Below, in pieces: positions 1 to 64,000 of a DNA stretch of 64,000 nucleotides. Numbering within the stretch: the first letter of the stretch is position 1; each line of letters opens with the position of its first letter. The notes under the pieces were generated by a model. That model ran no database searches. It saw only the letters and a program-made list of their open reading frames with translations, and had not been told where the DNA came from. The position numbers were made by a program, and so were the translations under genes. Source of the DNA: a marine actinobacterium PHSC20C1 (lineage in GTDB: Bacteria > Actinomycetota > Actinomycetes > Actinomycetales > Microbacteriaceae); assembly GCA_000153145.1 (NCBI GenBank), contig CH672415.1, positions 2,162,989 to 2,226,988 of the forward strand, read 5' to 3'.

Positions 1-209
1 ACCGCGAGCCCAGTGGAGAGCACGCCCCTGATGCACGAAGTGTTATACGCGATATAGAATACAGGCTAAGTATAGCCGGTATTACATAACGGGTGTCAAC
101 TAAGATGCAACGATGGCTGACTGGACGTTTCTAACCAATGACCACGACGAGAAGCGTGGCCCCACGTTATTAAGACCCCCATCCTTAACGACGAGGAGAG
201 AGCAAGCGC
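1..209. other. Non-coding leader upstream of the first gene
   Basis: I see no gene here. A purine-rich ribosome binding site (GAGGAGAG) lies about 10 bases before the ATG at 210. The stretch between about 40 and 110 is AT-rich and probably holds the promoter, but I cannot pick one clear -35/-10 pair. No copy of the TGAATCGATTCA motif found elsewhere in the rhamnose locus is present. Confidence 0.5.
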
Positions 210-1343
210 ATGAACAAGACGACTAAGACCGTGGGAATCGGACTCATCGGTGACGGCCTCATGGCAAAAGAGCATTCAATAGCATGGCGAAATGTCCGCG
301 CTGTTTTCGGGGATGTGGGGCTGGAGCCGCGGCTCGTAGCGCTTGTTCATCCTACTCTCGAACGTGCTCAGGCTGCGGCCGAGCAGTACGGCTTCGAGCG
401 GGCGTCCGATTCATGGCAGGACATAGTGAACGATCCCGAGATCGACATAATAAACATCGTTACCCCAAACGCCTTCCACGAAGAAGTGGCGATTGCTGCG
501 GCACGCGCCGGCAAACACATCTGGTGCGAAAAGCCCTTGGCTCTCACCGTTGAGGGCGCTCAAGCCATGACCGAAGCGGCCGAAGCAGCGGGAGTCATAA
601 CCCAGGTCGGTTTCACGTACCTGCAGAACCCCGGCATCACCCTCGCTCGACAACTCATCGATGCGGGAGAGCTGGGCGAACTCATCTCCTTTACCGGCTT
701 CTTCAGTGCCGACACCATGATCGACCCCGACGTGCCCTTCACTTGGCGCACTGACCGTGCGCGGGCCGGGGGTGGAGCGCTCGGCGATCTCGGGTCGCAC
801 ATGATCTCTATCGCGCGTCACCTTGTTGGCGATGTCGCCAGGGTGAGCGGGATGACGAAGATTGTTGTTCCGGAGCGCAACGATAATGAGGGCATCCGAC
901 ACACCGTCGACAACGATGACTACTCGTTGTCGCTGCTCGAGTTCGCGAATGGGGCTATCGGCTCGATGCAGGCAAGCCGCGTAGCGGTAGGGCGTGCCTT
1001 TGAAGTGTCGTTCACTCTGACAGGCACCCGCGGCGCCATCCGGTTCAGCCAGCAAGACAGCCACAAGCTTGAAGTTTCGCTCGATTCCGATGGGCTCAAC
1101 ACTCACGGCTTCCGCACGATCGAGCTGGGCCCCGGGCACGGTGACTACGAGGCGCTGTGGCCCATGGCGGGGATCAATATTGGGCTCCACGAACTCAAGA
1201 TATTTGAAGTCAAGAAGTTCATCGATGCGATCGTGGCAGGTACGCCGTCGTCGCCCGACTTCCGGGAGGCCTGGCAGATTCAGAAGGTGATCGACGCCGT
1301 CGAAATATCAGACCAGCAGCGCGCTTGGTGCGCTGTCTCGTAG
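210..1343 (+). CDS. Gfo/Idh/MocA-family NAD(P)-dependent oxidoreductase
   Basis: A 377-residue sugar or cyclitol dehydrogenase of the Gfo/Idh/MocA family. The N-terminal Rossmann fold shows GIGLIGDGLM at residues 9-18, the family EKP motif (WCEKPLALT) is at 105-113, and the catalytic-region helix (GDLGSHMISIARH) is near 190. The family oxidises or reduces sugars, inositols and their derivatives with NAD(P); the substrate cannot be read from sequence. The start is supported by GAGGAGAG upstream. Its 3' end overlaps the convergent LacI gene by 36 bases. Its position beside a rhamnose locus suggests a sugar role, but it points away from the rha genes and is not in their operon. Confidence 0.9.
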   Translation: MNKTTKTVGIGLIGDGLMAKEHSIAWRNVRAVFGDVGLEPRLVALVHPTLERAQAAAEQYGFERASDSWQDIVNDPEIDIINIVTPNAFHEEVAIAAARAGKHIWCEKPLALTVEGAQAMTEAAEAAGVITQVGFTYLQNPGITLARQLIDAGELGELISFTGFFSADTMIDPDVPFTWRTDRARAGGGALGDLGSHMISIARHLVGDVARVSGMTKIVVPERNDNEGIRHTVDNDDYSLSLLEFANGAIGSMQASRVAVGRAFEVSFTLTGTRGAIRFSQQDSHKLEVSLDSDGLNTHGFRTIELGPGHGDYEALWPMAGINIGLHELKIFEVKKFIDAIVAGTPSSPDFREAWQIQKVIDAVEISDQQRAWCAVS

Positions 1344-2357
1344 CTTCGGTGATGGGCCAGTAGATGCTCGCACAATGAGCTCCGGCTCGAAGATGACGTG
1401 TTCGTGCTCATGAGCTGCACCCTGCTCGATCTCGTCGAGAATCATCCGCACGGCGGTGCGGCCGAGTTCCTCTCGCGGCTGACGAACAGTCGTGAGGGGA
1501 ACCGTGGCCGCGCTGGCCCAGTCGAGGTCATCAAAGCCAATGATGGAGATCTCATCAGGCACCGAGATGCCGTCGAGTACGAACTCTTGAAGTACGCCGA
1601 GGGCGAGCATGTCATTGGCGCAGAAGACAGCCGTCGGCCGTTCCTCGCTCGGGCGCTCGGCGATGAGGCGGCCTGCGTTACGGCCTTCGGCGAACTTCCA
1701 CGACGGCACGTCGATGCGCTCTATCTCGGGCGCGGAGAGGCCGGTCGAGGTCGCAGCATCCACCAGCCCGTCAAAGCGCTGGTCGACCTGGCGTGAGATC
1801 TCGGAGCCGCCCACGAACGCGATTCGTGTATGACCGAGATGGAGGAGATGTTCCCCGGCGAGTTTTCCCCCGGCGAAGTCGTCGGTGGCGAGCGAGCAGC
1901 ATGGGCGGTCTCCGGAGATTCGGTCGACGTACACAACAGGGATGCCGCGGTCGATGAGCTCTTCGAGTCGGGGATTGCGTTCATCCACCGGAGTGATCAT
2001 GATGCCGTGCACGCGCTGCTGCACGAGCAGGTCGAGGTTCTGCTGCTCGCGCGACGGGTCCTCGCCGTTGTGCACGATCATCACGCCAACGCCGAATTCT
2101 TTGGCGGCTGCTTCGGCGCCGAGAGCGACGTCGACGAAGAATGGGTTACCCATATCGGCGAGGGCGAAACCGAGGGTGCGTTCGCGGCCGGGGCGGTACT
2201 GGCGTGCGTTAGCGACAGGAACAAACTCGAGCTCCTTGATGGAGCTGAGCACCTTTTCACGGGTAGCAGCATTGACGTAGCTCGGACGGTTGAGTACGTT
2301 GCTGACCGTACCCGCCGACACTCCCGCGTGCCGTGCGACGTCCCGAATGTTCGCCAT
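1308..2357 (-). CDS. LacI-family transcriptional regulator (left end of rha locus)
   Basis: A 349-residue LacI/GalR repressor. The DNA-binding helix-turn-helix is at the N-terminus ([20 protein letters not shown]), followed by a periplasmic-binding-protein-like effector domain. I chose the ATG at 2357 because the HTH begins three residues later and GGAAGG precedes it; the open frame reaches 2402 but that extension is not typical of the family. It is the last gene after rhaI in the same direction. A LacI-like sequence TGAAAGCGTTTA at 2438-2449 overlaps the rhaI stop codon and could be its own operator. Its target may be the convergent oxidoreductase or the rha genes; this is not resolved. Confidence 0.9.
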   Translation of the reverse strand: MANIRDVARHAGVSAGTVSNVLNRPSYVNAATREKVLSSIKELEFVPVANARQYRPGRERTLGFALADMGNPFFVDVALGAEAAAKEFGVGVMIVHNGEDPSREQQNLDLLVQQRVHGIMITPVDERNPRLEELIDRGIPVVYVDRISGDRPCCSLATDDFAGGKLAGEHLLHLGHTRIAFVGGSEISRQVDQRFDGLVDAATSTGLSAPEIERIDVPSWKFAEGRNAGRLIAERPSEERPTAVFCANDMLALGVLQEFVLDGISVPDEISIIGFDDLDWASAATVPLTTVRQPREELGRTAVRMILDEIEQGAAHEHEHVIFEPELIVRASTGPSPKLRDSAPSALLV

Positions 2358-2446
2358 TGCGCCTTCCGCTGCCTTTGATTCATTGAACCGAACCAAGTGC
2401 AAGCGTACACCCCATTTATGCTGGCCGCAGGCTAGTTTGAAAGCGT

Positions 2447-3613
2447 TTAGGCGCCCCAGCCGGCCTGAACGCCACCGACACGATCTTCCGCGATCTTCTG
2501 CTGGTAGCCGGATGCCGCATACGCCGCCATGGGGTCGGCGGGAAGGCCGCGCGACTCACGCCAGGCAGCAAGGTCTCCGCGCACGTCAGTGTAGAAGGCA
2601 TCCATGAGCAGTGCGTTGGCACCGAGTACGTCTCCAGCATCCTGAGCGGCAGTGAGAGCATCCGAGTCGACAAGTAGTGCACGCGCGGTCATCTCTTGCA
2701 CGTTGAGCACTGAACGCAGCTGGCCCGGAATCTTGTCTTCAACGTTGTGGCACTGGTCGAGCATGAAAGCCACACCGCTGTCTGCGCCATAGCCGCCGCC
2801 GCGAACAACTTCGTAGAGGATGCGGAACAGCTGGAACGGATCAGCGGCACCCACGATGAGGTCGTCATCGGCGTAGAAGCGTGAGTTGAAGTCGAAGGAG
2901 CCGAGCTTGCCGAGACGCAGTAGCTGCATCACGATGAATTCGATATTGGTGCCTGGCGCGTGGTGGCCGGTGTCGAGACACACGAGTGCGCGCTCGCCGA
3001 GGGCCGCTACTTGGGCGTAGCTGGTTCCCCAGTCGGGAACATCCATGTGGTAGAAAGCCGGCTCGAAGAACTTGTACTCGAGCACCATGCGCTGCTCGTC
3101 ACCAAGGCGGTTGTAGATCTCCTGTAGCGAGTCAGCGAGTCGATCCTGACGACCGCGAAGGTCGGCCTGCCCGGGGTAGTTCGAGCCGTCCGCTAGCCAG
3201 ATTTTGAGGTCGCGTGACCCGGTCTGGTCCATGACGTCGATGCACTCGAAGTGGTGATCGATGGCCTTCTGGCGAATTGTGGGGTCGACGTGCGTGAGTG
3301 ACCCGAACTTGTAGTCATCGTCTTGGAAGGTGTTCGAGTTCACAGTTCCGAGTTCAACACCGTGCTCGTTGGCGAAGGTGCGCAGTGCGCTGTAGTCGTC
3401 AACCTTGTCCCACGGGATGTGGAGGGCAACCGACGGCGACAGTGCCGTGTATTTGTTGACTTGGGCGGCATCCGCAATTTTCTCCTCTGGAGTGCGAGGG
3501 GTGCCGGGGGTGCCGAAAACTTTGAAGCGAGTTCCCGAGTTGCCGAAGGCCCACGATGGGAGCTCGATGGCCTGCTCTTCGAGGCGGGATGCGATATCGC
3601 TAAATTGCGCCAT
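2447..3613 (-). CDS. rhaI: L-rhamnose isomerase (RhaI type)
   Basis: A 388-residue cytoplasmic isomerase converting L-rhamnose to L-rhamnulose. It matches the RhaI branch (xylose-isomerase-like TIM barrel, metal dependent) known from Gram-positives and rhizobia, not the E. coli RhaA branch. Recognisable segments are ELPSWAFGNSGTRFKVF near the N-terminus, SVALHIPWDKVDDY, GSRDLKIWLADGSNYPGQ and LVCLDTGHHAPGTNIEF, which contain likely metal and substrate ligands. Length is normal. It has its own promoter with a perfect operator palindrome in the 144-bp gap upstream, so it may be transcribed separately from the transporter genes. Confidence 0.93.
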   Translation of the reverse strand: MAQFSDIASRLEEQAIELPSWAFGNSGTRFKVFGTPGTPRTPEEKIADAAQVNKYTALSPSVALHIPWDKVDDYSALRTFANEHGVELGTVNSNTFQDDDYKFGSLTHVDPTIRQKAIDHHFECIDVMDQTGSRDLKIWLADGSNYPGQADLRGRQDRLADSLQEIYNRLGDEQRMVLEYKFFEPAFYHMDVPDWGTSYAQVAALGERALVCLDTGHHAPGTNIEFIVMQLLRLGKLGSFDFNSRFYADDDLIVGAADPFQLFRILYEVVRGGGYGADSGVAFMLDQCHNVEDKIPGQLRSVLNVQEMTARALLVDSDALTAAQDAGDVLGANALLMDAFYTDVRGDLAAWRESRGLPADPMAAYAASGYQQKIAEDRVGGVQAGWGA

Positions 3614-3710
3614 GGGAATTCTTACTTTCTGCTGGAGGTGCGGCTGGGTGTAAAGCCGAGGATTGTTGGGGCGAGGGTGTGCTCGCGAAGATTTCGGTGA
3701 AACGACTGAA

Positions 3711-3756
3711 TGAATCGATTCAATTTGAGTCTAGACCGAGATTCCAGAGGAGGCAA
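3711..3756 (-). promoter_or_regulatory. rhaI promoter with LacI-type operator
   Basis: On the minus strand a -35 box TTGCCT (3751-3756) and a -10 box TAGACT (3728-3733) are spaced by exactly 17 bases. Just downstream of the -10, over the expected transcription start, lies TGAATCGATTCA (3711-3722), a perfect 12-bp palindrome. Related sequences occur at both promoters of the rhaT/lacI divergent region. The geometry is that of repression by a LacI-family protein. Confidence 0.75.
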
Positions 3757-3757
3757 T

Positions 3758-4111
3758 TCATCCATGTAATCGCCTCCTGCTCGCATCAAGTTGGTCCTCG
3801 AGATTGAACACTTCTTCCAGGGGAATGAACCCCTCGTCCGGCGGAACATCGAGGTCGACAAAGTGGTCGCCCATGATTGCCTGCCATCGAGAATTCACTT
3901 CGGTGGCGGCCATTGCGCGCTGTGCGGCGGCGAGGTCATCAGATTCGACGTAGCCGATCAGCATCCCGTCGGCGCGAAGAAAGAGCGAATAGTTGTGCCA
4001 CCCCGTTGCCGCTAGTGCCTCAAGCATTTCCGGCCAGACGGTGGCGTGCGCGACCTTGTATTCCTCGATGTGGTCGGGCTTCACTTGCAATTGAAAGCAA
4101 TAGCGGTTCAT
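3758..4111 (-). CDS. rhaM: L-rhamnose mutarotase
   Basis: A 117-residue small dimeric alpha-beta protein that interconverts the alpha and beta anomers of L-rhamnose (RhaM/RhaU, YiiL family). It begins MNRYCFQLQVKPDHIEEYK and keeps the family segments VWPEMLEALAATGWHNYSLF and LIGYVES. A long open frame extends to 4273, but the ATG at 4111 has AGGAG ahead of it and matches the family N-terminus. It starts 10 bases after the stop of the upstream isomerase-like gene, so the two are co-transcribed. Confidence 0.93.
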   Translation of the reverse strand: MNRYCFQLQVKPDHIEEYKVAHATVWPEMLEALAATGWHNYSLFLRADGMLIGYVESDDLAAAQRAMAATEVNSRWQAIMGDHFVDLDVPPDEGFIPLEEVFNLEDQLDASRRRLHG

Positions 4112-4121
4112 GGATGCACTC

Positions 4122-5588
4122 CTAACGCCACTTCGGAAGGTCGGCCATATCGACGTGACGGTGCTCGATCCCGAGCAAGCTCGCGGCGGCGTGAATGTCG
4201 CCAGCAACGTGGCCGACGCAGAGGGCCCAGTGGTGGCCGATGCCTGTCTGCGACCACTCATCGACCCACTCACCAGGGTCGCCGCCGAAGCTCACGCGCG
4301 ACGTAGTATTGCCGATCTCCAGCAACGGGCCAGGAGTAACGGTTCCCTCGCTAGTGATGAACGTGTAGCTGCCATCGCGATCCTGTCCGATTCCGAATGT
4401 GGTGACCGGCCCCTGCTGCACGTCAAACTCAACGGACACCCCGTAGCCTCGCTTGCCGTGGTAAACGCCGAGGCCGCGCAGCAGCGGGTCGCGCTCAGAA
4501 ACGGCGAGGTGCGCTGGGCCGTCGTGACCCATCTCCACCACGTCGTCAAAGAAATTGAGCGCCTGAATCTCTGTGAACGAACCTCCAGCGCCGATGGTGT
4601 GAGCGGCAAGCATCGCCAAGCTAGTGCGCAACTCGTATTCACCAACGAACGGGATGCCGCGAGCGGTCAACAATGAAGAGCCAAGAATCATGCCAGCGCC
4701 GAGGCGCTCGTGCAGTTCACCGTTGAGGCCGCGGTGGTAGTACGCGGCAGAGTCAAGATCGAAGTCGTCAACTAGTCGATCGAGGCCAACGCTCACCTTG
4801 GCACCCCAGGCGAAATCTTCCTCGCGTACCGACTCATCGAGAGTGAACAGCTTGCGGGCCAGATTCATGCGCTCGGTGACTTGGGCATCGGTGACTTCAT
4901 CGACGCGAACCCGCAGGTCGTCGAATTCGAGCACTTCTACGTGCGAGCCGAATTGGCTTGAGACGAGGGTGAGGTCGGTCGAGACGTCGAGCATCCCCGG
5001 ATAGACGTGGCCCATGAGGCCGTGGCGTGCGTGGCGGAGAGTAGCGCGCACCTTTGCCGCGTTGACCCAGCGGTTGATGCGAGCCCAAGCCCGTTCATCC
5101 TTCAGGTGGCCAGAAACGCTGCGGAATTCAATGCCAGCGCGCTTGAAGACGTTTGCGACCTCGGGCACGGGGCATTGGCCGCAGTACGCGAGCCACTTTC
5201 CGGTGTCGAAGTTGGCGTGGTCCATCGCTTCAGTGGGCTGCAGATCAATGACGAGTACCGGAGTCTTCGCGCGCTGCGCAATCGGAAGAACCATGGATGC
5301 CGTGAGGTAGGTGGTGAGGAAGATGACAATGAGGTCGCAGTCAGCACGACGCAGCTTCTCTGCCGCGACGGTGGCCTCTTGGGCATCCGAAATGAATCCG
5401 ACATCAACGACTTCAGCGTCGAGCGCGGTGAACCGGTCGGTGACGTACTTGCTCGACTCCTGAAGCTGGGGGAGGAGCGCGGGAAATTGTGGCCAGTAGG
5501 CGGCGAGCCCGCCGGCAACGAGGCCGATGCGGGTGGCGCGTCGAGTTTTGGTGGGAAGCAGCTCTGAAGCTGGAGTAAGGGACATCAT
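4122..5588 (-). CDS. L-arabinose/L-fucose isomerase-family protein
   Basis: A 488-residue protein of the fucose/arabinose isomerase fold. Visible segments are IGLVAGGLAAYWPQFP at the N-terminus, ADCDLIVIFLTTYLTASMV, and a C-terminal half with GSSLLTARGIPFVGEYELR, GAGGSFTEIQALNFFDD and GIGHHWALCVGHV, which resemble AraA active-site and metal-binding regions. The family interconverts aldoses and ketoses. RhaI already supplies a rhamnose isomerase, so this second enzyme may act on another deoxysugar or pentose; the exact substrate is unknown. Two adjacent ATG codons (5588, 5585) follow GGAG; the second has the better spacing. Confidence 0.85.
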   Translation of the reverse strand: MMSLTPASELLPTKTRRATRIGLVAGGLAAYWPQFPALLPQLQESSKYVTDRFTALDAEVVDVGFISDAQEATVAAEKLRRADCDLIVIFLTTYLTASMVLPIAQRAKTPVLVIDLQPTEAMDHANFDTGKWLAYCGQCPVPEVANVFKRAGIEFRSVSGHLKDERAWARINRWVNAAKVRATLRHARHGLMGHVYPGMLDVSTDLTLVSSQFGSHVEVLEFDDLRVRVDEVTDAQVTERMNLARKLFTLDESVREEDFAWGAKVSVGLDRLVDDFDLDSAAYYHRGLNGELHERLGAGMILGSSLLTARGIPFVGEYELRTSLAMLAAHTIGAGGSFTEIQALNFFDDVVEMGHDGPAHLAVSERDPLLRGLGVYHGKRGYGVSVEFDVQQGPVTTFGIGQDRDGSYTFITSEGTVTPGPLLEIGNTTSRVSFGGDPGEWVDEWSQTGIGHHWALCVGHVAGDIHAAASLLGIEHRHVDMADLPKWR

Positions 5589-5631
5589 TGGCTCCGAAAA
5601 TCTGAGGCTGGTGGTTGTCGTGAGGGGGTGA

Positions 5632-5665
5632 ATACCCGGACCGGCTCGAGAGCAGGCCCGGGTAT
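5632..5665 (-). terminator. Stem-loop between rhaS and the isomerase-like gene
   Basis: ATACCCGG (5632-5639) and CCGGGTAT (5658-5665) form a perfect 8-bp stem around an 18-base loop with further pairing. It lies just downstream of the solute-binding-protein stop codon within the operon. There is no T-run, so it is more likely a partial terminator or RNA-stabilising hairpin than a full stop. Confidence 0.55.
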
Positions 5666-5677
5666 CCGAGCGACTAG

Positions 5678-6730
5678 TTAGAAGTCGTATTCATCGATGT
5701 TGTCTGCGTTGAAGCGCGTGGGCGGTCCAACGATGGCAACGCCATTCGCACCAACAGTGATCTCGCCCATGTCGCCAGCGTCGAAGGTGTCACCCTCGGC
5801 GCCAGTAATGGTTCCGTCAACGAGAGCCTTGCCAGCGAATGCTGCAACGTAGCCGAGCTGTGCCGGGTCCCAGAGAGCGAATTCCTGAACGGTGCCGTCC
5901 TTGACGAACTCGCGCATCTCGTTCGGGAGTCCAAGACCGGTCAGTGCGACCTTGCCCTTGTAGTCAGAGGTCGAGAGGTACTTCGCTGCTGCAGCGATAC
6001 CAACAGTCGTGGGCGAAATGATGCCCGCGAGGTCGGGGTATGACGAGAGAAGGCCCTGAGTTTCCTGGAAGGACTTGTCTGCGTCGTCGTCGCCGTAGAC
6101 CTTGGCGACGAGCTTGATGTCTGCGTAGTCAGGGTTCGACTCGAGCTCCTCCTCCATGAACTTGATCCACTCGTTCTGGTTCGTTGCCGTTGCCGTTGCT
6201 GACAAGATGGCGATCTCCCCGGATCCGCCGATTTGCTCTGAAATAATCTCGAGCTGAATCAGTGCGACGTCCTTGGCCACAACCTGGCTGATGAAGATGT
6301 CGCGGTAGTCGGGGTTGGTGTCGGAGTCGAAGGCAACAATCTTTGCGCCAGCCTCGCGAGCGGTTTGAAGTGCTGGGCCAACGGCGTCGGGGTCGTTAGC
6401 CGCGATCACGATGACCTTCGTACCCTGCTGGGTTGCCTGCTCGATGAAGGGGATCTGTGCACTGGCGCTGGCCTCAAGGGGTCCGAGAACCTCTGAGTCG
6501 TAGCCGATTGCGGCAGCGCCCTCTTCGCCTCCGCCGAGAACGACGTCGGTGTAAGGGTTGTTGAGCTGCTTGGGCAGGAACGCAATGGTTCCGGCACTGT
6601 CGCCGCCGCCGTCGCCACTGTCGCCGCCGTTAGTTGCAGCGCAACCGGTTGCGGCAAGGGCCACAACCGTTGCAATCGCAGCGATGGAGCCGATACGGCC
6701 GCCTCGGCTGCTCGTGGAAAACAACTTCAT
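5678..6730 (-). CDS. rhaS: Rhamnose ABC transporter solute-binding lipoprotein
   Basis: A 350-residue secreted lipoprotein that captures sugar outside the membrane. The signal peptide ends in the lipobox LAATGC, giving a lipidated cysteine at about residue 29. It is followed by a Gly/Asp/Ser-rich linker and a periplasmic-binding fold of the ribose/rhamnose class (TIAFLPKQLNNPYTDVV, VIVIAANDPDAVGP, AGIISPTTVGIAAAAKYL). It resembles RhaS of the rhizobial rhamnose importer. It follows the second permease by 30 bases and is separated from the next gene by a stem-loop, a common arrangement when the binding protein is needed in excess. Confidence 0.9.
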   Translation of the reverse strand: MKLFSTSSRGGRIGSIAAIATVVALAATGCAATNGGDSGDGGGDSAGTIAFLPKQLNNPYTDVVLGGGEEGAAAIGYDSEVLGPLEASASAQIPFIEQATQQGTKVIVIAANDPDAVGPALQTAREAGAKIVAFDSDTNPDYRDIFISQVVAKDVALIQLEIISEQIGGSGEIAILSATATATNQNEWIKFMEEELESNPDYADIKLVAKVYGDDDADKSFQETQGLLSSYPDLAGIISPTTVGIAAAAKYLSTSDYKGKVALTGLGLPNEMREFVKDGTVQEFALWDPAQLGYVAAFAGKALVDGTITGAEGDTFDAGDMGEITVGANGVAIVGPPTRFNADNIDEYDF

Positions 6731-6760
6731 TGTTCTTCCTTTCGTAAAGACGCCTGGTGC

Positions 6761-7807
6761 TTAGGCGCGGGTTATTCCCGGGGCGTTCTGCCCCTGGACT
6801 TCTCGGTGCACCCGGTTCAACCGGATGCGTTCTTTGCCCCAGGCGATAACGCTGGGGGCCACGACGGAGAGCACGAGCAATCCGCCGGTGACAATGATGA
6901 GTGCCGTCTCCGGCACCTTGGCGAGCCGAAGCGCGTAGGTGAGTGTGCCGATGAGCAACACACCGCCAACGACGCCGGGGATGTTTCCCTTGCCGCCGAA
7001 TATCGAGACGCCACCGAGCAAAACAGCTGCGATGACGCTGAGCTCAAGGCCGGTTCCGTTGTCTGGACCGGCGCTTGCCAGTCGTAAGGTGAGGAAGACG
7101 CCAACCATCGAGGAGACAACGCCGGTTGCAACGAACATCCAGAACTTGGCGTGTCCTACTCGCACTCCCACAAAAGTGGCCGCCTGCGGGCTATACCCGA
7201 GGGCGTAGAGGCCACGTCCGAAGGGAGTGAAGTGCAGTAGTACTGCGAAGAACGCGATTACGATCAACGCGAAAATCATCATGACCGGGATACCGGTGTT
7301 ACCAATCTTCGAAAGCACGAATGCGTTCAGTTCCTTGGGAAAGCTGGCGACCTTCTGGTCGCCGATGACGACGAGCGCGAGACCACGGTAGAGGGCGAGA
7401 GTTCCGATCGTCACGGCTAAGGATGGCAAGCCGAGTGTGGTGATGAGGAAGCCGTTGAAAGCTCCGCACAGCACACCGACCAGCAGTGAGAGCGCCATGA
7501 CGGTTCCGATATCTAGTCCGCTATCGCGCCACAGCACGCCCATCGTGGCGCTCGTAAGGCCCGCCGTTGAGGCAACAGAAAGGTCGATCTCGCCGGAGAC
7601 GATAACCAGCGCCATCGGCATCGCAATGAGCAGGATTGGAAGCACTTGAATGAGCAGGAAGCCCACGGTCAGGGTCGAGGCAAAGTAGTTCACTGTGATC
7701 ATCGAGATGATGACGACCGTGATCAGGATGTAGAAAATGACGGCGTCATGGCCGATGAGACGGCGGCTCAACTGGCCCCGTGAAGTAGTGGTCATGGTCT
7801 TAGACAT
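6761..7807 (-). CDS. rhaQ: Rhamnose ABC transporter permease (RhaQ-like)
   Basis: A 348-residue integral membrane permease of the ribose/rhamnose (RbsC-like) class, with about eight to ten hydrophobic segments starting with IFYILITVVIISMITVNYFA. The motif VSGEIDLSVASTAGL is the usual RbsC-type loop and helix. I chose the ATG at 7807 because GAGGC precedes it; the frame extends four codons further to 7819 without a ribosome site. The start overlaps the end of the upstream permease by 8 bases. It should pair with RhaP to form the channel. Confidence 0.9.
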   Translation of the reverse strand: MSKTMTTTSRGQLSRRLIGHDAVIFYILITVVIISMITVNYFASTLTVGFLLIQVLPILLIAMPMALVIVSGEIDLSVASTAGLTSATMGVLWRDSGLDIGTVMALSLLVGVLCGAFNGFLITTLGLPSLAVTIGTLALYRGLALVVIGDQKVASFPKELNAFVLSKIGNTGIPVMMIFALIVIAFFAVLLHFTPFGRGLYALGYSPQAATFVGVRVGHAKFWMFVATGVVSSMVGVFLTLRLASAGPDNGTGLELSVIAAVLLGGVSIFGGKGNIPGVVGGVLLIGTLTYALRLAKVPETALIIVTGGLLVLSVVAPSVIAWGKERIRLNRVHREVQGQNAPGITRA

Positions 7808-8825
7808 CTTTTGCCTCATTCACTCGCAGCTTGCGGGCTCTTCGCAGCGATACGACTCTGTCGATGATGATGGCGGCGAGGATGAGCACACCCACGATCG
7901 CCTGCTGCCAAAACTTGTCGACGCGAGTGGCCGTGAGTGCACCAGTAATGGTGGAGAGCAGCACGGCGCCGATAGCGGCACCGGCGACAGTTCCAGACCC
8001 ACCGAAGATCGCGACGCCACCGACGACGACCGCGGCTACGACATCCAATTCGATTCCGGAACCAGTGAGTGCACCAACCGAGTTATAGCGAGAGGCATAC
8101 AGAACACCGGCGAGCCCGGTGAGCGCGCCACACGCGATGAACGCGCTCAGCACTCGACCGCCGACGGGGATGCCGAACAGGCGGGCCGCATCCGGTTCTG
8201 AGCCGATTGCGTACAGGTCACGACCGCTGCGGACCGAACTCATGAACATCGCAACGGCCACCGTAATGACGACAGCAATGATCGTGATGATCGGGATGCC
8301 GATAAGAGTGTCGACCGAGAGATTTCCGAACGCCTTGGGATTGTCGCCGGAGAAGAACTGCTTCGAGCCAGCCCAGCTCGACAGCACTCCACGGAAAATG
8401 TAGAGGGTGCCGAGGGTGATGACTAGGGCAGGAACTTTGGCTGAGGTTACCAACATGCCGTTGATCGACCCGAGGAGTCCACCGAAGATCATGCCGATCA
8501 CGAACACCAACACAAGGGGAATGGTCGGGAACATGTCGAAGACGGTTCCTGTGCCGAAGGCGACGAGCCCCAAGATGGCACCGACGGAAAGGTCAACGTT
8601 GCGGGTAATAATGACGAGTGCCTGTGCGACAGCCAGGATCACCATGATCGTCGCGTTGAGCATCAAGTCCTTGGTACTCTGCGGCGAGAGGAAACGCGGG
8701 TTGATGATGTAGGTCACCAAGATAAGCGCAATAAGGGCGCCTGCGACGGGGATCTCGCGGGCAGTGAAGAAGCGCTTGAGGGCGTTGCTTCGCGGCACGG
8801 CTGGTGCGTGGGTCACGGTGCTCAC
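7800..8825 (-). CDS. rhaP: Rhamnose ABC transporter permease (RhaP-like)
   Basis: A 341-residue RbsC-type membrane permease. It shows the expected [20 protein letters not shown] motif, the coupling region [17 protein letters not shown], and [21 protein letters not shown] near the C-terminus. It overlaps the ATPase gene by 4 bases (ATGA) and the next permease by 8 bases, indicating translational coupling. It forms the membrane channel together with the neighbouring permease. Confidence 0.9.
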
Positions 8826-10411
8826 TTGCCCGCCTCCAATTCAGTGCTCAGTTCTTCGTCGGTCAGGTCTAGGTGCAGTGCTTCGCGACTGCCCGTCGCA
8901 GCCTGCATGACCCGTTCTGCTGTCGCATCAGCGCGACTGAGTTCTGCAGTGATGCGGCCTTCGTGCATGACGAGAACGCGGTCAGCCATCCCGAGCACTT
9001 CTGGCAGTTCGGAAGAGATCATGAGGATCGCAATGCCGCGGCCCGCAAGATCAGAGATGAGACGGTGCACTTCTGCCTTGGTGCCGACGTCGATCCCTCG
9101 AGTGGGTTCATCGACGATGAGAAGTTTGGGGTCGGTGGCAAGCCACTTCGCGAGCACAACCTTCTGTTGGTTTCCTCCCGAGAGGGTAGAAACGGGCAGC
9201 TCTTGCGAACCTGTTTTCACCTGAAGTCGTTGCGACCAATCTTCGGCGGCGGCGCGTTCGCGTCTACCGGAGATAATCCCGAAGCGTGCGAGTGAGTGGC
9301 GGAGGGTCAGGGTGACATTTCGTGCAACCGAGAGATCGAGCACCAAACCCTGCTTGCGGCGATCCTCGGGAACGAATCCGATTCCTGCGGCGATCGCATC
9401 CCTTGGGCTATGTGCTTTCAGGGCCGCGCCACCGATGCTCACGCTTCCCGAGTCATACGGGTCAATCCCGAATACTGCGCGGGCAACTTCGGTGCGTCCG
9501 GCGCCGACGAGGCCAGAGAGGGCGACGATCTCGCCAGCGCGAATCTCGAAGTCGATTCCGGTGAACGTGCCGATGCTGTTGAGGCCGTCAACCTTGAGCA
9601 CGACGTCACCGATCTCGGCGTCTTGCTTGGGGAACAGATCACCAAGCTCCCGGCCGACCATCTCTTTGACGATTGCCGGGACGGTAACTTCGGCGGTGTT
9701 GTGAACTTGGATATAGCGGCCGTCACGCATGACGGTGATGCGGTCGCTGAGTCCGAAGACCTCTTCGAAGCGGTGCGAGATGAACAGGATGCCCGCGCCC
9801 TTTTCCCGTAGCGCGCGAGCGACAGTGAAAAGGCGTTCTACTTCAACACCGGACAGTGCTGCTGTTGGCTCGTCCATGACGAGAACGTTGGCATCGAGCG
9901 AAATGGCCTTGGCAATCTCGATGATCTGCTGGTCGGCGATAGAAAGTCCATCAGCGATGCGATCGGGATCAATCGGCACTCCAAGAGTGGTGAAGAGCTC
10001 GGCCGCACGTCGACGCATCTCGCCGCGGCTGATGAGTCCAGCGCGACCCTTGGGCTGGCGGCCAATGAAGATATTCTCGGCGACGGTGAGGTCGGGGAAT
10101 AGCGTCGGTTCTTGGTAGATGACCGAGATTCCGGCCGCTTTGCTTTCACTGACGTTGCGAAAGTGCGCCGGCTTTCCTTCGACCAGAAACTCGCCGCCAT
10201 CGGGGGAGTGAACTCCGGCGAGGATCTTGACGAGGGTGGACTTGCCTGCGCCGTTCTCGCCGACGAGAGCATGGATCTCACCCGGAAGGATTTCGATGGT
10301 GCCGTCAGCAAGCGCGATCACGGGACCAAAAGTCTTGGATGCACCCCTGAGGCTGAGCGCGGGGGTGCGAGCGGCGTGTGATGCCGGTGCCGTTTCTGCT
10401 GCAGTCGCCAT
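8822..10411 (-). CDS. rhaT: Rhamnose ABC transporter ATPase (two ABC domains)
   Basis: A 529-residue sugar-importer ATPase with tandem nucleotide-binding domains. The first has a canonical Walker A ([14 protein letters not shown]) and Walker B ([10 protein letters not shown]). The second has a [15 protein letters not shown] signature and [15 protein letters not shown]. The frame is open to 10663, but the ATG at 10411 fits the family start ([12 protein letters not shown] then the first ABC domain) and has GGAGG about 12 bases upstream. It is the first gene of the rhaTPQS operon. Confidence 0.9.
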
Positions 10412-10492
10412 TGAACTGTGGTGCCTCCGCGTTGAGTCATTGCTGTGGGTGACGGTGGTCGAATCGCCTGGCCTAGAACTACAACTGCCAAT

Positions 10493-10549
10493 TGAATCGA
10501 TAAAATCGACCGTGCGTGAACGATACGACGATGTATTGGGGTCCGTCAA
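10493..10549 (-). promoter_or_regulatory. rhaTPQS promoter with operator-like site
   Basis: Minus-strand -35 TTGACG (10544-10549) and -10 TATCGT (10520-10525) are 18 bases apart. About 15 bases below the -10 is TGAATCGATAAA (10493-10504), which matches the perfect rhaI palindrome TGAATCGATTCA at 10 of 12 positions. This places an operator just downstream of the operon start. Confidence 0.65.
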
Positions 10550-10578
10550 GTCCCACAGCGGCACTCTGCCCGCTAAAC

Positions 10579-10606
10579 TTGCCCTCGATGAATGAATCGT
10601 TACACT
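10579..10606 (+). promoter_or_regulatory. lacI promoter overlapped by operator-like site
   Basis: Plus-strand -35 TTGCCC (10579-10584) and -10 TACACT (10601-10606) are 16 bases apart. TGAATCGTTACA (10593-10604), a 10/12 match to TGAATCGATTCA, lies across the spacer and -10. This is the arrangement expected for autorepression of the downstream LacI gene. Confidence 0.6.
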
Positions 10607-10686
10607 TTTGTCTTTAGACTCGTAGTGAGTCGAGAATTCGTCTTGTCCTAATCCGCTGCCCAACGTCGGGCCGAGAAACTCTGGTT

Positions 10687-11715
10687 GTGTCTATGTCAAC
10701 GCCGAGCGTGCATGATGTCGCAAAGAGCGCTGGCGTATCCGTCGGCACCGTCTCGAACGTGCTCAACCACCCCCACAAAGTCTCCCCATCGACTGTTGAA
10801 CGCGTGCAGAACGCGATTGAAGCACTCGGGTTCATCCGTAACGACGCCGCCCGCCAATTGCGAGTCGGTCACAGCCAAACCATCGGTCTCGTCGTGCTTG
10901 ACGTGCGCAACCCGTTCTTCACAGATATTGCTCGCGGCGCGGAAGATAAAGCCGCCGAGGGTGGGCTCACTGTCACTCTCGGAAACAGCGATGAAAGCAT
11001 CGAGCGCGAAGCAAAATACCTTGACCTGTTTGAACAACAGCGTGTCTACGGGATGCTCATTTCTCCCTACGGTGACATCACCGACCGGCTCGAATCCATG
11101 CGAAAGCGCGGAATTCCGGCAGTGCTCGTTGACCGGGAGAGCCCCAACTCGACATTTAGCTCGGTCTCTGTTGACGACATCGTTGGTGGCAAACTGGCAG
11201 CAACCCACCTCCTTGAAACGGGCCGCCGCCGCATCGCTTTTGTCGGAGGGCCCATGGCGATCCGCCAAGTTTCCGACCGACTTACGGGTGCCAGTAGGGC
11301 TGTTGAGAAGGTGCCAGGAGCGAGCATCGAAGTGATCGAGATCGATGCGCTCAGCGTGATTGCCGGCCGTGCCGCAGGAGCAGAAATTGTTGCTCGCACC
11401 CCAGACGATCGCCCCGATGCCATTTTTGCTGCCAACGACCTCGTCGCAATGGGAGTGCTGCAGGCACTCCTCATGAACGGTAGTTCGAGCCCGCCCATCC
11501 GGGTGCCAGAAGACATCGCACTCATGGGCTACGACGACATTGACTTCGCCAGCGCGGCCGTCGTTCCGCTCTCATCCATCAGCCAACCGAGTGCTCAAAT
11601 GGGTCAAACGGCCGTCGAAATCCTTCTCAACGAAGCAGCAAACCCCGACGCTGACCGGCGACAGGTAGTTTTCTCACCGAAATTGGTTATCCGCGACTCG
11701 ACTGCGCCGCGATAA
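10687..11715 (+). CDS. LacI-family regulator, probable rhamnose repressor
   Basis: A 342-residue LacI/GalR protein with an N-terminal HTH ([21 protein letters not shown]) and a sugar-binding effector domain ([39 protein letters not shown]). The start may be GTG at 10687 or ATG at 10693; neither has a strong ribosome site. It is divergent from the rhaTPQS operon, and the 275-bp gap carries two operator-like sites, one over its own -10. This makes it the better candidate of the two LacI proteins for rhamnose control; that assignment is inference. Confidence 0.9.
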
Positions 11716-12616
11716 CCACATGCGCTAGCGGCTCACCCGCGAGAAGGCGGCGAGCCTGATCGCGCACAACAGCATCCACTCGCCCGTGCATCGCCGAAGT
11801 GTAGCCACCAATGTGCGGGGTGATCGTGATTCCTGGCGTTGACCACAGTGCGTGGTCGGCGGGCAGCGGTTCGGGGTCAGTGACGTCGAGAGCTGCGCGA
11901 ACATGACCAGCAGATGCCGCTGCCACGAGAGCGTCAGTGTCAACAACCTTGCCTCGAGACACATTCACGAGCAGCGCGCCGGGTTTCATCGTGGCGAGGA
12001 ATTCGGCATCTACAAGACCAGCCGTTGCCTGCGTGAGGGGAACGGCGAGCGCCACAACATCTGCCTGCGCGAGCAGCGCACGCAGGGCATCCATTGACTG
12101 GATGCCGCCGCGGGCGTCATTGCGTCCCGTGCGAGCCACGCGAACGACGTTCGCTTCAAAAGGGGCGAGCTTGTCGGCGATCTGATTGCCGACACCGCCA
12201 GCACCGATGATGAGTACGGTCGTTCCGGCAACACCGATGAACTGGTGCTGATCCCACGTGCCAGTCTGCTGATTGCGAAAGTGCTCCGGAAACCCGCGTT
12301 GCTCGGCGATGATCAACCCAACGGCAAGCTCCGCCGTCGATGCCTCATGCACGGCAACCGCATTGCAGTAGCTGATGCCAGCGGGGAGGTGGTCGGCAAC
12401 CCCGTCGTATCCCAAAGATTGTGATTGTAGAGCCGCGACATCCCAACCCTCAAATGTGGCCAAATTCTTTGACGATCCGAGGTAGCCGAGAACAGCAAGA
12501 TCGACATGCTGCGGAGGTGCACCATCGGCGGCACGCCACACAATGAGGTTCACTTCGGGAAGTTGCGGTGCAAGTCGACTATGCATCTGTTGGTCGGGGA
12601 CGGCAATCGTGATCAT
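11687..12616 (-). CDS. D-isomer-specific 2-hydroxyacid dehydrogenase
   Basis: A 309-residue cytoplasmic NAD(P)-dependent dehydrogenase interconverting 2-hydroxy and 2-keto acids. The nucleotide-binding GxGxxG is seen in VLIIGAGGVGNQIADKL. The family segments NVSRGKVVDTDALV (arginine), DVTDPEPLPADHALW (glutamate) and ITPHIGGYT (catalytic histidine) are all present. The specific acid is unknown. Its 3' end overlaps the convergent LacI gene by 29 bases. The ATG follows TAGTTT by 6 bases, so the message is probably leaderless. Confidence 0.9.
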   Translation of the reverse strand: MITIAVPDQQMHSRLAPQLPEVNLIVWRAADGAPPQHVDLAVLGYLGSSKNLATFEGWDVAALQSQSLGYDGVADHLPAGISYCNAVAVHEASTAELAVGLIIAEQRGFPEHFRNQQTGTWDQHQFIGVAGTTVLIIGAGGVGNQIADKLAPFEANVVRVARTGRNDARGGIQSMDALRALLAQADVVALAVPLTQATAGLVDAEFLATMKPGALLVNVSRGKVVDTDALVAAASAGHVRAALDVTDPEPLPADHALWSTPGITITPHIGGYTSAMHGRVDAVVRDQARRLLAGEPLAHVVIAAQSSRG

Positions 12617-12622
12617 CTAACC

Positions 12623-12650
12623 AAACTACCGTCCAGAAGCGGAGTACCGT
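12623..12650. promoter_or_regulatory. Divergent pair of leaderless -10 boxes
   Basis: The 40-bp gap between two divergent genes holds TAGTTT on the minus strand (12623-12628), 6 bases before the dehydrogenase ATG, and TACCGT on the plus strand (12645-12650), 6 bases before the oxidoreductase ATG. Neither start has a ribosome binding site. Each promoter's -35 region must lie in or near the other's start. Confidence 0.6.
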
Positions 12651-12656
12651 TGAGTC

Positions 12657-13097
12657 ATGCCACTTACAGGAGAGTATGAGCCCAGCACCTCGGACTGGGC
12701 ACGCGAGCAAGCCGAGATCTTCGAAGAGAGCAACGGCCACGAGGGCAACCACCTGCGCGGGATGCCCATAATTGTGTTGACCACGGTGGGCGCCAAATCC
12801 GGAAAACTGCGGAAAACCGCGCTCATGCGAGTCGAACACGATGGCAACTATGCGGTTGTTGCTTCCCTCGGCGGAGCACCCAAGCATCCGGTCTGGTACT
12901 TCAACATCGTCGCGCACCCTCACGTCGAACTGCACGACGTTGGCTTCAAGGGTGACTTCATGGCGCGTGAAATTTCGGGAGAAGAGAAGGCTGTGTGGTG
13001 GGAACGCGCAGTTGCCGCCTACCCTCCTTATGCGGATTATCAAGAGAAGACGGAACGGGATATTCCGGTCTTCATTCTGGAACCACTAACCGCCTAA
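12657..13097 (+). CDS. Deazaflavin (F420)-dependent nitroreductase-family protein
   Basis: A 146-residue protein of the Ddn/DUF385 split-beta-barrel family, common in actinobacteria, whose characterised members use coenzyme F420 for reductions. Typical segments are [20 protein letters not shown], which includes the phosphate-contact region, and [20 protein letters not shown]. It has no membrane segment. The substrate cannot be predicted. Translation probably starts at the first base of the message. Confidence 0.88.
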
Positions 13098-13140
13098 TTT
13101 TGTTGTCACACCGGGCCTAAAACAGGCGTATTGTTTCCCG

Positions 13141-14499
13141 GTGCACAATATCGTCCGTGGGGCGGGGTCAAAGCGAAAGCTGGTTCATCCAGCACAACTC
13201 ACCCTTCTCGGGTTTTTGATTGGTATCGCCACAGGAACATTCCTGCTGGCCTTGCCCATTTCGCGTACCGGTCCCGGTGCGGCCAGTCTCGTCGAGGCGT
13301 TCTTTACTGCGGTCTCTGCGATGTGCGTCACCGGTCATATCATCGTCGACACCCCGAGCTATTGGACAGGCTTCGGGCAGGTCGTGATCATGGTGCTCAT
13401 CCAGGTTGGCGGCTTCGGCGTCATGACTTTTGCGTCCATCATCGGAATCGCAGTTGTTCGACGGCTTTCGCTCCGGTCGCGCATCACCGCCGCCGCCGAA
13501 ACGAAAAGTGTCGGCTTCGGCGACGTGCGTTCTCTCATCCTTGGTGTATTGAAGATTTCGCTCGTGATCGAAGGCGTTGGCGCGCTCATCCTCTTCTTCT
13601 GGTTTCTGCTGCACTACGGCAAGAACGTCGGAGAGTCAGCCTGGCTCGCGATCTTTCACGCTGTCTCGTCGTTCAATAACGCTGGCTTTGCTCTCTTCAG
13701 CGACAACATGATGTCGTTTGTCGACGATCCGGTGGTATCGCTCACGCTGTGCGCCGAGATCATCCTCGGCGGCCTCGGCTTTCCCGTGATTGTGCAATTG
13801 CTGCGGCACGGCGGCAACCGCCTCAAATGGAGCATGAATACTCGTATAGTCGTCGCGGCAACACCGCTTCTTTTGGTTGCCGGCACGATTTACATCACCC
13901 TCATCGAGTGGAACAACCCCGCAACCCTTGGCCCCCTCGATTGGCAAACCAAGCTGCTTGCCGGTTTCTTTCAATCAGTACAAACAAGAACCGCCGGCTT
14001 CAATAGCATCGACATTGGGGCCATGAGCGAGGCTTCGCAGTTCGGGATGACCGCACTCATGTTTATCGGCGGTGGACCAGCGGGCACTGCCGGCGGCATC
14101 AAAATCACCACCTTCGCTGTGCTGTTCTTTATCCTCGTTGCCGAAGTGCGCGGTGACGGTGTCGTGAATGTCTTCGGTAAGCGCTTGTCGCGAGCGGTAC
14201 ACCGTCAAGCAATCGCCGTTGTTTTGCTCTCTGTTGGTGTTGTTGCGGCATCCACCGTGGCGATCATGCTCCTATCGGGGCTCCCGCTTAGCCCAGTGCT
14301 GTTCGAGACAGTGTCAGCGTTCGGAACGGTGGGGCTGTCGGAAGGCATTACGCCTGAGCTGCCGATAGCTGCCCAACTGATTCTTGCTGTCCTCATGTTT
14401 GTTGGGCGACTCGGCCCTATCGGTTTTGCTACGGCGCTCGCACTGCGTGAACGCGCCGTTCTGTACGAACTTCCTAAAGAAAGGCCGATCATTGGCTAA
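13141..14499 (+). CDS. ktrB: Potassium uptake membrane subunit (KtrB/TrkH family)
   Basis: A 452-residue K+ channel-like transporter with four pore-loop repeats. The filter glycines can be seen in AVSAMCVTGH, AVSSFNNAGF, VQTRTAGFNS and TVSAFGTVGL. Hydrophobic helices fill most of the rest. The GTG start lies 6 bases after TATTGT (13129-13134) and no ribosome site is present, so the transcript is probably leaderless. The regulatory subunit gene follows with an overlap, giving a complete KtrAB-type system. Confidence 0.92.
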   Translation: MHNIVRGAGSKRKLVHPAQLTLLGFLIGIATGTFLLALPISRTGPGAASLVEAFFTAVSAMCVTGHIIVDTPSYWTGFGQVVIMVLIQVGGFGVMTFASIIGIAVVRRLSLRSRITAAAETKSVGFGDVRSLILGVLKISLVIEGVGALILFFWFLLHYGKNVGESAWLAIFHAVSSFNNAGFALFSDNMMSFVDDPVVSLTLCAEIILGGLGFPVIVQLLRHGGNRLKWSMNTRIVVAATPLLLVAGTIYITLIEWNNPATLGPLDWQTKLLAGFFQSVQTRTAGFNSIDIGAMSEASQFGMTALMFIGGGPAGTAGGIKITTFAVLFFILVAEVRGDGVVNVFGKRLSRAVHRQAIAVVLLSVGVVAASTVAIMLLSGLPLSPVLFETVSAFGTVGLSEGITPELPIAAQLILAVLMFVGRLGPIGFATALALRERAVLYELPKERPIIG

Positions 14500-15190
14500 A
14501 TTACGCATGTTCTCTGGTTCGGATGCTTCCAGCGTCGCCGCCGCAGATTCGGTTGCAGTAATCGGGTTGGGCCGTTTCGGTCGCGCTCTAGCGCTGGAAC
14601 TCATGGCTAATGGCACGGAGGTGCTCGGCATCGATGCCGACGAGTCGATCGTGCAAGAACTCAATGGTCAACTCACTCATGTGGTCTGTGCTGACTCAAC
14701 GCGGGAAGAGGTGCTGCAGCAGCTCGCAGTGCCCGAGTTCGACCGAGTAGTTGTTGCGATCGGTAGCGACATTCAGGCGAGCATCCTCACAACGTCTTTG
14801 CTCTTGAGATTTCACGTCGAGCACGTGTGGGCTAAGGCCGTCAGCGACGCCCACGGCACGATCTTGGAACAGCTCGGCGTTGGCCACGTCATCTACCCGG
14901 AGAAGGAGATGGGCCGCCGGGTTGCGCATCTTGTGCGCGGGTCGATGCAGGACTACCTCGAGATCGGCGACGGGTTCTCACTCGTGAAAATGGCGCCTCC
15001 TGCCGGCATCGTCGGTAAGGCGCTCTGCGAGTCGCGCGTTCGCTCAAGCGCCGGCGTGACGATCACGGCGGTGCGTCCCCACAATGGCGCGTGGACCCAC
15101 ACGGATGAGAACACGGTCATTGCGGCGGATGACACCATTCTCGTGTCTGGTCCGTCGAGTAAAGCTGAAGCCTTTAGCTTGCGTCGTTAG
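14492..15190 (+). CDS. ktrA: Potassium uptake regulatory subunit (KtrA/TrkA, RCK domains)
   Basis: A cytoplasmic gating-ring subunit of about 232 residues. The N-terminal Rossmann RCK domain shows VAVIGLGRFGRALALELM, then DADESIVQEL, and the TrkA-C domain follows. I chose the TTG at 14492, which overlaps ktrB by 8 bases and has GAAAGG ahead of it; the first ATG at 14507 has no ribosome site. The family binds ATP/ADP or NAD(H) and opens the KtrB pore. The last bases overlap the convergent hydrolase gene by 4. Confidence 0.9.
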   Translation: MAKLRMFSGSDASSVAAADSVAVIGLGRFGRALALELMANGTEVLGIDADESIVQELNGQLTHVVCADSTREEVLQQLAVPEFDRVVVAIGSDIQASILTTSLLLRFHVEHVWAKAVSDAHGTILEQLGVGHVIYPEKEMGRRVAHLVRGSMQDYLEIGDGFSLVKMAPPAGIVGKALCESRVRSSAGVTITAVRPHNGAWTHTDENTVIAADDTILVSGPSSKAEAFSLRR

Positions 15191-15831
15191 CGCTGCGAGC
15201 TCAACCAGATCTCGCACAGCGACTGCCAAGCTTCGGCTGGAGCGCCCTCGGCGAGTCCAAGTCCGTGTTTTCCATCAGAAAACACGTGTAGTTCGTGGCG
15301 CACACCGGCAGCCGCTAGTGCCGCAGCGAGCGGATACGAGTGAGCCTCGACAGGTACGGGCTCGTCAACTGCCGTGTGCCAGATAAACATCGGTGGCGTC
15401 GCCTTCGTAACCAACAGGTCGAGCGAAGTGTCTTCGCGCAGCAGCTGGTTGGCATCCAAGCCGATCAGATTCTCTCGTGAACCAACGTGAGTCTCGCCCG
15501 TCATAGTGACAACGGGGTAGCCGAGCACCGCAAAATCGGGGCGTTCTTCAGGCTTCGCGATGGGGGCAACGGCGGCATGTCCTGCAAGGTGTCCGCCTGC
15601 AGAGAATCCCAAAACGCCGACGATTGCGGCACCCGCAGCGCGCTCTTTCGCAATTTCAGATTGAATTGCCAGCAACGGGGCTGGATGTTTCGTGGCAACG
15701 GGGTACTCAACGACGCGAGCATTCCACCCGATCGAACGCAACCAGGCAGCAACGGGCTCGCCTTCGTGGGGTGCGAGTCTTGAGTACCCTCCGCCGGGGA
15801 GAACAAGAATGGTGGGGAGGGACTGAGGCAT
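15187..15831 (-). CDS. Alpha/beta hydrolase (esterase-like)
   Basis: A 214-residue small cytoplasmic hydrolase. It shows an HGGGY-like oxyanion segment (LVLPGGGYSRLAPHEGE), the nucleophile elbow GFSAGGH and a late histidine in SDGKHGLGL, completing a Ser-Asp-His triad. It resembles the BD-FAE / acetyl-xylan-esterase-like group. No signal peptide is seen. The ATG is preceded by TACAGT (15838-15843) at 6 bases, again a leaderless layout. Confidence 0.85.
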   Translation of the reverse strand: MPQSLPTILVLPGGGYSRLAPHEGEPVAAWLRSIGWNARVVEYPVATKHPAPLLAIQSEIAKERAAGAAIVGVLGFSAGGHLAGHAAVAPIAKPEERPDFAVLGYPVVTMTGETHVGSRENLIGLDANQLLREDTSLDLLVTKATPPMFIWHTAVDEPVPVEAHSYPLAAALAAAGVRHELHVFSDGKHGLGLAEGAPAEAWQSLCEIWLSSQR

Positions 15832-15837
15832 TACTTA

Positions 15838-15910
15838 ACTGTAAATTGTGTGCGTCGATCTGCTGTAATCGACCCGCTAGCGAGCGGAAATTGCCCGAGG
15901 AGCATAGGCT
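15838..15910. promoter_or_regulatory. Divergent leaderless promoters, hydrolase / ATP-grasp
   Basis: TACAGT on the minus strand (15838-15843) and TAGGCT on the plus strand (15905-15910) each sit exactly 6 bases from the start codons at 15831 and 15917. Confidence 0.55.
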
Positions 15911-15916
15911 CTGTAA

Positions 15917-17584
15917 ATGGCAGATTTGTTTGACGGATACACATCAAGCGCCTCCAAACGCACCGGACCAGCCGCGTGGGATGAGATGTTCTCTGCCGAC
16001 AGCGAGATACGTCGCCCGTACAGAGAGATCCATGACGCGCTCGCCCAAATGACGCAGGAAGAGCTGCGCGGCCGCACTGAAGCGCTCGCCGATAGCTACC
16101 TTGCGCAGGGCGTTACGTTCGACTTTGCGGGTGAAGAGAGACCATTTCCTCTTGACCCGGTGCCTCGAGTTATTGACCTCTCCGAGTGGAGACAGGTTGA
16201 GAGCGGAGTCAAGCAGCGGGTGCGCGCACTCGAGGCATTTCTCGCCGACATTTACGGGCCCCAGAACGCCATCAAAGACGGTGTGATCCCCGCTCGGATG
16301 ATCACCTCATCCAGTCATTTTCATCGTCAAGCTGCCGGTATCGAGCCGGCGAATGGCGTGCGGATTCAGGTCAGCGGAATCGACCTCATCCGCGACGAGG
16401 TTGGCGCCTGGCGAGTTCTCGAAGACAACGTTCGTGTGCCCAGTGGTGTGAGCTACGTGATCTCGAATCGTCGAGTTATGGCCCAGACCCTGCCAGAACT
16501 ATTCGTTTCAATGCGCGTTCGCCCCGTAGGGGACTACCCCCACAAGCTCCTACAAGCACTGCGTGCGAGTGCGCCGAGCGGTATCGAAGAGCCGACGGTC
16601 GTTGTACTCACCCCCGGTGTTTACAACTCCGCGTACTTCGAGCACACTCTGCTCGCTCGCCTCATGGGTGTCGAATTGGTGGAGGGCCGCGACCTCTTCT
16701 GTTCTGGCGGACGCGTCTGGATGCGCACCACCGCAGGTCCGACACGCGTCGACGTAATTTACCGTCGTGTTGATGACGAATTCCTTGACCCACTGCAGTT
16801 CCGCGCCGACTCCATGCTGGGTAGCCCTGGCATGATGCTTGCGGCACGACTCGGCAACGTGACGATCGCCAACGCGGTCGGAAACGGTGTCGCTGACGAC
16901 AAACTCGTCTACACCTACCTGCCTGACCTCACCGAGTACTACCTCGGCGAGAAGGCCATCATTCCTAACGTACAGACTTGGCGACTCGAAGATCCAGGTG
17001 CCCTAGAAGAGGTGCTCGACAGGCTCGATGAGCTGGTGGTGAAGCCGGTCGACGGCTCAGGCGGAAAGGGCCTCGTTATTGGCCCGGCCGCATCCAAGGA
17101 CGAATTGGCGACGCTGAAAACTCAGTTGCGCAAAGACCCTCGAGGATGGATCGCTCAGCCGGTCGTGCAGCTTTCGACCATTCCAACTGTTGTTGATGAT
17201 GGCATGCGCCCGCGCCACGCCGACCTTCGTCCCTTCGCCGTTAACGATGGAAGCGACGTGTGGGTATTGCCGGGCGGCCTCACCCGGGTGGCGCTGCCCG
17301 AGGGTCAACTCGTCGTCAACAGTTCGCAGGGTGGCGGCTCGAAAGACACTTGGGTTGTTGGTCGCGAACGTCTCGAAGAGTCGTCGAGCAGTGTGCAGGG
17401 CCTCGTTGAGGGCCAGGCGGACACTGAAGCAATCACCGTTATCACTCCCGAGATGTTGCTCGAAGCGAGCGCCCACGGCGATCACGCTGAAGATCACGAC
17501 AGCAGTCACTCTCTCACTCATCGACAACGCCAAGAAGAACAGCAACAGCAGAATGCCGACATCGAGGGAGGTCAATCATGCTGA
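15917..17584 (+). CDS. Circularly permuted ATP-grasp protein
   Basis: A 555-residue protein of the circularly permuted ATP-grasp type 2 family (DUF404/DUF407). Segments typical of the family are DLIRDEVGAWRVLEDNVRVP, GVSYVISNRRVM and the nucleotide-binding loop VKPVDGSGGKGLVIGPAASK. ATP-grasp enzymes make amide or peptide-like bonds; the substrate of this group is not established. The C-terminus is a charged Gln/His-rich tail of about 50 residues. It overlaps the alpha-E gene by 7 bases and forms a three-gene unit with it and a transglutaminase-like protease. Confidence 0.9.
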   Translation: MADLFDGYTSSASKRTGPAAWDEMFSADSEIRRPYREIHDALAQMTQEELRGRTEALADSYLAQGVTFDFAGEERPFPLDPVPRVIDLSEWRQVESGVKQRVRALEAFLADIYGPQNAIKDGVIPARMITSSSHFHRQAAGIEPANGVRIQVSGIDLIRDEVGAWRVLEDNVRVPSGVSYVISNRRVMAQTLPELFVSMRVRPVGDYPHKLLQALRASAPSGIEEPTVVVLTPGVYNSAYFEHTLLARLMGVELVEGRDLFCSGGRVWMRTTAGPTRVDVIYRRVDDEFLDPLQFRADSMLGSPGMMLAARLGNVTIANAVGNGVADDKLVYTYLPDLTEYYLGEKAIIPNVQTWRLEDPGALEEVLDRLDELVVKPVDGSGGKGLVIGPAASKDELATLKTQLRKDPRGWIAQPVVQLSTIPTVVDDGMRPRHADLRPFAVNDGSDVWVLPGGLTRVALPEGQLVVNSSQGGGSKDTWVVGRERLEESSSSVQGLVEGQADTEAITVITPEMLLEASAHGDHAEDHDSSHSLTHRQRQEEQQQQNADIEGGQSC

Positions 17585-18510
17585 GCCGCATCGCAGAATC
17601 GCTGTTCTGGATCGGGCGTTACATTGAGCGAGCCGACGGAACCGCCCGCATCCTCGACGTGCACCTCCAGTTGTTGCTCGAAGACCCCTGGATCGAAGAA
17701 GACGACGCTTGCCGCGCACTCTTGAGTGTGATGGGAAGCGAAGCGCCACCGGATGCCGTGCTCACGCGCGGTGACGTGCTCTCGATTCTTGCGGTCGACC
17801 GGTCTGAGCCCGCATCAATCGCATACTCGCTTGGTGCCGCTCGCGAAAACGCTCGTCGGGCTCGCGAGATCGTTTCGACTGAGCTGTGGGAGTGCCTCAA
17901 TACGACAAGAGCCCGCATGCCGCGACGCATCTCAGAAGACAAGGTCAGCGACTTTTTCTCTTGGGTTCGCGAACGCAGCGCCCTAGCGGTCGGCATTATC
18001 GAGTCGGCGACGAGCCGCGATGAGGCCTGGCAGTTCTTTACTCTCGGTCGCAGCCTTGAGCGAGCAGACATGACGGCGCGCCTTCTTGCTACTCGAAGTC
18101 TCACTGAAGCGAGTGGCCCATCATGGACAACGATTTTGCGGTCATGTGGCGCTTATGAGCCGTACCTGCGCACCTACCGTGGTGTGCCGAGCGCGAGTAA
18201 CGCTGCAGAGTTTCTGCTGCTTGATCGCCTGTTCCCGCGCAGCATCCTCTTCTCGGTATCTCGGGCAGAAGATTGCATGCGTGAGCTCGAGCCTCGCCGC
18301 ATGAATCGGGTGGGTGTTGGCGATGACGCGCAACGGCTGCTGGGTAAAATTCGCAGCGAGCTGGAGTATCGACCAATTAACGAAATTCTGGATGATCTGC
18401 CCCACCACATGGATCGTGTGCAGGCAGCAACGAGTGCGGCTTCGGAGGCAGTGCGTCAGCGCTACTTCCCCACAAATGCCGCTCCCGAGTGGGTCGGAGA
18501 GATCTCATGA
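17578..18510 (+). CDS. Alpha-E domain-containing protein
   Basis: A 310-residue all-helical protein of the alpha-E family (DUF403), starting with the typical MLSRIAESLFWIGRYIERAD. Helical segments with many arginines and glutamates run throughout, for example AREIVSTELWECLN and LGRSLERADMTARLLATRS. No enzymatic activity is established for the family. It is nearly always found with permuted ATP-grasp and transglutaminase genes, as here. It overlaps its upstream neighbour and shares ATGA with the downstream gene. Confidence 0.92.
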   Translation: MLSRIAESLFWIGRYIERADGTARILDVHLQLLLEDPWIEEDDACRALLSVMGSEAPPDAVLTRGDVLSILAVDRSEPASIAYSLGAARENARRAREIVSTELWECLNTTRARMPRRISEDKVSDFFSWVRERSALAVGIIESATSRDEAWQFFTLGRSLERADMTARLLATRSLTEASGPSWTTILRSCGAYEPYLRTYRGVPSASNAAEFLLLDRLFPRSILFSVSRAEDCMRELEPRRMNRVGVGDDAQRLLGKIRSELEYRPINEILDDLPHHMDRVQAATSAASEAVRQRYFPTNAAPEWVGEIS

Positions 18511-19355
18511 AGCGCTTAAGGATCGTTCACTCCACGGGTTTCAGTTACGGCGGCGAAGTTACGGCGTCGTATAACGAGGCTCGGATGCTGCCCGCCAGCG
18601 TTGAGGGTCAACTCGTGTTGTTCTCAAACTTGGAGATTCTGCCCCTGTCTAGTCAGAGCAACTATGTCGACTATTGGGGTTCGCGAGTTGCCTCGTTTGA
18701 GGTGCTCACCGGCCACAAGGAGTTGTCGCTCACCGCGACGAGTCTCGTCGAGGTGCACGAGCGCGAACACGAGTCTGCTGGCATGGGCTGGGATGAGCTC
18801 TCGGCGACAGCTGAGTTGTCTATGGAAGCTGTGGAGAACCTCAGCCAGACGCGTCGCACCGAACCGCCAGCAGAGGTTATTGCGCTAGCAAAGGACATCG
18901 CCTCGAAGTCTGATGATGCGTGCGAGAGCGCACTGCAGATTTCAATGGCCATCGGAAATGCAATCGAATACATGAGCGGCGTTACGGGAGTAGCAACAAC
19001 CGCCGCAGAGGCGTGGGCGGGTGGCAAGGGTGTCTGTCAAGACATCGCTCACCTCGCGCTCGGTGCTTTGCGTTCGGCTGGAATCCCCGCACGGTACGTT
19101 TCGGGATATTTGCACCCGAAGCCTGATGCCGCGATTGGCGAAACTGTTGTCGGTGAGTCACACGCGTGGATCGAATGGTTCTGCAACGGGCAGTGGCGTG
19201 GTTATGACCCGACGAACCTGATCGACATCGGTGACCGACACGTCCTTGTTGGTCGCGGTCGCGACTACAACGATGTGCCGCCGCTGCGCGGAGTGTATGC
19301 CGGACCGTTCGGCTCGAAGCTCTTCGTGAGTGTGGAGATTACGCGCGAGGCCTAG
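18507..19355 (+). CDS. Transglutaminase-like cysteine protease family protein
   Basis: A 282-residue protein with an N-terminal bacterial transglutaminase-associated domain (MKRLRIVHSTGFSYGG...) and a transglutaminase core. The catalytic cysteine is in AGGKGVCQDIAHLALGALR, the histidine in GESHAWIEWF, and the aspartate in GYDPTN. The ATG at 18507 overlaps the alpha-E stop (ATGA) and has GGAGAG ahead; the open frame extends 18 bases further. With the two upstream genes it forms a putative peptide or amide ligase/hydrolase system. Confidence 0.92.
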   Translation: MKRLRIVHSTGFSYGGEVTASYNEARMLPASVEGQLVLFSNLEILPLSSQSNYVDYWGSRVASFEVLTGHKELSLTATSLVEVHEREHESAGMGWDELSATAELSMEAVENLSQTRRTEPPAEVIALAKDIASKSDDACESALQISMAIGNAIEYMSGVTGVATTAAEAWAGGKGVCQDIAHLALGALRSAGIPARYVSGYLHPKPDAAIGETVVGESHAWIEWFCNGQWRGYDPTNLIDIGDRHVLVGRGRDYNDVPPLRGVYAGPFGSKLFVSVEITREA

Positions 19356-19366
19356 CTGCACACCGG

Positions 19367-20704
19367 TTAGCTCGTGCGGCGCGTGGTGCTTTCGACGATT
19401 GCGATTTCCTGTGTCGCGAGCTCGCGCTCTTCGTCTGGCGTGGGTTCGAGAGGGAAGCGCAGGCGTAAGCGGAAGCGGCTTTCGGGCACGCGCCCGACGC
19501 GCATCCCGCGACTGTAGACGAGCCAGGTAATTGCGAGTGCCGCCGCGAGTAGTCCCGAAAGTGCTCCGATGCCGAGGGCCCACCGCGCACCGAGTTCGTT
19601 GGCTGCCCAGCCGACGATCGGTGCCCCGATGGGAGTGCCGCCAGCGAAGATCGCAAGATACAACGCCATGACGCGGCCGCGCATGATCGGGGTTGTCGAC
19701 GTCTGAACGTACGCGTTAGCCGTTGTCATCATCGTGAGTGACGAGACGCCGACGATCGTGAGCGCTGCCCCAAAGGTCCAGTAGCTGGGGGCGATGGCTG
19801 CGAGGAGGCAGGCTGCGCCAAAGAACGCCGAGCCAATGACGACGACGCCGATTTTGGCATGTTCGCGTCTCGCGGCCATGAGCGAGCCGACGATTGCACC
19901 GACAGCCATCATCGACGAGAGAAGACCGAACTCGGCGGCACCCTTGCCAAATTCGGCGGTCGCCATCGTTGAGATGAAGACGGGGAAGTTGAAACCGAAG
20001 GTTCCGACAAGAAAGACCATGACCAGCACGATGAGAATGTCTGGTCTGTTGCGAACGTAGCGGAGGCCATCCCTAATCTGGCCTTTTGCTCGTCCTAGCT
20101 TTGCCACGGGGTAGAGCTGAGAGCGACGGATAAACCACAGCGATGCCAGTACGCCGGCGAATGATGCAGCGTTCACAAGAAACACCGGCCCTGAGCCGAT
20201 CACAGCAACGAGCACACCGGCAACCGCGGGACCAATGAGTCGCGCGCTCTGGAACGACATTGAATTGAGCGCTACAGCGTTGGGAAGATCCTTGTCGCTG
20301 ACGAGCTCTGACACGAACGCTTGGCGTGCAGGCGCATCAATCGCAGTCGCGACACCAAGAAGGAGAGCGAACACGTAGACGTGCCACAACTGCACATGCC
20401 CTGAGATCACGAGGATGCCGAGGCCGAGCGCGAGCACAAACTGGCTGAACTGCGTCCAAAGCAACACAATGCGGCGGTCAAATCGGTCGGCAATGATTCC
20501 GGCAACAGGCATGAGCAGCAGCAGTGGGCCGAATTGGAGGGCCATGGTGAAACCGAGAGCTGCGGCGTCGTGATCGGTCAGCTCGGTAAGTACGATCCAG
20601 TCCTGGGCGGTTCGCTGCATCCACGCGCCGGTGTTGGAGACGATCGCCCCAATCGTCCAGAGGCGGTAGTTGAAGATGCGAAGCGAGCGGAACATCGCGC
20701 TCAC
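19367..20704 (-). CDS. MFS transporter (EntS/MFS_3-like)
   Basis: A 445-residue twelve-helix major facilitator exporter. The N-terminal part shows RIFNYRLWTIGAIVSNTG, followed by the loop IADRFDRRIVLLWTQ, a variant of the MFS motif A. The group includes enterobactin and drug exporters. The C-terminus is a soluble, charged tail of about 45 residues. It overlaps the upstream MarR gene by 4 bases, so export is probably controlled by that regulator; the substrate is unknown. Confidence 0.9.
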   Translation of the reverse strand: MSAMFRSLRIFNYRLWTIGAIVSNTGAWMQRTAQDWIVLTELTDHDAAALGFTMALQFGPLLLLMPVAGIIADRFDRRIVLLWTQFSQFVLALGLGILVISGHVQLWHVYVFALLLGVATAIDAPARQAFVSELVSDKDLPNAVALNSMSFQSARLIGPAVAGVLVAVIGSGPVFLVNAASFAGVLASLWFIRRSQLYPVAKLGRAKGQIRDGLRYVRNRPDILIVLVMVFLVGTFGFNFPVFISTMATAEFGKGAAEFGLLSSMMAVGAIVGSLMAARREHAKIGVVVIGSAFFGAACLLAAIAPSYWTFGAALTIVGVSSLTMMTTANAYVQTSTTPIMRGRVMALYLAIFAGGTPIGAPIVGWAANELGARWALGIGALSGLLAAALAITWLVYSRGMRVGRVPESRFRLRLRFPLEPTPDEERELATQEIAIVESTTRRTS

Positions 20705-21117
20705 GAATTGGCCAACTTCAGTAGCACCGGCATCGCAGCGCGGAGCGCGGCTTGCTCGTCTGGCTCAAGGGTGGAGAGCTCGGCGAGGAACCAGGCGGCA
20801 CGACGTTCGCGGGTTTTTGCGACAAGGTCGATTCCGGCATCCGTGGCTTCGATGAGAACTTTGCGTCCGTCGTCGGGGGAGCTGGAGCGAGCGATCAGTC
20901 CCTCTTCGTCCAGGCAATTGACGGTGCGGTTCATGGAGGGCGGCGTGACGTGTTCGTGCTCCGCGAGGGCGGCTAGCGTGCTTGCGCCGTGGTTGGTGAG
21001 CACATAGAGCACCGAAAGTTGGCTATCGCTGAGGGTGTCGTCGTGACGTTGCTGTCGGATGCGGCGAGCGATTCGCATGAGGGCGATTCTGAGTTCGTCG
21101 TCTAATCTGTCTGGCAT
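20701..21117 (-). CDS. MarR-family transcriptional regulator
   Basis: A 138-residue winged-helix regulator. The recognition region is HEHVTPPSMNRTVNCLDEEGL, followed by the wing RSSSPDDGRKVLIEATDAG. It is co-transcribed with the MFS gene (ATGA overlap). A palindromic site lies over its own -10 box, which fits autorepression relieved by a small-molecule ligand. The ATG lies 7 bases after TAGACT, so the message is probably leaderless. Confidence 0.92.
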   Translation of the reverse strand: MPDRLDDELRIALMRIARRIRQQRHDDTLSDSQLSVLYVLTNHGASTLAALAEHEHVTPPSMNRTVNCLDEEGLIARSSSPDDGRKVLIEATDAGIDLVAKTRERRAAWFLAELSTLEPDEQAALRAAMPVLLKLANS

Positions 21118-21124
21118 TTTCGTT

Positions 21125-21147
21125 AGTCTAGCAAATTAGTCTTGCTA
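21125..21147 (-). promoter_or_regulatory. MarR promoter and operator
   Basis: The -10 box TAGACT (minus strand, 21125-21130) overlaps an inverted repeat of TAGCAA (21129-21134) and TTGCTA (21142-21147) separated by 7 bases. The half-site spacing fits a MarR dimer. Confidence 0.65.
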
Positions 21148-21212
21148 ACTAAATTCCTGATTCAGCGCCCCGAGGCCCCGCCGCCGTACTATGGAGCAAG
21201 CGAGGAGGCCCA

Positions 21213-22091
21213 ATGCCCAAGTTCACGGTGCCACGAACTGACCACTCCTATACGGACGCGCACGGGGTGACGATCCACTACTACGTGTGGCAATCGCCCG
21301 ACGCTCATGCTGTGCTGCAGCTCACTCACGGACTCGGCGATCACGCCCGACGCTACGAACACGTCGCGCAGGCGCTCGTTGCCGCCGGCTACACGGTCTA
21401 TGCAGACGACCACCGCGGCCACGGTGCGACAGGCCTCGACCAAAACGCGGGCGACGTGACCAAGCTCGGCAAACTTGGCGTTGGCGGACTGCGTGCCGCA
21501 ACCGAAAACATCCGAGAGCTGACCGCGATCATTCGGGCAGAAAACCCCGAGCTGCCGATTGCCCTACTCGGTCATTCGTGGGGCTCGCTCATGGTGCAAG
21601 ACGTGCTCAACAACCACGCTGACGAGTACGACGTTGCGATCCTCACGGGAACCGCACACCGCACTTTCGCCCACATGAACAGTGGCAACCTCAACGCCAA
21701 ACACAAAGACCTCGGCACAACCGGCTACGAATGGTTGAGTCGTGATCCGCAAGTCGCCGAAGACTTCGTCAATGATCCGCTGACGTTTTACGCGGATGCC
21801 CTCAAGCTCTTCGGGCCCATCGACGGCGTGCGACTACTCGGTCGTCCGAGCAAAAACATCAAGCGCGACATCCCGCTACTCATCATGATTGGTGAAGAGG
21901 ACTCTCTCGGCGGCGAAACGAGCATCGAATGGCTCGCTGCTGACTACGCAACGCGCTCCAAACTCACCGACATGGAGGCAATCGTCTACCCGGGCGCACG
22001 TCACGAGATCTTCAATGAGACCAACAAAGACGAAGTGATCACCGACTTGATCGGCTGGCTAGACGTACGACTCAAGGCTTCACGCGCCTAA
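21213..22091 (+). CDS. Alpha/beta hydrolase, monoacylglycerol lipase-like
   Basis: A 292-residue serine hydrolase of the Hydrolase_4 / lysophospholipase group. It has the oxyanion segment LTHGLGDHARRYEHVA, the nucleophile elbow GHSWGS (serine near residue 127), and the late histidine in PGARHEIFNETN. It is soluble with no signal peptide. GAGGAGG lies just before the ATG, so unlike many neighbours this gene has a strong ribosome site. A HIT-family gene follows after 18 bases. Confidence 0.9.
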   Translation: MPKFTVPRTDHSYTDAHGVTIHYYVWQSPDAHAVLQLTHGLGDHARRYEHVAQALVAAGYTVYADDHRGHGATGLDQNAGDVTKLGKLGVGGLRAATENIRELTAIIRAENPELPIALLGHSWGSLMVQDVLNNHADEYDVAILTGTAHRTFAHMNSGNLNAKHKDLGTTGYEWLSRDPQVAEDFVNDPLTFYADALKLFGPIDGVRLLGRPSKNIKRDIPLLIMIGEEDSLGGETSIEWLAADYATRSKLTDMEAIVYPGARHEIFNETNKDEVITDLIGWLDVRLKASRA

Positions 22092-22109
22092 GTCGCAGCG
22101 GTCACAATA

Positions 22110-22571
22110 ATGACGTCAATTTTTACCGAAATTCTGAACGGTCGCTCGCCGGGGCGCTTCATTTGGGCGGATGATCGCCTCTTCGCTATTCTCACGATCG
22201 AGCCCCGCAAGCCAGGTCATGTACTCGTGATTCCCCGGGTCGAGATTGATCGCTGGAGCGAACTTGATGAAGAACTTGCGATGCACATTTTTCGCGTCGG
22301 CCGTCTGATCGGGTTGGCACAACGCGAGGAATGGAACGCCGACCGGGTCGGCCTGATGTTCGAGGGCTACCGTGTTCCGCACGCGCATCTGCACGTATGG
22401 CCATCATGGAATGTATTTGAGTACAGCCACACAGGCATCGTTCGCAACCCCGGAACTGAAGCTCTCGATGAGGCTTTTATGCGCCTACGCAATCGAATGA
22501 TCGATCACGGTCATGGCGAGTTTGTTCCTCCGCTCGACTGGTCAATACCGCAGGCGGATACTGCACATTAG
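22110..22571 (+). CDS. HIT-family nucleotide hydrolase
   Basis: A 153-residue histidine-triad protein. The HxHxH motif is seen in VPHAHLHVWPSW, near residue 92. Family members hydrolyse nucleotide phosphoramidates or dinucleoside polyphosphates. The N-terminus SIFTEILNGRSPGRFIWADD is typical of the branch. It probably shares a transcript with the upstream lipase. Confidence 0.92.
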   Translation: MTSIFTEILNGRSPGRFIWADDRLFAILTIEPRKPGHVLVIPRVEIDRWSELDEELAMHIFRVGRLIGLAQREEWNADRVGLMFEGYRVPHAHLHVWPSWNVFEYSHTGIVRNPGTEALDEAFMRLRNRMIDHGHGEFVPPLDWSIPQADTAH

Positions 22572-22604
22572 GCTGGATTCAGCACAACTAGACAGGGGCA
22601 AGTG

Positions 22605-23654
22605 ATGCACGGCGAATTCAAGGTACCCGGCGGAAAACTCGTAGTAGTGGATCTCGACGTTGTCGACGACGCCATCACCAACTTCCGGCTTGCGGGTGAC
22701 TTCTTTCTCGAGCCGGATGACGCACTCGAAGACATCAACGGCGCCATCAATGGGCTTCCCGCTAACTCCGACGCGAAAACATTCACGACGGCGATTCATC
22801 GGGCGCTGCCCGAGGGTGCAGTCATGCTCGGCTTCTCCGCAGAATCCGTAGCAACGGCCATCCGTCGTGCCTTGCAGCGTGCCACAAGTTGGAAAGACTA
22901 CGAGTGGCAGATTGTTACCGGTCCGCCCCTGGAGCCACGGGTCCAGATGGCAATGGATCAGGTGCTTGCCGAAGAGGTGGCTTCTGGTCGCCGCAAGCCG
23001 ACTTTGCGCATCTGGGAATGGGATAAACCAGCCGTCGTCATTGGCAGCTTCCAATCGGTCACCAATGAGGTTGACCTCGACAACGCCAAGAAGTTTGGAT
23101 TCGAAGTTGTGCGTCGAATCTCCGGCGGCGGTGCCATGTTTATGGAAGCCGGCACCGTCATCACTTACTCGATCTACGCCCCCGTTGAGCTCGTGCACGG
23201 CATGACCTTTGCAGACTCCTACGCGTTTCTGGATGAATGGGTCATCATCGCCCTCAAGTCGCTCGGAATTGAGGCGAGCTACCAGCCCCTCAACGACATC
23301 GCGAGCCCCACAGGCAAGATTGGTGGAGCCGCGCAAAAGCGACTCGGCGCTGGTTCGGTGCTGCACCACGTGACCATGAGCTATGACATCGACGGCGAAA
23401 AGATGGTGCAGGTGCTGCGCATCGGTCGCGAAAAAATGAGTGACAAGGGAACCAAATCTGCGGAGAAGCGAGTTGACCCGCTGCGCAGCCAAACAGGAAT
23501 GGAACGGGCCGACATTGTCGACCACATGGTTGGCACCTTCCGCACTCTTCATGGCCTCACCGAGAGCGAGATTACGAGCGAAGAGCTTGCTCGCGCTGAA
23601 CAACTTGTGGTTGAGAAGTTCGGCACCGAAGAGTGGTTGCAGCGCGTTCCGTGA
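22605..23654 (+). CDS. lplA: Lipoate-protein ligase with N-terminal accessory domain
   Basis: A 349-residue protein. Residues about 1-90 (HGEFKVPGGKLVVVDLDV, ITNFRLAGDFFLEPDD) resemble the C-terminal accessory domain of E. coli LplA. The rest is a biotin/lipoate transferase domain: PPLEPRVQMAMDQVLAEEV, VRRISGGGAMFMEAGTV, and the lysine segment PTGKIGGAAQKR. The domain order is thus reversed relative to E. coli LplA. The family attaches lipoate or octanoate to 2-oxoacid dehydrogenase and GcvH domains. The ATG at 22605 has AGGGG at good spacing; GTG at 22602 is also possible. Confidence 0.88.
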   Translation: MHGEFKVPGGKLVVVDLDVVDDAITNFRLAGDFFLEPDDALEDINGAINGLPANSDAKTFTTAIHRALPEGAVMLGFSAESVATAIRRALQRATSWKDYEWQIVTGPPLEPRVQMAMDQVLAEEVASGRRKPTLRIWEWDKPAVVIGSFQSVTNEVDLDNAKKFGFEVVRRISGGGAMFMEAGTVITYSIYAPVELVHGMTFADSYAFLDEWVIIALKSLGIEASYQPLNDIASPTGKIGGAAQKRLGAGSVLHHVTMSYDIDGEKMVQVLRIGREKMSDKGTKSAEKRVDPLRSQTGMERADIVDHMVGTFRTLHGLTESEITSEELARAEQLVVEKFGTEEWLQRVP

Positions 23655-24691
23655 CCCACTCCCTTCGTGCACTGACCCTCACACTGACCCTTGCCGCGCT
23701 CCTCGTTGGCGGCATCGTGGCGTCGGCCGTGCTCGGACAATTGCCCGTAAGCCCGGCCGAAGTCGGCGGTTCGCTACTGCGCGCCATCGGCATCGGCAAT
23801 GACTGGGCTCCCAGCGAATCCATTGTGGAATCCACGCTGTGGGTTGTGCGGTTTCCCCGCATAGCGATGGCCCTGGTGGTTGGTGCCGCACTCGCGGTTG
23901 CTGGCGCTGTGATGCAGGCCATTTTTGGAAATCCGCTGGCTGAACCCGGTGTCGTCGGAGTGTCATCCGGTGCTGCCCTCGGTGCCGCGATCGCAATTGT
24001 GATCGGTGTTGCCGCGCTCGGCGATAGCGCGATAGCTCTCCTCGCCTTCGTTGGTGGCTTGCTCGCGACACTGCTTGTCTACTTTGTTTCGCGCGCCAAC
24101 GGCCGAACCGAGGTCGTTACCCTGCTGCTCACCGGCATTGCCGTCAATGCTTTCGCTGGTGCCGGTCTTGCGTTCCTCTTGTTCGTTGCAGAGTCGGGCA
24201 GCCGGGAACAAATTGTGTTTTGGCAACTCGGTTCGCTCAATGGATCGCGCTGGGGCGAAGTGCTCATAGTGGCGCTCGTTACGGCGGTCGGTCTGGCTGC
24301 TGCACTTGTGCTCGCTCGCCCATTCGACCTGCTCGCGCTGGGGGAGCGCAATGCTCGCCACCTCGGCGTGAATGTTGAACGACTGCGTATCGTCTCGATC
24401 GTCATTGTTGCCCTACTCACGGGTGTCGCGGTCGCGTTCTGCGGCATTATTGCGTTCGTCGGTCTCGTGGTCCCGCACGCCATGCGGATGGTGATCGGCC
24501 CGGCCCACCGTCAACTCATCGTCGCGAGTGCAGTTGGTGGAGGGGTGCTGCTCGTGCTCTCTGACCTCCTCGCCCGCTCTGTGGTTGCCGGCGGTGACCT
24601 GCCGATCGGTCTTCTCACCTCGCTCGTTGGCGGCCCGTTCTTCTTCTACCTCCTCTTCCGTCAACGCAAGCGCAGTGGAGGTTGGGCATGA
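23651..24691 (+). CDS. hmuU: FecCD-family ABC transporter permease (heme/siderophore)
   Basis: A permease of about 346 residues of the BtuC/FecCD class with about ten hydrophobic helices. It has the usual MQAIFGNPLAEPGVVGVSSGAALG loop (coupling region), GSLNGSRWGEVL, and CGIIAFVGLVVPHAMRMVIG near the C-terminus. The start is uncertain: GTG at 23651 overlaps the lplA stop (GTGA), and GTG at 23633 follows GAAGA. With the following HmuV-like ATPase it forms an importer, but no binding-protein gene is next to it. Confidence 0.85.
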   Translation: MTHSLRALTLTLTLAALLVGGIVASAVLGQLPVSPAEVGGSLLRAIGIGNDWAPSESIVESTLWVVRFPRIAMALVVGAALAVAGAVMQAIFGNPLAEPGVVGVSSGAALGAAIAIVIGVAALGDSAIALLAFVGGLLATLLVYFVSRANGRTEVVTLLLTGIAVNAFAGAGLAFLLFVAESGSREQIVFWQLGSLNGSRWGEVLIVALVTAVGLAAALVLARPFDLLALGERNARHLGVNVERLRIVSIVIVALLTGVAVAFCGIIAFVGLVVPHAMRMVIGPAHRQLIVASAVGGGVLLVLSDLLARSVVAGGDLPIGLLTSLVGGPFFFYLLFRQRKRSGGWA

Positions 24692-25443
24692 TCAGTGCAC
24701 GCAATGTCGGCGTCCGCCTCGACTCACGATCCATTCTTGACGACGTGAGTCTCGATGTTCTGCGTGGCGAAGTTCTCACACTTGTCGGCCCCAACGGCGC
24801 CGGAAAGTCAACGCTCTTGGCAGTGCTGAGCGGCGACCGCAAGCCCGATAGCGGAACGGTTACCGTAGATGGCCGGGATATCGGCGGCATCCGGCATGCA
24901 GAACTCGCCCGATTACGCGCTGTACTCACGCAAGAAAACAGCGTCAGTTTTCCGTTTCGAGTCTCCGAGGTTGTGGCGATGGGCCGCAGCCCGTGGGCGC
25001 GCTCCATCGAGAGCCGTGACGACGTAGCAGTAGTGAACCAAGCACTTGAGGCGACGGATGTTGCCCATCTGGGAGAGCGCCGCTACACCACACTGTCCGG
25101 CGGCGAAAAGGCGCGAGTCTCGCTCGCGCGGGTGCTTGCTCAGCACACCCCAGTCGTCTTCCTTGACGAGCCAACGGCGGCTCTCGACCTGCGCCATCAA
25201 GAAGAAGTGATGCGGGCTGCGAAGATCATGGCCGGCGAGGGCCGAGCCGTCGTGGTTGTCCTGCACGATCTGAGCCTTGCCGGTGCCTATTCCGATCGGC
25301 TCGCGCTCGTCGCTCACGGCAGGCTGGAAGCAATCGGCACACCATCAGAGGTACTGACCGCGGAGAGAGTAGAACGCGTCTATGGGCTTCCGGTTGACCT
25401 GCACGACGTCGGCGGGCATCCGGTTGTCGTCCCTCGCCGCTGA
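24688..25443 (+). CDS. hmuV: Heme ABC transporter ATP-binding protein (HmuV-like)
   Basis: A 251-residue ABC ATPase. Walker A is [16 protein letters not shown], the signature is TLSGGEKARVSLARVL, Walker B is PVVFLDEPTAALDLRH, and the H-loop is VVVVLHDLSLAGAYSD. These match the HmuV heme-import group. The ATG at 24688 overlaps the permease stop and has GGAGG upstream. The missing substrate-binding protein leaves the ligand (heme, siderophore or cobamide) inferred only from similarity. Confidence 0.87.
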   Translation: MISARNVGVRLDSRSILDDVSLDVLRGEVLTLVGPNGAGKSTLLAVLSGDRKPDSGTVTVDGRDIGGIRHAELARLRAVLTQENSVSFPFRVSEVVAMGRSPWARSIESRDDVAVVNQALEATDVAHLGERRYTTLSGGEKARVSLARVLAQHTPVVFLDEPTAALDLRHQEEVMRAAKIMAGEGRAVVVVLHDLSLAGAYSDRLALVAHGRLEAIGTPSEVLTAERVERVYGLPVDLHDVGGHPVVVPRR

Positions 25444-25475
25444 GGAAGTCTTCCTGTTAGCGCAGCAACTGCGGG

Positions 25476-25760
25476 CTATCGCGTAAGAAGGTCGCGGTAT
25501 TCGGGGTTCTCCCCGATGAAGCGGCTAATGAATTCGCACTTGGCGACGACGCGAGTTTCGCTTTCGGCTCGTACAAGATTGAGGGCACCGCGGGCGAGTT
25601 CACCAGCGAGCCCCTGACCACGAAACGTTGGATCGATTTCGGTGTGCACAAACACGATCTGATCGTCGCGGAGTTGGTAGTCAGAAATGCCAGCTTGAAC
25701 ACCATCAACGAGCAATTCATAGCGGTGCATTGCAGGGTCGTGGATTACTTCGCTGGCCAT
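25476..25760 (-). CDS. GNAT-family N-acetyltransferase (YidJ/Gtn10-like)
   Basis: A 94-residue short acetyltransferase of the N-acetyltransferase_14 type. The acetyl-CoA-binding segment is HTEIDPTFRGQGLAGELARG. This group is shorter than full GNAT domains; functions are mostly unknown. The ATG follows TAGGCT (25767-25772) by 6 bases, a leaderless layout, and is divergent from vanY. Confidence 0.88.
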   Translation of the reverse strand: MASEVIHDPAMHRYELLVDGVQAGISDYQLRDDQIVFVHTEIDPTFRGQGLAGELARGALNLVRAESETRVVAKCEFISRFIGENPEYRDLLTR

Positions 25761-25766
25761 ACGCCA

Positions 25767-25830
25767 AGCCTACTCGCGGGGCTGCGGCTGAGCATCTGAA
25801 GGTGGGCGCGCCGCCGCATGCGAATAGTAT
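25767..25830. promoter_or_regulatory. Divergent leaderless promoters, GNAT / VanY
   Basis: TAGGCT on the minus strand (25767-25772) and TAGTAT on the plus strand (25825-25830) each lie 6 bases from the start codons at 25760 (ATG) and 25837 (GTG). No ribosome sites are visible. Confidence 0.55.
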
Positions 25831-25836
25831 CGATAG

Positions 25837-26649
25837 GTGTCTGATCCTCATCCCCCTGTTTCTGGCGGATCTAACCGCCGAGTACTCATCATTGCGATCG
25901 CCGTTGTCGCCGTGATTGCTGCCGCTGCCGTTGTGACATTTGTCGCGCTGACCCCCACACCCACACCGGTAGCGGCGCCGACGCGCACTCCAAGCGCAAC
26001 CCCGACGCCGACACCTACCCCAACCCCTACGCCGACTCCGACATTCGACAGGGCGAAGTTCTCGAATGACGACGCGAGCAGCCTGTGGGTTGTCGCAAAT
26101 AAGCAACGTCCGCTCAACCCCACAAGTTATGAACCCAACTTGGTGTTTGTCGACGTGCCTTACGTCTATGAGCCCTATCTGACCCCGGATGCTGCTGCCG
26201 CCGTTGTCGAAATGTTTGCGGCGTTCACTGCCGAAACGGGCCTACAGATGCAGTCGCAGAGTTCGTATCGCAGCTACTGGTCGCAAGAGAGCGTGTATGC
26301 GGGATGGGTTTCGAGTCTCGGCCAAGAGGCAGCGGATCTCACTAGCGCTCGCCCGGGCCACAGCGAGCACCAGACTGGCCTCTCGATTGACGTGAGTGCG
26401 CGGCCGGCAAACTGCACACTCGAGCAATGCTTTGGCGACACCGCGCAGGGTCAATGGTTGGCCGCGAATGGATGGAAGTACGGCTTCACCGTTCGGTATC
26501 CGCTCGGCAAGACTGACATCACGGGCTACGAGTATGAGCCGTGGCACATGCGCTTTGTTGGCAAAGCCCTCGCGACCGAATTGCACAGCACGGGCATCCA
26601 AACTCTCGAAGAGTTCTTTGGGCTGCCTGCCGCACCGACCTACGGCTAG
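25837..26649 (+). CDS. D-alanyl-D-alanine carboxypeptidase (VanY family)
   Basis: A 270-residue extracytoplasmic peptidase. After a short N-terminus comes one membrane helix (VLIIAIAVVAVIAAAAVVTF), then a Thr-Pro repeat linker at about residues 45-70, then a VanY / peptidase M15 domain. Zinc-site motifs are GHSEHQTGLSIDVS (His and Asp) and YEPWHMRFV (His). It trims the terminal D-alanine from peptidoglycan stem peptides. The Thr-Pro stretch probably spans the cell wall. Confidence 0.9.
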   Translation: MSDPHPPVSGGSNRRVLIIAIAVVAVIAAAAVVTFVALTPTPTPVAAPTRTPSATPTPTPTPTPTPTPTFDRAKFSNDDASSLWVVANKQRPLNPTSYEPNLVFVDVPYVYEPYLTPDAAAAVVEMFAAFTAETGLQMQSQSSYRSYWSQESVYAGWVSSLGQEAADLTSARPGHSEHQTGLSIDVSARPANCTLEQCFGDTAQGQWLAANGWKYGFTVRYPLGKTDITGYEYEPWHMRFVGKALATELHSTGIQTLEEFFGLPAAPTYG

Positions 26650-26673
26650 CCTCTGGCCCCCTAAACTCGTGTC

Positions 26674-27678
26674 ATGACTTCGACGCCCAGCCCCAACTCG
26701 GTCAGCTACAGCTATTTGGGGCCTGCCGGAACATTTACGGAGGCCGCGCTCAAGCAGGTTCCGGATGCTGTCGGTGCGCACTGGAAGAGCGTCAACAATG
26801 TTGGCGAAGCCCTCGATGACGTTACGAGTGGTCGCAGTGTTGCCGCAATGATTGCGATCGAGAATTCGATCGAGGGCGGAGTGAGTGCAACCCAGGATGC
26901 GCTGACGACTGTTCCCAACCTGCGCATCATTGGCGAATACCTCGTGCCTGTGAACTTCGTACTTGTCACCCGCCCGGGAAAGACGCTCGCCGACGTGAAA
27001 ATTGTCAACGCTCATCCGGTCGCCTACGCGCAAACGCGTCGCTGGCTTGATGCGAACCTTCCCAGCCATGGCCATGTGCCAGCCAGCTCGAATGTGGCAG
27101 CTGCTGCAACCCTTCTTGATACAGAGCAGGCGGATGCCGCGGTGGCCCCGCCCGGCATCACCGAGCACTACGACCTTGAGGTTGTGGCCTCAGAGATCGG
27201 CAACAACCAGAACGCAGTCACTCGCTTCGTTCTCGTGACATCGCACGCCGCCTTGCCGGAACCTACTGGTGCAGACAAGACGAGCATTATCGTCGAATTG
27301 CCAGATGATGCTCCCGGCCGACTGCTAGAGATGCTCGAGCAGTTCGCGACCCGAGGGGTCAACATGAGTCTGATCGAGTCGCGCCCGATTGGTGACTCAC
27401 TCGGACGGTACCGTTTCGTCATCGACCTTGAGGGCCACATCCTCGACGAACGTGTCGCCGATGCCCTGCTGGGGCTCAAGCGTTTCAGCCCTAACGTAAT
27501 TTTCTTGGGCAGCTATCCGCGCGCGGACAAGCTTGCGACGACGGTCACCCCTCGCTATGGGAATGACGTATTTGTTGAGGCGCGTGATTGGCTCCGAGCC
27601 CTCACAACGAGCGAGCCGACGGCGACTACTAACGCGTCTGCGATGCCTTCGAGCGAGCCTTCGGCACCCGCACAATAA
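26674..27678 (+). CDS. pheA: Prephenate dehydratase
   Basis: A 334-residue monofunctional enzyme converting prephenate to phenylpyruvate in phenylalanine synthesis. The catalytic domain starts SYLGPAGTFTEAALKQ, and the C-terminal ACT domain reads IIVELPDDAPGRLLEMLEQF with the ESRP allosteric motif (LIESRPIGDSLGRYRFV). The last 25 residues are low-complexity Thr/Ser/Ala/Pro and are encoded opposite the end of the kinase-like gene. TAAACT (26662-26667) is 6 bases before the ATG. Confidence 0.95.
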   Translation: MTSTPSPNSVSYSYLGPAGTFTEAALKQVPDAVGAHWKSVNNVGEALDDVTSGRSVAAMIAIENSIEGGVSATQDALTTVPNLRIIGEYLVPVNFVLVTRPGKTLADVKIVNAHPVAYAQTRRWLDANLPSHGHVPASSNVAAAATLLDTEQADAAVAPPGITEHYDLEVVASEIGNNQNAVTRFVLVTSHAALPEPTGADKTSIIVELPDDAPGRLLEMLEQFATRGVNMSLIESRPIGDSLGRYRFVIDLEGHILDERVADALLGLKRFSPNVIFLGSYPRADKLATTVTPRYGNDVFVEARDWLRALTTSEPTATTNASAMPSSEPSAPAQ

Positions 27679-28633
27679 GCGAAAGCGGGTCGACCCAGGC
27701 GTGGACTGATTTGGCGAGACCGAATTCATCACCGTCGAGCTGAAACTCTTCGGGACTGTCAACGATCATGTTGAGGTCACTGCCTTTCGCGTAGCGCACA
27801 TCGCGCACGTCTTTCGAGAGATCGATAATGCGTCGCCCCATCACGCTCTTGCGCAGAACGCCGTTCTCCCATGCGATCTTGTTCCAAATGTTGAGCCATC
27901 CGAAACGGCCACGTGGAACGAGTGCCGCCATGTCGAGGAAGCCGTCGTCTGGTTGCGCTTCAGGCATGAGCAGTAGTCCACCGGGCAGTGAACCGCAATT
28001 GCCGATAATTACAGTGTGGGCGCTGAGCGACCGGTTAGGGGCGCCATCCACGCTGTACCGCAGCTTCACGGGCCGAAGTTCTGGAATGGATCGCGCAATG
28101 CCGTCAACGTAAGCCAGCCAGCCAACAGCTTTCTTGAGCTTCGTGCTCGTGTTCTTGATCATCTTGGCGTCGAGCCCGAGGCCGGCCATCACTAGGAAGG
28201 CATGCTCTTCATGGTCGTCGTTGCTGCGCACAATTTCGACCATGCCTAGGTCAAGGGGACGGTCTTGGCCAGTGAAAGCGATCTCCACGCTCTCGCGAAT
28301 GTTTCCAGTGGGCAAATCTAGATTGCGGGCGAGTAGGTTGCCGGTTCCTACCGGAACGACGGCCATCGCGACGCCACTTCCGCGGAGTGCTTCGGCGACA
28401 GCGCGCACGGTTCCATCGCCGCCTGCTGCGAGCACAACATCCGCACCGCGTCGAATTGCGCTGCCGGTGACGCCCTGGCCGGAGTCGATCTCGGTCGTCG
28501 AGAACCACAGGGTTGTCGCCCAATCCGCTTGCTTCGCGGCAGCGTTGACCGTCTTCTTCAGCTTCGCAACGTCAACCTTGATGGGGTTGTAAACGACAGC
28601 AGCTTTGCGTTTCGACGTTCGGGGGGTGGGCAC
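27629..28633 (-). CDS. Diacylglycerol kinase-family lipid kinase
   Basis: A 334-residue member of the DAGK_cat / YegS-like family. The nucleotide-binding motif is VLAAGGDGTVRAVAEAL, followed by VVPVGTGNLLARNLDLP. It is cytoplasmic or peripheral and probably phosphorylates a lipid or sphingoid-like substrate. The last 50 bases overlap pheA, convergently. GTG start, 6 bases after TAGCGT. Confidence 0.9.
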   Translation of the reverse strand: MPTPRTSKRKAAVVYNPIKVDVAKLKKTVNAAAKQADWATTLWFSTTEIDSGQGVTGSAIRRGADVVLAAGGDGTVRAVAEALRGSGVAMAVVPVGTGNLLARNLDLPTGNIRESVEIAFTGQDRPLDLGMVEIVRSNDDHEEHAFLVMAGLGLDAKMIKNTSTKLKKAVGWLAYVDGIARSIPELRPVKLRYSVDGAPNRSLSAHTVIIGNCGSLPGGLLLMPEAQPDDGFLDMAALVPRGRFGWLNIWNKIAWENGVLRKSVMGRRIIDLSKDVRDVRYAKGSDLNMIVDSPEEFQLDGDEFGLAKSVHAWVDPLSLIVRVPKARSKASQTR

Positions 28634-28639
28634 AGATAA

Positions 28640-28664
28640 ACGCTACGCCATCAATCGGTAGGCT
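28640..28664. promoter_or_regulatory. Divergent leaderless promoters, lipid kinase / serS
   Basis: The gap between the two GTG start codons is only 37 bases. It contains TAGCGT on the minus strand (28640-28645) and TAGGCT on the plus strand (28659-28664), each exactly 6 bases from its start codon. Confidence 0.6.
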
Positions 28665-28670
28665 GTAGGG

Positions 28671-29936
28671 GTGATTGACCCCCAAATTCTTAGAGAAAAC
28701 CCCGAAGCCGTGCGGCAATCGCAAATCGCCCGCGGAGCCTCGGTTCAGTTGGTCGACGACGCTATTGCCGCCGACCAGAAGCGTCGCGCAAGCATCGGCG
28801 AATTCGAGGCGCTCAGGGCTGAGCAGAACAGCTTCGGCAAGCAGGTTGCTCAGGCCCCTCCCGAAGAGAAAAAGGCACTCGTCGCTGAGGCCCAAAAGCT
28901 TGCTGCTCGCGTGAAGGCGGCACAGTCAGTATCGGCAGAGGCAGAGGCAGATTTCACTCGCATCGTCGGTGCAATTGGCAACATCGCCGTCGACGGTGTG
29001 CCCGTTGGTGGCGAGGATGATTGGGAGCTTGTACGAGAAGTCGGCACCCCGGCATCGTTCGACTTTGAACCGCGTGACCACGCTGACCTCGGCGAGATTC
29101 TCGGTGCCATCGACATTCCTCGCGGAGTGAAGGTATCGGGCAGCCGTTTCTACTTCCTCAAGGGCGTTGGCGCGCGACTCGAACTTGGCCTCATGAACAT
29201 GGCCCTCGATCGCGCTATCGCCGGAGACTTCATCCCGCTCATCACCCCGACTCTTGTACGCCCAGAAATCATGGCGGGGACCGGGTTCCTTGGCGAGCAC
29301 TCTGACGAGGTCTATTACCTTCCTGCCGACGAGTTGTATCTCACGGGTACGAGTGAGGTTGCGCTCGCCGGGTACCACTCCGATGAGATTCTTGACCTCT
29401 CGAAGGGCGCCCTGCGGTACGCCGGCTGGTCGACCTGTTACCGCCGTGAAGCTGGTTCTGCAGGTAAAGATAATCGCGGCATCTTGCGCGTGCACCAGTT
29501 CAACAAGCTCGAGATGTTCAGCTATGTGCTGCCCGAGAATGCGCTCGAAGAACACGAGCGACTTCTGGCATTTCAGGAGTCAATGCTTCAAGCCTGCGAA
29601 CTCAGCTACCGCGTGATTGATGTCGCCGGTGGAGACCTCGGCTCGAGCGCTGCTCGCAAGTTCGACATTGAAGCGTGGGTTCCCACGCAGGGCGCCTACC
29701 GCGAACTCACGTCAACTTCCAACTGCACGACCTATCAGGCGCGCAGGCTCGACATCCGCTACCGCACCGAAACGGGCAAGACTGCACCGGTCGCAACGCT
29801 CAACGGAACTCTCGCAACCACCCGCTGGTTGGTTGCCATTCTTGAAACTCACCAACAGCCCGACGGGTCAGTCGTAGTGCCACAAGCTCTGCGCCCCTAC
29901 CTCGGCGGGCTCGAAGTATTGGAGCCAATCGCGTGA
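28671..29936 (+). CDS. serS: Seryl-tRNA synthetase
   Basis: A 421-residue class II synthetase charging tRNA-Ser. It has the N-terminal coiled-coil arm (residues about 30-100, rich in Ala, Glu and Lys), motif 2 in [20 protein letters not shown] and motif 3 in [16 protein letters not shown]. The N-terminus [17 protein letters not shown] is typical. Two tRNA-Ser genes lie 5-7 kb downstream. The GTG start appears to be the first base of the transcript. Confidence 0.97.
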
Positions 29937-30748
29937 CTACTGCAGCACACGATGACCGCTGGATGATCGCACTCGACATTGACGGCACGGTGCTGCTCGA
30001 GTCTGGCGAAATGAATGACGCCGTTGCTGCGGCTGTCGCGAAGGTTCGGGATGCCGGCCACGAAGTCATGTTGGCGACCGGTCGCTCGGTTGCCATGACC
30101 CTGCCGATTCTGCGCAAGCTTGGACTTAAGCCTCAGTATGTTGTGTGCTCCAACGGTGCGATCACCCTTAAGCGCGATCCGCTTGGTGAAGGTGGCTACA
30201 CGCGCGAATTCGTGGAGATGTTTAATCCCCGAGACGTACTGACGAGCATCAAGGAGCACTTGGGTTCGGCGAATTACGCGGTAGAGGATGCGACTGGCAA
30301 GTTCTTCGTGAATGGCAAGTTCCCGGATGGCGCGCTTGGTGCTGTCAGCGAAGATGTCGCTTTTGACGAACTCGTGAAGGTTCAGGCGACTCGTGTCGTT
30401 GTCATTTCTCCTCAACACCAGGTGGACGATTTTCTCGCGGTTGTCGAGAAAATGGGTCTCCACAAGGTCAGCTACAACGTTGGCTGGACGGCGTGGCTCG
30501 ACATCGCGCCCGATGGTGTCAACAAGTCAACGGCGCTCGAAAATGTGCGCTCGCGCCTCGGCATCCCGCGCACGCGAGTGCTGGCCATGGGGGACGGGCG
30601 CAACGACATCGACATGCTCGAATGGGCAGCCATGCACGGCCGCGGTGTTGCCATGGGGCAAGCTCCGGACGACGTGCGTGCGGTCGCCAACGAGGTCACC
30701 GAGAGTGACCTCAATGACGGTGCCGCGTTGGTGCTCGACGCTTTTTAG
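29933..30748 (+). CDS. HAD-superfamily hydrolase (Cof type)
   Basis: A 271-residue phosphatase. Motif I is [13 protein letters not shown] and the last motif is [17 protein letters not shown]; the C2 cap lies between them. Such enzymes dephosphorylate sugar phosphates or flavin-like compounds. The GTG overlaps the serS stop (GTGA), so it is translationally coupled to serS. Confidence 0.92.
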
Positions 30749-30780
30749 TCGCGCACGAATTTGGTACCTCTCGACGCTTT

Positions 30781-32100
30781 CTAGAGTTCGCTGAGCGCTT
30801 CGTCGTAGATCGCCATCGCGCGCGCAACTTCTTCGGCAGTTACGACGGCTGGCGGCACGACGTGGATGCGGTTGTCTGCAATGAATGGCAGTAGTCCGCG
30901 CTTCATGAGTGCCGCTTTCACTCGGCCCATGTTCGCGGCACTGAGTGGCTCGCGGGTGTTGCGGTCGGCAACGAGTTCCATTGCCCAGAACACTCCGGTG
31001 CCTCGTACTTCGCCGATGCAGTCGTGTTTGGCGGCGAGGGCGGCGAGGCCGGGGGCGATGTGGTCGCGGCCGATCATGGCAGCGTTTTCTACGATGCCTT
31101 CATCTTCCATTGCGGTGATGGAGGCGACGATGGACGCGGCAGCGATCGGGTGGCCGGAGTAGGTGAGACCGCCAGGGAAGACGCGTTCATCGAAGGTTGC
31201 TGCGATCGCATCGGAGATGATCACGCCACCGACGGGGATGTATCCCGAGTTCACACCCTTGGCGAAGGTGATGAGGTCGGGCTTTATGTCAAAGGCGTCA
31301 AAGGCGAACCAGTTGCCGGTGCGGCCGAAGCCGACCATGACTTCATCGAGAATCACGAGGATGCCGTACTTGTCTGCGATTGCGCGTACGCCAGCCATGT
31401 AGCCGGGTGGTGGCATCAGTACCCCGGCTGTGCCAGGAATTGATTCGAGCAGAATTGCCGCGATGGAGTCTGATCCTTCGGCCTGAATGGTGCGCTCGAG
31501 GTGGTGCAGTGCACGTTCGGATTCTTGCTCGGGGGAGTCGGCCCAAAACTCGGAGCGGTATTCGTAGGGGCCAAATACGTGCACGTGGGCGCGCGCGTAT
31601 TCGTTGGGGATTCGGCGCCAGTCGCCGGTGGCCACAATCGCCGATCCGGTGTTGCCGTGGTACGAACGGTAGCGCGAGATGATTTTGTCGCGACCGGTGT
31701 GAAGGCGAGCCATGCGGATCGCATTCTCGTTGGCATCCGCTCCGCCGTTGGTGAAGAAGACCTTGTTCATTCCCTCTGGAGCGTGTTCGGTGACTTTGCG
31801 GGCTGCTTCGCCGCGAATGTTGATGGCGTGTGCCGGGGCGACAGTCGCCATGATGTCGGCCTGTGCTTTGATGCCCGCGATCACTGCCGGATGCTGGTGC
31901 CCGATGTTGACGTTGACGAGTTGACTTGAGAAGTCGAGGTACTCGTTACCTTCGTTGTCCCAGACGGTGCTGCCGAGGCCACCTTCGATTACGAGAGGGT
32001 TCAGCGCGCCCTGTGCCGACCAGGAGTGAAACACGTGAGCGCGGTCGAGCGCGACGGTTTCGGCGTTGTTGTGATTGCTGGATGCGGGCGCGGAATTCAT
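30781..32100 (-). CDS. Class III aminotransferase
   Basis: A 439-residue PLP-dependent aminotransferase of the omega-amino-acid / 4-aminobutyrate group. Features are FFTNGGADANENAIRMAR, the PLP aspartate in LVILDEVMVGFGRTG, and the Schiff-base lysine in LITFAKGVNSGYIPVGG. The ATG at 32100 follows AAAGGTG; the open frame runs 11 codons further upstream. It is divergent from a PucR-type activator that probably controls it. The substrate is unknown. Confidence 0.92.
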   Translation of the reverse strand: MNSAPASSNHNNAETVALDRAHVFHSWSAQGALNPLVIEGGLGSTVWDNEGNEYLDFSSQLVNVNIGHQHPAVIAGIKAQADIMATVAPAHAINIRGEAARKVTEHAPEGMNKVFFTNGGADANENAIRMARLHTGRDKIISRYRSYHGNTGSAIVATGDWRRIPNEYARAHVHVFGPYEYRSEFWADSPEQESERALHHLERTIQAEGSDSIAAILLESIPGTAGVLMPPPGYMAGVRAIADKYGILVILDEVMVGFGRTGNWFAFDAFDIKPDLITFAKGVNSGYIPVGGVIISDAIAATFDERVFPGGLTYSGHPIAAASIVASITAMEDEGIVENAAMIGRDHIAPGLAALAAKHDCIGEVRGTGVFWAMELVADRNTREPLSAANMGRVKAALMKRGLLPFIADNRIHVVPPAVVTAEEVARAMAIYDEALSEL

Positions 32101-32233
32101 GGGGCACCTTTCGTGGCTGAGGCTGATACTCAACTATCGCGTGCGGGCGCTGTCAAGCATCTGCCAATTTGTATAGTTCTGCTGAGATTGTTCGACATAA
32201 TGGAGGAACACGACTCGGGAGGGGAGATTCCGG

Positions 32234-33769
32234 ATGCTCCCAACAATTTCTTGGTTGCTTACGAAGAAGAATTTGCGTCTGAACATTGTCGACGCGGGCT
32301 CTCACCGCCGACATCCCGAACGAATGGCCGCCCCAATTTCTTGGGTGCACAGTTCTGACCTCGACGATCCCACTCCCTTTCTGAGCAGCGGAAACGTGCT
32401 CCTCACTGACGGCGCACAGTTTGGTTTCGACGCAGCCGCAGAACGTTACGACTACGACGTCTATGTTGCGCGCCTTGTAGACGCAGAGATTGTTGGGCTT
32501 GGCTTTGCCACCCGCTTCTTGCATCAGGGGATGCCTCCCGCTCTGGCTCGTGCCTGCGAACGCGTGGGACTTCCTCTTATAGACGTTCCAGATCGGGTTC
32601 CCTTTATTGCGGTGATCCGGGAAGTTGCCGACCAGATCGCGGCGGAACGCAGTCGGCGAATGGAATGGTCAATCTCTGCGCACAAAGCAATCTCACGGGC
32701 GGCACTTCGGCCAAACGGATTACGCTCAATTCTGATTGAGCTTGAACGGCAGCTGTCGTGCTGGGTTGGGCTGTTCGACACGACAGGCAACCCCGTGCTC
32801 GTGCCAGCGCAACAGCCCTCCGATGACCGGTTCGCGGCACCGGTGCGGGACGAGGTGGCTCAGGCGTTGCGCAAGGGGCGCCGGTCATCCACAAGTCTCA
32901 CTCTCGATTCGGGGCAAGTGACGATTCAGACTCTTGGGCACAGCGGTCAATTGCGCGGGGCACTCGCCCTGGGTCGTGGGGTGCCGCTCGATCGCGCCGA
33001 GAACGAACTTGTGACGAGCGTTATTGCGTTGGCGACTCTCGCGCTTGAACAGAATCGCGAGCTCGAAGCGACGCGTGGCCACGTGCGCTCGACGCTTCTT
33101 GAGCTGCTGCTCGCCGGCAACGTAACCGCCGCACGTGCGAGCGCTTCTGAGCTCTGGGGAGCGTTGCCTGCGGCACCGCTCAGCATTGTGGTTTTTCCGC
33201 GAGATGTGCGCAGCCACTACGTTCTTGACGCGCTCGAACTGCTCGCCCTCGATCGCAACGGCCACGTCTTCTTTGGCGTTCGCGACGAACTCACGGTAGT
33301 AATCGCCGAACTTAATGCCGGACAGCGGGCTGTTGCCGATCTCGTTACCGCCCACAACCTCGGCGCGGGAAGCGCCGCCGCCGCAGAATATTCAGAACTG
33401 AACGTAGCGCTCGGGCAGGCATCCACCGCACTGCGGGCGTCACGGGGGAGTGTTGGCATTGCCGACTTCACCGACATCGCCGACACCGGGATGCTCGGGG
33501 TGCTGCACGCGGCGGGTGCTGAGCAGGTGGCGCACCGAGTCCTCACGCCACTCACCGATTTCGATGCCGAGCATTCGGCAGCCCTTGTGGATACGCTGCG
33601 CTCCTGGCTCGCGCATGAGTGCTCGTGGGGTGCGACGGCTGCTCACGTGGGGGTGCACCGGCACACAGTGCGGTCACGAATTGACCAGGCGGCGGGCATC
33701 CTCGACCTTGATTTGGAGTCTTTCGAGGGTCGGCTTGAGGCGTGGGCGGCGTTACGGATGCTCGAGTAA
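32234..33769 (+). CDS. PucR-family transcriptional regulator
   Basis: A 511-residue regulator. It has an N-terminal purine-catabolism-type sensor domain (residues about 1-120, with FLSSGNVLLTDGAQFGF), a middle GGDEF-like degenerate region, and the C-terminal PucR helix-turn-helix (GATAAHVGVHRHTVRSRID). GGAGGGGAG precedes the ATG. It is divergent from the aminotransferase gene, which suggests control of amine or nitrogen-compound catabolism. Confidence 0.9.
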   Translation: MLPTISWLLTKKNLRLNIVDAGSHRRHPERMAAPISWVHSSDLDDPTPFLSSGNVLLTDGAQFGFDAAAERYDYDVYVARLVDAEIVGLGFATRFLHQGMPPALARACERVGLPLIDVPDRVPFIAVIREVADQIAAERSRRMEWSISAHKAISRAALRPNGLRSILIELERQLSCWVGLFDTTGNPVLVPAQQPSDDRFAAPVRDEVAQALRKGRRSSTSLTLDSGQVTIQTLGHSGQLRGALALGRGVPLDRAENELVTSVIALATLALEQNRELEATRGHVRSTLLELLLAGNVTAARASASELWGALPAAPLSIVVFPRDVRSHYVLDALELLALDRNGHVFFGVRDELTVVIAELNAGQRAVADLVTAHNLGAGSAAAAEYSELNVALGQASTALRASRGSVGIADFTDIADTGMLGVLHAAGAEQVAHRVLTPLTDFDAEHSAALVDTLRSWLAHECSWGATAAHVGVHRHTVRSRIDQAAGILDLDLESFEGRLEAWAALRMLE

Positions 33770-33856
33770 GACCACTACCCCCATTTCGCGCGTTCTAGCC
33801 TGCCTTTCAGGTACGCGACGCGGGCATCCGTTACACTCTGAACTTGCGCTATGCAG

Positions 33857-33941
33857 GGAGGGCTGTCCGAGCGGCCGATGGAGCCAGTCTTGAAAACTGG
33901 TGGGCAGAGATGTCTCGTGGGTTCGAATCCCACGCCCTCCG
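33857..33941 (+). tRNA. tRNA-Ser (anticodon UGA)
   Basis: An 85-base class II tRNA. The acceptor stem GGAGGGC (33857-33863) pairs with GCCCTCC (33934-33940), the discriminator is G, the anticodon loop CTTGAAA carries TGA, the variable arm is long, and the T loop GTTCGAATC is present. CCA is not encoded. Confidence 0.96.
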
Positions 33942-33986
33942 CACTGCGTGTCATGTCTTGTGTCCGGTGAATGAAAGGGGAGTGCG

Positions 33987-35276
33987 ATGAGTGAACTTCG
34001 TCCACGCTCAGAGTTGCGCTCGCGCTCTGTTGTTCGCGCTGACCTCAAAAAAACGCCAACGGTGCAAGGGTTGGCACGTCACGGTCGGTTGAAGAAGCCG
34101 GGCCCGTGGGGTTCGATTGCAAAAATTGTTGCCGCAACGCTTGCCGTGTTGATGGTCAGTGGTGCCGCTGTTGGTGCCGTTGCCTTCGACAGCATTTATG
34201 GCCAGCGCGACACCGTTTCGCTCTTGGGCGAAACAGAAGGACCGCCGCCTCAGATCGGCAGCTATGAGGGTGGATTCAACATTCTCATCGCCGGTAGCGA
34301 TACTCGAGAAGATCAGGGCGGCATCGGCGGAACGACGGCTGATGCTTCTGGTGAACTCAACGACGTGAACATGATTTTGCACGTAGCGGCCGACCGCCAG
34401 TCCGCAGTCGCAATCAGCTTTCCGCGGGACATGGTTATGGGCATTCCTGAGTGCCCCAGCGCTGACGGTAGCTACAACAAGTACTACTCAACTGAAGCGC
34501 TCAACACTGCACTTTCTTACGGTGGCCTGCCCTGCGTCGCTCTGACACTGTCAGAATTTACTGGACTCGACATTCAGTTTGCCGGAATCATTAAATTTGA
34601 TGGCGTGATCGAGATGACGAACGCCATCGGCGGCGTTGATGTCTGCATCAACGGCCCACTCGTCGATGAGTACACCGGCATCAACCTTCCTGAGGCTGGC
34701 ACCTACAAGCTGAAGGGCTGGAAGGCTCTCGCATTCCTGCGTTCACGTCACGGTGTCGGCGACGGTAGCGACCTGACCCGCATCAGCTCACAGCAGGTGT
34801 ACCTCTCGTCGATGGTGCGCACTCTCAAGAGCTCGGAAACGCTCGGCGACTACAAGAAGCTTTACAACCTTGCGGATGCCGCAATTGCGAACATGCAGCT
34901 CTCCAAGGGACTTTCCGATATCCCCACAATGGTGTCGATCGCTCTCGCGCTGAAAGACATTCCGTTGGATCGCATCCAGTTCGTGCAGTACCCCGGAACG
35001 ACCGGTGGCACTGGAGTGTACGAGAACAAGGTTCAGCCCAACGAGTACCTTGGTGACCAGCTGATGGCACTGGTTGCGGCAGACCAGCCGTTTGCCCTTG
35101 AAGAGGCTACGGATGGTCAAGGTTCAGAGCTTGACCCGAACGCACCCGTCGCTGAACCTAAGCCAGAAGCAACCGAAAGTTCGACCGCAGCTCCCGTGGA
35201 AGAGGATCTGGAAGTGCTCGATATCCGTGGCCAGAGTGCGGCAACATACAGTTGCTCGGTCACCAACTACTACTAA
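33987..35276 (+). CDS. LytR-CpsA-Psr (LCP) family protein
   Basis: A 429-residue membrane-anchored protein. A positively charged cytoplasmic N-terminus of about 45 residues precedes one helix (IAKIVAATLAVLMVSGAAVG), then an extracellular LCP domain with NILIAGSDTR, ISFPRDMVMGIP and LAFLRSRHGVGDGSDLTRI. LCP enzymes attach teichoic-acid-like or arabinogalactan-type polymers to peptidoglycan. The acidic, Pro/Glu-rich C-terminus ends in CSVTNYY. AGGGGAG precedes the ATG. Confidence 0.94.
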   Translation: MSELRPRSELRSRSVVRADLKKTPTVQGLARHGRLKKPGPWGSIAKIVAATLAVLMVSGAAVGAVAFDSIYGQRDTVSLLGETEGPPPQIGSYEGGFNILIAGSDTREDQGGIGGTTADASGELNDVNMILHVAADRQSAVAISFPRDMVMGIPECPSADGSYNKYYSTEALNTALSYGGLPCVALTLSEFTGLDIQFAGIIKFDGVIEMTNAIGGVDVCINGPLVDEYTGINLPEAGTYKLKGWKALAFLRSRHGVGDGSDLTRISSQQVYLSSMVRTLKSSETLGDYKKLYNLADAAIANMQLSKGLSDIPTMVSIALALKDIPLDRIQFVQYPGTTGGTGVYENKVQPNEYLGDQLMALVAADQPFALEEATDGQGSELDPNAPVAEPKPEATESSTAAPVEEDLEVLDIRGQSAATYSCSVTNYY

Positions 35277-35341
35277 ACCAGCCCAGTCCCCGCTCGGTTC
35301 GTCGTTCCGCTCATGAGCGGTTATGATTGCTGAGTACGTCT

Positions 35342-35430
35342 GGAGACGTCGCATAGTCCGGCCTAGTGCACCACCCTGCTAAGGTGGAGTACCCGTAAGG
35401 GTACCGAGAGTTCAAATCTCTCCGTCTCCG
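35342..35430 (+). tRNA. tRNA-Ser (anticodon GCU)
   Basis: An 89-base class II tRNA. The acceptor stem GGAGACG (35342-35348) pairs with CGTCTCC (35423-35429), with discriminator G. The anticodon loop CTGCTAA carries GCT, and the long variable arm and the T loop GTTCAAATC are present. CCA is not encoded. Confidence 0.95.
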
Positions 35431-35589
35431 CAAAATTGCTGGTCAGATCCCGTTTGTTGGGGCGCAGCCACTGCCCGCGGCATGTTGGTGCTGCAACTAC
35501 TTGATTCGCGATCGAGCTCACGCCAACACTCAGCGAATAGTCTTCTTTGCACCGGCCACCGTAACGATGGTCAGCCGAGAGGATGATTT

Positions 35590-36096
35590 ATGGGCACGGT
35601 CGAGCCACGACTGACGCTGCTAGATCGAGCGTTCTACGTCAGCCTGATTCTCAAAGGCTTAGATGGTGTGCTCGAGCTCATTGGCGGAATCCTGTTGCTC
35701 GTCGTTACTCCGGCACAGATCGGTGCTATCGCGCGGTTCCTGACCCTGCACGAGCTTTCTGAAGATCCGCGCGATTTCATCGCGAACGCCGTGCTCAATC
35801 TGGTGGATGGCCTCAACGTTTCGGTCGCACTATTTGGTGCTATCTATCTTCTGCTACATGGAGTGGTGAAAGTCGTTCTGGTGTGGGCTGTGCTCCGCGA
35901 TCGACTCTGGGCCTATCCGTGGTTGATTGCATTTCTTCTCCTCTTCATCGCCTATCAAAGCTATGAACTCATTGTGGCCTTCAGTTGGGCGTTGCTGCTC
36001 TTGACCGTTTTCGACATTTTCATCGTGTACCTGACCGTTCGCGAATATGGCATCCACAAGTCCAGACGCCGTCGCTCGATAAGACGAGAGGAGTAG
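35590..36096 (+). CDS. DUF2127 membrane protein
   Basis: A 168-residue integral membrane protein with about four hydrophobic helices and a basic tail (HKSRRRRSIRREE). The opening LDRAFYVSLILKGLDGVLEL and VVKVVLVWAVLRDRLWAYPW match the DUF2127 family, whose function is unknown. GAGAGG lies upstream of the ATG. It stands alone before an ABC gene set. Confidence 0.87.
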   Translation: MGTVEPRLTLLDRAFYVSLILKGLDGVLELIGGILLLVVTPAQIGAIARFLTLHELSEDPRDFIANAVLNLVDGLNVSVALFGAIYLLLHGVVKVVLVWAVLRDRLWAYPWLIAFLLLFIAYQSYELIVAFSWALLLLTVFDIFIVYLTVREYGIHKSRRRRSIRREE

Positions 36097-36181
36097 CGAA
36101 ACGAGCGGGCCGTTGTAGGGAAACAATCAGGAACGGTCGCTCTCATCGTGGTCTCACGAAAGCGTGAATACGGTCAGTTGC

Positions 36182-36919
36182 ATGAAGAACTTAGCAATCG
36201 CGACCGGCAATCTGTCTAAGTCGTATGGATCCAAGTTGGCGCTCGACGCTCTGTCACTAGAAGTCGCTGCTGGCGAAGTCTTTGGCCTGCTTGGCCATAA
36301 CGGAGCAGGCAAGACGACCACGGTGAACGTGCTTACGACGCTGCTTGAGCCAACCCACGGAAACGCCGAGGTCGCGGGCCACAGCGTGACTGCCGATGCC
36401 ATGGCCGTACGGCGAGCAATCGGGTATTTGCCGGAGAACGTGCAGTTCTACGACAGCCTCACCCTGATGGAGAATTTGCGGTTCTTCGCTCAGCTCTCGG
36501 GATTGAGTCGGCCGGATCAGCGTATCGGCGACGTCCTGCGCATCCTCGACTTTGAAGGGCAAGAGCGTCAGCGGCTCGGTTCGTTCAGCAAGGGAATGCG
36601 GCAGCGTGTTGGCATAGCCCAAGCGATCTTGCATTCTCCGTCAGTACTGTTTCTCGATGAGCCGACCTCAGGCCTAGATCCGGAGGGGGTGCGCACCCTT
36701 CGAGAGACCATCGTGCGCTTGAACTCCGAATTCGGCATGACAATCTTCATGAACACTCACCTGCTGTCGGAGGTGACGAAAACGTGTACAAGCATCGGAA
36801 TCCTTCGGGGAGGAAAACTTGTGCATCAGGACACTCTTGCCCAAACACTTGCCGACTTCCCTGGCGAAGATTCGCTTGAGCAGATCTATTTCCAGTTGGA
36901 GTCGGAGCAAGTTTCGTGA
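36182..36919 (+). CDS. ABC transporter ATP-binding protein (ABC-2 exporter type)
   Basis: A 245-residue ATPase. Walker A is GHNGAGKTTTVNVLTTLLEP, the signature region is LGSFSKGMRQRVGIAQAIL, and Walker B is VLFLDEPTSGLDPEG. The start may be ATG 36182 or GTG 36164; neither has a clear ribosome site. It overlaps the next permease gene by 4 bases (GTGA). The layout of one ATPase with two permeases and a lipoprotein resembles NosF/NosY-like systems, but the cargo is unknown. Confidence 0.9.
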   Translation: MKNLAIATGNLSKSYGSKLALDALSLEVAAGEVFGLLGHNGAGKTTTVNVLTTLLEPTHGNAEVAGHSVTADAMAVRRAIGYLPENVQFYDSLTLMENLRFFAQLSGLSRPDQRIGDVLRILDFEGQERQRLGSFSKGMRQRVGIAQAILHSPSVLFLDEPTSGLDPEGVRTLRETIVRLNSEFGMTIFMNTHLLSEVTKTCTSIGILRGGKLVHQDTLAQTLADFPGEDSLEQIYFQLESEQVS

Positions 36920-37815
36920 ACACGTTCCTAGTGAGCGCCCGACATGAGATGCTCAACACTCGCCGGGCTCGCACGGCCCATCTGCTCCTCATCGTATTCA
37001 TCGGGATGGTCATTGCGTCCTCGGTGATCGGGTGGGTTACGAATCAGACCGTAACCGGCATCTATGAGAAGGTGGTCGCCGACGGACTGACCATGGCGCC
37101 GAATCCGTTTACCGGGGTCACCCCGCTCTACTACACCCGCAACGCGGTCATCTATGTGCTCCTGATCGGCTCTCTGATGGCCATCGTGCTCGGGGTTCAG
37201 TCGACGCTGCGGGATCGGAAGATGTCGACAGCAGACCTGATTTTGAGTCGCCCTGTGAATTCTTCCGCTCGACTGATCGGTCAGTTGGCCGGGCTCGGGG
37301 CGGTGCTTGCGGCGGTGATTTCGATCAGCCTGTCCGTGAGTTGGGTGATCGTCAGCATCATCAACAGGGCACCACTCGGATGGGCGGATACCGGGCGCAT
37401 AATCGCGTTTGGACTCCTGTCGTGGGTTCTGCTCATGACGTTTGCGCTACTCGGCATGCTTTCTGGGCTCCGAAGCAAGCGAGAGACGACCGCGCTCCTG
37501 GTGCCGTTCGTGATCTGGAGCGCTGTTGCATTCGTGCTCCCGCAGATCGGCACAGCGGCACGTCCTGTTTCGCTGCTCAACCCGGTTCCTGCGGTGAGTT
37601 CAACGGGCGGCTACTTCGATGTTGTGTCGGCGATCACCGGCCCTCTTTCCGTAACGGAACAGTTCAAGCGAGCGTCGAGCATCATCCTGCAGGACTCCGC
37701 TGTGACCGGGAGTGCTACACCCAGCATCCTGATCCTGTTGGCGTACCTAGCTGTCATGACGGTGATCGTCGTGGCAACCCCGCGCAATCGAATGAGGAGT
37801 GGCCTCCATGAATAG
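36916..37815 (+). CDS. ABC-2 transporter permease (NosY-like)
   Basis: A 299-residue integral membrane protein with about six helices. After the first helix comes a long extracellular loop, then MSTADLILSRPVNSSARLIG, a segment typical of NosY-type permeases. It is translated with a GTGA overlap after the ATPase and partly overlaps the next permease gene. Confidence 0.88.
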   Translation: MNTFLVSARHEMLNTRRARTAHLLLIVFIGMVIASSVIGWVTNQTVTGIYEKVVADGLTMAPNPFTGVTPLYYTRNAVIYVLLIGSLMAIVLGVQSTLRDRKMSTADLILSRPVNSSARLIGQLAGLGAVLAAVISISLSVSWVIVSIINRAPLGWADTGRIIAFGLLSWVLLMTFALLGMLSGLRSKRETTALLVPFVIWSAVAFVLPQIGTAARPVSLLNPVPAVSSTGGYFDVVSAITGPLSVTEQFKRASSIILQDSAVTGSATPSILILLAYLAVMTVIVVATPRNRMRSGLHE

Positions 37816-38779
37816 CACTTGGACTATCGCGCAAAAGGAGCTTCTTGACCTGCGTCGTGATCGGCTTTTCGGGATACTCATCATCTTTCTTGCAGTGGCT
37901 ACACTGATTTCTGTAGGAGTGGCGGCAGCAAGTTTCCGCACCGAACTGGACGCCTACAACCTGTACGTTCAGCAACTGTCTGCCAGCGGAAGTGCGACGG
38001 TACCAGCCGCTCCTCTCCTGTTCCCCCTCCAGCTACTTCGTGGGGGAGTCGAGTACCTCGAGATACTGGGGGCGCTCTTTGCGATTGTTCTCGGATATGG
38101 GACAGTCGCTAAGGAAAAGTACCGAGGCACTCTCCAGCTACTCTTGAGCCGGCCAGTGGGTCGCTTCGCAATTCCTGCGGGCAAGGTGCTGGGCCTCGCC
38201 GTGGTGTGGCTCGTCGTTGTCGCGCTGTTGACGGTGATGACGACTGCCGCGATTCTCGTGATCGGGAATGCGCCGCTGCAGGGAATTGACATCGCCCGGA
38301 TACTCATCGCCGCTCTGATCGCCTGGGTCTATCTGGTGTTCTGGAGTTCTTTGGCGATCGGAGTGACCGCACTGTCGCACAGGCTCAGTACCGGCCTCAT
38401 CGTGTCCATTGTGGTGTGGTTGGCATTCGTGCTGATCATCCCCCAGATCGGCGACACCATGGACCCAGACAACCAGGTCCCTGGAGGGCTGTTCGCGACG
38501 CTCAACATCCTGAAGGCAGACGAGTTGAAAGTTCTCGCAAATTTCGCGGGCTTCGATGGCATCCGCAACGGAATCGAAGTCTCGTCCGTCACCAAGCACT
38601 TCGAACGGCTTTCGTTCGCGTTCCTAGGAGTTAAGGACAAGTACAACCAGCTGCCTATTGGTCTCGTGTGGCTCGACATGTGGGGCTACGCCATCACACT
38701 CGCGGCGGCGACCCTCGCCTCCGTGACTTTCGCCGTCGGGGTTACCTCCCGACGCAATCTGCAAAGGAAAATCTCATGA
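37808..38779 (+). CDS. ABC-2 transporter permease (NosY-like), second copy
   Basis: A 323-residue membrane protein of the same type. It begins MNSTWTIAQKELLDLRRDRL and has YRGTLQLLLSRPVGRFAIP matching the LSRPV segment of the preceding permease, so the two probably arose by duplication and form a heterodimer. The ATG at 37808 has GAGGAG upstream and overlaps the previous gene by 8 bases. Confidence 0.88.
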   Translation: MNSTWTIAQKELLDLRRDRLFGILIIFLAVATLISVGVAAASFRTELDAYNLYVQQLSASGSATVPAAPLLFPLQLLRGGVEYLEILGALFAIVLGYGTVAKEKYRGTLQLLLSRPVGRFAIPAGKVLGLAVVWLVVVALLTVMTTAAILVIGNAPLQGIDIARILIAALIAWVYLVFWSSLAIGVTALSHRLSTGLIVSIVVWLAFVLIIPQIGDTMDPDNQVPGGLFATLNILKADELKVLANFAGFDGIRNGIEVSSVTKHFERLSFAFLGVKDKYNQLPIGLVWLDMWGYAITLAAATLASVTFAVGVTSRRNLQRKIS

Positions 38780-39345
38780 AAAAACGACTGCTCGTTCCCA
38801 TCGCGCTGATAGCGTCCCTATCGGTCATCGGGCTCGCAGGCTGCCAAGCCGCCTCTCCTGCACCGACCAGCTCGCAAGCGGCCGGCACAGGATCCTCAAC
38901 CGCTGCAGTGCTTCCTGTTGACTCGAACCCCATCGTCAACGCGAGCTCTGTTGTGGGGCTGACAGTCGTTTCCGCGGCTGCCGAAGACAACGTCGACCCA
39001 TCAACCAACGCCGCAATCAGTGATCGCCTCCAAGTGACCGTGCGCAATGACACCACAAACGAACTGTCATCCTTCGAGGTCTACTACGTCATGAAAGATG
39101 TGACGACCGGCCAAAGCGAGGCCTACTATCAAGCTCTGACCGGGTTCACGCTCGCTGCGGGCGCAACAACCACATTGTCGTTTGACGGTGAGGCCGGGGC
39201 CGGTCACTTCCCAGAGAACACTTTCAGCATCTACCGAAGCTCCAAGAATCAAGTGGACTTCACAATCGAAGTCAGTGCCGCCGGAGTCCAAGTCGCCAAT
39301 GCAACGGCCACGAAGGGATCTGGAGAAGGAGATGCCGCCGACTAA
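38776..39345 (+). CDS. Secreted lipoprotein of the ABC-2 operon
   Basis: A 189-residue lipoprotein. The signal peptide is MKKRLLVPIALIASLSVIG and the lipobox LAGC puts the lipidated cysteine at residue 23. A Ser/Ala/Pro/Thr-rich linker follows, then one beta-rich domain (LQVTVRNDTTNELSSFEVYY, FTLAAGATTTLSFDGEAG) that looks like a small immunoglobulin-type fold. The family is not recognised. ATGA overlap with the permease indicates a role in the same transporter. Confidence 0.85.
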   Translation: MKKRLLVPIALIASLSVIGLAGCQAASPAPTSSQAAGTGSSTAAVLPVDSNPIVNASSVVGLTVVSAAAEDNVDPSTNAAISDRLQVTVRNDTTNELSSFEVYYVMKDVTTGQSEAYYQALTGFTLAAGATTTLSFDGEAGAGHFPENTFSIYRSSKNQVDFTIEVSAAGVQVANATATKGSGEGDAAD

Positions 39346-39431
39346 CGGGCGTTTTCTGATGCGGACGCAGAACCAAAGAAAAGCGGAAAGTGCAGCGAGC
39401 AGCGTGCTCAAACCTCGACAGGAGTTTCACC

Positions 39432-40106
39432 ATGCTTAAACTCGGCTGGCCCTGGGCCGCGCCTAGGGGCGCGCTCATCGGGGCATCAGGAGTCATCCTC
39501 GTCGCACTCAGTGGACTAGTTGTTCGTTTTGTTTGGCAGAACCGACCAACTGTGGTGGACACGTGGTGGCATGACCTGATGGCTGCCCAAAACAATGGCG
39601 CAGTCGATGTCACAGCGCGGTTCCTCAATTCATTCGGGGGAACCGTGTCAATGTCTCTGGTGACTGCGGTGATCGTCGGGGTGCTCCTCGTCGCCAAAAA
39701 ATGGCGCGAGAGCATAATCATCGGGCTGACAGTTGTGCTCGCCTCTGGGGTATCCACGGTCTTGAAAATATTGATCGCACGGCCCAGACCGATAGACGGA
39801 GTAGTGGGGGTTGGCCTCGACTCCTTTCCCTCCGGCCACACAACGGTGGCCGCGGCGCTCATGGTGGCCCTCGCTTTCGCATTCCCCCGAGTGTGGACCT
39901 GGGCTGTTGCCGGAATCTGGATCACGAGTATGGCGCTCAGCCGAACCTACTTGCTGGTGCACTGGATCTCGGATGTGCTTGCGGCTGCAGTGCTGGGCGC
40001 GTCCATGGCTTTGTTGGTATCTGCCCTATTCACTTCGGTGCACGCTGGCCGCCACTCTGCAGGGAGTTCCCTGAAGATGAGCGTTCGCGAACGCTCATCT
40101 TCCTAA
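39432..40106 (+). CDS. PAP2-family phosphatase
   Basis: A 224-residue integral membrane phosphatase. The acid-phosphatase signature is visible: KILIARPRP (motif 1), FPSGHTTVAAAL (motif 2) and SRTYLLVHWISDVL (motif 3). It probably dephosphorylates undecaprenyl-diphosphate or another lipid phosphate. CAGGAG precedes the ATG at 39432; the frame extends 14 codons further. The end of the gene is part of a 30-bp palindrome. Confidence 0.92.
   Translation: MLKLGWPWAAPRGALIGASGVILVALSGLVVRFVWQNRPTVVDTWWHDLMAAQNNGAVDVTARFLNSFGGTVSMSLVTAVIVGVLLVAKKWRESIIIGLTVVLASGVSTVLKILIARPRPIDGVVGVGLDSFPSGHTTVAAALMVALAFAFPRVWTWAVAGIWITSMALSRTYLLVHWISDVLAAAVLGASMALLVSALFTSVHAGRHSAGSSLKMSVRERSSS
40073..40102. terminator. 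Perfect 30-bp palindrome at the PAP2 stop
   Basis: Arms of 15 bases with no mismatch and no spacer (centre between 40087 and 40088) end four bases before the end of the TAA stop. The left arm begins GAAGATGAGCG. It forms a very stable hairpin without a T-run. It could be a bidirectional terminator or a protein-binding site. Confidence 0.6.
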
Positions 40107-40211
40107 CGGAAGGCAGAACACAGCAACTGAAAGTGCTGCCGTGCACCCTGACAGCCGTCGACGCCTCGATCGGGACTGACGCACGGCGTCCAGAGACTAG
40201 GCTCGGGCGTT

Positions 40212-40751
40212 ATGGCAACTGGCTCAACAATGCACACCTTTACCGTGCAACTCGCCGACGTCGATCGCGGCGTCTACGACGACTTCACGCTTCGGGTGGC
40301 ACGTCATCCGTCAGAAACAGACCTGTACATGGTGACACGCCTGCTGGCCTACTGCCTCGAATACGAAGAGGGAATCGCCTTCAGCGAAGGGGTCTCCTCT
40401 ACTGATGAGCCTGCAGTCCTCGTGCGCGATCTCACCGGAACTATCACCGCGTGGATCGAAGTTGGCGCCCCCGATGCGGCCAGACTGCACTACGGCAGCA
40501 AGTTGGCAGACCGAGTAGCGGTCTACACGCACCGCGATCCGGCAAAAGTTGCTGCAGCATGGGTGGGCAAGAAGATCCACCAGGCCGAGGCAATTACGCT
40601 TCGCAGCTTCGACCCCGGATTCATTGAGGATGCCGTTACAGCTCTTGAGCGCCGCAACACACTCACGCTGTCGGTGACCGAGGCGCAACTCTATCTAGAC
40701 CTCAACGGCACGTCGCTCACGTCTGCACTGCACGACCACGGCGCTGTCTAG
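40212..40751 (+). CDS. yaeQ: YaeQ-family protein
   Basis: A 179-residue protein of the YaeQ family, a PD-(D/E)XK nuclease-like fold of unknown cellular role. Family segments are HPSETDLYMVTRLLAYCLEY, EGVSSTDEPAVLVRDLTG and WIEVGAPDAARLHYGSK. The ATG lies 8 bases after TAGGCT, so it is nearly leaderless. Confidence 0.9.
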   Translation: MATGSTMHTFTVQLADVDRGVYDDFTLRVARHPSETDLYMVTRLLAYCLEYEEGIAFSEGVSSTDEPAVLVRDLTGTITAWIEVGAPDAARLHYGSKLADRVAVYTHRDPAKVAAAWVGKKIHQAEAITLRSFDPGFIEDAVTALERRNTLTLSVTEAQLYLDLNGTSLTSALHDHGAV

Positions 40752-40802
40752 ACAGGAACTCAGGTTGCTCCAGAAAACAGCCAGCACAGTATCATCGCGG
40801 TG

Positions 40803-41552
40803 ATGACTACTTCTTCTCGCCGAGGTTTGCATGGGCACGTTGTTGATGTGCTTGGGCATCGCATCATGCGCGGCGAGCTGGTATCTGGCGACATCATGGA
40901 CCCGGATGCTCTCCTCGCCGAATTTCAGGTGAGCCGCACCGTTCTCCGCGAAGCCATCAAAGTACTCACCGCTAAAGGGCTAGTGGATGCGCGCCCGCGC
41001 TTGGGAACTTATGTGACCGAACGCGAGCGCTGGCAGTTGCTCGACGGCGATGTCATGACCTGGCGTTCTGAAGGTTTCCCCGACCCACTACTTGTTCTGG
41101 AGCTCAGTGAAGTGCGCCAAGTTCTTGAGCCAGCGGCAGCACGACTAGCCGCGGTCCGGCGCACAGAGGAACAGCGTGCCGACATCGAGAACGCGATGCT
41201 CGCGCTCGTGGCGACGTTCGAGAGTACAGAAGCTGCATCGCATGTCGCAGCCGACCTGGCGTTTCATCGGGCAGTGCTTGCAGCATCCGGCAACGAACTG
41301 TTGGCACGCTTCGAAGTGGTGCTGGAACCCGCGCTACACGCGCGAAATGAGCTCGCCTTCGAGCACGAAACGACGACTCATTTCTTGGACTCGCACCGTG
41401 CCGTTGTCGAGGCCATCATCGCCCAAGATGCCGATCGAGCTCACGCGACGATGACAGTGCTCATGGATCAGTCGGCCCGTGATTCTGAAGCGATCGTGAT
41501 CAAGGATGCTGCCGGTGCGGCCCTCGTGAATACTCGCACGCGAGCGCTGTGA
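40803..41552 (+). CDS. GntR/FadR-family transcriptional regulator
   Basis: A 249-residue regulator. The winged helix shows LAEFQVSRTVLREAIKVLTAKGLV and the C-terminal FCD ligand domain has LSEVRQVLEPAAARLAA and LAFHRAVLAASGNELL. TATCAT (40790-40795) is 7 bases before the ATG (4 before an upstream GTG), with a possible TTGCTC -35. It overlaps the following SDR gene region, which it may control. FCD proteins sense organic acids; the ligand is unknown. Confidence 0.9.
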   Translation: MTTSSRRGLHGHVVDVLGHRIMRGELVSGDIMDPDALLAEFQVSRTVLREAIKVLTAKGLVDARPRLGTYVTERERWQLLDGDVMTWRSEGFPDPLLVLELSEVRQVLEPAAARLAAVRRTEEQRADIENAMLALVATFESTEAASHVAADLAFHRAVLAASGNELLARFEVVLEPALHARNELAFEHETTTHFLDSHRAVVEAIIAQDADRAHATMTVLMDQSARDSEAIVIKDAAGAALVNTRTRAL

Positions 41553-41569
41553 TGGGGGCGCAGAATCAA

Positions 41570-42307
41570 ATGAAACGAACGGTACTTATCACCGGCGCAG
41601 CCCATGGCATTGGAGCTGCGACCGCACGCACCTTCGCCGCAAGTGGGGACGACGTTGTTGTTGCCGATATCGACATTGAGGCGGCTGTCGCCGTCGCCGA
41701 GGAGATCCGCGCGGCGGGTGGCACCGCCACCGGCAACATCCTCGACGTTGCAGACCCTGAAGGGTGGGAGGCGCTCTCGCGAGAGCTGCGCGCAGCCAAT
41801 CGTCTGCCTGCAGTTGTCGTCAATAACGCTTTCTTTCAGGTCAGAGGCGCCGCGCATGAACAGACTGAAGGCAGTTGGAACAAGCAGCTTTCGGTGAGTC
41901 TGTCATCCGTCTATCGTGCAATGCATACCTTCCACGACACCCTGACTAGAGCGCGCGGCAGCATGGTCAATGTCTCCAGCGTTCACGGCGTTCTCTCGTG
42001 GGCTGAACAACCCGCCTACGGTGCAGCCAAGGGCGGCCTGATCTCGCTCACCCGTCAACTCTCGCTCGACTACGCACCTCACGTACGCGTCAATGTTGTG
42101 CTGCCCGGGGCGATCGAAACTCGCCAATGGGACCACCAAGGCAAAGACGATCACGACTTGGCCCGCAAGCAAGCAACGCTTCAGCGACTCGGCAAGCCAG
42201 AAGAAGTCGCGACGGTCATCCAGTTTTTGGCTAGCGAAGGAGCCTCCTACGTCACAGGAGCCTCCCTGCTCGTAGATGGCGGAATGACAACGTCTCTCGG
42301 CGCATAA
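41570..42307 (+). CDS. SDR-family oxidoreductase
   Basis: A 245-residue short-chain dehydrogenase. The cofactor motif is TGAAHGIGAATART, the serine is in VNVSSVHGVL, and the YxxxK is PAYGAAKGGL. The C-terminal GASLLVDGGM is typical of the classical family. Start choice is uncertain: ATG at 41552 overlaps the GntR stop, while ATG at 41570 begins directly at the Rossmann strand. It is probably co-transcribed with the GntR regulator and acts on a sugar acid or related alcohol. Confidence 0.88.
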   Translation: MKRTVLITGAAHGIGAATARTFAASGDDVVVADIDIEAAVAVAEEIRAAGGTATGNILDVADPEGWEALSRELRAANRLPAVVVNNAFFQVRGAAHEQTEGSWNKQLSVSLSSVYRAMHTFHDTLTRARGSMVNVSSVHGVLSWAEQPAYGAAKGGLISLTRQLSLDYAPHVRVNVVLPGAIETRQWDHQGKDDHDLARKQATLQRLGKPEEVATVIQFLASEGASYVTGASLLVDGGMTTSLGA

Positions 42308-42371
42308 AACTAGAGATTCACGGGGTGAAGAGTTATCGCGACCCCGAACTGCTGCAACTAGAGTGAACGCC

Positions 42372-42731
42372 ATGGAACAAGCCACCAACGGGCAGGGCGA
42401 CTGGCGTGGCGACATGCTTGCCCACATTCGTGAACTCATAATTCAGGCTGAGCCCGACATGGTAGAAGAGGTCAAATGGCGAAAGCCGTCGAATCCCGCA
42501 GGCGTCGCGGCCTGGAGTTTAGGCGGGCTCATCTGCACCGGCGAAATCTACAAAGACAAAGTAAAATTGACCTTTGCGAGGGGCGCTTCGCTCGACGATC
42601 CTGCAGGGCTCTTCACCAGCAGCCTCGACGCGAATGTCAGGCGCGCCATCGACCTCCACGAGGGCGACACGATTAACACCGAAGCCTTCCAAGCGCTCGT
42701 GCGGGCTGCAGCAGAACGCAACTCCTCCTAG
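42372..42731 (+). CDS. DUF1801 domain protein
   Basis: A 119-residue small protein of the DUF1801 (YdhG-like) group, with WRKPSNPAGVAAWSLGGLICTG and KVKLTFARGASLDDPAGLF. Function unknown; the fold resembles iron-chaperone-like and PH-type folds. TAGAGT (42359-42364) ends 7 bases before this ATG, which favours it over the GTG at 42363 that overlaps the box. Confidence 0.85.
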   Translation: MEQATNGQGDWRGDMLAHIRELIIQAEPDMVEEVKWRKPSNPAGVAAWSLGGLICTGEIYKDKVKLTFARGASLDDPAGLFTSSLDANVRRAIDLHEGDTINTEAFQALVRAAAERNSS

Positions 42732-42954
42732 TTGATCCAGCCCGCGTTGGTTCGCCAAACGAGCACTAGCTGCTCCATCCCCACTGCCTACTGAGAGTGT
42801 TAAAAACCCGCTCCTTTGGCGATCTCTAAAGTGTTGCCCGAACTGCACTCCTCTCACGGCCCGCGCCCTGCATCCGTCTGGAACAATGGATGAGAGGCCA
42901 GCCGCGTTACAAGCGCGCTCGCGGCCCCGTGACTCTGCACTCGGAAGGAACCTG

Positions 42955-44409
42955 ATGCAACGCGAACACAGCACCGAATTTGACCGGTGGAATGCCCGCC
43001 AAGAATTGGCCGAGGCAATGATCCCGCTCATTGGCGGGCTGTATCGTAATCACGGCATTGTGACGTCCATTCACGGCCGCCGCCTCATCAACAAGTCGCC
43101 GGTCGAAGTCCTCAAGGCTCACCGCTTCGCTCGCCAGCTCAATGAGAGCGAACTGCCGATCGAAGAGACCATGCCAGTTATGGTCGCCTTGTCGGGGATG
43201 CCGCTAAATTCGGCATCCATTGATTTGGCGAAACTGGTGAACCGCTTCCGCGAGGTTGGCGGTGAGCTCGGCGAGTTCTTGGCGGCCGAGCTTGCGCCAG
43301 CACTCAAGAACGGAACTGAGTCGAAGCCAGCGGGAGCGGATGTCGTGCTCTACGGCTTCGGACGCATCGGTCGCCTGTTGGCCCGCATTCTCATCGCGCA
43401 TGCAGGCAACGGCGAAGGTCTGCGCCTACGGGCGATTGTTGTGCGCCGAGGTTCAGACAATGACCTCGTGAAGCGTGCAAGCCTGCTGCGTCGCGACAGC
43501 GTGCACGGTCCATTCGAGGGCACGATCTCGGTCGACACTGATGCGAACACGATCCTCGCCAATGGCACGCTCATCCAGGTCATCTATTCAAATGATCCCG
43601 CTACCGTCGACTACACAGAGTACGGAATTTCGGATGCCATCGTCGTGGACAACACCGGTCGCTGGCGTGACGAAGCGGGCCTCAGCCAGCACCTCAAGTC
43701 GAAGGGCGTAAAGCGCGTTCTGCTGACCGCCCCCGGCAAGGGTGAGCTCAAGAACATCGTCTATGGACTCAACCATGACTCCATCGTCGACACCGACACC
43801 ATCCTTTCGGCGGCATCCTGCACGACAAATGCGATCTCACCGGTGTTGAAGGCGATCAACGATGAGTTCGGTATCGAGCACGGTCATGTCGAGACGGTGC
43901 ACTCGTACACAAACGACCAGAACCTCACCGACAACTTCCACTCGGGCGATCGTCGGGGCCGCTCGGCACCGATGAACATGGTCATCACTGAAACGGGTGC
44001 TGCGAAAGCAGTGGCCAAAGCAGTTCCGGAACTTTCCGGTCTGCTTACTGGCAGCGCCATCCGCGTGCCGACGCCCAATGTGTCAATGGCGATTCTCAAC
44101 CTCAACCTCGCGAACGCGACGACGCGCGACGAAGTGAACCGCTACCTGCGAAAGCTCTCGCTCGATTCGGCCCTGCGGCAGCAGATCGACTTCATTGATT
44201 CGCCCGAGGTGGTGTCGAGCGACTTCACGGGTTCGCACCGTGCGGGCATCGTCGATGGACTCGCGACGATCAGCACCGGCAAGCATTTGGTGTTGTACGT
44301 CTGGTACGACAACGAGTTTGGTTACACCAGCCAAGTGGTGCGCGTCATCGAACATATGGGCCACACGCACCCGCAAGTTATTCCCGAACGCGCCGTAGCC
44401 GGGGCATAA
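42955..44409 (+). CDS. gapB: Glyceraldehyde-3-phosphate dehydrogenase, long GapB type
   Basis: A 484-residue GAPDH with an N-terminal helical extension of about 125 residues ahead of the Rossmann domain (VVLYGFGRIGRLLARIL). The catalytic cysteine is in SAASCTTNAISPVL and the C-terminal signature is YVWYDNEFGYTSQVVR. The long form resembles corynebacterial GapB, which acts mainly in the gluconeogenic direction. The ATG at 42955 has GGAAGGA ahead; 23 upstream open codons were left out. The 223-base gap before it holds its promoter, which I cannot define. Confidence 0.92.
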   Translation: MQREHSTEFDRWNARQELAEAMIPLIGGLYRNHGIVTSIHGRRLINKSPVEVLKAHRFARQLNESELPIEETMPVMVALSGMPLNSASIDLAKLVNRFREVGGELGEFLAAELAPALKNGTESKPAGADVVLYGFGRIGRLLARILIAHAGNGEGLRLRAIVVRRGSDNDLVKRASLLRRDSVHGPFEGTISVDTDANTILANGTLIQVIYSNDPATVDYTEYGISDAIVVDNTGRWRDEAGLSQHLKSKGVKRVLLTAPGKGELKNIVYGLNHDSIVDTDTILSAASCTTNAISPVLKAINDEFGIEHGHVETVHSYTNDQNLTDNFHSGDRRGRSAPMNMVITETGAAKAVAKAVPELSGLLTGSAIRVPTPNVSMAILNLNLANATTRDEVNRYLRKLSLDSALRQQIDFIDSPEVVSSDFTGSHRAGIVDGLATISTGKHLVLYVWYDNEFGYTSQVVRVIEHMGHTHPQVIPERAVAGA

Positions 44410-44428
44410 TTCTCCGAACTGTGATCGT

Positions 44429-44460
44429 GTTACAGCGGCGGGGAACGCTGTGAGCGTAAC
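44429..44460 (+). terminator. Nested hairpin downstream of gapB
   Basis: ACAGCG (44432-44437) pairs with CGCTGT (44446-44451), and the outer GTTAC (44429-44433) is mirrored by GTAAC (44456-44460). There is no T-run. Probable terminator. Confidence 0.45.
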
Positions 44461-44499
44461 AAAGGAAAACTCTCAGCGCCGGCGTGTGAACATCGTTAA

Positions 44500-45528
44500 A
44501 TGGACGATTCCGCACTCCCAGTAATTGATCTCTCGCTACTTGATGGCAGCCCAGAATCGGCTGCCAAGTTTCGTGACGATCTGCTGTGTGCGACCCATGA
44601 TGTTGGGTTCTTCTACCTTGTCGGGCACGGCGTCGACGAGTCGTTGATGGATGACCTGCTCGCGGCATCCCGTGAGTTTTTCGACCTGCCAGAAGATCAA
44701 AAATTCGCGGTCGAAAATGTGAAGAGCCCGCAGTTTCGTGGCTACACGCGAGTTGGTGGCGAACTGACCGAGGGCAAGACTGACTGGCGCGAACAAATCG
44801 ACGTCGGACCCGAGCGGGACGTTATCGACAACGCCCCCGGGCTTGCGGACTACTGGCGCCTTGAAGGCCCCAACCTGTGGCCGGATGCTGTGCCTCAACT
44901 TCGTGGTCTCGTCAACGAGTGGAACGACAAACTCAGCGCTGTCTCGCTGCGACTGTTGCGTGCCTGGGCCCACGCCCTCGGTGCCCCAGAAGACGTGTTC
45001 GATAATGCCTTTGCCGATAAGCCCTTCCCTCAGCTGAAAATTGTGCGGTACCCCGGTGAATCAAACCCTGAACCGAAGCAGGGTGTCGGCGCTCACCGTG
45101 ACGGTGGCGTTCTGACGCTACTGATGGTGGAGCCAGGCAAGGGCGGACTGCAGGTCGATTACAACGGTGAGTGGGTAGATGTTCCACCGAAGCCCGGAGC
45201 GTTTGTCGTGAACATTGGCGAGATGCTTGAGCTTGCGACAGAGGGCTACCTCAAGGCGACTTTGCACCGTGTCATCTCACCGCTGATCGGTGACGACCGC
45301 ATCTCGATTCCCTTCTTCTTCAACCCGGCCCTCGACACGGTGATGCCGCAATTGCAGTTGCCGCCCGAGCTCGCAGCTCAGGCTCGCGGCCTCTCGCTCG
45401 ACCCCACGAACAGCCCCATCCTCGAGACCTACGGAGACAATGCGCTCCGATACCGAATGCGGGCGCACCCCAACGTTGCCCAGATTCATCACGACGATCT
45501 GATTCAGGGCCCGCGGGGTGCGATCTAG
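44500..45528 (+). CDS. 2-oxoglutarate/Fe(II) dioxygenase, isopenicillin N synthase-like
   Basis: A 342-residue oxygenase with the DIOX_N segment at the start (PVIDLSLLDGSPESAAKFRD) and a 2OG-FeII domain. The iron ligands are the HxD in GVGAHRDGGVLTLL and the histidine in ATLHRVISPL; the RxS motif for the co-substrate is DRISIPFFF. The substrate is unknown; there are no beta-lactam genes nearby. No good ribosome site precedes the ATG. Confidence 0.9.
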   Translation: MDDSALPVIDLSLLDGSPESAAKFRDDLLCATHDVGFFYLVGHGVDESLMDDLLAASREFFDLPEDQKFAVENVKSPQFRGYTRVGGELTEGKTDWREQIDVGPERDVIDNAPGLADYWRLEGPNLWPDAVPQLRGLVNEWNDKLSAVSLRLLRAWAHALGAPEDVFDNAFADKPFPQLKIVRYPGESNPEPKQGVGAHRDGGVLTLLMVEPGKGGLQVDYNGEWVDVPPKPGAFVVNIGEMLELATEGYLKATLHRVISPLIGDDRISIPFFFNPALDTVMPQLQLPPELAAQARGLSLDPTNSPILETYGDNALRYRMRAHPNVAQIHHDDLIQGPRGAI

Positions 45529-45552
45529 GTTTCTTTTGGGCAGCAGGTTCTC

Positions 45553-46650
45553 TTAGGGGAACATCGACAGGAAGATGAACGCGGCAAAGATCACGAGGTG
45601 CACGCCTCCTTGAAGGCGAGTGGCGCGGCCAGGCACGACCGAGAGAATGCTCACGATTACGGTGAGCATGAGCAGCACAATTTGCGTTGCGCCGAGTCCC
45701 AGGTTGAGCGGACCGGGAATCCAGATGCTGGCGATGGCGATCGCAGGGATCGTGAGGCCGATGCTCGCGACGGCCGAGCCGAATGCCAAATTGATCGAAG
45801 TCTGGATGCGGTTGGCGCGAGCCGCGTTCACGGCGGCGATGCTCTCGGGTAGCAGCACGAGCAACGCAATCACGACACCCACGAACGATGGGGGCAACTG
45901 CGCGAACGCGATGACGGCCTCTATCGACGGCGACTCCACCTTGGCGAGTCCAACAACCGTGACGAGGGCGAGCACTAGGAGACCAAGACTTGCCCAAGCT
46001 TGTTTCGCAGTGGGGGCGTCGGCGTGGTCATCCGGTTCCAGATTCTTGCCATTGGGGGCGACCGGTAAGAAGAAGTCGCGGTGGCGTACCGTCTGGGTCC
46101 CGACGAACATGCCGTAGATGGCGAGCGATGCGATCGCGGCGAACGCGAGCTGGCCAGGGCTGTATTGACCCTCGGGGGCTCCCGTCGTGAAGCTCGGCAG
46201 TACAAGGCCAAGCACGGCGAGCGAGGTGATGACGGCGAGAAGTGCCCCAGCGCCCTCAGAGTTGAACCGGATGACGCCATGCTTGATGCCGCCAACCGCA
46301 AGCGAAATTCCTAGAATTCCGTTCATCGTGATCATGACAGCGGCGAAGACGGTGTCGCGGGCGAGGGTTGCGCTGCCGTCATCACCCGAGAGTACGAGGG
46401 TGATGATGAGGGCGACCTCGATGACGGTGACGGCGACCGCCAGAATCAGGGAGCCAAACGGTTCGCCCACCTTGTGGGCGATAACCTCAGCGTGATGCAC
46501 CGCCGAGAGAACGGTTGCGGCAAGGACCACGGCGATGACGCCGGCACCGAGCGGATTGAGCTCCAAGCCCCACGACAGGGCGAGAGTGAGCGCACCAAGG
46601 ATCGGCACGGCAAAGGGGACAGCGCGCTTGAGTCTTAGTGGCATCCTCAT
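45553..46650 (-). CDS. chaA: Calcium/cation:proton antiporter (CaxA/ChaA)
   Basis: A 365-residue antiporter with about eleven helices in two inverted repeats. The alpha-repeat glutamates are in VAVTVIEVALIITLVLSGD and LLVLLPESIAAVNAARANR, and GEPFGSLILAVAVT is typical of the CaCA family. It exports Ca2+ (and possibly Na+/K+) in exchange for protons. TAGAAT (46660-46665) is 9 bases before the ATG. Confidence 0.92.
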   Translation of the reverse strand: MRMPLRLKRAVPFAVPILGALTLALSWGLELNPLGAGVIAVVLAATVLSAVHHAEVIAHKVGEPFGSLILAVAVTVIEVALIITLVLSGDDGSATLARDTVFAAVMITMNGILGISLAVGGIKHGVIRFNSEGAGALLAVITSLAVLGLVLPSFTTGAPEGQYSPGQLAFAAIASLAIYGMFVGTQTVRHRDFFLPVAPNGKNLEPDDHADAPTAKQAWASLGLLVLALVTVVGLAKVESPSIEAVIAFAQLPPSFVGVVIALLVLLPESIAAVNAARANRIQTSINLAFGSAVASIGLTIPAIAIASIWIPGPLNLGLGATQIVLLMLTVIVSILSVVPGRATRLQGGVHLVIFAAFIFLSMFP

Positions 46651-46780
46651 CTTCTGTACATTCTACCGGAGGCATGAAGTTGGCGACTGGGGTTGTTCTG
46701 GGGCTTGTCGTTGCCGCATGTTGTCGTTTGATATATCGTTTGATCAAGAGCTTTACCGTCTATGAGAGCCGGAGTGATCT

Positions 46781-47887
46781 GTGTCGCACTACCCAGAACG
46801 TGAACCCGCCGAGGCGTACACCGTTGTGCTGCCTCATCATCCGCGCCCGATCGTCATGATTGGTGCTGGCGGAATCGTCAAAGACGCTCACCTCCCCGCC
46901 TACCGCAAGGCGGGGTTCACGGTGTGGGGAATTGTGAACCGCACCGCAGCCAAGGCGCAGGCGCTCGCCGATGAATTCGGCATCCCCAACGTGTACACGT
47001 CGCTGTCGGATGCCGTAGCCGCAGCCCCCGCGGACGCCGTCTACGACCTCGCCCTCATGCCAGAGCAGTACCCCGCGGTGCTCGACCAATTGCCCGATGG
47101 TGCTGCCGTGCTCATCCAGAAGCCGTTCGGTCAGAACCTGGCAGAGGCGCAAGTGCTGCTGGATATCTGCCATCGCAAGGGACTCGTCGCCGCCGTGAAC
47201 ACGCAACTGCGATTTGCTCCCTATGTTGCGGCGGCTCGCAAGCTCATTGCCGAGGGTGCAATCGGCGAGCTCTATGACATGGAGATTCGGGTTGCGACCG
47301 AGACGCCGTGGGAGATCTTCCCCCACGTGCTCGGCATGGAACGCCTCGAGCTCAACATGCACAGCGTGCACTACATGGATCTCGTGCGTTCGTTCCTCGG
47401 TGACCCCGATGGCGTCAGTGTCGCAACGGTGCGGCATCCGGCCAAGCCTCAGGTCTCGAACACTCGCTCGACGATCATCATGCGGTATCGCGATCGCCCG
47501 CTGAGAGTCACGATTAGCACGAACCACGACCACGGATTCGGTGGCGAGTTTGAAGAGGCGTTCGTCAAGTGGGAGGGCACCAAAGGTGCCATTCGAGCGC
47601 AACTGGGGCTCATGCTCGACTACCCGCGCGGAGGCCCCGATGCCCTGGCGATTGCGTACACCGACAAGCCAGAGCTCGGCTGGGAACCCGTGGAGTTTCA
47701 GGGAAGTTGGTTTCCGGATGCCTTTATTGGCTCCATGAGCGCCCTCCAGCGCTTTGTGGAGGGCTCTGTTCCTGAACTTCCAACATCGGTCGATGACGTC
47801 ATTCACACCATGGCCGTTGTTGAGGCTGGCTATGAATCACAAGAGCGCGAAGGTATCGCGCTGGCAACGAAGGAGAACACTCAGTGA
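46781..47887 (+). CDS. Gfo/Idh/MocA-family oxidoreductase
   Basis: A 368-residue dehydrogenase. The Rossmann segment is VMIGAGGIVKDAHLPAYRK, the lysine motif is AVLIQKPFGQNLAEA, and the central HSVHYMDLVRSFLGD gives the catalytic histidine. It is not closely similar to the one at 210. GTG start with GGAG nearby. First gene of a three-gene operon with FAH and SDR proteins, so it probably oxidises a sugar or sugar acid in the same route. Confidence 0.9.
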   Translation: MSHYPEREPAEAYTVVLPHHPRPIVMIGAGGIVKDAHLPAYRKAGFTVWGIVNRTAAKAQALADEFGIPNVYTSLSDAVAAAPADAVYDLALMPEQYPAVLDQLPDGAAVLIQKPFGQNLAEAQVLLDICHRKGLVAAVNTQLRFAPYVAAARKLIAEGAIGELYDMEIRVATETPWEIFPHVLGMERLELNMHSVHYMDLVRSFLGDPDGVSVATVRHPAKPQVSNTRSTIIMRYRDRPLRVTISTNHDHGFGGEFEEAFVKWEGTKGAIRAQLGLMLDYPRGGPDALAIAYTDKPELGWEPVEFQGSWFPDAFIGSMSALQRFVEGSVPELPTSVDDVIHTMAVVEAGYESQEREGIALATKENTQ

Positions 47888-48732
47888 GATTTGCACGACT
47901 CGGGCCGGTTGGCTCAGAAATTCCGGTTGTGCTTCACGATGGGGAAGCCTTCGATCTGCGTTCCATCGCGGCCGACATTGATGGCGCCTTCTTTGCTGCT
48001 GACGGTGTCGAAGCTGCTCGTGCCGCTGTCACCGCCGGCTCGCTGCCTGCGGTCGCGACTGAGGGTGTGCGCGTCGGGGCGCCCATCGCTCGCCCGGGCA
48101 AGATCGTCTGCGTCGGCCTCAACTACAGCGACCATGCCGAAGAAACCGGCGCAACGTTGCCCGATGAACCGGTCATCTTCATGAAGGATCCCAGCACTAT
48201 GGTCGGCCCGTTCGATGACGTGTTCATCCCCCGCGCGAGCGTGAAGACTGACTGGGAGGTCGAGCTCGGTGTCGTGATCGGCGCGACTGCGCGCTACCTA
48301 GATTCGCCGGATGACGCGGCGGCCATCATTGCCGGTTACGCCGTCTCTCACGATGTCTCCGAGCGCGCCTTCCAACTCGAACGTGGCGGAACCTGGGACA
48401 AAGGCAAGAGCTGCGAGACGTTCAATCCGTTTGGGCCTGAGCTGGTGAGCGTCGACGAGGTGTCCGACCCTCAAGCCTTGGGGTTGCGCCTGTGGGTGAA
48501 TGGTGTTGAACGCCAGAATGGCACGACCGCGAATATGGCCTTCGGCGTCCATCACATCATTTGGTACCTGAGCCAGTTCATGGTGCTGCAGCCAGGTGAC
48601 GTCATCAACACGGGAACCCCTGCCGGTGTTGCGATGGGCATCGAGGGTCAGCCGTACCTGCGCGAGGGTGACGTTGTTGAGCTCGAGATTGATGGACTCG
48701 GTCGCGCACGCCAGAGGATGGTGCAAGCATGA
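47884..48732 (+). CDS. Fumarylacetoacetate hydrolase-family protein
   Basis: A 282-residue metal-dependent hydrolase of C-C bonds in diketo acids. Typical segments are ICVGLNYSDHAEETG, FMKDPSTMVGPFD, the metal ligands in DWEVELGVVIG, and GTPAGVAMG at the C-terminus. Members act on 2,4-diketo-3-deoxy sugar acids as well as aromatics. GTGA overlap with the preceding gene and ATGA with the next. The neighbours make a deoxysugar acid substrate likely, by inference. Confidence 0.9.
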   Translation: MRFARLGPVGSEIPVVLHDGEAFDLRSIAADIDGAFFAADGVEAARAAVTAGSLPAVATEGVRVGAPIARPGKIVCVGLNYSDHAEETGATLPDEPVIFMKDPSTMVGPFDDVFIPRASVKTDWEVELGVVIGATARYLDSPDDAAAIIAGYAVSHDVSERAFQLERGGTWDKGKSCETFNPFGPELVSVDEVSDPQALGLRLWVNGVERQNGTTANMAFGVHHIIWYLSQFMVLQPGDVINTGTPAGVAMGIEGQPYLREGDVVELEIDGLGRARQRMVQA

Positions 48733-49478
48733 GCGCCGAGTTCGACGGTCTCGTTGCCGTCGTCACTGGCGGTGCTTCTGGCATCGGGCTCGCAACCGCG
48801 TTGACGCTCGCTGACCGTGGTGCAACCGTGGCTGTGCTCGATCTGAACCCTGAGGGGTTGGATGCTCGCCTGCACGGTTTTGGTGCTGACGTCTCTGATC
48901 GTGCTTCCGTCGACGCGGCGATCGCGGCCGTGGGGGAGAAGCTTGGCGCCATCGACATCGTCGTGAATAACGCGGGAATCAGCGCGGTCGGAACTGTCGA
49001 GGACAACGACGACGCTGAGTGGGCGCGCGTGCTCAATATCAACGTCACCGGAATGGCCCGGGTTTCGGCGGCAGCGCTGCCGTGGTTGCGCAAGTCGCAG
49101 CATGCCGCGATCGTGAATCTCTGCTCGATTGCCGCCCTCAACGGACTCCCGCAGCGCGCCCTCTACGGCGCATCGAAGGGTGCTGTGCTCGCACTCACCT
49201 ATGCCATGGCAACCGATCATGTTGCGGATGGCGTGCGTGTCAACGCGGTCAGCCCTGGCACAGTCTCCACTCCGTTTGTGGAGCGGATGCTGCAGGGCTT
49301 CGATGACCCCGTCGCCGAACGCGCTGCTTTGGATGCCCGCCAGGCCACCGGACGCATGGTGACACCAGAAGAAGTGGCCGGTGCGGTCGCGTATTTGGCG
49401 AGCCCGACATCCGGTTCAACGACGGGTACAGCTCTTGAGGTGGATGGCGGCGTCGCCCACCTTCGCGTCAGAAAGTAG
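48729..49478 (+). CDS. SDR-family oxidoreductase
   Basis: A 249-residue short-chain dehydrogenase with TGGASGIGLATALTLA (cofactor), VNNAGISAVG, the serine in NLCSIAALNG and YGASKGAVLAL (catalytic Tyr/Lys). ATGA overlap with the FAH gene. In non-phosphorylative L-fucose/L-rhamnose pathways an SDR makes the diketo acid that an FAH protein cleaves, so the pair fits that logic. The last bases form one arm of a hairpin. Confidence 0.92.
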   Translation: MSAEFDGLVAVVTGGASGIGLATALTLADRGATVAVLDLNPEGLDARLHGFGADVSDRASVDAAIAAVGEKLGAIDIVVNNAGISAVGTVEDNDDAEWARVLNINVTGMARVSAAALPWLRKSQHAAIVNLCSIAALNGLPQRALYGASKGAVLALTYAMATDHVADGVRVNAVSPGTVSTPFVERMLQGFDDPVAERAALDARQATGRMVTPEEVAGAVAYLASPTSGSTTGTALEVDGGVAHLRVRK

Positions 49479-49501
49479 CGCGGGTCGGCACCTTTCTGAC
49501 G
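49466..49501 (+). terminator. Terminator after the Gfo-FAH-SDR operon
   Basis: CGTCAGAAAG (49466-49475) and CTTTCTGACG (49492-49501) form a perfect 10-bp stem with a 16-base loop that contains the SDR stop codon. No T-run. Confidence 0.6.
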
Positions 49502-49564
49502 AAAGCGTCAATAGGGGGCCTCAACCGCTGGTATAGTTTTCTGGTTGGCGAAAGCCGATTAGAT

Positions 49565-49640
49565 GCGCCCGTAGCTCAGCGGATAGAGCAATTGACTACG
49601 GATCAATAGGCCGGGGGTTCAAATCCCTCCGGGCGCACCA
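49565..49640 (+). tRNA. tRNA-Arg (anticodon ACG), integration target
   Basis: A 76-base tRNA with CCA encoded. The acceptor stem GCGCCCG (49565-49571) pairs with CGGGCGC (49630-49636), the anticodon loop CTACGGA carries ACG, and the T loop GTTCAAATC is present. A TATAGT box at 49532-49537 is the likely -10. The 3' 45 bases of the gene body (49594-49638) are repeated exactly at 54929-54973, so it serves as an attachment site. Confidence 0.97.
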
Positions 49641-49831
49641 AATAAAGCAGGTCTGATCAGCACTTTCTCATGGAGTGCGGTCGGGCCTGTTTTTCTTTTG
49701 CCCACATTTTGCCCACACTTCAAAAAGTTTCGGGTCGAATTTCGGTCGAAATGCGGTCGGTGCGGCTCGTCCCGGCCCAGTGTTTGCCTGAGATTTGGTT
49801 CTCCGCACGGGAGTGACCTATTGACCTTTGA
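49594..49831 (+). repeat. Direct repeat copy 1: att core plus island left end
   Basis: The first 45 bases are the 3' part of the tRNA-Arg and are identical to 54929-54973. The following bases, to GTGACCTATTGACCTTTGA at 49813-49831, are homologous to 54974-55165 with scattered substitutions and about one single-base gap. The segment contains a terminator and two adjacent 11-mers, TGCCCACATTT (49699-49709) and TGCCCACACTT (49710-49720). Confidence 0.9.
49648..49699 (+). terminator. tRNA-Arg terminator
   Basis: The outer stem CAGG/CCTG and inner stem GCACT (49660-49664) / AGTGC (49674-49678) are followed by a T-rich tract (TTTTTCTTTT, 49690-49699). A near-identical copy lies at 54982-55032 behind the second att core. 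Confidence 0.75.
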
Positions 49832-49860
49832 ACAGTGGGTCATTCAGCCGGGCCTTTGCC

Positions 49861-49900
49861 TATAAATAGCTACAGATAAAAGTACCTGCATGCTATATTA
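49861..49900 (+). promoter_or_regulatory. abiE promoter with inverted repeat
   Basis: TATATT (49894-49899) is 6 bases before the ATG at 49906. TATAAATAGC (49861-49870) and GCTATATTA (49892-49900) form an imperfect inverted repeat around it. AbiEi antitoxins are known to repress their own promoter through inverted repeats, so this is a candidate operator. Confidence 0.55.
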
Positions 49901-49905
49901 GGCAC

Positions 49906-50487
49906 ATGTCAATCAGGAGCCTACCGATGCGAGCGTTCTCGCAATCTGAGGCGAGCCGCGCGGGAGTCGACTCGCGCCAGCTTTACAGGCTGCTGGAAAG
50001 ACAGCAGATTGAACGCATCAGTCGTGGACTGTATCGGCGCGCCGATCTCTCGATTGTCGACTTGGATCTGATTGAGATTGCCGCGCGGCGTCCGGATGCC
50101 ACGATCTGTTTGGAGTCGGCGCTCGCGCGTCATGAGTTGATCGATGCGATTCCGACTCGGACTGACATTGCTATTCCTCGAGGCAAGAAACCCGCGAAGA
50201 CGCAGGCTGCGGTCGACTGGCACTTGTTCGATCGGGCCACGTTCCACATCGGCCGCACGCTGCTCGAGACGGGGGATGCGGGTCAGAGCATTGGACTCTA
50301 TTCGCCTGAACGGTCGATTGTCGACGCGTTCAGGTTGCGTGGGACGGCAGGGTACGAGACGGGTATCGAAGCACTGCGCAACTGGCTGAAGCGCCCGGCG
50401 TCGCAGCCGGCGAAGCTGTTCGAGATTGCCCAGTCCTTGCCGCGGGCGATCGGCCCGCTGCGCACTGCGCTGGAGATCCTGACATGA
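49906..50487 (+). CDS. abiEi: AbiEi-type antitoxin (type IV toxin-antitoxin)
   Basis: A 193-residue protein with an N-terminal winged helix (FSQSEASRAGVDSRQLYRLL, ERISRGLYRRAD) and a C-terminal domain typical of AbiEi_4 (GLYSPERSIVDAFRLRG). In AbiE systems it counteracts the nucleotidyltransferase toxin and represses the operon. Two starts are possible: ATG 49906, leaderless behind TATATT, or ATG 49927 behind AGGAG. ATGA overlap with the toxin gene. Confidence 0.9.
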   Translation: MSIRSLPMRAFSQSEASRAGVDSRQLYRLLERQQIERISRGLYRRADLSIVDLDLIEIAARRPDATICLESALARHELIDAIPTRTDIAIPRGKKPAKTQAAVDWHLFDRATFHIGRTLLETGDAGQSIGLYSPERSIVDAFRLRGTAGYETGIEALRNWLKRPASQPAKLFEIAQSLPRAIGPLRTALEILT

Positions 50488-51356
50488 CTCCTGAGCAGAC
50501 CTTCAGTGCATTGCAACGGATTGCCCGACAAGAGGGCCGCGCTGTGCAGGAGCTTCTCACCCTGTATGTGTTGGAACGGTTCCTGGCACGCCTGGTTGAG
50601 TCCCCCTACGCGGACTCGTTCGTGCTCAAGGGCGGAGTCCTTCTTGCGGGCTACGGTCTCCGCCGGCCGACACGGGATGTTGATATGCAAGCAATCGACT
50701 TCGTGCTCGACGAGGAGCACTGCGGGAAGGTGGTCGCAGCGGTAGCAACTGCGGAGGCAGACGATGGCGTCGCCTTCGACGCGATCCCGACACGCATCGA
50801 ACAGATCCGTGACGAAGAGGAGTATTCGGGACTGCGGGTGCATGTCCGGGCGCAGCTCCACCGGTCGCCCATCGCCCTCAAGCTCGACATCAGCACCGGC
50901 GATCCAATCTCACCGCACGCGCAACTCGTGACAATGCCACGCATCCTCGGTGGTGAGTTCACGGTGATGGGTCATCCGCCCGAGACGGTCATTGCGGAGA
51001 AGGCAGTCACGATTCTTCAACGTGGTGCCACCAGCACGCGCTGGCGCGACTACATGGACTTGCGATCACTCGCCCTCAGCCGGAGCTTCAGCGCGGCAAC
51101 CTTGGGCAAGGCGATCGAGGAAGTCGCGAAGCACCGGACGGTCGAACTCTCCGCCCCTTCGGGATCGCTCAACGGACACGACGAAGTTGCACAGCAGAAG
51201 TGGGCTGCGTGGCGCAAGAAAACCGATGTTGAAGACATCACGCTGCCTGTCCTCGAGGATCAGCTCACCGAAGTGTGCGGATTCTTGGATCCGATTTTCA
51301 CCGACGAAGTCGAACCTGCGGCGGCGTGGGATCCAACTTCGAAAACATGGCATTGA
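50484..51356 (+). CDS. abiEii: AbiEii-type nucleotidyltransferase toxin
   Basis: A 290-residue toxin of the nucleotidyltransferase fold. The family motif is visible as LKGGVLLAGYGL (residues 48-59) followed by RPTRDVDMQA (61-70), with the two catalytic aspartates at 65 and 67. Later motifs are KLDISTGD and ETVIAEKAVTIL, then TSTRWRDYMDL. The family modifies tRNA or nucleotides and causes reversible growth arrest, giving phage abortive infection. Key residues are intact, so it should be active. Confidence 0.92.
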   Translation: MTPEQTFSALQRIARQEGRAVQELLTLYVLERFLARLVESPYADSFVLKGGVLLAGYGLRRPTRDVDMQAIDFVLDEEHCGKVVAAVATAEADDGVAFDAIPTRIEQIRDEEEYSGLRVHVRAQLHRSPIALKLDISTGDPISPHAQLVTMPRILGGEFTVMGHPPETVIAEKAVTILQRGATSTRWRDYMDLRSLALSRSFSAATLGKAIEEVAKHRTVELSAPSGSLNGHDEVAQQKWAAWRKKTDVEDITLPVLEDQLTEVCGFLDPIFTDEVEPAAAWDPTSKTWH

Positions 51357-51432
51357 GCCGTTTTGTCGCCCGGGTAATGTCACCGATGTCCTGAAACACA
51401 GCACATTTGGCGAGCAATCATCAGTGTGACAG

Positions 51433-51488
51433 TGCCCACATTTCAACCAGACCTGGAGAACATCGTGGTCAACCCACGTCATCGAAGT
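51433..51488 (+). repeat. Degenerate island right-end repeat
   Basis: This 56-base stretch aligns without gaps to 54805-54860; I count 47 identical positions. It begins with TGCCCACATTT. No tRNA core copy follows it, unlike the other copy. It lies 77 bases after the abiEii stop and marks a former element end or a rearrangement point. Confidence 0.75.
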
Positions 51489-51560
51489 GGGTTGGTCTCC
51501 TTCCGTGTCCTTGGGCCTTTCGACCCCATCCGTTCCGCCGTGGCTCGGCGAGCGATCGGA

Positions 51561-53852
51561 CTACAGTGATGAGTTGCGCCGGAGCGCTAATTCCTTGTTG
51601 AGCTTGTCTCCTTCGATGTCGAGGTTGGGGAGTAGTCGGTCGAGCCATCGGGGGATCCACCAGGATCGTTCGCCGAAGAGTGCGAGGAGCGCTGGTGTGA
51701 GGGTCATCCTGATCAGGAATGCGTCTAGGAGGATGCCGACTGACAGGGCGACTCCAATTTGCTTGACCATGATGTCTTCATTGAAGGCGAACCCGGCGAA
51801 AACGGCGACCATGATTATTGCCGCTGCAACGACGACCTTCGAGGCGTGCTCGAATCCGCGTTCGATCGCTTCGTGGCCGCGATGGCCGTGGACATGGGAT
51901 TCGCGCATGGAGGACACCAAGAAGACTTGGTAGTCCATGGCGAGGCCGTACAGGATGCCGGTGACGAGGATGGGCAGGAAGCTGACGATCGGCCCGGGGG
52001 TGTCGAACCCGAGCACGTTGGAGAACCAGCCTTCCTGGAACACCAGCGTTAGTACGCCCAGGGTTGCCAGGACGCTGAAGAGGAACCCGGCGGTCGCCTG
52101 GATGGGGATGAGCAGGGACCTGAAGACAAGCAGCATGATGATTAGTGACAGCACGACGATCACGGTTAGATACAGCGGGAGGGCAGCGGCCATGGCCGAA
52201 GAGATGTCGAGGGTGATGGCCGTCTGGCCGGTCACGCCCACGGTGAGGCCATACCGATCGGAGAACTCGTCGGCTAACCCGCGGATCTCGTGAACGAGGT
52301 CGCCGGTAGCTTCCGAGGCCGGACCCGATGTGGGTACGACAGAGAGGATCGCTGTCGTACGGTCGTCGTTGAGCCCGCCGGGGAGGACCAGATCTACGTT
52401 GCTCAGGGCGCGGAGTTCGTCGGAGAGGTCCGCAAGAGTTTGATCATCGATTTTGGTGCCCTCTTCTGATGTTGCAGCGAGAACGAGTTGGCCGCTGAAC
52501 CCTTCTCCAAAACCGGCGGCTGTGAGGTCGTAGCTCTCCCTTTCTGCAGTCCCAGTGTTGGCCGTGGCTGATGATGGCAGCCCCAGCGTCAGCGAGGTGG
52601 CAGGGATCGCCAAGGCGCCCAGGACGGCCACGACGATCAGAACCGCGGGCAAACGGAATCTCACAACCGCGGAGACGAACCGGTGAGCAACCGGGTGGTT
52701 CTCGTCAGCTGCCCCGGAAGACTTGAGACGGGCCCGCGCGCTGACGATCCGTTCCCCGACCAGGCCCAAGAGCGCTGGCACGAGGGTGAGCGCGATCGCG
52801 ATCGCGACCGCGACCGTGGCTGCGGCGACCAGGGCCATCGTGGTCAGCAACTGAATCCCCACTACCGACAGACCACATAACGCGATCAGGACGGTGAGGC
52901 CTGCGAAGAATACGGCGCTGCCGGCGGTGCCCGTGGCGCGAGCCGCGGCATCGCCAGCGCTCAGTTTGGAGTCGAGGATGAGTCGGCGTTGCCGGTTGAC
53001 GATGAATAGGGAGTAGTCGATGCCGACAGCGAGCCCGACCATCAGCGCAAGTACCGGGGTGACCGCGGACAGACTAATGACCGAGGACAAGGTGAAGGCA
53101 CCGCCGACACCCACTCCCACGCCGATCAGCGCGGTGACCAGCGGCAGCCCGGCCGCAAGGAGGGATCCGAGGGTCAGGGCGAGAACAAGGGCCGCCACGA
53201 GGAGACCGACGAGTTCGGCCGGCCCGGCAAGGTTCGGGATGAGGGGCACCAAGGTGGAACTTGGATAGACCCGCAAGGTCGCGCCGCTCGCGTTCGCAGC
53301 CGTTTCGCTACTTTGCCGGATCGCCTCCAGCGCTGCTGTGGGGACCGAGTCAACCTGTTCTGTTAGCTGGAAAGTGAACAAAGCGACTTCACGGTTGTCC
53401 GACACCAAAACGTTGGGGAGTATTGTCCCATCCGCGACCAACGGGGTCAGGCCGCCTAGCTGCTCCGAGACAATCGCGACCGCCTGCTCGGGTGGCAGCT
53501 GCGCCAGCGCGTCCATACCCTCCAACTCGCGCTGAGCGACGTACTCGTTGTCGCCGATCTCCTTCACTACCTCGACTATGGCGGAGGCGTTCGCCGGGTC
53601 ATCAACGTGGTCGCCATCGCCGACCGCGAACACTATAAACGCCTGAGAGCCGGCGGCGGCCGGAAAGTTCTCGCTCAACGTGTCGAGCACGTCCTGCGAG
53701 GGGGTCCCATCAATGCGGAACTCGCTGGTAACTTTCGGAGGCACCGCAACCAACACCGCCACGACCACCGCGAGGATGAGAGCCCACGCTCCGATCACGA
53801 TCCAGCGGTGCGTGAAGGCGAAGCGACCCAGACGGTAAAGGATTGATGACAA
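51561..53852 (-). CDS. MMPL/RND-family transporter
   Basis: A 763-residue membrane transporter with two MMPL halves, about twelve helices and two large extracellular loops. Each half carries the proton-relay motif: GLAVGIDYSLFIVNR in the first and LYGLAMDYQVFLVSSMRE in the second. Family members export lipids or drugs. The start is TTG with GGAGAG seven bases ahead. It lies 19 bases behind tetR and is presumably induced when TetR lets go of the promoter. Confidence 0.9.
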   Translation of the reverse strand: MSSILYRLGRFAFTHRWIVIGAWALILAVVVAVLVAVPPKVTSEFRIDGTPSQDVLDTLSENFPAAAGSQAFIVFAVGDGDHVDDPANASAIVEVVKEIGDNEYVAQRELEGMDALAQLPPEQAVAIVSEQLGGLTPLVADGTILPNVLVSDNREVALFTFQLTEQVDSVPTAALEAIRQSSETAANASGATLRVYPSSTLVPLIPNLAGPAELVGLLVAALVLALTLGSLLAAGLPLVTALIGVGVGVGGAFTLSSVISLSAVTPVLALMVGLAVGIDYSLFIVNRQRRLILDSKLSAGDAAARATGTAGSAVFFAGLTVLIALCGLSVVGIQLLTTMALVAAATVAVAIAIALTLVPALLGLVGERIVSARARLKSSGAADENHPVAHRFVSAVVRFRLPAVLIVVAVLGALAIPATSLTLGLPSSATANTGTAERESYDLTAAGFGEGFSGQLVLAATSEEGTKIDDQTLADLSDELRALSNVDLVLPGGLNDDRTTAILSVVPTSGPASEATGDLVHEIRGLADEFSDRYGLTVGVTGQTAITLDISSAMAAALPLYLTVIVVLSLIIMLLVFRSLLIPIQATAGFLFSVLATLGVLTLVFQEGWFSNVLGFDTPGPIVSFLPILVTGILYGLAMDYQVFLVSSMRESHVHGHRGHEAIERGFEHASKVVVAAAIIMVAVFAGFAFNEDIMVKQIGVALSVGILLDAFLIRMTLTPALLALFGERSWWIPRWLDRLLPNLDIEGDKLNKELALRRNSSL

Positions 53853-53871
53853 TGCGGTGCTCTCCTGCGGT

Positions 53872-54480
53872 TTATGAGGGAAGGTGGAAGCCGTGGCGGA
53901 GGTAGTCCGCGATGGTTGAAATGAACCCGTTAAGGCTCACTTCATTAAGGGGATCGGTGATGCTGTCGGCCTCCCGCAGAACGAGGCGACCGTCAAGCAG
54001 AGCCGACATGGCCCCGTACGCGGCCCCGACGACCAGGTACGCGTACATGGGCGGGTAGTCAGGTCCGAGACGCTCGCGGAGGAACTGGGTGGCCTCGGCA
54101 ATGCCGCGCTGCTCCACGTCGTGCAGGTAGGGCTGCAGGCTCGGGCTGTCGGAGGCAAGGTCGGCCAAGCGACGGTGAGTGGTGATCACGTACTCCGAGA
54201 ACTGCGTCCGGAGCAGGTTGTCGATCTGGTCGGGCAGCGGTACGTCGGACTCCACGGACAGGCCTTCGAGAGCCTCTCGCATCCGCAATAGAGTGACGAA
54301 CGCGACCGCCTGTTCCTTCGAGTCAAAATAGTTCGATACCGTGCGACGGGAGACATCAGCCACCACCGCGAGTTCCTCGAGCGAGAATCCCCCGAGCCCC
54401 CGCTCGCACGCCAAATCGAAGGCTGTTTCCGCAAGAAGACGCCGCATTGCGGACTTCTTACGTTCACGAAGATCCGGCAC
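53872..54480 (-). CDS. TetR-family regulator of the MMPL pump
   Basis: A 202-residue regulator. The N-terminal HTH is FSLEELAVVADVSRRTVSNYFDS, then an all-helical ligand domain. The frame is open to 54687, but the GTG at 54480 gives the usual TetR length and lies 6 bases after TACCAT, with a TTGCCA -35 at 18-base spacing. A 12-bp palindrome covers that -35, so autoregulation is likely. Confidence 0.88.
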   Translation of the reverse strand: MPDLRERKKSAMRRLLAETAFDLACERGLGGFSLEELAVVADVSRRTVSNYFDSKEQAVAFVTLLRMREALEGLSVESDVPLPDQIDNLLRTQFSEYVITTHRRLADLASDSPSLQPYLHDVEQRGIAEATQFLRERLGPDYPPMYAYLVVGAAYGAMSALLDGRLVLREADSITDPLNEVSLNGFISTIADYLRHGFHLPS

Positions 54481-54486
54481 ATCAAC

Positions 54487-54523
54487 ATGGTACGCGTAAA
54501 AGTGCAAGAATGGCAACGTTGCC
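54487..54523 (-). promoter_or_regulatory. tetR-MMPL promoter and operator
   Basis: Minus-strand -35 TTGCCA (54511-54516) and -10 TACCAT (54487-54492) are 18 bases apart. GGCAACGTTGCC (54512-54523) is a perfect palindrome over the -35 box. Confidence 0.7.
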
Positions 54524-54804
54524 GGAATGGATAGAATTTGGCAAGTACGCGATAGCCGGGAGCTTGCTCCTTGCCGCTTTGCTCGGGTGGGCGGGCGCCA
54601 TGGGTGGCATGCAAACTGGTGAAGCGCGTTCTCCGTTTTCACAATGGGTCCTGAAAGCGGACTTCGGTGCGGGATCGGTTCGGTCAACCGAAACAGCCAA
54701 CCGAAACCTCCTCCGCTCTAACCCCCCCTTCTTGATAGGCGCGATCCGCGCATCCGGTCCCTATGATGCGCAACCCAAAAATCAAACATGACTCAGTAAA
54801 CCCA

Positions 54805-54860
54805 TGCCCACATTTCACCCACACTTTGGGAACATCGTGGTCAGCTCCCGTCATCGAGGT
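54805..54860 (+). repeat. Island 1 right-end repeat
   Basis: It contains adjacent 11-mers TGCCCACATTT (54805-54815) and CACCCACACTT (54816-54826), in the same orientation as the pairs at the left ends, and aligns ungapped to 51433-51488. It lies 68 bases before the second att core. The whole 54493-54928 stretch holds no gene I can support. Confidence 0.75.
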
Positions 54861-54928
54861 CGTGCCCAGTCACCAATGATTTCGGGGGATTCCAGCCACT
54901 TCCGCATAGTTCCGGGGATACGGCTTTC

Positions 54929-55165
54929 GACTACGGATCAATAGGCCGGGGGTTCAAATCCCTCCGGGCGCACTAAAAAAGCAGGTCTGACCAGCACTTT
55001 CTTGTGGAGTGCGGTGGGGCCTGTTTTTCTTTTGCCCACATTTTGCCCACACTTCACAGAGTTTTGGGTGGGATTTCGACTGAAATGCGGACTATGCCGC
55101 TCTTCCCGACCCGGTGTTTGTCTGGGTTTCGGGCCACCGCGTGGGGGTGACCTATTGACCTTTGA
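54929..55165 (+). repeat. Direct repeat copy 2: att core plus island 2 left end
   Basis: It begins with the exact 45-bp tRNA-Arg 3' core and continues with the same terminator, the 11-mer pair (55033-55043, 55044-55054) and the closing GTGACCTATTGACCTTTGA (55147-55165). No 5' tRNA half is present, so this is a junction and not a second tRNA gene. Confidence 0.9.
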
Positions 55166-55270
55166 TCGAGTGGTTGGGGGCTTAGCCGTTCTCGATGTCG
55201 TCATGTGACCTGACCTACAGTTTGGTTTCCACTCGGGGTACCGATCTGGTACGGTCAAGGGTTTCGGCGT

Positions 55271-57220
55271 TCATGCCACGTCTAGTGCCGGGGCGAGTTG
55301 CACGGCGGTGCGGATGCTGTCGCGGGACAGACGTCCAGCGCGCACCCCGTTGGCGATGACGGCGATCTCTGCGAGCTCGTGCGCGAGCACGACGGAGGCG
55401 AGACCGAGCACGCCGAACAGGGCCAGCGGGACCAGCAGGCCGATCAGCAGCAGTGACAGGCCCACGTTCTGCAGCATGATCCTGCGCGTTCTGCGCGCGT
55501 GCTCCAGTACCCGGGGCAGGTGGTTCAGGTCTTCACCCATCAAGGCGATGTCTGCGGTCTCGATCGCGACGTCGGTGCCCATGGCACCCATGGCGATCCC
55601 GGCATCGGCGGTGGCCAGGGCTGGCGCGTCGTTGACTCCGTCACCGACCATCGCAGTCGGCTGACGTGCCTTGAGCGTGCGGATGATCTCGGCCTTGTCT
55701 TCGGGCCGAAGGTCCGCGTGGACTACGGTGATGCCGGCGTCTGCGGCGAGAGCTTTCGCCGTGATGGTGTTGTCGCCGGTCAGCATCGCGACGGTATAAC
55801 CGGACCGGGTCAGCCGGGCGATCACGTCGTGCGCTTCGGGGCGCAGTTCATCCCTGACCGCGATGGCGCCGATAACTTGTCCTTCTTCCTCGACGAGGAC
55901 GGCGGTGGCACCGGCGCGCTGCATCCGGTCGATGTCCGCAGACAGCGGGCCGGGGTTGATCCAGCCCGGACGGCCCAGGCGCAGGCGCCTGCCTTCCAGA
56001 ACACCTTCCAATCCGGCGCCCGGGAAGGTGTTGACGTCGGTGACTTCGGCGCGGTCGGGTGAGGCGGCGAGGATCGCACGGGCGAGGGGGTGTTCGCTGC
56101 GTGCTTCCAGTCCGGCTGCGGCGGCCAGCACCTGTTCCCTGGTTGTGGCTTGGACTACCGCGACGTCGATGACGACCGGCTTGTTTCGGGTGAGGGTGCC
56201 GGTCTTGTCAAGGGCGATGGTGCGGATTTTGCCGAGTGTTTCCAGCGCGCCGCCGCCCTTGATGAGAACTCCGATGCGGCTGGCGGCGCCCACTGACGCC
56301 ACGACCGTAACGGGGACGGAGATTGCAAGGGCGCAGGGCGAAGCCGCGACCAAGACGACGAGGGCGCGCTCGAACCACAGCAGTGGTTCTCCGATGATGA
56401 AGCCGAACACAATGATCAGTCCGGCGACGATCAGGATGCCAGGTACGAGCCGTCCGGCGATCGTGTCGGCTAACCGCTGGCCGGGGCCTTTGCGGGATTG
56501 TTCGACCTCGACGATGTGCACAATCCTGGACAGCGAGTTGTTCTCCGCGGTGCTGATGACTTCTACTTCGAGTGGGCCGGTGCCGTTGATGGAACCAGCG
56601 TAAACCTCTGCGCCCGGTCCAGCTTCGACGGGGACGGATTCACCCGTCAGGGCTGAGGTGTCCAGTGAGGTGCGGCCGGTGAGGATGCGGCCGTCGGTGG
56701 CTAGGCGCTCACCGGGGCGGACAATCATCCTATCTCCGAGGGCGAGTTCGGCCGGGGCGACGGTGATTTCACTGCCGTCGCGCAGGACGGTTGCTTCTGC
56801 GGGGACAAGGTCCAACAGTGCGCGCAGCCCGCGGCGGGTTTTCGCCAGGGAATATTCCTCAAGTCCTTCGGAGATGGCGTAGAGGAAGGACAATAAGGCC
56901 GCTTCCTCGACTTGGCCGAGTGCGACGGCGCCGACGGCGGCGATGGTCATGAGCGTGCCGACGCCGATCCGGCCCTTGGCCAGGCGCTTCAGTGTCGTGG
57001 GAACGAAGGTCCAGGCCGATATGAGTAGCGCGGAGGCCTCCAAGGGAAACGTCAGCCATATCGGGGCGCCTGTTAGGGAGGCGATCCATGCTGTGAGCAG
57101 CAGCACTCCGGAAACGGCTGCTGCCCGGATCTCACGCACATGCCAGAATCCTTCGGCTTCCTGTTCGCCGGCTTCTCCTACATCGGGCCCCTCTTCGGCA
57201 CCGCCCCCTACGTCGCTCAT
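55271..57220 (-). CDS. Heavy-metal-translocating P-type ATPase (P1B)
   Basis: A 649-residue metal exporter with no N-terminal CxxC metal-binding domain; the first 25 residues are acidic. Conserved sites are TGES (192-195), the membrane SPC (294-296), the phosphorylated aspartate in DKTGT (338-342) and GDGVNDAPAL. The final helix pair has VVLAHELAEIAVIANGVR. SPC is typical of P1B-4 (Co/Zn/Cd) pumps, but the usual HEGGT of that class is replaced by HELAE. Paired with a CmtR-like sensor, cadmium, lead, zinc or cobalt export is likely. Its start overlaps the cmtR stop by one base. Confidence 0.92.
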   Translation of the reverse strand: MSDVGGGAEEGPDVGEAGEQEAEGFWHVREIRAAAVSGVLLLTAWIASLTGAPIWLTFPLEASALLISAWTFVPTTLKRLAKGRIGVGTLMTIAAVGAVALGQVEEAALLSFLYAISEGLEEYSLAKTRRGLRALLDLVPAEATVLRDGSEITVAPAELALGDRMIVRPGERLATDGRILTGRTSLDTSALTGESVPVEAGPGAEVYAGSINGTGPLEVEVISTAENNSLSRIVHIVEVEQSRKGPGQRLADTIAGRLVPGILIVAGLIIVFGFIIGEPLLWFERALVVLVAASPCALAISVPVTVVASVGAASRIGVLIKGGGALETLGKIRTIALDKTGTLTRNKPVVIDVAVVQATTREQVLAAAAGLEARSEHPLARAILAASPDRAEVTDVNTFPGAGLEGVLEGRRLRLGRPGWINPGPLSADIDRMQRAGATAVLVEEEGQVIGAIAVRDELRPEAHDVIARLTRSGYTVAMLTGDNTITAKALAADAGITVVHADLRPEDKAEIIRTLKARQPTAMVGDGVNDAPALATADAGIAMGAMGTDVAIETADIALMGEDLNHLPRVLEHARRTRRIMLQNVGLSLLLIGLLVPLALFGVLGLASVVLAHELAEIAVIANGVRAGRLSRDSIRTAVQLAPALDVA

Positions 57221-57600
57221 CAGGCGTTCTCCTTTGTCAGTGATGCATCGGTGTATGCGTTGCCGTAGGCAGGGCAGAGACTGACCGCGTTGCCGGTGGC
57301 AGCCAGCAGTTGCTCAGCCCGCGCCAGCATGTCCATCAGCTCTGGCCGTGCCAGAGAGTAGTACACGCTGCGGCCCTGGACCCGGCCCTGGACCAGGCCG
57401 CAGTCACGCAGGCAAGCCACATGCGCAGATACTGTTGATTGGGCTAGGCCCAACTCCGCGGTCAGATCCCCGACCCGCACCTCTCCGCGGGTCATGCGCT
57501 TCACGATGGACAGCCGTGTCGGGTCGCTGAGGGAATGAAACAGCGCCGCTGCCGGATCGAGCCCGCAGCTATCGGCGGTCACACTTGGAATGATCGTCAT
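57220..57600 (-). CDS. cmtR: CmtR-like ArsR-family Cd/Pb sensor
   Basis: A 126-residue winged-helix repressor. The recognition helix reads AQSTVSAHVACLRDCGLV and contains Cys63 and Cys67; a third cysteine is at 109 in SLCPAYG. Mycobacterial CmtR senses Cd/Pb with two cysteines in the same helix plus one in the C-terminal tail, and this layout matches. The ATG follows TATCAT (57607-57612) by 6 bases. It precedes and should repress the P1B ATPase. Confidence 0.9.
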   Translation of the reverse strand: MTIIPSVTADSCGLDPAAALFHSLSDPTRLSIVKRMTRGEVRVGDLTAELGLAQSTVSAHVACLRDCGLVQGRVQGRSVYYSLARPELMDMLARAEQLLAATGNAVSLCPAYGNAYTDASLTKENA

Positions 57601-57612
57601 ATTGCGATGATA

Positions 57613-57964
57613 GCGTGCGAATTCGATTTAGTGTTTATCCGCCATCACCCCACTGTGACCCCGATCACCAGAGCCAAGGCCGAAGCTGAAGACTGAGTGG
57701 GCAGGTCCGGTGGCCACGCCGGGGAGAGGCACCTCGGGGCATCTTGCAAAGCCTTGGATTTTCAAAACACCCGATTCGACTCCGAAGCCACCGGGAATTT
57801 TCGTGCGGTGGCTCGGAACGGCTACGTCTTGACAAGTCGTCTCACCGTGGGACGCGTTTCAGACACGTCTTTAGGGGTTTCTGGGGGCAGTCCCTATGTC
57901 TTTATCGATAGCGCTGTACCTAACGCGCTAGGCCGGCGGCATCGCCGGCAAGGTCGAACACGAA
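57613..57964. other. Non-coding stretch between cmtR and the ArsR pseudogene
   Basis: About 350 bases with no gene I can support on either strand. It has short palindromes (TATCGATA and AGCGCT near 57905) and a 7-bp stem GCCGGCG (57932-57938) / CGCCGGC (57943-57949) that may terminate transcription from the right. It may be a remnant of recombined DNA. Confidence 0.4.
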
Positions 57965-58394
57965 CTACCTCAAGGCGACGGTGAGCAATCCTGGGCCGAG
58001 CAGGGCGTTAGCTTCTGCACTGAGCAGCGCGCGATACGTCTTACTGTGCGATGCATGGTGCGCGGGTGATTCGTCCACGGTGTGCTGGGCCTGCAGGCTT
58101 GCCTCCGCGACCGACCGTTTCGTATGCTCATCGGGCAGCGGGCAAAACAAGCGATTGCCGTCCTTGCACATAAAGACGAGTTTGCCCTAGCGCAGCTTCG
58201 CTAAATATGTGAGGCACCGCGGCCAGATTGCGCTCGACCGTGTCAGCGAGATGATTCACCGACAACTCGCCATCCTGCAAAGCGAGCACAGTTTGAATGC
58301 AGGTGGCGCCAACAAGCAGCTGAAATATATCCATTGCGATCTCAACATGTTCGCGACCTGATTTGATCCGTTCCACACGCGCATCTCCATGCAT
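57965..58394 (-). pseudogene. Decayed ArsR-family regulator
   Basis: Two frames together read as an ArsR repressor. The first gives MDIFQLLVGATCIQTVLALQ and DGELSVNHLADTVERN, up to about 58205. The second continues LAKLR, an in-frame TAG (58187-58189), then GKLVFMCKDGNRLFCPLPDEH and SLQAQHTVDESPAHHAS. The parts fit the usual order (helix-turn-helix, wing, C-terminal helix with His residues) only if one base near 58205 is removed. One frameshift and one stop therefore break it. Confidence 0.75.
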
Positions 58395-58530
58395 CCTCAG
58401 ATGCTGGAGAGACGGACATTTCCTTTCCTCTTACGGCGCCTCGGATGCTGAATAGTTCATTAAGAAAGAGAGCTAAGTCCTCGTGGAGTAGAGCACTGCA
58501 CGTTATGGCACGTACGGTTCTGAAAGCGAG

Positions 58531-59493
58531 TCAACGACGACTCTGCAGCGACTGTAAGTAGTCGTTGTACCCGTCCAAATCCGGATCTCCTTCGGCGTCC
58601 GCGCGTTTCGAGGCCCTGGCTGCTCTCACTGTGTCCTGTCGCTGCCAGCGCACGAGGGTAATGATCAAGATAAGGACCACTGGTAGCTCGCCGTATGTCC
58701 ACACGAGCGTTCCCGCTAGCCTTTGGTCCTGCAGCGGATCTACGCCCAACCCTGGAGGGGGCGAGTTGAAGAACGGGATCAGCGCAGTGGAGGCGAAGAT
58801 CAGCACGAGCGCGAAAGCGGCGTGCAGTTGCATTTCCACGACAGCGTCAAATATGCGCGCCACAAACGATGTTCGTCGCGGAAGAGGATCGCCTGACACC
58901 AGAGGTGTGGCAACCACAACCCCGACGATTAGGAACCCCACCTCCAGCGCGATGTGTCCGAGCCAGCTGGCCAAGAAAATATTTGCTACGCCGCCCAAGT
59001 AGAGTCCGAAGAGGCTCAGAATCATCAACGGAACTACAAGTGCCGGATGGAGAGCGGCCCTGCCTAGACGTGATCGGAGGCCGAAAAGTGCGGCTCTGAG
59101 AACAATTTTGCCACCAAATCGGTGGGGGGTTGCCCGCAGGAGTAGCGTTCCCGGGGAGCCGAGTATGAAGAGCGGGGGAATTACCATCATCAACGTAAGT
59201 TGTTGAAATATGAAGACTGACAACATCCGGAGTCCGTAGGCGTCGATACGTGTTCCTGTGACGATCAACAGTAGAGCGCAACCTAATAGGAAACAGACTG
59301 TGCGAATCACCGACCATCGACGACCCTGAGCCCAAAGTCGAGTCGCACCCACTATGTATGCGGCTGCAAGAAAAGCGGCGAGAGCTGGCATCACGGGAAA
59401 AGCCAGCGTGTCCCATGTCAGGAACTCTTCAAAGCTGGGAGCTAGAAGTGGTTCTCCACTGGGACCGTTTGTCGAGGGGGGCATCGGGCTCAC
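58531..59493 (-). CDS. ctaG: CtaG/Caa3-type cytochrome oxidase assembly membrane protein
   Basis: A 320-residue membrane protein with about seven helices, matching the Caa3_CtaG family. Typical segments are GTRIDAYGLRMLSVFIFQQL, MMVIPPLFILGSP, and MQLHAAFALVLIFASTALI. Family members help copper insertion into cytochrome oxidase or act in copper handling. The GTG overlaps the stop of the metal sensor gene by 4 bases, so here it is part of a metal-responsive operon. No oxidase genes are nearby. Confidence 0.88.
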   Translation of the reverse strand: MSPMPPSTNGPSGEPLLAPSFEEFLTWDTLAFPVMPALAAFLAAAYIVGATRLWAQGRRWSVIRTVCFLLGCALLLIVTGTRIDAYGLRMLSVFIFQQLTLMMVIPPLFILGSPGTLLLRATPHRFGGKIVLRAALFGLRSRLGRAALHPALVVPLMILSLFGLYLGGVANIFLASWLGHIALEVGFLIVGVVVATPLVSGDPLPRRTSFVARIFDAVVEMQLHAAFALVLIFASTALIPFFNSPPPGLGVDPLQDQRLAGTLVWTYGELPVVLILIITLVRWQRQDTVRAARASKRADAEGDPDLDGYNDYLQSLQSRR

Positions 59494-59939
59494 GGCCGCT
59501 TCACCGAACTTATATTCGTGAGTTCTTCTACCAGACTCACATTAGATCGTTCCGGATGGACGAGTTCTGTATGACCGACGTGCTCGAGGCCAAGTTTTAG
59601 AAGAGTAAGAACATGGAGATCGGCTAACTCGTAGGAAGCTACTCGTCCCTTCCTATGCACATCGACGACACGATGCGCACGTAAAAGGCGGAGCGCATGC
59701 GAGACTGCTGACTCACTCATCTCGATCGTGGCTGCGAGGTCACGAACGCACATCGGACCATTAAGCAGCGCGATCAGTAGTCGGACACGGTTTGGTTCCC
59801 CGAGTAGGCCAAATACATCGGCCAGATCGATTACATCGGCGTCGGGGGGCATGGATGCTCTTGCCGATGCCACTTGGGCGGCATTGATGGTAGGCAAATT
59901 CTGCCTGCGGTGAGCCTTGTCCGGAATCAACTGGCTCAC
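59490..59939 (-). CDS. SmtB/CzrA-type ArsR-family zinc/cobalt sensor
   Basis: A 149-residue repressor. The HTH is MCVRDLAATIEMSESAVSHALRL; the C-terminal helix is DLHVLTLLKLGLEHVGH, giving Asp107, His109, His120 and His123. This is the DxHx(10)HxxH alpha-5 site of CzrA-type Zn/Co sensors, complete. The GTG start has GAGGG upstream and overlaps the small ORF's stop (GTGA). It presumably controls the CDF exporter and CtaG. Confidence 0.9.
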   Translation of the reverse strand: MSQLIPDKAHRRQNLPTINAAQVASARASMPPDADVIDLADVFGLLGEPNRVRLLIALLNGPMCVRDLAATIEMSESAVSHALRLLRAHRVVDVHRKGRVASYELADLHVLTLLKLGLEHVGHTELVHPERSNVSLVEELTNISSVKRP

Positions 59940-60133
59940 ACTGCCCTCGGCGCATCGGTAAGACTAACCCTCACTTTGAGCGAGGAGTTCGTTTGACGGG
60001 CGTTCTTCATAACGCATTCGCGACCCTTCTTCTTCGGCCATACTCCCAGCAGCGTAGGGAATTGTCGATCTCGACAGCTGATCGTTTGCATCTCACAAAC
60101 GGTGCTTCGCAAACTGACCATTTCATTAGTCAC
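59936..60133 (-). CDS. Small ORF of unknown function in the CDF-sensor operon
   Basis: A 65-residue frame starting with GTG 17 bases behind the CDF stop and ending in a GTGA overlap with the sensor gene. The protein has three cysteines (residues about 13, 20 and 40) and a basic C-terminal half. I do not recognise a family. The tight packing supports it; GAAGG just before the GTG is too close to be a good ribosome site. It may instead be a leader region. Confidence 0.4.
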   Translation of the reverse strand: MTNEMVSLRSTVCEMQTISCRDRQFPTLLGVWPKKKGRECVMKNARQTNSSLKVRVSLTDAPRAV

Positions 60134-60150
60134 CCTTCGTTCGGTTAGCG

Positions 60151-61053
60151 CTACACGAGATTTGTTGTTTCATTGAATCCCCGGGGTTCGCACTGAATTG
60201 TGGCATGAGAGATTCCGTACTTCTCGTGGAGCAGCGCAAGTACTGTCTTCAAAACCGTTCGGTAGTCGCTGTCGTCTTCAATGACGATGTGACCGCTGGC
60301 GCTTTCTATCCCGGATGTAATTGTCCAGACATGAAGGTCATGAACTTTAGAGACACCTGGCAGGCGAAGTATCTCAACCTGAACTTGATCAATGTCGATG
60401 TTAGGCGGGGCAACCTCCATGAGGATGCGAAGTGCCTGCTGGGTGAGTTTCCAGGTCCGCGGGAGGATAAAAAGACCAATCCCGACACCGATGATCGGAT
60501 CCGCATACTGCCACCCGGTGGTGTAGAGAATGATGGCTGCGATAATTACGCCGACCGATCCGAGCAGATCTGCCAACACCTCCAGATATGCACCTTTGAG
60601 ATTCAGGCTCTCCTTCGACCCCGCCATGAGAAGCCGGAAGCTGATGAGATTCACAACCAAGCCGACGGACGCAACCAAAAACAGCGGTAAACCCGGTACC
60701 TCAGGCGGGTCGCTGAACCGTTGAATCGCTTCGTAAAGTACGTATCCAGCCACGCCAAACAGCAGAAGACCGTTTGCGAGCGCGGCAAGAACTTCAAGGC
60801 GATATAGCCCATAAGTGCGTTGAGTCGCGGCCTTCCTAGAGGCCAACGTAATGGCCGCCAAGGCCATGCTCAAGCCCAGAACATCGGTGCCCATGTGAGC
60901 TGCATCCGAGATTAGGGCCAGCGAGTTCACTGAAAATCCCACAATGAACTCAACTACCATATATGTCGCAGTGAGGATCAGCGCGATTACGAGTGGCTTG
61001 CGGTGCCGGCCGGCGGCACTTGTCGCTGAAATATGCGAATGTTCTGTACCCAC
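60151..61053 (-). CDS. czcD: Cation diffusion facilitator (CzcD/ZitB-like)
   Basis: A 300-residue six-helix Zn/Cd/Co:proton antiporter. Metal-site residues are His53 and Asp57 in helix 2 (SDAAHMGTD) and Glu158 and Asp162 in helix 5 (AYLEVLADLLGS), the HxxxD/ExxxD form found in CzcD. The cytoplasmic domain ends with VHDLHVWTITSG and GISHATIQCEP. GTG start with AGGGG upstream. A weak imperfect inverted repeat at 61071-61095 is a possible sensor operator. Confidence 0.92.
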   Translation of the reverse strand: MGTEHSHISATSAAGRHRKPLVIALILTATYMVVEFIVGFSVNSLALISDAAHMGTDVLGLSMALAAITLASRKAATQRTYGLYRLEVLAALANGLLLFGVAGYVLYEAIQRFSDPPEVPGLPLFLVASVGLVVNLISFRLLMAGSKESLNLKGAYLEVLADLLGSVGVIIAAIILYTTGWQYADPIIGVGIGLFILPRTWKLTQQALRILMEVAPPNIDIDQVQVEILRLPGVSKVHDLHVWTITSGIESASGHIVIEDDSDYRTVLKTVLALLHEKYGISHATIQCEPRGFNETTNLV

Positions 61054-61324
61054 GTCATCCCCTTGAACTTATATCTGAACAGTCTTGCATATGATGGGCG
61101 GACTGAACTCAGTTTTCGCGCACCTTCCGATCAGTGTTGGCTAAAACCTGCCGGGAAACCGTGCTTCTAGTGCAGAATACAAATCGGAATGGGTTAAGTA
61201 GTGAGCGATCTCACCCAGCCGTTGATGTCTGCGTAGGTACAGTCGGTTGTTTCGGCTTAAGTGTCTGTCTGAGCAACTGCCGCGCCGGGCCCCGCCGGCA
61301 CGACAACAAGATAAGATCGAATTG

Positions 61325-61777
61325 ATGAATTCCCAACCAGTGTGCGGAACTAGTGCGTCGATCGCATCAGTTAGAGCCATGCAGCTTTTCATCATGGTCT
61401 TCTCTCTTGTGCTCGTGAGCATGGGGATACTCGCTAGCCACCACGCCCAAGTAACTGAAGATCGGGTTGCGCAGTCAACTGTGGCGGAACTAGGGGTGGT
61501 TTTCCAAGCCTTGACTCCCGCCGGTGAGGCCTCCTCCTCCGCGGCTCTTTCAAGCACACAGATAGTTGGCGGGCTAGCAGTCGGTTGCCTTTTTTTGATC
61601 GCCTGCTGCACTATCGGTCTCGCTTTGATTGCTGCCCGTGTCTGGCGTGGCAAACTGCCGAGAACGCTTAACGCAATACCTCTCCGACGCGAGACCCGAA
61701 TTCTCGGCTGGACTCCAGCTGGTCCATCAACGGCGGCCCGCCCCAGCTTGGTCGCGCTCTCCATTAGTCGCACATAA
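61325..61777 (+). CDS. Small membrane protein, function unknown
   Basis: A 150-residue protein with two likely membrane helices, QLFIMVFSLVLVSMGILASH (near residue 20) and IVGGLAVGCLFLIACCTIGL (near residue 80), and a basic C-terminus. I recognise no family. TAAGAT (61312-61317) is 7 bases before the ATG, consistent with a leaderless gene. It is divergent from the CDF operon and points towards the thiol-redox genes. Confidence 0.6.
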   Translation: MNSQPVCGTSASIASVRAMQLFIMVFSLVLVSMGILASHHAQVTEDRVAQSTVAELGVVFQALTPAGEASSSAALSSTQIVGGLAVGCLFLIACCTIGLALIAARVWRGKLPRTLNAIPLRRETRILGWTPAGPSTAARPSLVALSISRT

Positions 61778-61901
61778 GCCGTTGTCGGCACGATAGCTCG
61801 CGGCGTATTGCGCTTCCCAGCTGGTGCCGTTTTGAGTACAACGACCAATCTTGCGTTGTGCTTGACCGCTTGCGTTTCCCCTAATCCTGGAGAGTATAAA
61901 A

Positions 61902-62567
61902 TTGAAGACCAATACTAAAGTCGCACTCGCAACCACTGGTGGGCTGATTCTTGTGGTAATCGCGGTGATCGTTGTCCTCCTCGCTCAAGCTCAGCAGTCT
62001 CGCCCCACAGCCGAATCTGATCCCATGACGGGGATCGCATCCGCCACTAGGGGTGACAGTCACATCTTGGATAACGCCGGCGACGGTGCGGTCACCGTCG
62101 TCGAGTTCCTCGATTTCGAATGCGAAGCTTGTGCTGCCGCCTATCCGGTGGTGGAGGAACTTCGGCAGGAGTTCTCGGGTCAGGTGACGTTCGTCTTGCG
62201 CTACTTCCCTCTTCCCGGCCACTTCAATTCGACGAACGCAGCCGTCGCCGTCGAGGCGGCCGCTCAGCAAGGCGAGCTTGAGGCCATGTACAAGCAAATG
62301 TTTGCGACGCAATCCGAATGGGGAGAAGCGCAGCAGTCGCAGGCGCCTCTGTTTCGCAAGTTTGCCGAAGATCTAGGTCTTGACTTGGCACAGTACGATG
62401 CGGCCGTGGCTGACCCGGCAACAACAGCGCGGGTCGAGTCGGACTTCAAGGACGGGGTCGCGCTTGGGGTCAACTCCACCCCTACCTTCTTCGTGAACGA
62501 CCAGATTGTGGAACTCCGATCTTTTGGCGACCTACGAACCGCGATCGACGCCGAGTTGTCCCGTTGA
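61902..62567 (+). CDS. DsbA-family thiol-disulfide protein, membrane-anchored
   Basis: A 221-residue protein with an N-terminal membrane helix (GGLILVVIAVIVVLLAQ) and an extracytoplasmic DsbA/thioredoxin_4 domain. The redox pair is Cys74 and Cys77 in DFECEACAAAYPV; the cis-proline loop is NSTPTFFVND. It probably oxidises or isomerises disulfides outside the membrane. The start is TTG with GGAGAG ahead. Together with TlpA-like and CcdA genes it makes a redox relay. Confidence 0.9.
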   Translation: MKTNTKVALATTGGLILVVIAVIVVLLAQAQQSRPTAESDPMTGIASATRGDSHILDNAGDGAVTVVEFLDFECEACAAAYPVVEELRQEFSGQVTFVLRYFPLPGHFNSTNAAVAVEAAAQQGELEAMYKQMFATQSEWGEAQQSQAPLFRKFAEDLGLDLAQYDAAVADPATTARVESDFKDGVALGVNSTPTFFVNDQIVELRSFGDLRTAIDAELSR

Positions 62568-62625
62568 TATCGGTCAACGAAAGTCTCGAGTCGAAGCATT
62601 CAGCGCGTGTAGTCGGACAACAGCG

Positions 62626-63234
62626 ATGACTCGGGTCAACTCGTCGTTTCGAGTGACCGCGGCTCTCCTCGTCGCTGCCGCAACGTTGGTGCTAGCAGGG
62701 TGTTCTTCTGGCGAGGGCGCTCTCGGGCAGGCTGGCAGCAACTATGCGTCAGGTGACGGAACCATAAGCGAGTTCGCAATCGACACCCGTGGCGAAAAGA
62801 TCAACTTCAGCGGAATAACTGAGGCCGGTGAGAACCTTAGCGCCGAACAATTCCGGGGGCAGGTGACTGTGGTCAACTTTTGGTATGCCGCATGTCCCCC
62901 GTGCCGATTGGAAGCTCCCTGGCTAGAGGAATTGTGGCAGCAATTCGAAACCGAGAACGTTCAATTCGTTGGAGTCAATGTTCGCGATAGCACCGCGACG
63001 GCACAGACATTCGCGCGCGAGTTTGGGATCACCTACCCCTCGATCGTTGACACTGATGGGGCTGCCGCTCTCGGGTTCGCGGGCGTAGCGTCCCCAACCG
63101 CTGTGCCCACAACCGTCGTCCTCGACCGGCAAGGACGGCCGGCCTCGCGCATCGTCGGGCTTATCGACAAGAGCATTCTGGAAGAACTAATCGCTTCCGC
63201 CCTTGAGGAACCCTCGGATGGCGGTGGAGATTGA
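62626..63234 (+). CDS. TlpA/ResA-like thioredoxin lipoprotein
   Basis: A 202-residue lipoprotein. The lipobox LAGC places the lipidated cysteine at 26. A TlpA-type domain follows with the redox pair Cys90 and Cys93 in [13 protein letters not shown] and the cis-proline in [11 protein letters not shown]. It reduces disulfides or apocytochromes outside the membrane. The ATG has no good ribosome site; its stop overlaps the ccdA start. Confidence 0.9.
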
Positions 63235-63986
63235 TGGGCGGAATCGGCGAGTTCTTTGCACAGACGGTCTACTCCGGCGCATTGCTGATGGCTATCCCGT
63301 TCGCGATGCTCGCCGGAATCGTGTCGTTCCTCTCTCCGTGTGTGCTGCCGCTGGTACCGGGATTCGTTGGGTACGTTTCGGGCCTCGCTGACCCAAGCAC
63401 GAGCCAAGGTCGGCGTCGCGTTGTGATAGGCACCGTGCTGTTTATCCTCGGCTTCTCCGCCGTTTTCATCGCCTACGGCACTGCGTTCGGTGCGCTCGGT
63501 TCGTGGCTAGTCCGCTGGCAGGATGTCCTCATTCGCGTCTTAGGAGTGCTGGTAGTCATAATGGGGTTGGTGATGGTTGGTGCGTTCGCCAGCCTGCAGC
63601 GCACGATGAAGCCATCTTGGGTTCCTTCGCCCGGCCTCGCGGGCGCGCCGTTGCTCGGTGTGGTATTCGGCCTGGGTTGGACGCCGTGCATTGGTCCAAC
63701 GCTTAGTGCTGTTATCGCTCTCAGTCTGACGGGTGGAAGCCCGTGGCGCGGTGCAACTCTCGGCTTGGCATACTGTCTCGGGCTCGGGATTCCGTTCTTG
63801 CTCTCCGCGATCGGCGTGAGCTGGGCCACTCGCGCACTGGTCGCGATAAAGCGACATATCCGCCTCATCAATATTCTCGGAGGCGGCACTCTCATCCTGC
63901 TTGGAGTGCTGATGATTTCCGGTATCTGGAGCGCGATCGCCCGACAGATCCAAGGACTTATCGGCTCCTTCACGACCGTTATCTGA
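63234..63986 (+). CDS. ccdA: CcdA-family electron transfer membrane protein
   Basis: A 250-residue six-helix protein of the CcdA/DsbD-beta family. The conserved cysteines are in [14 protein letters not shown] (Cys36) and [13 protein letters not shown]. It carries electrons from cytoplasmic thioredoxin across the membrane, here presumably to the TlpA-like and DsbA-like partners. The ATG overlaps the tlpA stop (TGATG) and has GGAG ahead. It ends 14 bases before the window edge. Confidence 0.92.
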
Positions 63987-64000
63987 TCATGAGGCAACAA

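Follow-up and report, generated by a model that had tools for sequence, protein, structure and literature searches.

What kind of element stands repeated behind the tRNA-Arg(ACG) gene of the marine actinobacterium PHSC20C1, and by what means did it come to be stacked there? CIMEs are described as cis-mobilizable elements that lack integration and transfer genes, keep attL and attR, and occur in tandem with an ICE through accretion (PMC5704250). In our view, helper-dependent, CIME-type cassettes probably stand in tandem at the tRNA gene's 3′ end, where the integrase of an ICE accreted them.

A tandem array at tRNA-Arg in PHSC20C1

Within the window (the whole 64 000-bp stretch that was analysed), the tRNA-Arg(ACG) gene occupies 49565–49640 on the + strand. 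Its 3′ part, a 45-bp att core that begins at the anticodon loop (copy 1, 49594–49638, +), recurs exactly at 54929–54973 (copy 2, +), as an earlier sequence-only reading had claimed, and alignment bears out its further claim that homology continues behind both cores. The local alignment runs from 49572 to 49838 against 54907 to 55173, with 86.6% identity over 246 bp by BLAST (E = 1.6e-74), a similarity far beyond chance; the common end of this homology includes GTGACCTATTGACCTTTGA. That reading saw related elements stacked at one site, which stands, and counted two of them, which does not. A search of the genome itself with a 301-bp query running from the tRNA onward hits three places at E ≤ 0.001, two of them within the window. 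The third, 94% identical over query bases 35–162, is a further core copy of the kind proposed to lie to the right of 64000, found at C1:2229060 (66072 in window numbering). Because of this third core, and because DNA resembling the native flank of relatives starts again only near 79285 (window numbering), we read the array as three stacked elements, the first of them a fusion of two.

Island 1 opens with a left end of ∼195 bp (49639–49838, +), one of 29 aligned across genomes. It comprises a terminator hairpin that shows compensatory changes, a direct repeat of GCCCACA at 11-bp spacing (49700–49717, +), whose two copies we read as putative integrase arm-type sites, and an inner TTGACCTA repeat; the left-end alignment places a TGACCTATTGACCT repeat at the inner border (49814–49831, +). 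There follow an AbiEi antitoxin of a type IV toxin–antitoxin pair (49906–50487, +; PF13338), the AbiEii nucleotidyltransferase toxin (50484–51356, +; PF08843, E = 1.7e-36), and a truncated right end of this AbiE cassette that has lost its core (51433–51488, +). Because this core-less remnant is 84% identical to 54805–54860, island 1 appears to be a fusion of two cassettes. Beyond it lie an MMPL family transporter (51561–53852, −; PF03176), a TetR-type regulator (53872–54471, −, being the stretch scanned, whose ORF can begin further out; PF00440), and, by the right-end alignment, the ∼125-bp right end of the island with an arm pair at its outer limit (54805–54928, +).

Core copy 2 leads into left end 2 (54974–55173, +), recognized from the alignment of the two copies and from the left-end alignment. 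The cargo of island 2 begins with a P-type ATPase read as a metal exporter (55271–57220, −; PF00122 and PF00702) and an ArsR-family regulator (57220–57600, −; PF01022). It continues with a CtaG-like protein (58531–59493, −; PF09678), a second ArsR-family regulator (59490–59939, −; PF01022), a cation-efflux (CDF) transporter (60151–61053, −; PF01545), a DsbA-like thioredoxin (61902–62567, +; PF13462), a TlpA/ResA-like thioredoxin (62590–63234, +; AhpC-TSA match), and a CcdA/DsbD-like membrane protein (63231–63986, +; PF02683). Past the window come ResB, an abiEii relic, and a right end, and then core 3. In matches of at least 250 bp, the interiors of islands 1 and 2 have only the abiEii relic and its right end in common.

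Conserved cassette ends across five genera

We aligned 29 left ends and 19 cassette right ends from 18 genomes in five genera; right ends aligned in total number 24, and 22 fit, those of G314 and G168 fitting only at the arm pair and standing outside the 22. Three or more of the 29 left ends have drifted or are incomplete (PHSC20C1 c3, G306 c2, and G318 c6), and the alignment and the counts leave out G039 and G283, where the left end is matched only in part. The cassette layout is core, conserved ∼195-bp left end, variable cargo, conserved ∼125-bp right end, and core again, and both alignments give the conserved ends sharp borders. Cargo ranges over AbiE toxin–antitoxin, metal, efflux, and other genes. 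The 18 cassettes that have the core and both ends measure 1.9–15.7 kb, and 8 of them contain an AbiE pair or its relic. An exact GCCCACA pair at 11-bp spacing is present in 22 of the 29 left ends and absent from 7; arm-type repeats are kept in ends from all five genera. The 8-bp unit of the inner-border repeat reaches 12 copies within one G318 left end.

A search of 299 family genomes matches 292, nearly all over the tRNA part alone. The exact left-end pattern, with no mismatch allowed, is found in 1 of 396 genomes of the order, namely the window's own, in a sample that includes 33 other family members, none known to bear the left end. In a named sequence collection, which may omit the window's own genome, it is found in 13 stretches on 10 contigs, titled Salinibacterium, Glaciihabitans, Frigoribacterium, Leifsonia, Microbacteriaceae, and, for one, an Actinomycetota MAG.

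Cassette-free sites and a cassette shared by two species

Empty sites, which the sequence-only reading had proposed seeking in relatives, exist in G197 and G308, where the tRNA core passes directly into a different terminator and flank. The 190-bp left-end sequence is absent from both; that reading had held that finding it as ordinary flank in island-free relatives would count against stacking. With their flanks joined, G306 and G304 align unbroken to G308 and G197, identifying cassette-free sites, and array borders coincide with the core. Judged by these sites, the first cassette in PHSC20C1 appears to supply the 3′ part of the tRNA gene. Over ∼1.9 kb after the core, the flank common to G306, G307, and G308 is unlike that of G197 and G082; either type might therefore conceal an older remnant. 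One cassette occurs in two species (G242 and G307) at 99.4% identity over 4986 columns, as against 92.1% for the left flanks and 79.7% for the right, and the DNA after the core is different.

Integrases and a candidate helper

By profile search of the 18 genomes, a PF00589 integrase adjoins 0 of the 29 left ends. The integrase that had been looked for to the right of the window did not turn up among ORFs of at least 150 aa between 63000 and 103000 (window numbering), and the five PF00589 matches in the PHSC20C1 genome are all distant from the array. A serine recombinase was rejected as an alternative mover: across 27 genus genomes, PF00239 has no match in the cassettes, and its sole match within an array sits in the G318 ICE. 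Since none of the cassettes encodes its own integrase, their movement is probably assisted by a conjugative element, of the type that occupies the same spot in two relatives, G318 and G145.

The first slot in these two genomes is taken by a 59–66 kb ICE whose core is the same as in the cassettes and whose right end is nearly identical to theirs; it has an integrase and a left end of its own. Five left ends follow it in G318 and one in G145. The two integrases are 99.2% identical, and the ICE right ends have 90–92% identity to the right end preceding core 3 of PHSC20C1. Proteins of the G318 ICE match an integrase domain and a TrwC relaxase in Pfam, with Arm-DNA-bind_4 slightly below the cut-off, and the G145 ICE matches it over the TrwC-relaxase part. 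The ICE left end includes the integrase 3′ end and arms at about +110/+121; cassette left ends have arms at about +62/+73 and match it nowhere except at the arm sites. G318 and G145 were the only genomes in which the helper integrase was seen intact at tRNA-Arg(ACG). In PHSC20C1, the tRNA-Arg site yielded no ICE, and the best match to the helper integrase (E = 9.5e-10, 26% identity) is not a close relative; because no close helper integrase was found there, its array is probably silent now.

From these sequence comparisons, we infer a helper action of the ICE on the cassettes. A tyrosine integrase from an ICE of the G318/G145 type would bind the GCCCACA arm sites of both ends and recombine the 45-bp core; insertion would rebuild the tRNA, and the terminator of its gene would then come from the cassette. 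Further insertions, at whichever core, would make the stack grow, and co-excision with a first-slot ICE could bring cassettes into new hosts. More tentatively, the cassettes may be a lineage of ICE satellites in their own right rather than decayed ICEs. They would then have dedicated ends on an AbiE toxin–antitoxin backbone whose middle gave way to cargo, and would use the integrase and transfer functions of a helper ICE in trans to build up, at a tRNA gene, an array resembling that of an integron.

Alternative explanations

A possible, if somewhat doubtful, account makes each element an ordinary CIME, an independent relic of a full tRNA-Arg ICE that lost integrase and transfer genes and kept attL and attR; this overlaps the helper-dependent reading and differs in origin. 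Tandem CIMEs are known (PMC5704250), and pieces of ICE do occur inside cassettes: G302e2 and G318e2 contain ICE fragments, which fit decay as well as capture, and G242e2 holds a broken integrase piece. The ICE-shared pieces in G302e2 and G318e2 also bear on transfer genes, the other class that CIMEs lack. Relics of the observed ICE would, however, retain its left end, whereas the 29 left ends share the other arm layout, and repeated independent decay is unlikely to yield one common ∼195-bp end with sharp borders.

We consider it unlikely that cargo was swapped by homologous recombination between shared ends after DNA uptake, with no site-specific step. Fusions, truncated ends, and chimeric cassettes would agree with such exchange (the remnant at 51433–51488; G318e2, with 2079 bp of ICE right end at 99.8%), but array borders fall at the core, cassette-free sites are seamless, and arm-type repeats persist across genera. 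Still less probable is a phage satellite mobilized by the integrase of a temperate phage instead of an ICE: cassette size and the lack of an integrase would suit it, yet the intact integrase-bearing elements seen at the site are that of G318, with its TrwC-type relaxase, and that of G145, which matches it over this part. The sequence-only reading had kept duplication as an option, and nothing in the shared core and left end by themselves speaks against a local event in PHSC20C1, whether it copied one island or the tRNA 3′ region. Such a duplication is ruled out by end-to-end identities (left ends 1 and 2 are 82.7% identical, whereas left end 1 is 86.7% identical to one in G302, for left end 2 the outside match ties at 82.7%, and the right end preceding core 3 is 95.3% identical to one in G145 but 73.2% to the one preceding core 2), by differing interiors, and by the absence of the left-end sequence from cassette-free sites.

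Comparison with known systems

Integrons likewise stack non-autonomous cassettes around one anchor. In the PHSC20C1 array, by contrast, there is no PF00589 match nearby, where an integron would have its IntI integrase, the core is tRNA DNA, and cassettes are 1.9–15.7 kb with two long ends. The absence of an integrase of their own (PF00589, 0/29) also sets the cassettes apart from IMEs and ICEs.

As CIMEs are described in PMC5704250, the helper-dependent cassettes resemble them in the absence of integration genes (PF00589 as above; PF00239 in no genus cassette), in both att ends being retained in the 18 bounded cassettes, and in the tandem with an ICE in G318 and G145; they differ in that their left end is conserved and does not resemble the ICE one, in that they occur in five genera, and in the AbiE pair or relic of 8/18. 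The Dehalococcoides ssrA islands, as PMC3146451 reports them, also stand in a row at one RNA gene; sixteen have an integration module and some have none, and their integrase is a serine recombinase, whereas here the family is tyrosine and the module is present in 0/29. TR1/TR2 of Streptomyces scabiei is described as an actinobacterial CIME next to an ICE with an internal att site between them, but it is a single CIME at aviX1 rather than a cassette family at a tRNA (PMC8369830). In additive flexible genomic islands (Alteromonas, Methylophilaceae), varying cassettes target a conserved tRNA or tRNA 3′-end repeats mark the island, whereas the descriptions in these sources mention neither a helper nor conserved ends of the cassettes (PMC4119200, PMC10872708). 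A Tycheposon, as characterized in PMC10872708, carries a tyrosine recombinase within the element, whereas PF00589 adjoins 0/29 of the cassette left ends. Among the literature matches listed, we found no description of the present cassette family; in one listing, showing 12 of 2,264 papers, none names Salinibacterium.

Integrase-less elements are frequently regarded as relics. Here, the ends stay conserved around changing cargo in five genera, and sister species carry a plausible helper. Together these features open trans-mobilization to a direct test and suggest how genes for metal, efflux, transport, and defence functions may spread in these actinobacteria. Of 12 related integrases, 7 showed no repeat pair within the 901 bp inspected; a GCCCACA-type 11-bp pair adjoins the other 5, at tRNA-Phe, Lys, Lys, Arg(CCT), and Arg(CCG), compared to 0 of 8 remote integrases. 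This arm-repeat signature may help assign helper integrases to integrase-less islands.

Stacked elements behind tRNA-Arg in PHSC20C1

The 3' 45 bp of tRNA-Arg(ACG) (49565–49640), here termed the core, recur exactly at 54929–54973, as the sequence-only reading had noticed, and homology continues past the core to 49838/55173 (86.6% over 246 bp, E 1.6e-74). That observation holds and can be widened: when the 2.77-Mb genome, of which the window is C1:2162989–2226988, is searched with a 301-bp query starting at the tRNA, a third place appears besides these two, at 66072 in window numbering (94% over 128 bp). Behind its left end, island 1 (49594–54928, 5335 bp) carries an AbiEi/AbiEii pair followed by an MMPL/TetR pair. 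Because it contains a coreless right-end piece (51433–51488, corresponding to the initial 56 bp of such an end), we read it as an AbiE cassette fused to an MMPL cassette. Island 2 (54929–66071, 11143 bp) encodes a P-type ATPase and a cation-efflux protein, together with two ArsR regulators, a CtaG-like protein and proteins of the thioredoxin, CcdA-like and ResB types; just ahead of core 3 stand an abiEii 3' end relic and a right end (65685–66003, 69% against 51172–51488). G+C in its interior (58001–62000) is down to 0.54–0.56, compared with about 0.60 for most of the window, which suggests a mixed origin of the cargo.

Core 3 is followed by a left-end remnant of ∼82 bp and then by ∼13 kb with radical SAM, MFS, DoxD, phosphorylase and other genes, before DNA resembling the right flank of relatives returns at 79284–79363 and 79355–80159 (window numbering). 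We take these ∼13 kb for a third element that has lost its right att together with some of the flank; a right end was not found for it ahead of the flank-like DNA near 79284.

Conserved cassette ends

An alignment of 29 left ends from 18 genomes has in common a terminator hairpin with compensatory changes (e.g. A-U to G-C, C-G to U-A), followed by GCCCACA repeats and then ∼100 less conserved bases up to about TTGACCTATTGACCT. An exact (G/A)CCCACA pair at 11 bp occurs in 22 of the 29, with up to four copies; in the remainder a copy is degenerate or displaced. At least one TTGACC lies close to the inner border in 26/29. One or two copies are usual, and one left end in G318 (L088, minus strand, ∼17466–17796) has 12 at 8-bp steps (TTGACCTA), a row that looks iteron-like. 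Among 24 aligned right ends, 22 share ∼125 bp that open with TGCCCACATTTCACCCACA (with small changes) and close at the core. They belong to 18 cassettes with an observed left end, to G311 (on a contig without the left side), to two integrase-bearing elements (ICEs) and to the second G242 element. The sequences adjoining the ends are mostly unrelated among cassettes, so that the borders are sharp. The 18 bounded cassettes span 1939–15719 bp.

Distribution and cassette-free sites

The core is present within at most one mismatch in 24 of 27 genomes of the genus, with at least two copies in 14; in three of these (G311, G312 and G315) they are spread over separate contigs, and some sit in whole tRNA genes. 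The cassette left end is shared by 12 genomes of the genus and six from four further genera (g38, g43, g77 and g83). G318 has six cores, five exact and one changed; G302, G304, G306 and G242 each have three within one mismatch, with an additional changed core in G302. Two G302 cores, the second changed, lie 229 bp apart (L065, 1047–1323) around a left end that has neither cargo nor a right end and may be left over from a deletion.

In G308 and G197 a different terminator directly follows the tRNA core, with no left end behind it. Once its cassettes are removed in silico, G306 aligns unbroken with G308 (366/403 columns), as does G304 with G197 (228/240). Over ∼1.9 kb of flank, the version in G306, G307 and G308 is unlike that in G197 and G082. 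Partial core copies (bases 20–47 or 26–47) lie ∼180–235 bp past the tRNA-Arg core start in G282, G039, G314, G299 and G303 (L040, L047, L071, L079 and L080), with a left-end piece behind them in G039, G314 and G303.

Probable accretion and a candidate helper

PF00589 scans covered the whole genomes of all 18 left-end carriers, and none of the 29 left ends is followed by a match before the next core or, where no further core was found, in the following 20 kb or the rest of the contig. A broken integrase piece occurs in the second G242 element (L038, 6057–13324), whose first 40 bp copy the native terminator instead of a cassette left end.

ICEs of 59 kb (G318) and 66 kb (G145) occupy the first slot at the same tRNA-Arg, with an integrase (387 aa, 99.2% identical between the two) adjoining the core. 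They match over stretches of 11.3, 8.6, 3.5 and 2.1 kb. Pfam identifies a TrwC relaxase and a ParA-like ATPase in the G318 element; other genes look conjugation-like by order and translation, and the two of these compared with Pfam gave no match. Both ICEs have the core and right end in common with the cassettes; their left end is distinct, with arms (GCCCACA repeat pairs, read as integrase arm-type sites) at about +110/+121. The opposite-strand form, an 11-bp TGTGGGC pair, stands beside 5 of 12 integrase genes at 45–61% identity to the ICE integrase (adjoining tRNA-Phe, Lys, Lys, Arg(CCT) and Arg(CCG)) and beside none of eight remote ones (26–35%). The pair therefore tracks part of an integrase family rather than one target, as expected of arm-type sites. 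The Arm-DNA-bind_4 score of the ICE integrase is just under the Pfam cut-off (21.7 against 22.3 bits). The best match to this integrase in PHSC20C1 has 26% identity (E 9.5e-10), so the candidate helper has been lost from this genome or never resided in it.

Several identities point to movement of cassettes. One cassette shared by G242 and G307 is 99.4% identical over 4986 columns; the left and right flanks of these genomes are 92.1% and 79.7% identical, and their DNA differs soon past the core. Two near-duplicates in G318 (e3 and e5, 98% identical) have another cassette between them, and G318e2 and the ICE right end share a 2079-bp stretch (99.8% identical). Site-specific accretion most likely built the array: we observe borders, conserved ends, cassette-free sites, no integrase match, and a co-located ICE with common core and right end, whose integrase would act on the cassettes in trans or through co-excision. 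Precedents exist for cis-mobilizable elements (CIMEs), for accretion and for additive islands anchored at tRNA genes (PMC5704250, PMC3146451, PMC8369830, PMC4119200, PMC10872708). Relative to the descriptions cited, the cassettes here differ in having their own left end common to several genera, a proposed AbiE backbone, and putative arm sites that link them to an integrase family. They may be true satellites, or else descendants of one decayed ICE.

Cargo and a proposed AbiE backbone

Cargo in relatives was identified from translations, with Pfam only where cited. Copper-type genes occur in G302e1, Kdp genes in G304e1 and an aspartate exchange system in G304e2; Fic proteins, a beta-propeller protein and AbiE pairs are also among the cargo. 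The Kdp-like cassette of G304 holds an 88% copy (L067, 9366–9815) of the flank that relatives have past their tRNA-Arg site, as if chromosomal DNA had been captured.

An AbiE pair or relic occurs in 8 of the 18 bounded cassettes: islands 1 and 2 (G000e1 and G000e2), the shared G242e1 and G307e1, G302e2, the near-duplicates G318e3 and G318e5, and G318e4, whose pair is divergent, with AbiEii supported by Pfam. The abiEii 3' end lies 206–210 bp ahead of the core in six of the eight, and core start to abiEi start measures 313 bp in PHSC20C1 and 312 bp in G220, of another genus, where abiEi is broken. These observations suggest that an ancestral AbiE cassette had its middle part replaced by cargo. 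The smallest cassette (G082, 1.9 kb) encodes one 400-aa protein (L037:5583–6785, minus strand) with no Pfam match, most of whose length is found again in G306. Beside its AbiE pair, G318e4 encodes a 337-aa CD-NTase-looking protein (L061:4050–5063, minus strand), with no Pfam match, that is possible defence cargo.
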